This document shows positions 1 to 25,423 of a stretch of 25,423 nt of DNA, one piece after another. The DNA is taken from the IMG/VR virus record IMGVR_UViG_3300021083_000290, positions 1 to 25,423 of that record; one strand, written 5' to 3'. The stretch comes from a virus. The notes under the pieces are model-generated. The model made no database searches, was not told where the DNA came from, and worked only from the letters and a program-made list of their open reading frames with translations. Position 1 is the first letter of the stretch, and the number at the start of each line of letters is the position of its first letter. The position numbers and the translations under genes are program-made.

Positions 1-141
1 CGACGAGTCGACCTTGCCGCTGGTCCAAACGGCGTAGGCCGAGCCGTCGCGCTCGAAGGTTTTTCCGGAGGCGTTGCTGCCCTTTATCTGGATTGCGTAG
101 CCATAAACCTTGCGCAGGCGGACTTTAGTGGTGGTGCTCAT
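1..141 (-). CDS. N-terminal part of an unknown leftward gene
   Basis: A reading frame opens at the ATG complementary to 139-141 and stays open for 47 codons to the left edge, so the gene is cut by the window. The protein begins MSTTTKVRLRKVYGYAIQIK and is basic at first, with aromatic and charged residues later. I do not recognise a family. A weak AAAGGG ribosome-binding site lies about 6 nt before the ATG, and a promoter-like element on the same strand lies about 50 bp upstream. It points away from the terminase genes, so it probably belongs to a separate transcription unit of the phage. Function unknown. Confidence 0.6.
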   Translation of the reverse strand, partial: MSTTTKVRLRKVYGYAIQIKGSNASGKTFERDGSAYAVWTSGKVDSS

Positions 142-191
142 GGTATGCCCTTTCAGAGGCGGGAGCGCTGTCGTGCGCTCAGGAGAGAGAG

Positions 192-218
192 ACTATACCA
201 GCGATGCTATGGATACAA
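192..218 (-). promoter_or_regulatory. Candidate promoter for the leftward gene
   Basis: On the minus strand, TTGTAT (complement of 213-218) and TATAGT (complement of 192-197) are separated by 15 bp. The short spacer is compensated by an extended -10 element, TGGTATAGT. The predicted start of transcription would leave about 45 nt before the ATG at 141. The same nine bases, TGGTATAGT, form the -10 region before the small terminase gene at 594-602 on the plus strand. This is a pattern match only; no transcript data are available. Confidence 0.35.
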
Positions 219-353
219 GCGTCAGTATCAGAGGCATCATGGGGAAACTGCAAAAGCCCATATGAAATGCAGTGATATTCGCTTGTCGAAGGTTTGCATA
301 ACACGCGCTTTCACGCGCTGGAATATCGGCTTGTTGGCTATAGGATGGGTGCC

Positions 354-566
354 ATGGCCCACACGAACCACCGCAAAGGACAAGCCCGCGCCGAGCGCCA
401 GGCAGCTATCGCAACCGGCCAGAATCGCCTGGCTCGTCGCCAGGCCAAGATGTGGGCAGGCAGCAAGACCCCATATCGTCCAGAGCCAGACTCACTGGCG
501 ATTGCCATCACTCACCAGCCTATGCCAGAGCGTGACATCCTGCCTACACGAGCTGACTGGCTGTAA
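354..566 (+). CDS. Small basic hypothetical protein
   Basis: This 70-residue frame is rich in Arg, Ala and Gln, with a basic amphipathic-looking first half (HRKGQARAERQAAIATGQNR) and a Pro/Asp-containing tail. The frame is open from a TTG at 294, but ATG 354 is preferred because AGGA lies 8 nt before it; ATG 345 is the alternative. It ends only a few bases before the promoter/operator of the small terminase gene. No family recognised. The charge pattern would fit a nucleic-acid-binding peptide, but that is inference. It could also be a chance frame, because no neighbour is translationally coupled to it. Confidence 0.45.
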   Translation: MAHTNHRKGQARAERQAAIATGQNRLARRQAKMWAGSKTPYRPEPDSLAIAITHQPMPERDILPTRADWL

Positions 567-571
567 CAGGC

Positions 572-609
572 CCTTGTCCAAGCCGATTGGACATGGTATA
601 GTATCATAA
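572..609 (+). promoter_or_regulatory. Promoter with overlapping palindromic operator before terminase small subunit
   Basis: TTGTCC (574-579) and TATAGT (597-602) are 17 bp apart, the ideal sigma70 spacing, and the -10 is extended (TGGTATAGT). A perfect 7-bp inverted repeat TGTCCAA-N5-TTGGACA (575-593), extendable to CC...GG at 572-596 with one mismatch pair, covers the -35 and most of the spacer, where a repressor or activator would act. The expected transcription start is near 609, which is the A of the first ATG of the terminase frame. No T-run follows the palindrome, so a terminator is unlikely. Confidence 0.5.
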
Positions 610-1097
610 TGACATCAGTCGCCGTTATGGGTAGACCTACAAGCTATTGCGACTCAATGGGTAAGCGGATTTGCGACCGGCTGGCGGCCGGTGAGTCCCT
701 GCTGAAGATCTGCAAAGATCCAGAGATGCCGAGTCGGTATTGTGTGCATGACTGGATAAAGAAACAGCCACAGTTCGCGAGCGACTACGCGTGCGCAAAA
801 CAGGCCGCCGGAGAGCTATTTGCCGAGGAAGTGCTGGAAATAGTCGATGCCGATCTGCCAACGCTTGACGATGGCCGCATCGATCCCGGCATGGTGCAGC
901 TCCTACGCCTGAGAGCTGACACGCGCAAATGGGTCGCGGCACATCTCAAGCCGCATGTCTACGGCGAGAAAGCGGCATCAGTGACCATCCAGACCACTGG
1001 CCCTACACTGGTCGTCACTGGTCTACCAGCACCGACTAGCACGCCAGTGACAAACCAGGCTCAGGATGTGTCCATAACTGACGCTGATAAGCCATAA
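609..1097 (+). CDS. terS: Terminase small subunit
   Basis: This protein would bind the phage packaging site and hand the DNA to the large terminase subunit. The 162-residue product has the usual layout of phage small terminases: a GRPTSY start followed by a helix-turn-helix-like segment (about residues 17-50, with GESLLKIC, then MPSRYCVHDWI), a helical middle (FASDYACAKQAAGELFAEEVLEI), and the typical DTRKWVAAHLKPHVYGEK stretch before a Thr/Pro-rich tail. The family normally begins close to MGRP, so ATG 627 (residue 7) is a real alternative start. Neither ATG has a Shine-Dalgarno sequence, and the promoter position suggests a leaderless message starting at 609. The large subunit lies 3 kb away on the other strand, which is unusual. 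Confidence 0.85.
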   Translation: MTSVAVMGRPTSYCDSMGKRICDRLAAGESLLKICKDPEMPSRYCVHDWIKKQPQFASDYACAKQAAGELFAEEVLEIVDADLPTLDDGRIDPGMVQLLRLRADTRKWVAAHLKPHVYGEKAASVTIQTTGPTLVVTGLPAPTSTPVTNQAQDVSITDADKP

Positions 1098-1143
1098 GGC
1101 TAATAGCGTCAAGCTGTTATGCGCACAGGCCAAGCGCACATAC

Positions 1144-1163
1144 CATACATTATCGGACGTATG
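1144..1163. repeat. Hairpin copy 1 with loop ATTATCGGAC
   Basis: CATAC (1144-1148) pairs with GTATG (1159-1163) around the 10-nt loop ATTATCGGAC. A second hairpin with the same loop except one base occurs at 1527-1544. The two copies flank the 22-bp repeat array. Confidence 0.5.
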
Positions 1164-1288
1164 CCATCCTGACACGGTGCGCTCTGGCCATGGTGACATG
1201 ATGGCCTAGGGCTGCCATCGAGGATGGGCGATGGGGGTGGCCTTTGCCAGAAAGCGATCCGGGGGATGACGGCCGGCCAAGCGCGGGG

Positions 1289-1379
1289 CACTCTTCCCAC
1301 AGATTTTTCACACTCTTCCCACAGATTTTTCACACTCCTCCCATAAGTTTTTCACATCACTCTTCCCATAAGTTTTTCA
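1289..1379. repeat. Array of four 22-bp tandem repeats (iteron-like)
   Basis: Copies lie at 1289-1310, 1311-1332, 1333-1354 and 1358-1379. Copies 1 and 2 are identical. Copies 3 and 4 change CAGA to TAAG in the centre, and copy 3 has one extra C for T. A 3-bp CAT separates copies 3 and 4. Each unit is CACTCTTCCCA, then CAGA or TAAG, then TTTTTCA. A degenerate fifth copy with a T8 run follows at about 1381-1405. The 22-bp period equals about two helical turns, so bound proteins would lie on one face of the DNA, as with iterons. Because 22 is not a multiple of 3, a coding repeat is unlikely. Confidence 0.85.
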
Positions 1380-1526
1380 CGCTTGAGCCATAGAGTTTTT
1401 TTTCAACGCTATGTGGTGATTCATATTGATGGCCATGGCAGGGGTATCTGATCATCGTCTGCACGATACCTTGTCTAGTGACAGCATTTTGCCTAAATGC
1501 AATGGGCAGTAGATACTCGGGTTATA

Positions 1527-1544
1527 CAACATTATCAGACGTTG
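1527..1544. repeat. Hairpin copy 2 with loop ATTATCAGAC
   Basis: CAAC (1527-1530) pairs with GTTG (1541-1544) around ATTATCAGAC. Compared with copy 1 the loop differs at one position, and two stem positions differ but remain complementary (T-A to A-T, A-T to C-G). This pattern suggests that both loop sequence and stem pairing matter. Confidence 0.5.
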
Positions 1545-1546
1545 GG

Positions 1547-1575
1547 TAATAACCTGTCACGGTCCCTGGTTATTA
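1547..1575. repeat. AT-rich inverted repeat
   Basis: TAATAACC (1547-1554) and GGTTATTA (1568-1575) are perfect 8-bp inverted arms around a 13-nt spacer, directly beside hairpin copy 2. It could be a protein-binding dyad or part of an unwinding element. No T-run follows, so it is not a typical intrinsic terminator. Confidence 0.4.
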
Positions 1576-1651
1576 TTGCAATGCCCAGTGTGGTCGTCAT
1601 GCTGGGTTGATGCTGCAACCGTTGACCCCATCGACCCTGGGTGCTGGATCC

Positions 1652-1996
1652 ATGACTCGGATACCACGTTCTCATAAGCAATTACAGGGACCATGGGGGC
1701 CTATTGTCCAGTTGACGTGCATGCAGTGCCGAGGGGACTTCAGGACTCACTTTGCTGAGACGGAGTTCTGTTCCAATCATTGCATGGTCGAGTATCGCAA
1801 GTTCCAGAAGCGCATCCCAATGCCTGAATCAACCGGTTCACGTAAGCCACTGGCTGAGAAGCGGGAATGCCCGGTCTGTAGGAAGATGCAGATCGCCAGG
1901 TTCTTTGTGTGCATGCGCAAGACCGGGATTGCAGTCTGTGGGCATCAGTGCCGTGATCGCTTGATCCGTCAGGAGTTGACTTCCAAGGCCCTATGA
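1652..1996 (+). CDS. Double zinc-finger-like hypothetical protein
   Basis: From ATG 1652 the product is 114 residues with two matching cysteine modules: C23-x2-C26 with C40-x3-C44 (FCSNHC), and C73-x2-C76 with C96-x3-C100 (CGHQC). CxxC followed about 15-20 residues later by CxxxC is the pattern of treble-clef or MYM/TRASH-like zinc fingers, and its repetition suggests an internal duplication. Each finger is followed by a basic stretch (EYRKFQKR, RDRLIRQ), which would suit nucleic-acid or protein binding; that is inference. A GGGTG lies about 8 nt before ATG 1652. Upstream TTG 1607 and ATG 1610 are possible but have no ribosome-binding site. It opens the small-gene cassette between the terminase genes. 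Exact function unknown. Confidence 0.65.
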   Translation: MTRIPRSHKQLQGPWGPIVQLTCMQCRGDFRTHFAETEFCSNHCMVEYRKFQKRIPMPESTGSRKPLAEKRECPVCRKMQIARFFVCMRKTGIAVCGHQCRDRLIRQELTSKAL

Positions 1997-2037
1997 CCTA
2001 TGACTCCACCAGCATTGGGGTCGCAGCCAGTGTCAGT

Positions 2038-2103
2038 CGAGTCTCGGGATAGAACCCGGACTCGCACCATCTCCTATGAATCCTAGGTCATCAGCCTAGG
2101 ATT
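2038..2103. other. Two strong hairpins in a 250-bp gap (structured RNA or terminator-like)
   Basis: Hairpin 1 (2038-2064) pairs CGAGT with ACTCG and TCGGG with CCCGG across a single bulged C, with loop ATAGAA. Hairpin 2 (2079-2103) is a perfect 9-bp stem, AATCCTAGG with CCTAGGATT, around the 7-nt loop TCATCAG. No clear T-run follows (ATTTGTCGTT), so a strong intrinsic terminator is doubtful. On the minus strand the pair resembles a T-arm plus an anticodon arm, but a full tRNA cannot be folded. The rest of the gap from 1997 to 2247 shows nothing else. Confidence 0.4.
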
Positions 2104-2247
2104 TGTCGTTAGGTACCGTGCAACGCGGCTGCTTGGAGAGCAGTGGAACGGTGTCATCTGACCGGCTCACCACCAATGCTTTCCTTCTTTCTCATTGGCT
2201 GGTGAGCGTGGTCTTGACTTGGACGGGACTTGGACAGGATCAGCGGC

Positions 2248-2472
2248 ATGATCTTATGTTCACGCTGCAAGCTGACGGTCAATGGCGTGCGCACCTTCCA
2301 CTGTGCGATCTATGACTATTGGCATCACCGTGAAATGGTGAATACCGCCAGGGCTAACCGGCTCTACCGCATACCGACACCCAGGGACCATCTCAGGGAT
2401 CTCTGCCCGCACTGCGTGACCATGATCCAGTCGTCACTCACCGCATCACTGGAGATGGCCAATGCCTCTTGA
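2248..2472 (+). CDS. Small zinc-ribbon-like hypothetical protein
   Basis: The 74-residue product starts MILCSRCKL. C4-x2-C7 near the N-terminus and C53-x2-C56 (LCPHC) near the C-terminus can form a four-Cys zinc site; H18/C19 and H26/H27 are further candidates. ATG 2248 has AGGAT 9-13 nt upstream, whereas the in-frame TTG 2230 lacks a good site, so ATG is chosen. Its stop overlaps the start of the next gene by 11 bp, which implies coupled translation. Family unrecognised. Small zinc-ribbon proteins of phages are often regulators or host-takeover factors, but nothing here fixes the role. Confidence 0.65.
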   Translation: MILCSRCKLTVNGVRTFHCAIYDYWHHREMVNTARANRLYRIPTPRDHLRDLCPHCVTMIQSSLTASLEMANAS

Positions 2473-2677
2473 GGACACCAATGTCAGTGGGATGGTCGCG
2501 TTCATCATGCATATGATGGCGCTCTATAATAGGTCAGTTGAGGTTGGTGCTGATGGCAAGTTCTCCACGATGTCTACCACCAATGAGCAGGGAAGACCGG
2601 TCCTAGTCACCATGGCTGTCGGTGATGGCGTTGAGGCACTGCATACGATCCTGCGCACCAATGGACATCCCGTATGA
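2462..2677 (+). CDS. Hypothetical protein, 71 residues
   Basis: Starts at ATG 2462 inside the end of the preceding gene, with GGAG 8 nt upstream, and ends in an ATGA overlap with the following gene. The N-terminal half is Met-rich and hydrophobic (MVAFIMHMMALY). The C-terminal half (RPVLVTMAVGDGVEALHTIL) has the look of a small alpha/beta domain. No motif is recognised. Gene status rests on position, overlaps and the ribosome-binding site. Confidence 0.6.
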   Translation: MPLEDTNVSGMVAFIMHMMALYNRSVEVGADGKFSTMSTTNEQGRPVLVTMAVGDGVEALHTILRTNGHPV

Positions 2678-2835
2678 GCATCGATGATGTCGTTGAGATG
2701 GCTACTGATGCCATCCTCCATGCCGCCAAACTGGATGGCGTCAGGATCACCACGGGACAGGCCAGAACCTATGCCATGGCGGTACTCATCGCCATGGATC
2801 TCGTAAACACTGATAAGAACCAGGAGCATGGATGA
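2674..2835 (+). CDS. Hypothetical protein, 53 residues
   Basis: ATG 2674 lies in an ATGA overlap with the preceding stop, and the frame closes with TGA at 2833-2835, itself overlapping the next start. The product (MSIDDVVEMATDAILHAAKL...) is acidic and probably helical, with no Cys and no membrane segment. There is no strong ribosome-binding site, consistent with translational coupling. Function unknown. Support is the two-sided overlap in a tightly packed cassette. Confidence 0.6.
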   Translation: MSIDDVVEMATDAILHAAKLDGVRITTGQARTYAMAVLIAMDLVNTDKNQEHG

Positions 2836-3158
2836 CGTCCACGCTACCACCACTCAGCATCTGGAGTGAATCGCATCTCTGCGATAACCGGGGCAACCGC
2901 GTGATCCAGAAGACGCTGCTGGTGGAGAACGAGATCTCCTGCGGCATGTTCGGCAAGACCGAGTTCCATGCCATCCGAGTCATGGGTCTGCCAACACCAC
3001 AGGGTATGCAGATGCATCAGTACACCTTCCTCATCAGGGGAGCGATCACTGCCATGGAAGCATTCGAAATGGCCGAATCACAGAAGGATCGCGGCATGCG
3101 TGAAGAGGTCGAGCGGCTCAAGGCGGATGCCAAAAAGCAGTCCCTGAGGGCGCTATGA
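2832..3158 (+). CDS. Hypothetical protein, 108 residues
   Basis: ATG 2832 is coupled to the previous gene by ATGA, with AGGAG about 5 nt upstream. Residues 10-75 look like a beta-rich domain (NRVIQKTLLVENEISCGMF, MQMHQYTFLIRG). The C-terminus from about residue 78 is a charged helix (MAESQKDRGMREEVERLKADAKKQ) likely to form a coiled coil. No known family is recognised. It ends in an ATGA overlap with a tiny membrane-protein gene. Confidence 0.65.
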   Translation: MTSTLPPLSIWSESHLCDNRGNRVIQKTLLVENEISCGMFGKTEFHAIRVMGLPTPQGMQMHQYTFLIRGAITAMEAFEMAESQKDRGMREEVERLKADAKKQSLRAL

Positions 3159-3268
3159 TCCACGTGATATTGCTCTTCTACTGTGTCGGTATCGCTGCCA
3201 GTGTCTTCGGTCTTACCTATGTTGGCTTCCAGGTAGTCGATAAGATGACTAAGATGAGACAGAAGTGA
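3155..3268 (+). CDS. Predicted 37-residue single-pass membrane protein
   Basis: ATG 3155 overlaps the preceding stop (ATGA) and TGA 3266-3268 abuts the ATG of the next gene. Residues 2-26 (MIHVILLFYCVGIAASVFGLT...) are continuously hydrophobic and long enough to cross the membrane once. They are followed by a basic tail, DKMTKMRQK, which by the positive-inside rule would be cytoplasmic. Small phage proteins of this kind can be holin-like, anti-holin or superinfection factors, but no lysis genes lie nearby and the role is unknown. Confidence 0.55.
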   Translation: MIHVILLFYCVGIAASVFGLTYVGFQVVDKMTKMRQK

Positions 3269-3493
3269 ATGAGCCTCTACCTGACCGACCGAACCGCATA
3301 CTGGCGGAAGATGAAGAAAAAGCAGCGCAAGCGGGAGCGTGCCAAGAACCGCCAGATGCGGAAGAACTTAGACGATATCCTCCTACCATCGGAGGCTATT
3401 GCTCATGGCAGCCCCGCCGCTACCGAGGCGATTGAACCCATAATCCCCGCCAAGAGCCTGGATGACATCCTCAAGGAGATCGAAGGACTATGA
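3269..3493 (+). CDS. Basic hypothetical protein with repeated LDDIL motif
   Basis: A 74-residue product with two parts. Residues 13-33 are strongly basic (RKMKKKQRKRERAKNRQMRK), suited to nucleic-acid contact. The remainder is acidic/hydrophobic and contains LDDIL twice (residues 34-38 and 64-68). The start directly follows the previous stop, and the end overlaps the next gene by ATGA. The repeated LDDIL could be a short linear motif binding a partner; that is inference. No family recognised. Confidence 0.6.
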   Translation: MSLYLTDRTAYWRKMKKKQRKRERAKNRQMRKNLDDILLPSEAIAHGSPAATEAIEPIIPAKSLDDILKEIEGL

Positions 3494-3642
3494 TACTGCA
3501 ACCGAAACGACCACCAACCGAGCTGGAGAAGATGGCTGATGCCAAGTATCGCAAGCTCGGCCTGCCGCCACTCCCCAACATCAAGGATCTTCGTGGACCG
3601 CCCATCCAGATCCTACCATCACATCGCAGAGGAAAGAAATGA
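3490..3642 (+). CDS. Hypothetical 50-residue protein, partial paralogue of the next gene
   Basis: It starts in an ATGA overlap at 3490 and ends in another at 3639-3642. The product is rich in Pro and basic residues. Its segment ADAKYRKLGLPPLP (from about residue 16) closely matches ATEKYEKLGLPPIP at residues 7-20 of the next protein, so the two genes appear to share a duplicated element. It has no cysteines. Function unknown. Confidence 0.6.
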   Translation: MILQPKRPPTELEKMADAKYRKLGLPPLPNIKDLRGPPIQILPSHRRGKK

Positions 3643-3914
3643 ACGCCGCTCAGATCGCCACCGAGAAGTATGAGAAGCTCGGCCTGCCACCCATCCCAAT
3701 GCCAGTACCGCTTCAGCAGCAACTCCTGAATGGGCGGATCTTCAAGTACAAGATCCCGCGCTGCCCAGGTTGCGGCCAGATGAACCTGGATACCAATGAG
3801 TTGCTCATCACCGCACACCATGAGATCGATTGCCTGGCAGTCGCCAAGGTATCGCTGATCGCAAAACTCAACTCCATCCCGCGCTGGATCAGATGGGCAT
3901 TCAATGCCATCTAG
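3639..3914 (+). CDS. Zinc-finger-like hypothetical protein with KYxKLGLPP element
   Basis: A 91-residue product preceded by a good site (AGAGGAAAG) and coupled by ATGA. The N-terminus carries EKYEKLGLPPIP, shared with the preceding gene. C42-x2-C45 (RCPGCG) with H61-x3-C65 (HEIDC) forms a likely CCHC zinc site. The C-terminus (SIPRWIRWAFNAI) is amphipathic and Trp-rich. The next gene has the same CxxC then H...DC arrangement, suggesting relatedness. No function can be assigned; a nucleic-acid or polymerase-binding role is only a guess. Confidence 0.65.
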   Translation: MNAAQIATEKYEKLGLPPIPMPVPLQQQLLNGRIFKYKIPRCPGCGQMNLDTNELLITAHHEIDCLAVAKVSLIAKLNSIPRWIRWAFNAI

Positions 3915-3929
3915 GAAACAGGTGATCAG

Positions 3930-4106
3930 ATGGGCGCAGTCATCAAGTGGCAGAACTGTAGGCGCTGCTTGTTGCCCATCCAGTCAGGTAAGGTTGGCAT
4001 CAAGGACCAAGGCCCGATATTCGATGGAGCCTACCATCTGGATTGCGCGCTCATTATAATTTTCCACAACTGCCGGACTCCACCAGGCCAGCGGCGGGCT
4101 CAGTGA
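3930..4106 (+). CDS. Small CCHC zinc-finger-like protein, end of cassette
   Basis: A 58-residue product with C10-x2-C13 (NCRRC) and H36-x2-C39 (YHLDC), the spacing of a treble-clef/LIM-like zinc site. The ribosome-binding site AGGTGATC (3920-3927) is an extended match to the 16S rRNA 3' end and 2 nt from ATG 3930, arguing for strong independent initiation. The gene runs tail-to-tail into the large terminase gene, overlapping its end by 7 bp, and no terminator separates the converging units. Function unknown. Confidence 0.65.
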   Translation: MGAVIKWQNCRRCLLPIQSGKVGIKDQGPIFDGAYHLDCALIIIFHNCRTPPGQRRAQ

Positions 4107-5467
4107 CCGCGCATGCAATCCAGCGCATCGTAGTCAGATACCAGGGTGCCACCAACGGTGGACTCGGCTTGGCCCAGGATGCCGAAGTGGTGTAATTGCT
4201 TCTGCGCCACATGATAGCTGAAGCTGAGCGCACAGGCATCTCCGAGATCTGGCGACATGAGCCCACGTTTCTTCATCTCATCCTTGCCCTCGAGGCAGAC
4301 GCGATCCTTCATGTCATGGCTATAGGTCGGTCCACAGAGATCCTGGAAGAGCTCAGGGATATTGGGAATGTGGCCAGTCTCTTTGACCCATTTGGCCAGA
4401 CGGCCCCACATCTCGGCACGCTTGTTCAGATACTCATTGCCATCAGCTTTGCCACCAAACTGCACCTCTGTGACGTTATGATTCAGGCTGCGCAACCGAT
4501 CGATCACACCAGCACCATAACCACCGGAACCATCGATGAAGACAGCATCCGGCTTGCGCTGCTGGATGATCAGGGCAATGCGTGCAGCCAGCTCCATGGT
4601 GTCAGGGATCTTCCAGATCCATGGCTTGTCCATGAACAGTCCTTGCCGTAGGACACAGGCGGATCGATCCTCGCCCTGTCGGGCAATGTCGATGCCAAGG
4701 ATGATCGGAGCGAATTGGAACTGATCTGGAGTATAATGCCGAGCCGCGGCAGTCTGGCAGTCAGCGAAAGTGATCATGACGTTCTCGGTGGCGGCTGAGA
4801 AGTCGCAGAGGTATTCACGGGCGAACTTGGCGGGATCCATGTCGGCCTGCATCTGCTTGATCTGATCAGGTGTAAACACATCGGTATGATGGACATCATA
4901 GAATGCCGTGAACCAGCGATCTGGCTTTTGCAGGGCGGCGAAGTAGGTCTTGCTGAGTAGATTGATGCCATTGGCCGTGCCGCAGAAGACGGCGAAGCCC
5001 TTATAGTCAGTGAGCTGAGGATAGATGACGGAGGCCCAGAGATCTTCGGGAAGTTGGGCCACTTCGTCCAGGATCACGCCATCAAGGTAGGCACCACGTA
5101 GGCTATCAGGCTCACTGGCACCATAGAGCCTGATGGTATTGCCATTGGGGAATGTCGCACTGCTCTCACTGGCATTGAGCACCACGCCAGGAATCTTCCC
5201 GGCATAGTGCTTCAGGTAACCCCAGCAATTGGACTTTGCCTGCTGGAGTTCTGGAGAGATGAAAGCGTACCGGGCTGGTGCGTGCTCACGACCCTTGGTG
5301 CTCTTGGAGATGCATGAATCGATCAAGAGCATGATCATCGCCAGGCTCTTGCCGGCCCGGCGGTGACAGACTACGACACTGAACTGGCGGCTACGAACAC
5401 CAAGATAACAGGCATATTGCCACGTTCGTGGCCTATGCCCAAGATCCACGGTCTTTGATGCCGCCAT
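4100..5467 (-). CDS. terL: Terminase large subunit (packaging ATPase/nuclease)
   Basis: The motor that pumps DNA into the prohead through the portal and cuts it. In the 455-residue product: RPRTWQ (Q17) as adenine-binding motif, Walker A CHRRAGKS at 34-41, Walker B VILDE at 131-135, coupling motif FCGTANG at 161-167, and an RNase H-like nuclease with acidic residues D260 (LGIDIARQGEDRS), D312 (VFIDGSGG) and D410 (LGDACALS). Length is normal. ATG 5467 is chosen because it is 4 nt after the stop of the upstream gene and fits the family's N-terminus; a GTG at 5521 would add 18 residues and a 50-bp overlap. It is on the opposite strand to the small subunit and all virion genes, which is unusual. 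Confidence 0.92.
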   Translation of the reverse strand: MAASKTVDLGHRPRTWQYACYLGVRSRQFSVVVCHRRAGKSLAMIMLLIDSCISKSTKGREHAPARYAFISPELQQAKSNCWGYLKHYAGKIPGVVLNASESSATFPNGNTIRLYGASEPDSLRGAYLDGVILDEVAQLPEDLWASVIYPQLTDYKGFAVFCGTANGINLLSKTYFAALQKPDRWFTAFYDVHHTDVFTPDQIKQMQADMDPAKFAREYLCDFSAATENVMITFADCQTAAARHYTPDQFQFAPIILGIDIARQGEDRSACVLRQGLFMDKPWIWKIPDTMELAARIALIIQQRKPDAVFIDGSGGYGAGVIDRLRSLNHNVTEVQFGGKADGNEYLNKRAEMWGRLAKWVKETGHIPNIPELFQDLCGPTYSHDMKDRVCLEGKDEMKKRGLMSPDLGDACALSFSYHVAQKQLHHFGILGQAESTVGGTLVSDYDALDCMRGH

Positions 5468-5471
5468 GAGA

Positions 5472-5849
5472 TCAGGTTCGCTTGACGCGACCGTAGATAT
5501 CGATCCGTGCCCCAGATCCACTGATCGCCGTCACATTCAACCGGATCATCTGCTTATAGAGCGTTACCAGTTTATATTTAGTGGCGATGAGATTGCTGTT
5601 GGTGGCCATCGATTGCGAGCTGCCGATGTTGGCCCAACTGGTGTTGTTATTCGCCACCTGCCATTGGACAGTGGCAGTAAGGCTGGTCCCGCCACTCAGG
5701 ATGACATACAGTTCCAGCGGCATATCGCGCAGCTTCTGTGGTGAACTCGCTCCGATGGGGCCAAGTGCCACCGAGTCTCCCTGGGGAGAGAACCACTGGC
5801 TGGCTCCAGTGCCAGTCAGATTTTGATCGATGATGAACGTGTCTGACAT
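5472..5849 (-). CDS. Beta-rich decoration-like hypothetical protein
   Basis: A 125-residue protein with alternating hydrophobic and polar residues, many Ser/Thr/Asn and no cysteine. The core LELYVILSGGTSLTATVQWQ...TSWANIG, followed by IRLNVTAISGSGARIDIYG, looks like a single beta-sandwich of the type found in phage head-decoration or tail-associated proteins. It resembles in style the cement protein at 10721-11170 and the insert in the nozzle protein. GGGAG lies 7 nt before the ATG. It is first in a two-gene leftward unit with the large terminase, 4 nt apart. A structural role is inferred from composition only. Confidence 0.7.
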   Translation of the reverse strand: MSDTFIIDQNLTGTGASQWFSPQGDSVALGPIGASSPQKLRDMPLELYVILSGGTSLTATVQWQVANNNTSWANIGSSQSMATNSNLIATKYKLVTLYKQMIRLNVTAISGSGARIDIYGRVKRT

Positions 5850-5883
5850 GGCGGGGCTCCCGGAGTTGGTTTATTGAGAATGC

Positions 5884-5912
5884 TTGCAGAACCATACCCC
5901 GTCTGCTATGTT
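5884..5912 (+). promoter_or_regulatory. Candidate promoter of the morphogenesis operon
   Basis: TTGCAG (5884-5889) and TATGTT (5907-5912) are 17 bp apart, and the -10 is extended (TGCTATGTT). The matches to consensus are moderate. It lies 35 bp before the first gene of the rightward virion operon and overlaps a leftward promoter candidate. Confidence 0.35.
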
Positions 5913-5918
5913 TTTCAA
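5891..5918 (-). promoter_or_regulatory. Candidate promoter of the leftward terminase unit
   Basis: On the minus strand TTGAAA (complement of 5913-5918) and TATGGT (complement of 5891-5896) are 16 bp apart, upstream of the 125-residue protein gene. It overlaps the rightward candidate almost completely, so the two promoters would compete. Confidence 0.35.
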
Positions 5919-5922
5919 CAGA

Positions 5923-5939
5923 TGATCAAAAATTGAACA
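5923..5939. repeat. Palindrome-like site, copy 1 (TGATCAAAAATTGAACA)
   Basis: An imperfect 17-bp palindrome between the candidate promoter and the ribosome-binding site (AGGTAG) of the first morphogenesis gene. Closely related 17-mers occur at 8881-8897 and 25371-25387. Placement just after a promoter is where an operator or a 5'UTR control element would lie. Confidence 0.4.
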
Positions 5940-5946
5940 GGTAGCC

Positions 5947-6432
5947 ATGCCGCTGATTGACACCGAAGTCCGCTTTGTCCGTGAGCCGTTGATGCCGGTT
6001 TTGGATCAACTCATGCCCTTGGCGATGGCCCATGACATTGAGATCGATGGTCGTCCTGATGTGCCTTTGGACATCGACCGGGAGGCGTTCACCTTCTGGG
6101 AGCAGAACGGCGCTCTGCGCTGCTTTCTGATGCGATCAGGGGAGATTATCGCTGGATATGGTGTATTTGTGGTCGTGAGAAACCCATTCAAGCGGTCCAT
6201 GATCATGGGGTTAGAGTCAGCCCTATTCCTGGCGCCGGGGTGGCGGAAGACCGGCTATGGCTCCCGCTTCATCACCTGGCAGGACCAGCAATTGATCGCC
6301 GAGCACCCAGGGATTGTGATCAATCGTCACTGTAAGGTCGATCACGACCATGGCGGCATCCTGGTCCGCAAGGGCTATGTGCCATTTGAGGTTGTCTACC
6401 AGCTTCGCCAAAAGGATAAATCCCATGGCTGA
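5947..6432 (+). CDS. GNAT-family N-acetyltransferase of phage morphogenesis cluster
   Basis: 161 residues with the GNAT layout. The N-terminus VREPLMPVLDQLMPLAMAHDIEI contains helix alpha-1, followed by LRCFLMRSGEIIAGYGVFVVV (beta strands 2-4). GLESALFLAPGWRKTGYGSRFI holds the acetyl-CoA pyrophosphate loop (R/K-x-x-G-x-G type) and the next helix. The C-terminal part contains GYVPFEVVYQL. Small GNAT genes beside the portal gene are common in podoviruses of this sort. The substrate is unknown; modification of a virion or host protein is possible. It is the first gene of the rightward operon and its stop overlaps the next start by 8 bp. Confidence 0.8.
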   Translation: MPLIDTEVRFVREPLMPVLDQLMPLAMAHDIEIDGRPDVPLDIDREAFTFWEQNGALRCFLMRSGEIIAGYGVFVVVRNPFKRSMIMGLESALFLAPGWRKTGYGSRFITWQDQQLIAEHPGIVINRHCKVDHDHGGILVRKGYVPFEVVYQLRQKDKSHG

Positions 6433-6718
6433 TCCAGCTTCTGCTACCGCGAGCGCTATCATCATCTCATCGCTGATTGCCGCAGGCACCACCGTTGCGG
6501 TTGCCGAGTCCAATAAGCCACAGACCCCGTCTCTACCGCCTACTCCAGATACGCCGACCACTCCAGCCAGTACGACTACCAATATCGCAACATCGGTTCC
6601 TGGTGCTCAGGCGGCAGCCGCTACTCAGGGTGGTACCCTCTTCGGCACACCGCCAGGAGAGAACCAGAGCGATCAGGCTGCTGGTGCTCGCAAGAGCCTG
6701 CTAGGTAGCGGGGGATGA
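6425..6718 (+). CDS. Small protein with N-terminal hydrophobic segment and Pro/Thr-rich linker
   Basis: 97 residues. Residues about 8-28 (ATASAIIISSLIAAGTTVAVA) form a likely membrane-spanning or glycine/alanine-packed helix. Residues 33-55 are Pro/Thr-rich, and the C-terminus ends ARKSLLGSGG. AAGGAT lies 8 nt before ATG 6425, which is inside the end of the GNAT gene, and the stop overlaps the portal start (ATGA). Similar small hydrophobic, proline-rich proteins sit before the portal in other podoviruses, but their function is not known to me. A minor virion protein is a fair guess. Confidence 0.7.
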   Translation: MADPASATASAIIISSLIAAGTTVAVAESNKPQTPSLPPTPDTPTTPASTTTNIATSVPGAQAAAATQGGTLFGTPPGENQSDQAAGARKSLLGSGG

Positions 6719-8439
6719 TCCTCTCTCCATTCGAAGAGATGCTACGCACCGGCGACCCGATGCAGTTGCGTGCATACTATGAGTCGCTCAGGGCAAGGCT
6801 GAATACCGAGAAATCAACCTGGGACCGTCAGTGGGGTCAGCTCGCACGCTACCTGCTGCCATATTCACCGCGCTTCAATTATTCAAATGTGGACATGGGA
6901 GAACGCCGTGATGGCGACATCGTTGACAATACAGCCACCTTGGCCACCCGCGTGCTCAAGGGCGGCATGGCATCATGTATAACCAATGCCAGCCAGGAAT
7001 GGTTCCACATTGAATCTGAAGACGATTCCGTCAATGATTTGCCTGAAGTTCGTGAATACTTCCAGGAAGGTGCCGATATCGTCCGCAAGGTGTTTGCACG
7101 CGGAAACTTCTATCCAACAATGGTCAACTACTATGGCGAGCTAGGCGTGTTCGGAACTAGCTGTTTTGCGCTGATGGAAGACGCCGAAGACACCATCCGC
7201 TGCTATCCATATCCAATGGGAAGCTACTGCATCAGCGGCGACTCGACTCTGCGCATCCAACTGACCATGCGTGCCTATGAGGCCAATGCCTTCCAGTTGG
7301 TCGAACAGTTCGGATACCAGAACTGTTCATCGGCGCTTCAGAGCTACTACGACTCCACCGCAGGCGGTGTGAAGGAGCAATGGTGGCCAGTGGTGCAGTT
7401 CGTCCACAAGGCGAGCTATTACGGTGAGCGGGCGGTCAAGTCAGGCAAGTACAAGCCATGGGTCCGCGTGGTCTATGAGCTTGGGGCGCTGGGCAATAAG
7501 GCTGGTCCGACTCTGCTCTGCCAGGATGGATTCTATGAGAACCCGATCATCACCACCCGTTGGGATGTGATCGGCGAAGACTTCTATGGCCGTTCGCCCG
7601 GCATGGATGTGCTGGGTGATGTGATGGGCTTGCAGCTCAATGAGCGCAGAATCACTGAGGCCACCGATAAGATGGTCAAGCCGCCGATGGTGGCTGATAG
7701 CCGCATGCAGAATGCGGCCATGTCGATCCTGCCTGGTGGCATCACTTATGCCGACACCCGCGATGGGAAGGCTGGATTCCACCCGGCTTTTCAACTGGAT
7801 TTCAAGACACAGGAGGCCAGCAACCGTTCTGATCTGATGCGCCAGCGTATCAAGACCGGCTTGTTCCAGGACCTGTTCCTGATGATCGCTGGTTCTGACC
7901 GCCGCGAGATCACTGCGGAAGAGATCCGCGCCAAGCTGGAAGAGCGTCTGTTGGTGCTGGGTCCGGTGCTTGAACGGGTCAATGATGAGGGACTGAAGCC
8001 GATCGTTGAGCGTAGCTGGGCCATCTGCCGCCGAGCAGGGCTGATCCGCAAGCCGCCCGAAGTGCTCAAGGGCAAGGAGATGCGCTTCCGGTTTGAGACG
8101 GTATTGTCACAGGCATTACGCCTGAAGAAGACTGCTGGCATGGACCGGCTGACCGACTTCGTTGAGAAGATCGCCCAGGTTGATCAGACGGCACCAATGA
8201 CCATTGATACTGGCGCAATGATACGGGAATATGCGAAGGATCTGGCGGTTCCGCCATCGATCATGCGCGATCAGAAGCAGGTCGATAAGATGGTGGCTGC
8301 CCAGCAGAAACAGCAGCAGCAGGCGCATGCCGCCGATATCGCCCAGAAGATGGGTCAGGCAGCGCAGTCAGCCGCCAATGCGCCGACTGATGGCAATACG
8401 GCACTGTCCCTGCTCACCGGCCAGCAGGCACCTCCATGA
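6715..8439 (+). CDS. Portal (head-to-tail connector) protein
   Basis: The dodecameric ring at the capsid vertex through which DNA enters and leaves, and the docking site for the terminase. 574 residues, the usual size of the T7 gp8-like connector family. Family hallmarks visible in order: helical start with LRARLNTEKSTWDRQWGQLARYLLP, then DIVDNTATLATRVLKGGMASCITNASQEWFHIE, the GNFYPTMVNYYGELGVFGTSCF segment, ENPIITTRWDVIGEDFYGRSPGMDVLGDV, and ITAEEIRAKLEERLLVLGPVLERV leading to a Gln/Ala-rich C-terminus (KQQQQAHAADIAQKMGQAAQ). Coupled to both neighbours by ATGA overlaps. Confidence 0.93.
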   Translation: MILSPFEEMLRTGDPMQLRAYYESLRARLNTEKSTWDRQWGQLARYLLPYSPRFNYSNVDMGERRDGDIVDNTATLATRVLKGGMASCITNASQEWFHIESEDDSVNDLPEVREYFQEGADIVRKVFARGNFYPTMVNYYGELGVFGTSCFALMEDAEDTIRCYPYPMGSYCISGDSTLRIQLTMRAYEANAFQLVEQFGYQNCSSALQSYYDSTAGGVKEQWWPVVQFVHKASYYGERAVKSGKYKPWVRVVYELGALGNKAGPTLLCQDGFYENPIITTRWDVIGEDFYGRSPGMDVLGDVMGLQLNERRITEATDKMVKPPMVADSRMQNAAMSILPGGITYADTRDGKAGFHPAFQLDFKTQEASNRSDLMRQRIKTGLFQDLFLMIAGSDRREITAEEIRAKLEERLLVLGPVLERVNDEGLKPIVERSWAICRRAGLIRKPPEVLKGKEMRFRFETVLSQALRLKKTAGMDRLTDFVEKIAQVDQTAPMTIDTGAMIREYAKDLAVPPSIMRDQKQVDKMVAAQQKQQQQAHAADIAQKMGQAAQSAANAPTDGNTALSLLTGQQAPP

Positions 8440-8825
8440 GCGATGAAGGCCGTCCCATCCAGGAATCGACTGGCCAATATGCAGCGAATGCTGGCGATGC
8501 GGCTGAGGTCGCCAAGCGCACCGAGCATCTCCAGGAGCGCCAGCGCCAGGCGCATGATGACTGGGTGAAGGTCCTGAGCACTGATAGCGGTCGGCGCGTG
8601 ATGATGAGCATCCTGGGATTCACCAGGGTGTATCACGCACTATCAGCAGATCAGGTCGCGGCGAACCGGGAAGAGGGTGCGAGAAATGTTGGTTTGCAAT
8701 TGATAGATTGCTTCAATGCCGTTGATTCCAGGGCCTATGCGAAGATGCAGCTTGAAGCGATAGATGCCAACGACTTGGACAAAGCCATCATGGCCAATAT
8801 CCAGAAAAACAGGCCATCTGAATGA
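8436..8825 (+). CDS. Bbp19-like phage protein
   Basis: 129 residues, starting in an ATGA overlap with the portal gene. Residues 40-115 hold a compact helical domain, WVKVLSTDSGRRVMMSILG followed by REEGARNVGLQLIDCF and AKMQLEA. This matches what I know of small proteins encoded between portal and scaffold genes in BPP-1-like podoviruses (Bbp19-like domain). Its biochemical role is not established; assembly or a minor head component is plausible. The N-terminal 35 residues are polar and low in complexity. Confidence 0.7.
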   Translation: MSDEGRPIQESTGQYAANAGDAAEVAKRTEHLQERQRQAHDDWVKVLSTDSGRRVMMSILGFTRVYHALSADQVAANREEGARNVGLQLIDCFNAVDSRAYAKMQLEAIDANDLDKAIMANIQKNRPSE

Positions 8826-8877
8826 GCGTGCAAAGTTTCCTATTGCAATACCGTGGCACACTGCGCAATATCTGAGC

Positions 8878-8897
8878 AGGTGATCAAAAAATGAGCA
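8878..8897 (+). promoter_or_regulatory. Extended Shine-Dalgarno and palindrome-like site, copy 2
   Basis: AGGTGATC (8878-8885) is an eight-base match to the 16S rRNA 3' end, 5 nt from ATG 8891, and should drive strong translation of the scaffold gene. The same bases form part of TGATCAAAAAATGAGCA (8881-8897), related to the sites at 5923 and 25371, so the start codon itself lies inside the motif. The 65-bp gap before it also holds the palindrome TATTGCAATA (8841-8850). Confidence 0.5.
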
Positions 8898-9613
8898 CAG
8901 CAGTCCAAGATCCTCCAGCTCAAACCGCACCAGTAGTTCCTGTTGCTGCGGTTCCTGCTGTGGTCGCGACTCCTGCTGCTACGCCACCTGCCACTGCCGC
9001 AGCAGGCGATCCTACGACTCCGGCGGCAACAAGTGCCCCTGTTGTGGCAGATCCCGCTGAGCGTACCAGCATTCTGGGACAGGCCGATGCCGCTCCTGCG
9101 CCAGTAGCAGTTGCCCCGGTGGTGCCTGCTGCTTCTGTACCTGATGTCGTCTATGCGCTCAGGGTTCCTACCGGAGTCGATAAGACCCTGGCCGATCAGA
9201 TGGTGCTTCAGGCGACTGAGTTTGCCAAGGCGCACAAGGTTGCTCCCGAGATCGCCCAGAAGCTGTTAGAGCGCGATGTCGCTCAGCGCAAGGCGATCCA
9301 CGATAATGCCAAGGCAATCGTCACCAAGCAGTGGAACGACTTTGAGGCTGCTGCCAAGGCGGATCCTCAGATCGGTGGCCATAAGTACGATGAGACGATC
9401 CGTCTGGCATCCCGTGCCATGGCCGAAGTACCGGATGGTCTGCGTGAGCTGCTCCGCAAGAGCGCCATGGGCAGCCATCCAGAAGTCCTGCGCTATCTCG
9501 CTCAGCGCGGCAAAGCACTTTCCGAGGGAGCCGCGATCAATGCTGGTGGTCCGCCGCCGGCTGAGATCAAGGGCAAGAATCTTTGGTATCCACCCAAGTC
9601 CACGTTCACCTGA
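8891..9613 (+). CDS. Capsid scaffolding-like protein
   Basis: 240 residues. Residues 1-80 are an Ala/Pro/Val/Thr-rich disordered region. Residues 90-215 are mainly helical: VYALRVPTGVDKTLADQMV, then FAKAHKVAPEIAQKLLERD, DFEAAAKADPQIGGHKYDETI and HPEVLRYLAQRGKALSE. This helical pattern with a DPxIGG motif and a C-terminal HPEVLRYL...GKALSE is typical of phage scaffold proteins encoded just before the major capsid gene. Scaffold directs shell curvature and is lost before or during packaging. No protease motif is seen. A strong ribosome-binding site suits a protein needed in hundreds of copies. Confidence 0.75.
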   Translation: MSTAVQDPPAQTAPVVPVAAVPAVVATPAATPPATAAAGDPTTPAATSAPVVADPAERTSILGQADAAPAPVAVAPVVPAASVPDVVYALRVPTGVDKTLADQMVLQATEFAKAHKVAPEIAQKLLERDVAQRKAIHDNAKAIVTKQWNDFEAAAKADPQIGGHKYDETIRLASRAMAEVPDGLRELLRKSAMGSHPEVLRYLAQRGKALSEGAAINAGGPPPAEIKGKNLWYPPKSTFT

Positions 9614-9621
9614 GGTAGTCT

Positions 9622-10674
9622 ATGACCATCAACAATGCCACCGTAGATACCCTCCCGAACTGGGCCAAGGGCCGCGATCCTGATTCGATGAAGGCGGCTG
9701 AAGTCATCGAGATGCTCAACCAGAGCAACGAGGTGCCCAACTACCTGCCCTGGATGCAGGCAAATTCTCCGTGGCTCCAGCGCACGACTGCGCGAGTCGA
9801 ATTGCCCACCGTGAGTACCCGCCAGTTGGGCCAGGGTATTCCGATGAGCACCAGCCGTGTTGATCAGTTCGATGACACCATGTCGATCATGGACGTCTTC
9901 AACGAGGTCGATCTCAAGCTGGCGCAAGCTGGTGGCGATGTCGGCCAGTACCGCTACACGGCTGGACTGCCCTTCTGGGAGGCGCTCTACCAGAAGTTCA
10001 GCAATCTGTTCTTCTACGGCAACTCCAATGTGACGCCGTCCGACTTCAACGGCATGTCCACCCGCTACGCCACCGTGAACACTGCCACTGCGGCCAACGC
10101 CGCGAACGTGCTGGATGCCGGTGGAACCTCTACGGTCAACGCGTCCATCTGGATGCTGACCTTCTCTCCCAAGTCGCTCACTGGTATCTTCCCCGCTGGT
10201 TCGCCGGCTGGTCTGTACCACAAGGACTGGGGCGAACAGCTCAATACCGTGACTGCGGGTTACGGTGGTTCGGTCCTTCCGGTCTACAAGGACCAGTACC
10301 AGTGGACCTGTGGTATCACGGTTCCCGACTGGCGCTGGAACGTGCGCATCGCCAACATCGACACCAACAACTTGGTGGCCGAGGCTGGCGCAGCCGACCT
10401 CTTCAAGCTGATGAACAAGGCTATGTTCCATGTTCCTTCGATCAGCTACCCGCCCTCGACCACCGGCAATCCGATGTCGAGCATCAGCCCGCCCGGAATA
10501 ACGGTATGGGCCATGAATCGTACCTTGCAGCAGATGCTGTCGGTTCAGGCCAGCAACAAGGTCAGCAACCAGCTCTCATGGGGCGACTACCAGGGCCGCA
10601 AGATCCAGATGTTCCAGAACATGCCGATCATCAATACCGATCAGTTGACCAACACTGAGGCGCAGGTCGTTTGA
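9622..10674 (+). CDS. Major capsid protein (BPP-1/epsilon15 Gp7-like, HK97 fold)
   Basis: 350 residues. The N-terminal half carries the family pattern LPNWAKGRDPD, NYLPWMQANSPWLQRTTARVELPTVSTRQLGQG and MDVFNEVDLKLA, then LFFYGNSNVTPSDFNGMSTRYA. The second half has the diagnostic run SIWMLTFSPKSLTGIFPAGSPAGLYHKDWGE and WTCGITVPDWRWNVRIANID. These match the short-tailed phage capsid family of Bordetella BPP-1. GAGGTAG precedes ATG 9622. Codons look well-optimised (many GGT, ACC, AAC), as expected of an abundant protein. Cement and scaffold genes flank it. Confidence 0.9.
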   Translation: MTINNATVDTLPNWAKGRDPDSMKAAEVIEMLNQSNEVPNYLPWMQANSPWLQRTTARVELPTVSTRQLGQGIPMSTSRVDQFDDTMSIMDVFNEVDLKLAQAGGDVGQYRYTAGLPFWEALYQKFSNLFFYGNSNVTPSDFNGMSTRYATVNTATAANAANVLDAGGTSTVNASIWMLTFSPKSLTGIFPAGSPAGLYHKDWGEQLNTVTAGYGGSVLPVYKDQYQWTCGITVPDWRWNVRIANIDTNNLVAEAGAADLFKLMNKAMFHVPSISYPPSTTGNPMSSISPPGITVWAMNRTLQQMLSVQASNKVSNQLSWGDYQGRKIQMFQNMPIINTDQLTNTEAQVV

Positions 10675-10720
10675 CGCGTATATTAGCCTCGTAGCCCAAC
10701 CTTATCCAGCGGAGTGCGCC

Positions 10721-11170
10721 ATGCCCATTCAAGACATCAACACCAACTTCACTCCGACTGCGATCAGCCCGACCGCCGCATCGACTACCAATCCTGGTAA
10801 TGTCGTGGACCTTTTGGTCAGCGAAGATTGGGGCATGGGTAATGACTGGATGTGGCTCATCTACATTGAGGCCGCGTTCGTCTCCAGTGGTGGTGGGACA
10901 CTCCAGCTCCAGCTCCAAGGCAATCCTAGCGATTCGACCTTCAGCTCTGGCAATGTCACGGTCTACGATACCGGTGCCCTGGCAATTGCCTCACTTGGGA
11001 TCGGACGCTTCGCATTCAAGTATCCGCGCGGATTCACGGTTCGCTACCTGCGTCTGAACAGCATCATTGCAACCGCTGTGATGAGCGCCGGTACCTACCA
11101 GAGCTGGCTGAGCAACGATCAGGCCCAGGACAACAGCAGCTTCGCTTCAGGCTACACCATCAAGAGCTAA
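10721..11170 (+). CDS. Capsid cement/decoration protein, Bbp16-like
   Basis: 149 residues, all-beta in character. The segment PGNVVDLLVSEDWGMGNDWMWLIYIEAAFVSSGGGTLQLQLQG, followed by GRFAFKYPRGFTVRYLRLNSI and AGTYQSWL, follows the pattern of Bbp16, the jelly-roll cement protein that clamps capsid subunits in BPP-1. Its place directly after the major capsid gene is the same as in that phage. GGAG lies 8 nt before ATG 10721. The N-terminal 30 residues are extended and Thr/Pro-rich, and probably wrap over neighbouring subunits. Confidence 0.8.
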   Translation: MPIQDINTNFTPTAISPTAASTTNPGNVVDLLVSEDWGMGNDWMWLIYIEAAFVSSGGGTLQLQLQGNPSDSTFSSGNVTVYDTGALAIASLGIGRFAFKYPRGFTVRYLRLNSIIATAVMSAGTYQSWLSNDQAQDNSSFASGYTIKS

Positions 11171-11178
11171 GGTAGATC

Positions 11179-11670
11179 ATGGCCACTGAAACCCCATCCG
11201 AAACGATTGAACTCCAGGTTGCGCAGGACGCGGCCAAAGAGGTCAAGATCCGCGAGCAACTGGCAGAACTCCAGGTGCAGGCGGATCGGATGGCGGCAGC
11301 TCGCCAGAAGCTCATGAAGCAGTTGCCGGCGGTGCCGGTCGATACCCACAATCCGGCAACGTGGCCGTGGGGCATCATGGTGATGGCGATCAAGGAAGGC
11401 TACTACCCTGATCGCTATCCGCTGCCAGGTGAGCGCGTGGCGATTCCGCTCCGGCGCAAGGTCGGTGAGGTATTTGAGATTGCCCATCCTGGCCACTTCA
11501 GCCCGTTCACCACTTCAAGCCCCATGGGCTGGATGGCTGAACCTGGGAGTCAACTCCTGGCTGGAGCTGATCCGAGTGTCCCGCTGACCACGGTCAATAA
11601 CCGGGTGCTGGACAAGATGGAGATCGCTAAGCAGGTTCGGGTCAACTTCGGTGGAAGCCACAAGTCGTAA
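11179..11670 (+). CDS. Hypothetical structural-cluster protein with N-terminal coiled coil
   Basis: 163 residues. Residues 10-50 are a charged helix with heptad character (VAQDAAKEVKIREQLAELQVQADRMAAARQKLMKQL). From about residue 62 a small domain reads WPWGIMVMAIKEGYYPDRYPLPGERVAIPLRRKVGEVFEIAHPG, then SSPMGWMAEPG. The GYY...Rx...GEVFEI...GWM pattern recurs in small phage proteins of capsid-tail clusters, without a known role. AAGGTAGATC precedes ATG 11179. Possibly a head-completion or minor head protein; inferred from position only. Confidence 0.65.
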   Translation: MATETPSETIELQVAQDAAKEVKIREQLAELQVQADRMAAARQKLMKQLPAVPVDTHNPATWPWGIMVMAIKEGYYPDRYPLPGERVAIPLRRKVGEVFEIAHPGHFSPFTTSSPMGWMAEPGSQLLAGADPSVPLTTVNNRVLDKMEIAKQVRVNFGGSHKS

Positions 11671-11706
11671 TCCAAGCATGCGGGCCGGGCTCGCCGGAGC
11701 ATAGCT

Positions 11707-12429
11707 ATGGCCAATCCACCCTCTGATGTGCAGATCGCCAATATGGCGCTGATGCGCATAGGCGTGACGCAGACCCTGGTCGCTGCTGCTGGTGGCCAAT
11801 TCACCGATCAGTCCGCTACTGCCCAGACCATGAATATCTGGTACTGGCAGGATCGCGATTCCGAACTGACTGAATACCCATGGCCATGGGCATCCAAGTA
11901 TCAGGCGCTGGCACAGGTCAGCCTCCAGGGCATCCCAGCCAATCCTGAGTGGGGCGTCAGCTACCGATATCCAACTGACTGCTTGGCGGTTCGCCGCATC
12001 GTGAATGGATGCATTGTCACCAATGCCGTGCCGATCCCACCACAGACCACCGCCAATCCTCCGGTCATCCCATGGGTGAGCGCATGGAACCGCGCTGATG
12101 GCGATCCGCTGCCATTCCCATTTGAGATTGGCTCTGATGCCATTGGACGCCTGATCTACACCAATGCACCAAGTGCATGGATCAAGTACACCTATGCGGT
12201 CAGTGATCCGACACAGTATGCGAATGACTTTGCTGATCTGTTGGCTTGGCGCGTAGCAGTTGATGTCGGCTACGCCATGGCTCGTGACGACAAGCGGCGT
12301 GAGTTGTGCCTGAAGATGTATGAGCAGCGCAAGATGGAGGTCCGTTCCAGATTCATGAATGAAGACCAGAATTCGCAGCCGTTCATCGAGTATAACTCCG
12401 AGACGATCCGCGCCCGGCAGATTGGCTGA
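11707..12429 (+). CDS. Tail tubular protein A (adaptor, T7 gp11-like)
   Basis: This protein forms a ring under the portal and joins it to the nozzle. 240 residues. Hallmarks are DVQIANMALMRIGVTQTL near the start, WYWQDRDSELTEYPWPWASKYQALA, YRYPTDCLAVRRIVNG, and near the end a long helical hairpin (FADLLAWRVAVDVGYAMARDDKRRELCLKMYEQRK). Order and size match T7-like adaptors. CGGAG lies upstream of ATG 11707, and the nozzle gene starts 6 nt after the stop. Confidence 0.88.
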   Translation: MANPPSDVQIANMALMRIGVTQTLVAAAGGQFTDQSATAQTMNIWYWQDRDSELTEYPWPWASKYQALAQVSLQGIPANPEWGVSYRYPTDCLAVRRIVNGCIVTNAVPIPPQTTANPPVIPWVSAWNRADGDPLPFPFEIGSDAIGRLIYTNAPSAWIKYTYAVSDPTQYANDFADLLAWRVAVDVGYAMARDDKRRELCLKMYEQRKMEVRSRFMNEDQNSQPFIEYNSETIRARQIG

Positions 12430-12434
12430 TCCCA

Positions 12435-15400
12435 ATGCAGATCCGACAGAGCAGTCTGAGCGGCGGCGAGATGGGCCAGCAGTTTCTGGGCAAGACCGAC
12501 CAGGAGCGTTACCACGGTTCGCTCCAAACCCAACGCAATGCCTGGATCACCCGGTACGGCTCAGTGGAGAACCGCTCTGGAACCGAGTTCATCGACCCAA
12601 TCAAGAATCAGGCAACCCAATGCCGCTTGGCGCGATTCACCTTTGGCCAAGGCATTGGATATCTACTGGAAATCAGCGCGACCGCTATCCGCATCTACAA
12701 GGATGGTGCGCCTATCAGCGTGGTCGGTAGTTCTACGTGGAACAGTGGTATCACTTATCCGCAGGGCACGGTGGTGCTCTATTCTGGCAGTTACTACTAT
12801 TCGATCCAAGCTGGCAATGTCGGCAATCAACCAAATACCAGTGCTGCCTATTGGTATTATGAACCCGTAATCGGCGGCGTGCCGTCGCTGGAGATCCCGG
12901 CGACTATCCCACAGACGGCATTGCAGCAACTTCAGTACGTTCAGCAGAATTCCATTCTGGTCATCACTCATCAGTCGATGCACCCAATAAGCCTGACGCG
13001 CCTCAGTGATCAGCAGTGGGTGCTGAGCCAATATCAGTTGAATGTCGCACAGGTTCCAGTCATCACATCGGTGATAGCAGGGTTCCCTGGTACGGCTACG
13101 GTTCTTGCTCCTGCCAGCGTCACTGCGACCGGCGGTGATTCTGCTGGTTCTAAGAGCGTCTATCAGATTGCATCATGGAGCATATCTGAGGGCTCCGAGT
13201 CACCGCCAAGCGCGACCGCAACGGCAACGGTCGGTGCCGCTGATGCCGCCCATCCTGTCGCCCTGAGTTGGGCTGCTGCTGCTGGTGCAGATGGATACAT
13301 CGTCTTCAAGGGAATAACTGGATCTGGTCCATATTATGCCATCGCCTATGTCATAGGTGCCACGGTATTCACTGATCCTGGGCTGAGTCCCATCATCTTG
13401 CTGCCAGCACCGGGCCTTGGTGGCAACAGTGCTCAGTTCACCTATGTGGTGACAGCAGTTGACGCGAATGGCAATGAGGGCCTTCCAAGCGCCCCGATGA
13501 GCACATTCGTCTCAAAAGATCCAACTACGGCAGCGCCTAACGTCATAACCTGGACACCGACTGGTCAAACTGAGGGAGACACCTTCACCAGCGTGTCTAA
13601 TGGCGGACAACTGGTGGTTACCCTTGTGACGCCTGGCACAGCCACGGTATCAGGGACATTTGTTGGGACGCTATCTCTGGAGATCAGTCAGGATGGGGTC
13701 AACTGGACCATTATCCAGACGGTTACTGCTCCGACGACTGACATCGGAATCACCATAAATTCCATAGGCATCTATCGCTGGATCTGCTCTGCATATACCA
13801 GTGGCACTGCGACCACCACGATTACCACAACTCCTGCTGCCAGCTACAACATATACCTGTCAACCAATGTGCTAGAAAATGGCGTATTCGGTTACATTGG
13901 CCAGTCGTTCACCGACACCTTCAACGACACGTACATCACGCCGAATATCAGTCAGCAGCCACCAGTTGCCATCCCGATGTTCCAGACTCCGAACGATTGG
14001 CCCGCTGTCTGTGGTGCTTACCAGCAGCGCCTCTTCTTCGCAAATACAATCAATCAGCCAGCGACGGCATGGGGATCTGCTATCGGCCTGATTAGCGGCT
14101 TCCTGGTAGGTACGCCAGAAACCGATTCCATGGCAGTGCAGTTCACCATCGCTGGCAAGGTGATCCAGTATATCCAGGCTCTGGTGGATATGGGGCACCT
14201 GATCATCCACACCAGCAATGGCGAATATCTGGCCTCAGGAAACCAGTTCAATGCCATCACGCCATCAGCGATTGGTCTGGCCCTCCAGGGCACCCAGGGC
14301 AGCCAGCTCATCAATCCGGTGCAGATCGGCATCACTGGTATCTACGTGCAGTCGCGGGGAACCATCATCCGCGATCTTCAGTATTCGATCTATACCAACA
14401 CCTTCGTTGGCAAGGATACCACCATCTATTCGCCACAGATATTTGAGGGTCAGACCATCCTCTATCTGGACTGGCAGCAGATCCTGCATTCCATTGTATG
14501 GGGCGTCCTGAGCGATGGCCAGATTTGCAGCATGACCTACTCCAAGGATGAGAATGTCTGGGGTTGGGCTCATCACGATACGGTAAATGGTATCATAGAA
14601 CAGCTTTGCGTTGTTCCGGAAAACACGCAGGACTCAATCTATCTGGTAGTCATGCGCACTATCAATGGTGAGCCCGTCAGATACATCGAACGCATTGCCA
14701 ATCGTGACTTTCAGGATACGCAATACCTGACCGATGCCGTGTTCACCGATTGCAGCCTCACCTACGATGGGCACAACACCAATGGATCAAATGCCATATA
14801 CCTAGTGCAGTCAACTGGGTGGACGGTTCAGGACATCATACAGATCGATACCTCCACTGCGGCATTCACCAGTGCGAACATTGGTGATGAGGTAGTGATA
14901 CAACTATTTCCAGATGGCACCGACATCAATCCGTTGACTGGACTTCCGTATCCAGGAGGGATTATCCCACCTGCAAACTACGTGCTTGATAGCGTGTGGC
15001 TGACCATCACTTCCTATTCGACCACGCAGCGCGTATACGGGACTCCAAACAAGAACGTCCCAATCTGGGCGCAGGAATACAATAAGTCTGGCTGGGGCAT
15101 TGCACAGAATACCTTTAGCGGGCTTACGCAGCTTGCCGGCCAAGCCATCAGCGGCCTTGGTGATGGCGAAGTCGTGATGAATGCGCTCACTGATCTCGTT
15201 CCCACCGTGGTGTCCAGCGGAGGCACCTTCACCACGCCTGGTGCCCAGAACTATCTGGTGCTCACGGTTGGCCTACCGATCTACTGCCAGCTTCAGACCA
15301 TGCCGGTTCCTGATCATAAGATGGTTGCCGATACTCCGATTGGCAAGCGGCTTGTGTGTCAGGAAATCACACCAGTATTCTATCAGACCCGTGGAGGCGG

Positions 15401-15611
15401 CTATGGATCTGATCTTGACCACATGTTCCCTTGGGAACAACGCGGCATAGCCATGGAACCGATGGGGCAGCCTGTTGCGCTCTACACTGGCCGTCGGGTG
15501 ATCCCAATTACTGGCAACTGGAATGATCAGGGCTCCGTATGGATCCAGCAGATAGATCCGTTGCCATTATCGGTGTCTGCCATCGTAACAACCGTGCGCG
15601 TGGGTAATTGA
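12435..15611 (+). CDS. Tail tubular protein B (nozzle, T7 gp12-like) with inserted domains
   Basis: The hexameric nozzle of the short tail. The start, IRQSSLSGGEMGQQFLGKTDQERYHGSLQTQRNAWITRYGSVENRSGTEFI, is the family signature. At 1058 residues it is longer than T7 gp12 (about 800). Residues about 101-141 (WNSGITYPQGTVVLYSGSYYY...AAYW) look like a CBM5/12-type carbohydrate-binding module. FN3-like segments occur around residues 270-375. A beta-sandwich of about 92 residues (about 377-468, TATVSGTFVGTLSLEIS, DGVNWTII, IYRWIC) interrupts a second FN3-like domain between NVITWTPTG and ASYNIYLS. The remaining C-terminal half has the usual beta-propeller-like character. Confidence 0.85.
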   Translation: MQIRQSSLSGGEMGQQFLGKTDQERYHGSLQTQRNAWITRYGSVENRSGTEFIDPIKNQATQCRLARFTFGQGIGYLLEISATAIRIYKDGAPISVVGSSTWNSGITYPQGTVVLYSGSYYYSIQAGNVGNQPNTSAAYWYYEPVIGGVPSLEIPATIPQTALQQLQYVQQNSILVITHQSMHPISLTRLSDQQWVLSQYQLNVAQVPVITSVIAGFPGTATVLAPASVTATGGDSAGSKSVYQIASWSISEGSESPPSATATATVGAADAAHPVALSWAAAAGADGYIVFKGITGSGPYYAIAYVIGATVFTDPGLSPIILLPAPGLGGNSAQFTYVVTAVDANGNEGLPSAPMSTFVSKDPTTAAPNVITWTPTGQTEGDTFTSVSNGGQLVVTLVTPGTATVSGTFVGTLSLEISQDGVNWTIIQTVTAPTTDIGITINSIGIYRWICSAYTSGTATTTITTTPAASYNIYLSTNVLENGVFGYIGQSFTDTFNDTYITPNISQQPPVAIPMFQTPNDWPAVCGAYQQRLFFANTINQPATAWGSAIGLISGFLVGTPETDSMAVQFTIAGKVIQYIQALVDMGHLIIHTSNGEYLASGNQFNAITPSAIGLALQGTQGSQLINPVQIGITGIYVQSRGTIIRDLQYSIYTNTFVGKDTTIYSPQIFEGQTILYLDWQQILHSIVWGVLSDGQICSMTYSKDENVWGWAHHDTVNGIIEQLCVVPENTQDSIYLVVMRTINGEPVRYIERIANRDFQDTQYLTDAVFTDCSLTYDGHNTNGSNAIYLVQSTGWTVQDIIQIDTSTAAFTSANIGDEVVIQLFPDGTDINPLTGLPYPGGIIPPANYVLDSVWLTITSYSTTQRVYGTPNKNVPIWAQEYNKSGWGIAQNTFSGLTQLAGQAISGLGDGEVVMNALTDLVPTVVSSGGTFTTPGAQNYLVLTVGLPIYCQLQTMPVPDHKMVADTPIGKRLVCQEITPVFYQTRGGGYGSDLDHMFPWEQRGIAMEPMGQPVALYTGRRVIPITGNWNDQGSVWIQQIDPLPLSVSAIVTTVRVGN

Positions 15612-15612
15612 C

Positions 15613-16305
15613 ATGGCTGACGACTTTAGCGACATGCTGTTCAATACCGCTACGGCCTCATCAACCGGGCCAACCTATGATACGGAGTCTAATCCGGTTC
15701 AGGCGCTGTTTTCCGGTTCATCGGCCAACGATCAGAATCCATCATCGTTTGTCGATCAGATCCCGGTAGCAGCCAGTAGCCCAGCCACGCCATCTGATCC
15801 TGCCAATACCTACCGCACTGGTTCGCTGGCACTCACCGCTGCCGGTGGATTGAGCAAGGCCTATGCTCAGTACGAATCTGGCCATGCAAATGCGGCCATA
15901 GACCGTTACAATGCCCAGCTTGACTGGATTCAGGCAACCCAGGCTATCGAGAAGGGTAAGGAAGAGGCCAATATCCAGGAAGAGAAGGGCAAGATCCTGA
16001 CCGGCTCTCAGCGCGGAGCGCAGGCTGGTGGTGGTGTCATCGCTGGTGCCGGTACTGGCGGTGCGGTGATCGTCAGCAGCGCGGCCACGATTGCACAGAA
16101 TGAGATGATGACCACCCTGAATGCCCAGCGCGTGGCATTTGGATTTGAGGCACGGGCATCCATCGATGAGACTGAGGCCAACGTCGCAGAGAAGAGTTCC
16201 AATGCTGCTGCCATCGGCACGCTGATAACTACTGCTTCCCAAGAGAACCTATATGCCGATCCTAACTACCGCCAGCGATCCAGCGGATTTGGCGGGGGAA
16301 CGTAA
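15613..16305 (+). CDS. Internal virion protein (T7 gp14-like ejection protein)
   Basis: 230 residues. A polar, Ser/Thr/Asp-rich N-terminus is followed by long Ala-rich helices (YAQYESGHANAAIDRYNAQLDWIQATQAIEKGKEEANIQEEKGKI). A Gly/Ala-rich hydrophobic segment (GAQAGGGVIAGAGTGGAVIVSSAATIAQ, about residues 135-162) comes next, then another helix. Small internal core proteins of this type insert in the outer membrane during ejection. The place between the nozzle and two larger internal proteins is the T7 gp14 position. The call rests on layout and composition more than on a single motif. Confidence 0.7.
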   Translation: MADDFSDMLFNTATASSTGPTYDTESNPVQALFSGSSANDQNPSSFVDQIPVAASSPATPSDPANTYRTGSLALTAAGGLSKAYAQYESGHANAAIDRYNAQLDWIQATQAIEKGKEEANIQEEKGKILTGSQRGAQAGGGVIAGAGTGGAVIVSSAATIAQNEMMTTLNAQRVAFGFEARASIDETEANVAEKSSNAAAIGTLITTASQENLYADPNYRQRSSGFGGGT

Positions 16306-16307
16306 GC

Positions 16308-18152
16308 ATGGCCGACACTCCACAGGACAATGTCCCGAGCCAAGTCTCGCAGGTCCAGCCTGACATCCGCGCTCCGGCCAACCTGACGCCAGCGGACTTC
16401 GGTGCATCCATCGGCCAGGCCGTTGAGGAAGCCGGTTCAAAGTTCCAGCGCGAAGAGGTCTGGGCGAATCAGGCTGCGGTGATGAGGGCGACTAATACGC
16501 TCAGCGACTTCACCAATCAGACGGTTTATGATGCCAAGACCGGCGTTGTGCATCAGGACCTTGGTTCAGATGCCCCAGGTGCCGTCAAGTCTGTGTTGGA
16601 TGATCACGTTGCCAAGATCAGTGAGATCAACGACAACCTGAACAATGATGCCCAGAAGCAGATGTTTGCCGCTCATGCGCAAGAGCACATGCGTGGGCTG
16701 GATCGCTCGCTCAATGGCTATGAAGCCGAGCAGATGACCCGTGCCAATAACCAGCAGACCGAGGCATATGTCAAGAACACCTCTCAGTCTGCTGTCAGGG
16801 CCGGTCTAGAGCCTCCACCAGCAGCGGGCATTCCAGATCCCGTCAAGGTTCGCATTGGGCAGGTGGCTCAGGCCATCCAGCTTCAGGGCAATGCCAACCA
16901 TCAGCCACAGGCGTTCATCGACCTTCAGAAGAACAATGCCATCAGTGCCATCCATGCTGGCATAGTCGATGCGCAACTTGCCAACAATAATTACTCTGGC
17001 GCATCAGCCTATTACGATGCCAACAAAGGCGCGATCAACGAGCCTGAGGCTAGCCGTCTCCAGAATGCGCTGAAGTCGCAGGATCTTGATAACCAGGCGC
17101 AGCAGCTCCAGCGCCGGTATGCCATCAATGATGATGGAACCATGGCTACGCGGTCGCAGTTCCTGGCCAAGATTGATGATCCGAATAACAAGGATCTGGT
17201 AGACAACGCCAAGCTCTATGACAAGGTGGCAGAGAGGGGAGAGCGTCACTTCGTCATGGCTGCTCAGGCAGATCGCGCCGACCGTGATCAGGTTATGCAG
17301 ATCATTGGCAAGGGGATTGAAAAGAGCCAGGGCGCGGCTGATCCGCAGAGCCTCGTTCTTCCTTCTGATTACCAGAAGCTTGATTATGACGAACGTCATG
17401 CCATGGATAACCTGAAGAATCAGTATTTGAAGAAGGATCGTCCTCAGGGATACACACCTAAGGAATATGAGCTGGCTCAGTTGGCTACAAGCGATCCAGA
17501 GGCTTTCAAGGCGACCAATCTGCTCAAGTTCTGGCCAGATCTCAGTGATGGCGGAACTGAGCGCCTAGGCACCCGTCAGGCTGCCATGAAGGGCGATACT
17601 CAGGCTGCCAGCAAGAGCCAGGATATTGAGAGCCGTCAAAAGACCGCTGACTACTTCCTGGTTGCTCAGGGAATCAGCCCGACCGACAATACCAACATCA
17701 CGCCAGCCAATAACGAGAAGCGATATCAATTCCGCAAGCAGTTCGACGAGGCTGCCGATCTCTGGTTGCAGGGTAATCCTGGCAAGCGCGTGGTGCCTCC
17801 CGATCAACTTGAGGCCATTGGCAAGAAGTTGGTGACTGAACTCTACTCACCGAGCAATGATCACACCATCGCGCATCCTTTCGGCGGCACTCATCAGGTT
17901 GATCTCGGACCAGCGTACATGAATCCTACGCGGTCTGGAATCGATGAGCCGGTCAATCCAGTCCCAACCAAGGCCGAGATAGACAGTTGGCAGCAGATGC
18001 TCAATCGGAAGATCAGCGATCCTGGTAGGCAGGCAGCCGTGCAGAAGCTGCAACGCTGGAAGCAGGGAACGACACAGACCGGTGGGCACGATCCTGCTCT
18101 GCAACAGTATTACCAGCATCTCAGCACGGCGCTGGGCGTAGATGAACCATAA
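16308..18152 (+). CDS. Internal virion protein (T7 gp15-like ejection protein)
   Basis: 614 residues, almost entirely helical and rich in Gln, Asn, Asp and Ala, without cysteines or membrane segments in the parts I read. It begins MADTPQDNVPSQ. Long helices follow, such as NNDAQKQMFAAHAQEHMRGLDRSLNGYEAEQMTRANNQQTEAYVK, and AYYDANKGAINEPEASRLQNALKSQ has a repeat-like (TPR-style) feel. Proteins of this size and position form the middle tube of the ejected conduit in T7-like phages. No lytic transglycosylase motif is seen. Its TAA stop shares its last A with the ATG of the next gene. Confidence 0.7.
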   Translation: MADTPQDNVPSQVSQVQPDIRAPANLTPADFGASIGQAVEEAGSKFQREEVWANQAAVMRATNTLSDFTNQTVYDAKTGVVHQDLGSDAPGAVKSVLDDHVAKISEINDNLNNDAQKQMFAAHAQEHMRGLDRSLNGYEAEQMTRANNQQTEAYVKNTSQSAVRAGLEPPPAAGIPDPVKVRIGQVAQAIQLQGNANHQPQAFIDLQKNNAISAIHAGIVDAQLANNNYSGASAYYDANKGAINEPEASRLQNALKSQDLDNQAQQLQRRYAINDDGTMATRSQFLAKIDDPNNKDLVDNAKLYDKVAERGERHFVMAAQADRADRDQVMQIIGKGIEKSQGAADPQSLVLPSDYQKLDYDERHAMDNLKNQYLKKDRPQGYTPKEYELAQLATSDPEAFKATNLLKFWPDLSDGGTERLGTRQAAMKGDTQAASKSQDIESRQKTADYFLVAQGISPTDNTNITPANNEKRYQFRKQFDEAADLWLQGNPGKRVVPPDQLEAIGKKLVTELYSPSNDHTIAHPFGGTHQVDLGPAYMNPTRSGIDEPVNPVPTKAEIDSWQQMLNRKISDPGRQAAVQKLQRWKQGTTQTGGHDPALQQYYQHLSTALGVDEP

Positions 18153-21100
18153 TGGCTGGCCCGGCTGATATCACACCGCCATCGCCAACGCCGCAAGACG
18201 GTGGTGGCACGCCGCCAATTCCAGATCAGTCTGCTCCGGCAGTACCGCCACAACCATCACATGACGAGCTGCTGCTGCAGGGGCTTGAGGCACTTGATCC
18301 ACTCAGTGATGTGCGCAAGACGCTGCGATCAACTCCAGCGGTAGCGCCAGCGCCCGATATGACTCCTCAGATCAAGACGGCTGATCTGATCGCGCAGCAG
18401 TACACCCCAGAACGGGCGGCGAAGCTATCTGCACTGGCAGACAAGACTGGGTTTACTCCAGAGATTTTGGATACGATGTTTGATGACATGCAGCGCAAGC
18501 AGCAGTCATCTCAGACCGATGTTCAAGAGCTTCAGGATTACCATAAGCGTCTAGCCAATTGGGTCACTCAGCCCATGAATGCCGCTATCGCCCGTGGCGA
18601 TCTACCGGCACTCACCGCGCTATCAGCATCGCTTCAGAATGTGGTTGGGGCTCCCGACAATCGTCCATCTGAGCCATGGGGCAATGTCATCAGGACTGGC
18701 CTCAATGCTACCAACCACGGTTTGAGCGTACTCCTGGATACTGTGCCTGCGATGGCGGAACTCTATGCCCGCAAGGCCATCGGCGCAGATACCACCACCA
18801 CTAATCAATTCACTCCGCTTGGTGCCTATAACTGGGACCAGCAGGTCCATGCAGCGGATGCTGCCCAGGCTGAGCAGTTCAAGCCAAGCGGACTCAAGGA
18901 CTTCTCGCGCAGTCTGATCACTACGCTGGCTGATCCAATGACGTACGCTGTGCCGCTGACTGGTGCAAAGCTGGCATTGAACTCAACCAAGGTGATTGAA
19001 GCGGTTGCCGCCAAGGGCCCTGTCGCGGAACTTCATGCCGCCGATCCTTTGACCATGGGCACCCTCCAGGGGACCAAGACGGTCGAGCATGTTGGTGAAC
19101 AGCTCCTGGGCGATGTCAACAAGACCAAGTTGGCACTGACAGGCGCAGGTGCTGGCCAAGGAGCACTGGCAGGCGCGCAGACCGCTGCCCAGCAATCTGA
19201 GCAGACCAAAGAGCAAGATCCTGGCGTGCTCGCCAACACCGCCAATGTCGCTGCGCAGACGGCGTTGGGCTACTTCTTCGGCAAATCCGGTGGATTGATC
19301 GGTCTGCTGCGCAACTTGCGAAGCACTCCGTGGACCAGTTCGCCGATACGTGACTATGTCACAGACATTGGCCGTCAGTCCATCATCGGCGCGACCCAAG
19401 CATCTGTCGGCAATGCCGTTTCCGGTACGCTCACCGGATCTCCCATTGATAGCATTGAGGCTGCCTTGAGTGGCGGTATTGCAGGCGCTGCACTTGCTGG
19501 CGTCAATCTGCATGAAGCAATGGTCATGCAACATCACCTAACCAGATTGCAGAACTCATCGGCGCTTGAGAATGCTGGACGCCTGCTCCAGACCTTTGAG
19601 TCCGCTCAGCAGAGCAAGGCGCAGCAACTGGCACCTGATCAGACTGGCAAGTTTGAACAGGAGATTGCCCGTGATGGCATCAGCCATCAGTACCTTACGC
19701 TCGATCAATTTCAGGATCATCACCTATCGTTGGACCGTGATCCAGCCAAGGCTGCACAAGACGCCGATCTGATGGCTGAGTATCAGAAGGCCAAGTCACT
19801 TGGCACGTCTATGCAGATCCCAATGAAGACGGTCACTGAGATGGGTGCCGAATCCAAGGAACCAGCGCTACTCGCAGCCGAGTTCCGCCAGCATCCCGAT
19901 GCGCCGAATGGCCGTGAAGCGGTCACCTTCTATCAGGGCGGTGGCGATGATCAGGAACTCAACAGTAACCTTGCTCTTGCCAGCCAACAGGTTGAGGCTG
20001 GCCGTGGCGCTGGCGACACCAAGGGCCAGATGATCGCTGACGAAGTGTCGGAGCAGGCTCGCCGCTCAGGGACTCCCGCCGAACAGGCTGATGCATTAGG
20101 GAAGATCCATCAAAGCATCTGGCAAACGCTGGCTGGGAAGATGAATGAGGGCCGTCTGGCAGCAGGACTGCCAGAGATGACTGCCACCGATCTGCGCGAT
20201 CACATGTCGCTCAATATCATGGGAGTTGCGCCGCGCTTCCTCCAGGAGTTGGTAACGACTGGACACGCTGATGGTATCCTGAATAGGATGCGTACCGATG
20301 GGCCAAAGACAACAACCGAGCAACTGATCCGCCGCAATCTGATGGATCTCGGCTTGGATGTCCACAAAGATAGCAATGAGGATATTGTACAGGCGGTCCA
20401 GAAGCATATTGAGCACCTGAGTGGCCAAACCCAAGAGCAGCATGCCAAGAATCTGGCCGGTGATCGTCCAGTAGTGCTGGAAGGGCACCCTGGCACTACG
20501 CACAATCAACCGATCATTCCAGTAGAAGGCGATGATATCAGCCGTGTTTCATTGCTGCGACAATGGCGTGCGAAGCATGGTGGACGCCTGCCTGATCCAA
20601 ATGACAAGGAATGGCAGAAGCTAAAGTCCGAGTCTGCCATCATCGACCGGCAGCGGTTGAAGCAGCGCCAGCGCCAAGCTGATGCCGAAGCGGCGAAATC
20701 GGCTCAGCGCAAGCCACATGGTTCCTATGATGCCGCCCAAGATAAGCGCAATGCCAATGCCGTAGAGAAGTCGATGGGTCGCGCTGCGATCCAGGAGCAC
20801 CTCAAGCAGACGCTGAAGGAGATGGACCGCGTCCCTCTCATCACTGCTGGCCATGTGCCTTATGGCATGGGCATGAATGCCGATGGCAGCAAACTCTATC
20901 GCGATCCGAAGTTCCCTTTATCTGTGAAGTTGCCTGGTGGCATCACAGTCGATACCAAGGGCGCGACCTCAGTTCATGAGGTCACCGAAACTCGCCTCAT
21001 GAAGTCCGGTGTGCCTTATGAGCATGCGCATGATATCGCCAATGCCGTGGAGCGCGAATACCTGCGCGGCCAAGGGTTTACCGAAGCGCAGATCGATGAG

Positions 21101-24100
21101 TATGAGAACTCATTGAAACCAGGATTGCGCAATACCAGAGAGTGGACCGGCAAGCCACCTGCTGATCTGAACCCAGCGCCCTATGTCGCTGAGGGTGAAA
21201 CCAAGCTGCTCCATCCACCAGGCGAGCGCACCACTAGCAACCAAGGCGAAGACGAAGTTCGCGGCAGCTTCACCAAGATCAATCTCGCCCAAGGCGGATT
21301 CCGTGGTGTGATGCAACTCTATTCGTCCAAGAATGCCAGTACCGCATTCCATGAGTCAGCGCACTACTTCCTAGAAGTGATGGGACGTCTCACCGAGATG
21401 GAGGGTGCACCGCAGAGCCTCAAGGACGACTTCCAGAAGATCATGGAATGGTCCGGCTATGGTGATCGCGCCACCATGCTGGAGATGCAATCTCAACTCG
21501 CTGATCTGCAATTGAAGATCGGTGATCGTGCACCTACGGATGAAGAGAAGGAACAGCTTGCCACGCTGAATGCGCCTCATGAGCGATTCGCCCGTGGCTT
21601 TGAGCGGTACCTGCGTGAAGGTGTGGCGCCTGCCAGCAATCTGCGCAAAGCCTTTGCCATGATCAAGGGCTGGATGCTGTCAGTCTATAAGAGCGCGTCT
21701 GAATTGAATGTCGAATTGAACCCAGAGATCCGCGAAATCTTTGGGCGCATGCTCGCCAGTGATGCCCAGATCGCCAAGGCCAAGGAGCGCGTGTCTGACA
21801 ATCTCGCATTCGAGAATGCCAGTGACGCCGGTTGGACTCCAGAGCAGCATGAAGCCTATCTCAAGCTAGCAGCAGAGGCCGATCAGCAGCAGAAGGATGA
21901 GTTGGAGAAGGAGAACGTCAGCATCTTTGAGCGCACTCTGACCAAGGCGTATCGCGATGAGCAGCGGGCCACCCGCGCCCGCGTGACCGATGATGTTGCT
22001 CAGCAGCGCGTCTACAGCGCCATGAATGCCCTTCAGAATGGCAAGACTGGTGATGGTCGTGAAATCGGCCTAGATAATTTCAAGATCAGCAAGCTGGACG
22101 TTGAACGCATCCTGGGCGATCACATTGGCCAGCTCCCTGGTCCAGGTGCTGAGCGTAATTCTGGTCGCAATGTCTACTCACCTGAAGGCATGCCTGCTGA
22201 TACCGTGGCCAAGATGCTGGGCTATAAGGACGGCGTAGAACTGCTGACTGATCTGGCCCAAGCGCCAGACCGCAAGACCGTCATCGATCAGCAAGTCGCT
22301 CAGCACATGAACGATCGGTATCCCGATCTGATGAAGGATCCTGCGCGCATGCAGGAGGCCGCAGATCGCACACTCCATGATAACGATGCCCGTCAGCGCC
22401 TGATGGACATGGAGCGAGCCCAGCTCATCGCCCTGGACAAGATGCAGCGCGAACAGGCGAAAGCGGTTGATAAGCAGGATAAGGCTGAGGCTGGTGCCGC
22501 TGCTGCGGACGAGAAGGCGCGCCAGGATACGCTCAAGCAGCATCTGGCAACGGTGCGCGAAGAACGTGCTGGGATGCGCCTGGCAGCAGAGCAGACCATC
22601 CAGGACACCAAACTCAGCAACTTCTCACCAGATCAATTCCAGGCAGCAGAGCGTAGGGCTGCCATCAATCTACGCGAAGCGATGGTCAAGAAGAAGTGGC
22701 AGGAAGCCATTGTCCTCAAGCGCCAGCAGATGATGAACTCTGAGTTGTATCGTGCTGCGATGGACGCCCGTGAGCAGGCGTTCAAGGATCAGGCCAGACT
22801 GGCTCGCTATGGATCAGATCCAGAGCTGCGCAAAGCCCTTGGCAAGGCCACCGGTTATGAGTGGCAAGCCAAGATGCCAGATGGCACCATCAATCGCTAC
22901 CATGATGGCAATGATGAGACGAATAAGGCTGCCGCTATCAAAGATGCCCAGGATCACATGGGCACCTATGAGCGCACGAACACTTATCTGGATCAGATAG
23001 ACCATCTTTTGTATCTATTCGACATGAAGAACCAGACTCCGCGTGCGCTCCGCCGCATGCAGAGCCTGCGCGACTTCCTCAACAGCGAAGAGTATTTCGA
23101 TGGTCCTGATGGTGAGCGGTATCCGCTTGGCCTGACCTCCAGCATCCCTGATTGGATCAAGGATCAGGCATCCAAGACCAACTGGAAGGATTTGACCATC
23201 CAGCAGCTTCACGACCTGCGCAGTGCCGCTCAGCAGATTGAGGCGCTGGCCAAGTGGAAGAACAAGCTGACCAGCAGCACCAATAAGGCCGATCTCAAGG
23301 AAGCGGTCGCTGAAATCGCCGCCGTGCTGAAGGAGAACTCACTTGGGAAAAGGTCTAAGAAGATTGGTGTCGGTGCTGCCGAAGGGCTCATCAAGGCAAC
23401 CAAGAACTTCAAGGAATCGCTGAACCAGATGAACTGGACCATCTATGGGATGGACGGGTTCAAAGAGGGTGGTCGCCTATGGGATCTCTTTATGCGTCCT
23501 CGGCAGGAGGCGGCAGACCGCGAACTGGCGCTGCACGAGAAGTACAAGAACGCACTCAATGAAGCGATGGGCGAATGGGGCAAGGTGACCCCGCTCAACC
23601 CCATTAGCCTAAACATGCGCTTCAAGGTCCCTGGTACTGATGTATCGATCAGCCATTGGTCCAAGATCATGGCACTGATGCACTACGGTAATCCAGAGGG
23701 CCGCCAGCGCCTGATGGACGGTTACAACTGGTCGCATGAGACGGTGCACAAGATCATCGATACCCTGGATGCCAAGGACATCAAGTTCGCCAATCGCTTG
23801 GTGGACATCATGTCCATGGATTGGTCTGCGGTGAAAGAACTGGCTGAGCGCCGTCAGGGGATCGCGCCACCCAAGGTAGAGTCGATCCCGGTTGATATGC
23901 CCAATGGCCAGTACAAGGGCGGCTACATGCGCCTGTACTATGATGGTCTTTCCAAGGAGAAGATCGAGAACATCTCTACCGATGCCGCCTTTGATGGCAT
24001 GCGATCAGGGGCAGTTTCCAACATGGTAGAGGCTGGCCATCGCAAGTCTCGAACCGCGGTGCTCAAGGACGTAACGCCTAGCCTAGATCCCAATAGCTGG

Positions 24101-25366
24101 ACCAGGGCATTGAGCGCATTGGCGCATGATCTGTCCCATGCTGATGTGGTCGCTGATCAGGCCAAACTGCTGGCGAACAAGGATCTGCGCCGGGCGATGG
24201 AACTTCACTTTGGTGAAGGTTCCTATCGTGAGTTTTTCAACAACCTAAAGGGCATTGCCCAGGGTGACGTAGCGCCACTGGATAGCATGAGCCGCGTCCT
24301 GAGTTATCTGCGCACCGGCTACAATGTCACAACCCGTGGCGTAAATGCTTTCAAGGCCATCCAGCAATATGCGGGCCTGCCATTGATCCTGACGCGCATC
24401 CCCGCTCGCTATGTGATGAGTTCGGTGATCCAGCACTGGAGTGGCCCGCTGGCCATCGACAATGCTGCGCACTTCGCTGAAAAGTATTCCATCGTCATGC
24501 GCAATCGTGCGGCGACATTCAACAAATCAATGCAGGATTCCATGGCTGGAATCAGCCTGAAGGGACCAACCCAGAAATTCACCGAGGCGACCGCCTATTA
24601 CATGTGGACCAAAGTGTTCGGTCACATGGACTCAGTTACCTGGAAGGCTGCCTATGACCAGCATATGGCCGAAAGTGCCAATGCCGATCAGCCTGGCGGT
24701 GATCATGACAAGGCGGTCAGGGTGGCCGATGGGGTCATGGAATCCCTGATGGGTTCTGGCAAGCAAAAGGATATCCCAGATATCCTGCGCGGCTCCTATG
24801 GTCGGATCTTCGGCGGCAATATGAGCTGGTCGCTGTCTAACTGGAACGCGGTCAGGTCTGCCCTCAATCAGACCCGCTATGGCTGGCAGCGTGGCGATAT
24901 CGCTGGGCACATGGCCCGTGGGCTTGGCAGCCTTGGCGTTCTTCTCTTAGCTGGACCGATGCTCTGGGATTGGATGTATGATGAGCTGAAGGGCAAGGAC
25001 ATGTCCAAGTACACCACGGCAGGTGGCCTTGGCAAAGAGTTGATTTCGGCACCGGCCAATGCCGTCCTCGGCTCAATACCGATCCTTCGCGATATCTCCG
25101 ATCCACTCCTGGAAGGCAAGCGGTCAGAAGGAGACATGGGACTCCATGGACTGGATGCCGTTGGCGATGCCATGGCCGCTTTTCATGCCAAGCACTACAA
25201 GGAAGCGACCATCAAGGCTGCTGCCCTGGGCGCAGGAACCCTGCTCCATGTGCCCTCTGCCGCACTCTTCCAGGCTATGGAAGGTTCTGATCAGGCTGAT
25301 CAGGAACAAGCTGACTTCCTCCGCAGGGTATGGATCATGTCCGTAGGCAAGACACCTAAGAAGTAG
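18152..25366 (+). CDS. Giant internal virion/ejection protein with metallopeptidase-like motifs
   Basis: 2404 residues. Pro-rich N-terminus; glycine-zipper segments near residues 325-450; H942-E-V-T-E946 with H960 (AHDIANAVE); H1067-E-S-A-H1071 with E1151 (RFARGFERYL), the ligand pattern of an HExxH zincin; charged coiled coils at about 1430-1560; a C-terminal helical region (about 1970-2270) of the kind seen in T7 gp16-like and large polyvalent phage proteins, with LGVLLLAGPMLW near 2262 as a possible membrane anchor. It would be ejected into the host and form the inner-membrane part of the conduit; the peptidase-like parts might cleave host or virion proteins. T7 gp16's transglycosylase domain is not evident. 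Peptidase activity is inference. Last gene of the operon in the window. Confidence 0.8.
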   Translation: MAGPADITPPSPTPQDGGGTPPIPDQSAPAVPPQPSHDELLLQGLEALDPLSDVRKTLRSTPAVAPAPDMTPQIKTADLIAQQYTPERAAKLSALADKTGFTPEILDTMFDDMQRKQQSSQTDVQELQDYHKRLANWVTQPMNAAIARGDLPALTALSASLQNVVGAPDNRPSEPWGNVIRTGLNATNHGLSVLLDTVPAMAELYARKAIGADTTTTNQFTPLGAYNWDQQVHAADAAQAEQFKPSGLKDFSRSLITTLADPMTYAVPLTGAKLALNSTKVIEAVAAKGPVAELHAADPLTMGTLQGTKTVEHVGEQLLGDVNKTKLALTGAGAGQGALAGAQTAAQQSEQTKEQDPGVLANTANVAAQTALGYFFGKSGGLIGLLRNLRSTPWTSSPIRDYVTDIGRQSIIGATQASVGNAVSGTLTGSPIDSIEAALSGGIAGAALAGVNLHEAMVMQHHLTRLQNSSALENAGRLLQTFESAQQSKAQQLAPDQTGKFEQEIARDGISHQYLTLDQFQDHHLSLDRDPAKAAQDADLMAEYQKAKSLGTSMQIPMKTVTEMGAESKEPALLAAEFRQHPDAPNGREAVTFYQGGGDDQELNSNLALASQQVEAGRGAGDTKGQMIADEVSEQARRSGTPAEQADALGKIHQSIWQTLAGKMNEGRLAAGLPEMTATDLRDHMSLNIMGVAPRFLQELVTTGHADGILNRMRTDGPKTTTEQLIRRNLMDLGLDVHKDSNEDIVQAVQKHIEHLSGQTQEQHAKNLAGDRPVVLEGHPGTTHNQPIIPVEGDDISRVSLLRQWRAKHGGRLPDPNDKEWQKLKSESAIIDRQRLKQRQRQADAEAAKSAQRKPHGSYDAAQDKRNANAVEKSMGRAAIQEHLKQTLKEMDRVPLITAGHVPYGMGMNADGSKLYRDPKFPLSVKLPGGITVDTKGATSVHEVTETRLMKSGVPYEHAHDIANAVEREYLRGQGFTEAQIDEYENSLKPGLRNTREWTGKPPADLNPAPYVAEGETKLLHPPGERTTSNQGEDEVRGSFTKINLAQGGFRGVMQLYSSKNASTAFHESAHYFLEVMGRLTEMEGAPQSLKDDFQKIMEWSGYGDRATMLEMQSQLADLQLKIGDRAPTDEEKEQLATLNAPHERFARGFERYLREGVAPASNLRKAFAMIKGWMLSVYKSASELNVELNPEIREIFGRMLASDAQIAKAKERVSDNLAFENASDAGWTPEQHEAYLKLAAEADQQQKDELEKENVSIFERTLTKAYRDEQRATRARVTDDVAQQRVYSAMNALQNGKTGDGREIGLDNFKISKLDVERILGDHIGQLPGPGAERNSGRNVYSPEGMPADTVAKMLGYKDGVELLTDLAQAPDRKTVIDQQVAQHMNDRYPDLMKDPARMQEAADRTLHDNDARQRLMDMERAQLIALDKMQREQAKAVDKQDKAEAGAAAADEKARQDTLKQHLATVREERAGMRLAAEQTIQDTKLSNFSPDQFQAAERRAAINLREAMVKKKWQEAIVLKRQQMMNSELYRAAMDAREQAFKDQARLARYGSDPELRKALGKATGYEWQAKMPDGTINRYHDGNDETNKAAAIKDAQDHMGTYERTNTYLDQIDHLLYLFDMKNQTPRALRRMQSLRDFLNSEEYFDGPDGERYPLGLTSSIPDWIKDQASKTNWKDLTIQQLHDLRSAAQQIEALAKWKNKLTSSTNKADLKEAVAEIAAVLKENSLGKRSKKIGVGAAEGLIKATKNFKESLNQMNWTIYGMDGFKEGGRLWDLFMRPRQEAADRELALHEKYKNALNEAMGEWGKVTPLNPISLNMRFKVPGTDVSISHWSKIMALMHYGNPEGRQRLMDGYNWSHETVHKIIDTLDAKDIKFANRLVDIMSMDWSAVKELAERRQGIAPPKVESIPVDMPNGQYKGGYMRLYYDGLSKEKIENISTDAAFDGMRSGAVSNMVEAGHRKSRTAVLKDVTPSLDPNSWTRALSALAHDLSHADVVADQAKLLANKDLRRAMELHFGEGSYREFFNNLKGIAQGDVAPLDSMSRVLSYLRTGYNVTTRGVNAFKAIQQYAGLPLILTRIPARYVMSSVIQHWSGPLAIDNAAHFAEKYSIVMRNRAATFNKSMQDSMAGISLKGPTQKFTEATAYYMWTKVFGHMDSVTWKAAYDQHMAESANADQPGGDHDKAVRVADGVMESLMGSGKQKDIPDILRGSYGRIFGGNMSWSLSNWNAVRSALNQTRYGWQRGDIAGHMARGLGSLGVLLLAGPMLWDWMYDELKGKDMSKYTTAGGLGKELISAPANAVLGSIPILRDISDPLLEGKRSEGDMGLHGLDAVGDAMAAFHAKHYKEATIKAAALGAGTLLHVPSAALFQAMEGSDQADQEQADFLRRVWIMSVGKTPKK

Positions 25367-25370
25367 GCAT

Positions 25371-25387
25371 TGCTCAAAAATTGAGCA
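25371..25387. repeat. Perfect palindrome, copy 3 (TGCTCAA-AAA-TTGAGCA)
   Basis: Seven-bp perfect inverted arms around AAA, 5 nt after the stop of the giant gene and 16 nt before the next ATG. No T-run follows (GTGATAAGG), so an intrinsic terminator is unlikely. The same motif family occurs at 5923 and 8881, and the half-site resembles the operator before the small terminase gene. Confidence 0.55.
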
Positions 25388-25403
25388 GTGATAAGGTAAC
25401 CCC

Positions 25404-25423
25404 ATGACTGTATCAGCCGCCAC
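25404..25423 (+). CDS. Start of next gene, cut by window edge
   Basis: ATG 25404 follows AAGG with 7-nt spacing and opens a frame beginning MTVSAA that runs off the window. In podoviruses the gene after the large ejection protein is often a tail fibre or spike, many of which begin MTV or MTT, but six codons cannot prove this. Confidence 0.45.

Follow-up and report, generated by a model that had tools for sequence, protein, structure and literature searches.

Ten small coupled genes between opposed terminase genes in a podovirus genome fragment

Ten small genes crowded between the two terminase genes of a phage raise the question of whether they work together as one system or are held together by their arrangement only. 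Such a cassette occupies positions 1652 to 4106 on the plus strand of IMG/VR record IMGVR_UViG_3300021083_000290, between the genes for the small (terS) and large (terL) terminase subunits, and an initial annotation singled it out as the likeliest site of a new system. The window, by which we mean the whole stretch of DNA that was analyzed, is this record of 25,423 bases. It is classed as linear and is probably a fragment of the genome of a short-tailed phage (podovirus), with the replication genes lying outside the fragment.

Genomic setting and the opposed terminase genes

The terS gene (609 to 1097, plus strand; PHROG 1482, E = 5e-35) may start at 627, and terL (4100 to 5467, minus strand; PHROG 2, E = 3e-38) probably starts at 5467, judging from the sequence. 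Upstream of terL, and apparently coupled with it, is a minus-strand ORF of 125 amino acids (5472 to 5849), which has a homolog in a clade of viral contigs (L084, L086, L087, and L089). A GNAT-like gene (5947 to 6432) lies between the terminase and portal genes, a position that is common to phages MW202640 and MW202722 and the L084 clade. The portal gene (6715 to 8439; PHROG 332) is followed in the gene list by a protease/scaffold gene and then by the gene for the major head protein (MCP; 9622 to 10674), past which plus-strand genes continue up to a 2404-aa ORF. That ORF (18152 to 25366) adjoins the tail genes and probably encodes a giant ejected virion protein. The closest annotated records are the podoviruses MW202640 and MW202722 from Manatee Spring (TerL 44% identical), and the closest structural genes are those of the L084 clade (portal 48% and MCP 60% identical).

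The cassette does lie between the terminase genes, as the initial annotation had it, with the refinement that terL is on the opposite strand. The two terminase genes are 3 kb apart, and terL is divergent from the portal gene. Among the loci that we fetched, terS and terL were codirectional in 16 of the 16 that had both genes, and terL and the portal shared a strand in 32 of 32. The last cassette gene, g10, overlaps the 3' end of terL by 7 nt, and the cassette runs tail to tail into terL. This opposed setting is more unusual than the cassette itself.

A layout without precedent in 16 codirectional relatives, combined with proteins for which no relatives were found, could be read as a sign that the operon is not real: the ORFs might have arisen by chance, or an assembly join might have put foreign DNA between terS and terL. 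We regard this as the least probable of the explanations considered. A distance of 4 nt separates the end of the 125-aa ORF from the likely start of terL (5467), so the two form a leftward operon of their own. The same ORF keeps its minus orientation beside the GNAT gene in the L084 clade, and a simple assembly join on that side is therefore less likely. The clade resembles the window in having the minus-strand 125-aa ORF followed by GNAT and a 97-aa-like ORF before the portal; it differs in having terL on the plus strand, with only 32% identity over part. The idea of chance ORFs is countered by the length of the gene chain, the phage-like codon bias, and the ribosome-binding sites described below.

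Structure and coding potential of the ten genes

All ten small genes reported by the initial annotation are present. Five of the nine junctions are ATGA overlaps (g03/g04, g04/g05, g05/g06, g07/g08, and g08/g09) and one is an 11-nt overlap (g02/g03), in agreement with the earlier description of most junctions as ATGA or longer overlaps; g06 and g07 abut as TGA-ATG, and gaps of 251 nt and 15 nt separate g01 from g02 and precede g10, respectively. With a chain defined by ORFs of at least 36 aa and gaps of -12 to +20, the locus yielded a chain of nine ORFs at 2241 to 4110, while the longest chain in 1000 dinucleotide-preserving shuffles had six ORFs, and two was typical.

Synonymous codon choice in all ten genes was like that of the phage's own large genes (P = 0.0005 to 0.0055). 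In a simpler codon model, g03 to g09 had scores like those of real genes, and those of g01, g02, and g10 were lower, a deficit that probably stems from the scarcity of Cys and His codons in the genes used for training; g10 scored weakest in that model, despite synonymous usage that fits the phage. Shine-Dalgarno-like matches of at least 4 nt were found at 8 of 10 cassette starts, compared with 18% of other plus-strand ATGs; among the remaining genes of the phage, 7 of 13 have one. Chain length, codon bias, Shine-Dalgarno matches, and the Cys/His statistics given below therefore identify the ten, by sequence evidence, as real genes that are coupled.

The first gene, g01 (1652 to 1996; 114 aa), carries two CxxC...CxxxC modules and is probably a double treble-clef-type zinc protein, and g02 (2248 to 2472; 74 aa) has a CxxC...CxxC motif. 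No family could be assigned to g03 (2462 to 2677; 71 aa), g04 (2674 to 2835; 53 aa), or g05 (2832 to 3158; 108 aa), which we treat as orphans. The initial annotation had proposed structure prediction; AlphaFold models of g01 and g05, built from the single sequences with no alignment, were uninformative as to fold (pLDDT 41 and 57), with strands followed by two helices predicted for g05 at low confidence. The 37-residue membrane protein that had been described corresponds to g06 (3155 to 3268), with a single hydrophobic, predicted membrane-spanning segment (KD19 2.27). One highly basic protein had also been reported, and in fact two neighbors are basic by their balance of K+R against D+E: g07 (3269 to 3493; 74 aa; 16 versus 11), whose N-terminal half is very basic, and g08 (3490 to 3642; 50 aa; 12 versus 4). 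The last two genes are g09 (3639 to 3914; 91 aa), with a CxxC...HxxxC motif, and g10 (3930 to 4106; 58 aa), with CxxC...HxxC.

A KYxKLGLPPxP motif is found in g08 and at the N terminus of g09. It reflects an in-frame duplication (3544 to 3575 and 3666 to 3697; 81% identity over 32 nt) and appears to be the only sign of common origin among the ten genes. The DNA pattern for KYxKLGLPP had two matches in viral contigs, which we took to be chance, one being in an unrelated 59-aa frame and the other without a listed in-frame ORF of at least 30 aa.

The four Cys/His clusters (g01, g02, g09, and g10) are as the initial annotation described them. Three of the proteins (g01, g09, and g10) pass our motif filter, an outcome that shuffling of residues reproduced about 3 times in 10,000, and their paired ligand motifs are thus beyond chance; the CxxC...CxxC spacing of g02 exceeds the filter, and its motif was read directly from the sequence. 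Cysteine makes up 3.3% of the cassette proteins and 0.8% of the other window proteins compared. We consider it probable that the four proteins bind zinc.

Searches for families, relatives, and comparable loci

None of the ten proteins had a convincing family match in Pfam, PHROGs, NCBIfam, or PADLOC, and the initial annotation, which recognized none of them, was right to call the cassette undescribed. The best family match was that of g01 to an HNH-endonuclease family (PHROG 1271, E = 6e-4), and it was confined to the Cys part; the sequence lacks an HNH motif, and we rejected this assignment. The same protein fell below the cutoff for NinG (E = 0.32; 11.3 bits versus 25.4), and a PDB match between it and Tim9 (E = 0.003) was discarded since the twin CX3C pattern is absent. 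A PARP1 zinc finger in the PDB (E = 0.5) shares only metal-ligand spacing with g10, and the PDB sequence matches of both g01 and g10 are at noise level. PADLOC, a library of defense proteins rather than counterdefense proteins, returned two partial matches only (E = 0.011 and 0.015), which do not place any cassette protein in a known defense family.

Searches for relatives gave a similar picture. tblastn of g01, g02, g05, and g09 against 50,697 phage records returned nothing better than E = 0.08, and no relative emerged when 2.9 million viral contigs were scanned with g01, g05, g09, and a joined g02+g04+g10 query, when g01 was compared with 18 whole related records, or when all ten proteins were searched with local phmmer against the ORFs of 134 loci. 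A portal-alignment search of genome contigs found seven distant relatives, 0 of 7 with the cassette, and our search of the literature on genes between terS and terL found no paper. These searches may omit very near records, so the absence of relatives is no proof of uniqueness, and the term "orphan" may be overstated.

The check on synteny proposed by the initial annotation gave a divided answer: small genes do occur near the terminase genes of related phages, but they are not the same ten. In MW202640 and MW202722, small ORFs lie upstream of terS, one per phage with paired CxxC motifs (18847 to 19080 in locus L082 and 828 to 1022 in locus L083); the proteins are unrelated to those described here, and terS lies next to terL on the same strand. 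Contigs L042, L044, and L057 have two to three small genes (45 to 105 aa), mostly overlapping, in the terS-terL interval itself, although these are fewer, encode unrelated proteins without a paired CxxC motif, and accompany a codirectional terL. The TerL ORF is 786 aa in L042 (4369 to 6729) and L057 (1963 to 4323) and 519 aa in L044, which is nearly identical; the additional segment of the longer ORFs starts CCFSPDMRVLTADYKWLPIG and resembles an intein. The L084 clade had no detectable counterpart of the cassette, and no coding cassette was detected in the terS-terL interval of L087. The small genes of MW202640, MW202722, L042, L044, and L057 indicate that small coupled genes of unrelated content recur around terminase genes, and such genes appear to have been inserted repeatedly in the terS-terL interval.

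These comparisons also bear on the proposal of a new system, which we find unsupported: only coupling ties the ten genes together, and relatives and unrelated contigs carry other small genes near terS or between terS and terL. We therefore read the cassette as an accessory operon of orphan genes rather than as a demonstrated system. A useful comparison is the nin region of lambda, a set of small genes on one strand that has been called a chain of interlinked genes (PMC10695390 and its reference list) and that lies between the replication genes and Q, where all of its genes can be deleted with plaque formation kept (PMC10695390). The cassette shares with nin small codirectional genes chained by overlapping stop and start codons. 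It differs in sitting between terS and terL and running into terL, and homologs of nin genes were not found in it (no Pfam or PHROG match above cutoff). Judged on sequence, the cassette is not a nin member by homology.

Phages often carry fast-evolving accessory cassettes of this kind. We think it probable that the ten form an accessory operon of the nin type, in which small orphan genes that evolve fast and are mostly unrelated to one another are coupled in translation.

Noncoding elements and possible roles

A noncoding stretch of 554 nt (1098 to 1651) separates terS from g01 and contains four 21-nt iterons, CTCYTCCCAYARRTTTTTCAC (1291 to 1380, plus strand), about 190 nt downstream of terS, where none are expected by chance. 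They are candidates for a cos or pac site, an origin, or a regulator site; a reading as DnaA boxes (TTTTTCACA, 3 copies) is weak. Folding of the 554-nt stretch was not beyond chance, whereas the 251-nt gap between g01 and g02 (1997 to 2247, plus strand) folds strongly (z = -3.2 for the whole gap) and includes two adjacent strong predicted RNA hairpins (2030 to 2110; z = -4.6). The hairpins matched no Rfam family, and we rejected tRNA or another Rfam RNA as their identity. With such a structure between them, g01 and the block from g02 to g10 may be on separate transcripts.

HNH proteins near terminases assist packaging in other phages, and the position of the cassette between terS and terL, the weak likeness of the g01 Cys part to the HNH-endonuclease profile, and the iterons close to terS could all fit a packaging accessory module, in which the proteins would assist DNA cutting or motor assembly and TerS would bind to the iterons as a cos or pac site. 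We judge this improbable, given that g01 has no HNH motif and that relatives with TerL 41 to 44% identical package their DNA without a detectable counterpart of the cassette.

Another hypothesis is that the locus is a host-takeover or antidefense island, with several of the small proteins binding and inhibiting host RNA polymerase or defense complexes early in infection. Dense small-gene islands are often rich in inhibitors; small orphan proteins that are Cys-rich, basic, or membrane bound are packed here into a dense operon, and small-gene content differs among relatives. The proteins nevertheless match no known inhibitor or PADLOC family, PADLOC covering defense and not counterdefense, and a site beside packaging genes is no sign of early expression. 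We view such an island as possible, though unlikely.

In the accessory operon that we favor, the cassette would be read rightwards from the terS side as one transcript, and coupled reinitiation at the ATGA junctions would yield many short proteins made together. Each protein would most likely act alone, with a nucleic acid or a protein of the host or the phage as its binding partner. The four Cys/His proteins may serve as small metal-stabilized binding modules, g06 may act at the membrane, and g07 and g08 may act as basic proteins, all in what would presumably be dispensable, host-adjusting roles.

The downstream end of the operon adds a further consideration. We searched 3800 to 4400 for a terminator-like site and found none, Rho-dependent termination being outside what such a search judges. 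Because the cassette and terL meet tail to tail and this search gave no terminator, transcription of the cassette may continue into terL in the antisense direction, and the cassette and terL may be made at different times. From the convergent layout we speculate that the opposed terminase genes could be a timing device, in which the cassette, expressed early and encoding new zinc proteins directed at the host, produces an unterminated antisense transcript through terL that holds back packaging until cassette expression is switched off, perhaps via the iteron region. We hold this full scheme to be very improbable.

With no family match for any of the ten proteins, and no relatives found for those searched, they are reasonable candidates for screening one gene at a time for functions directed at the host. 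The apparent recurrence of insertions in the terS-terL interval could guide a systematic search, and the opposed terminase genes, with the cassette running into one of them, offer a testable case of antisense packaging timing.
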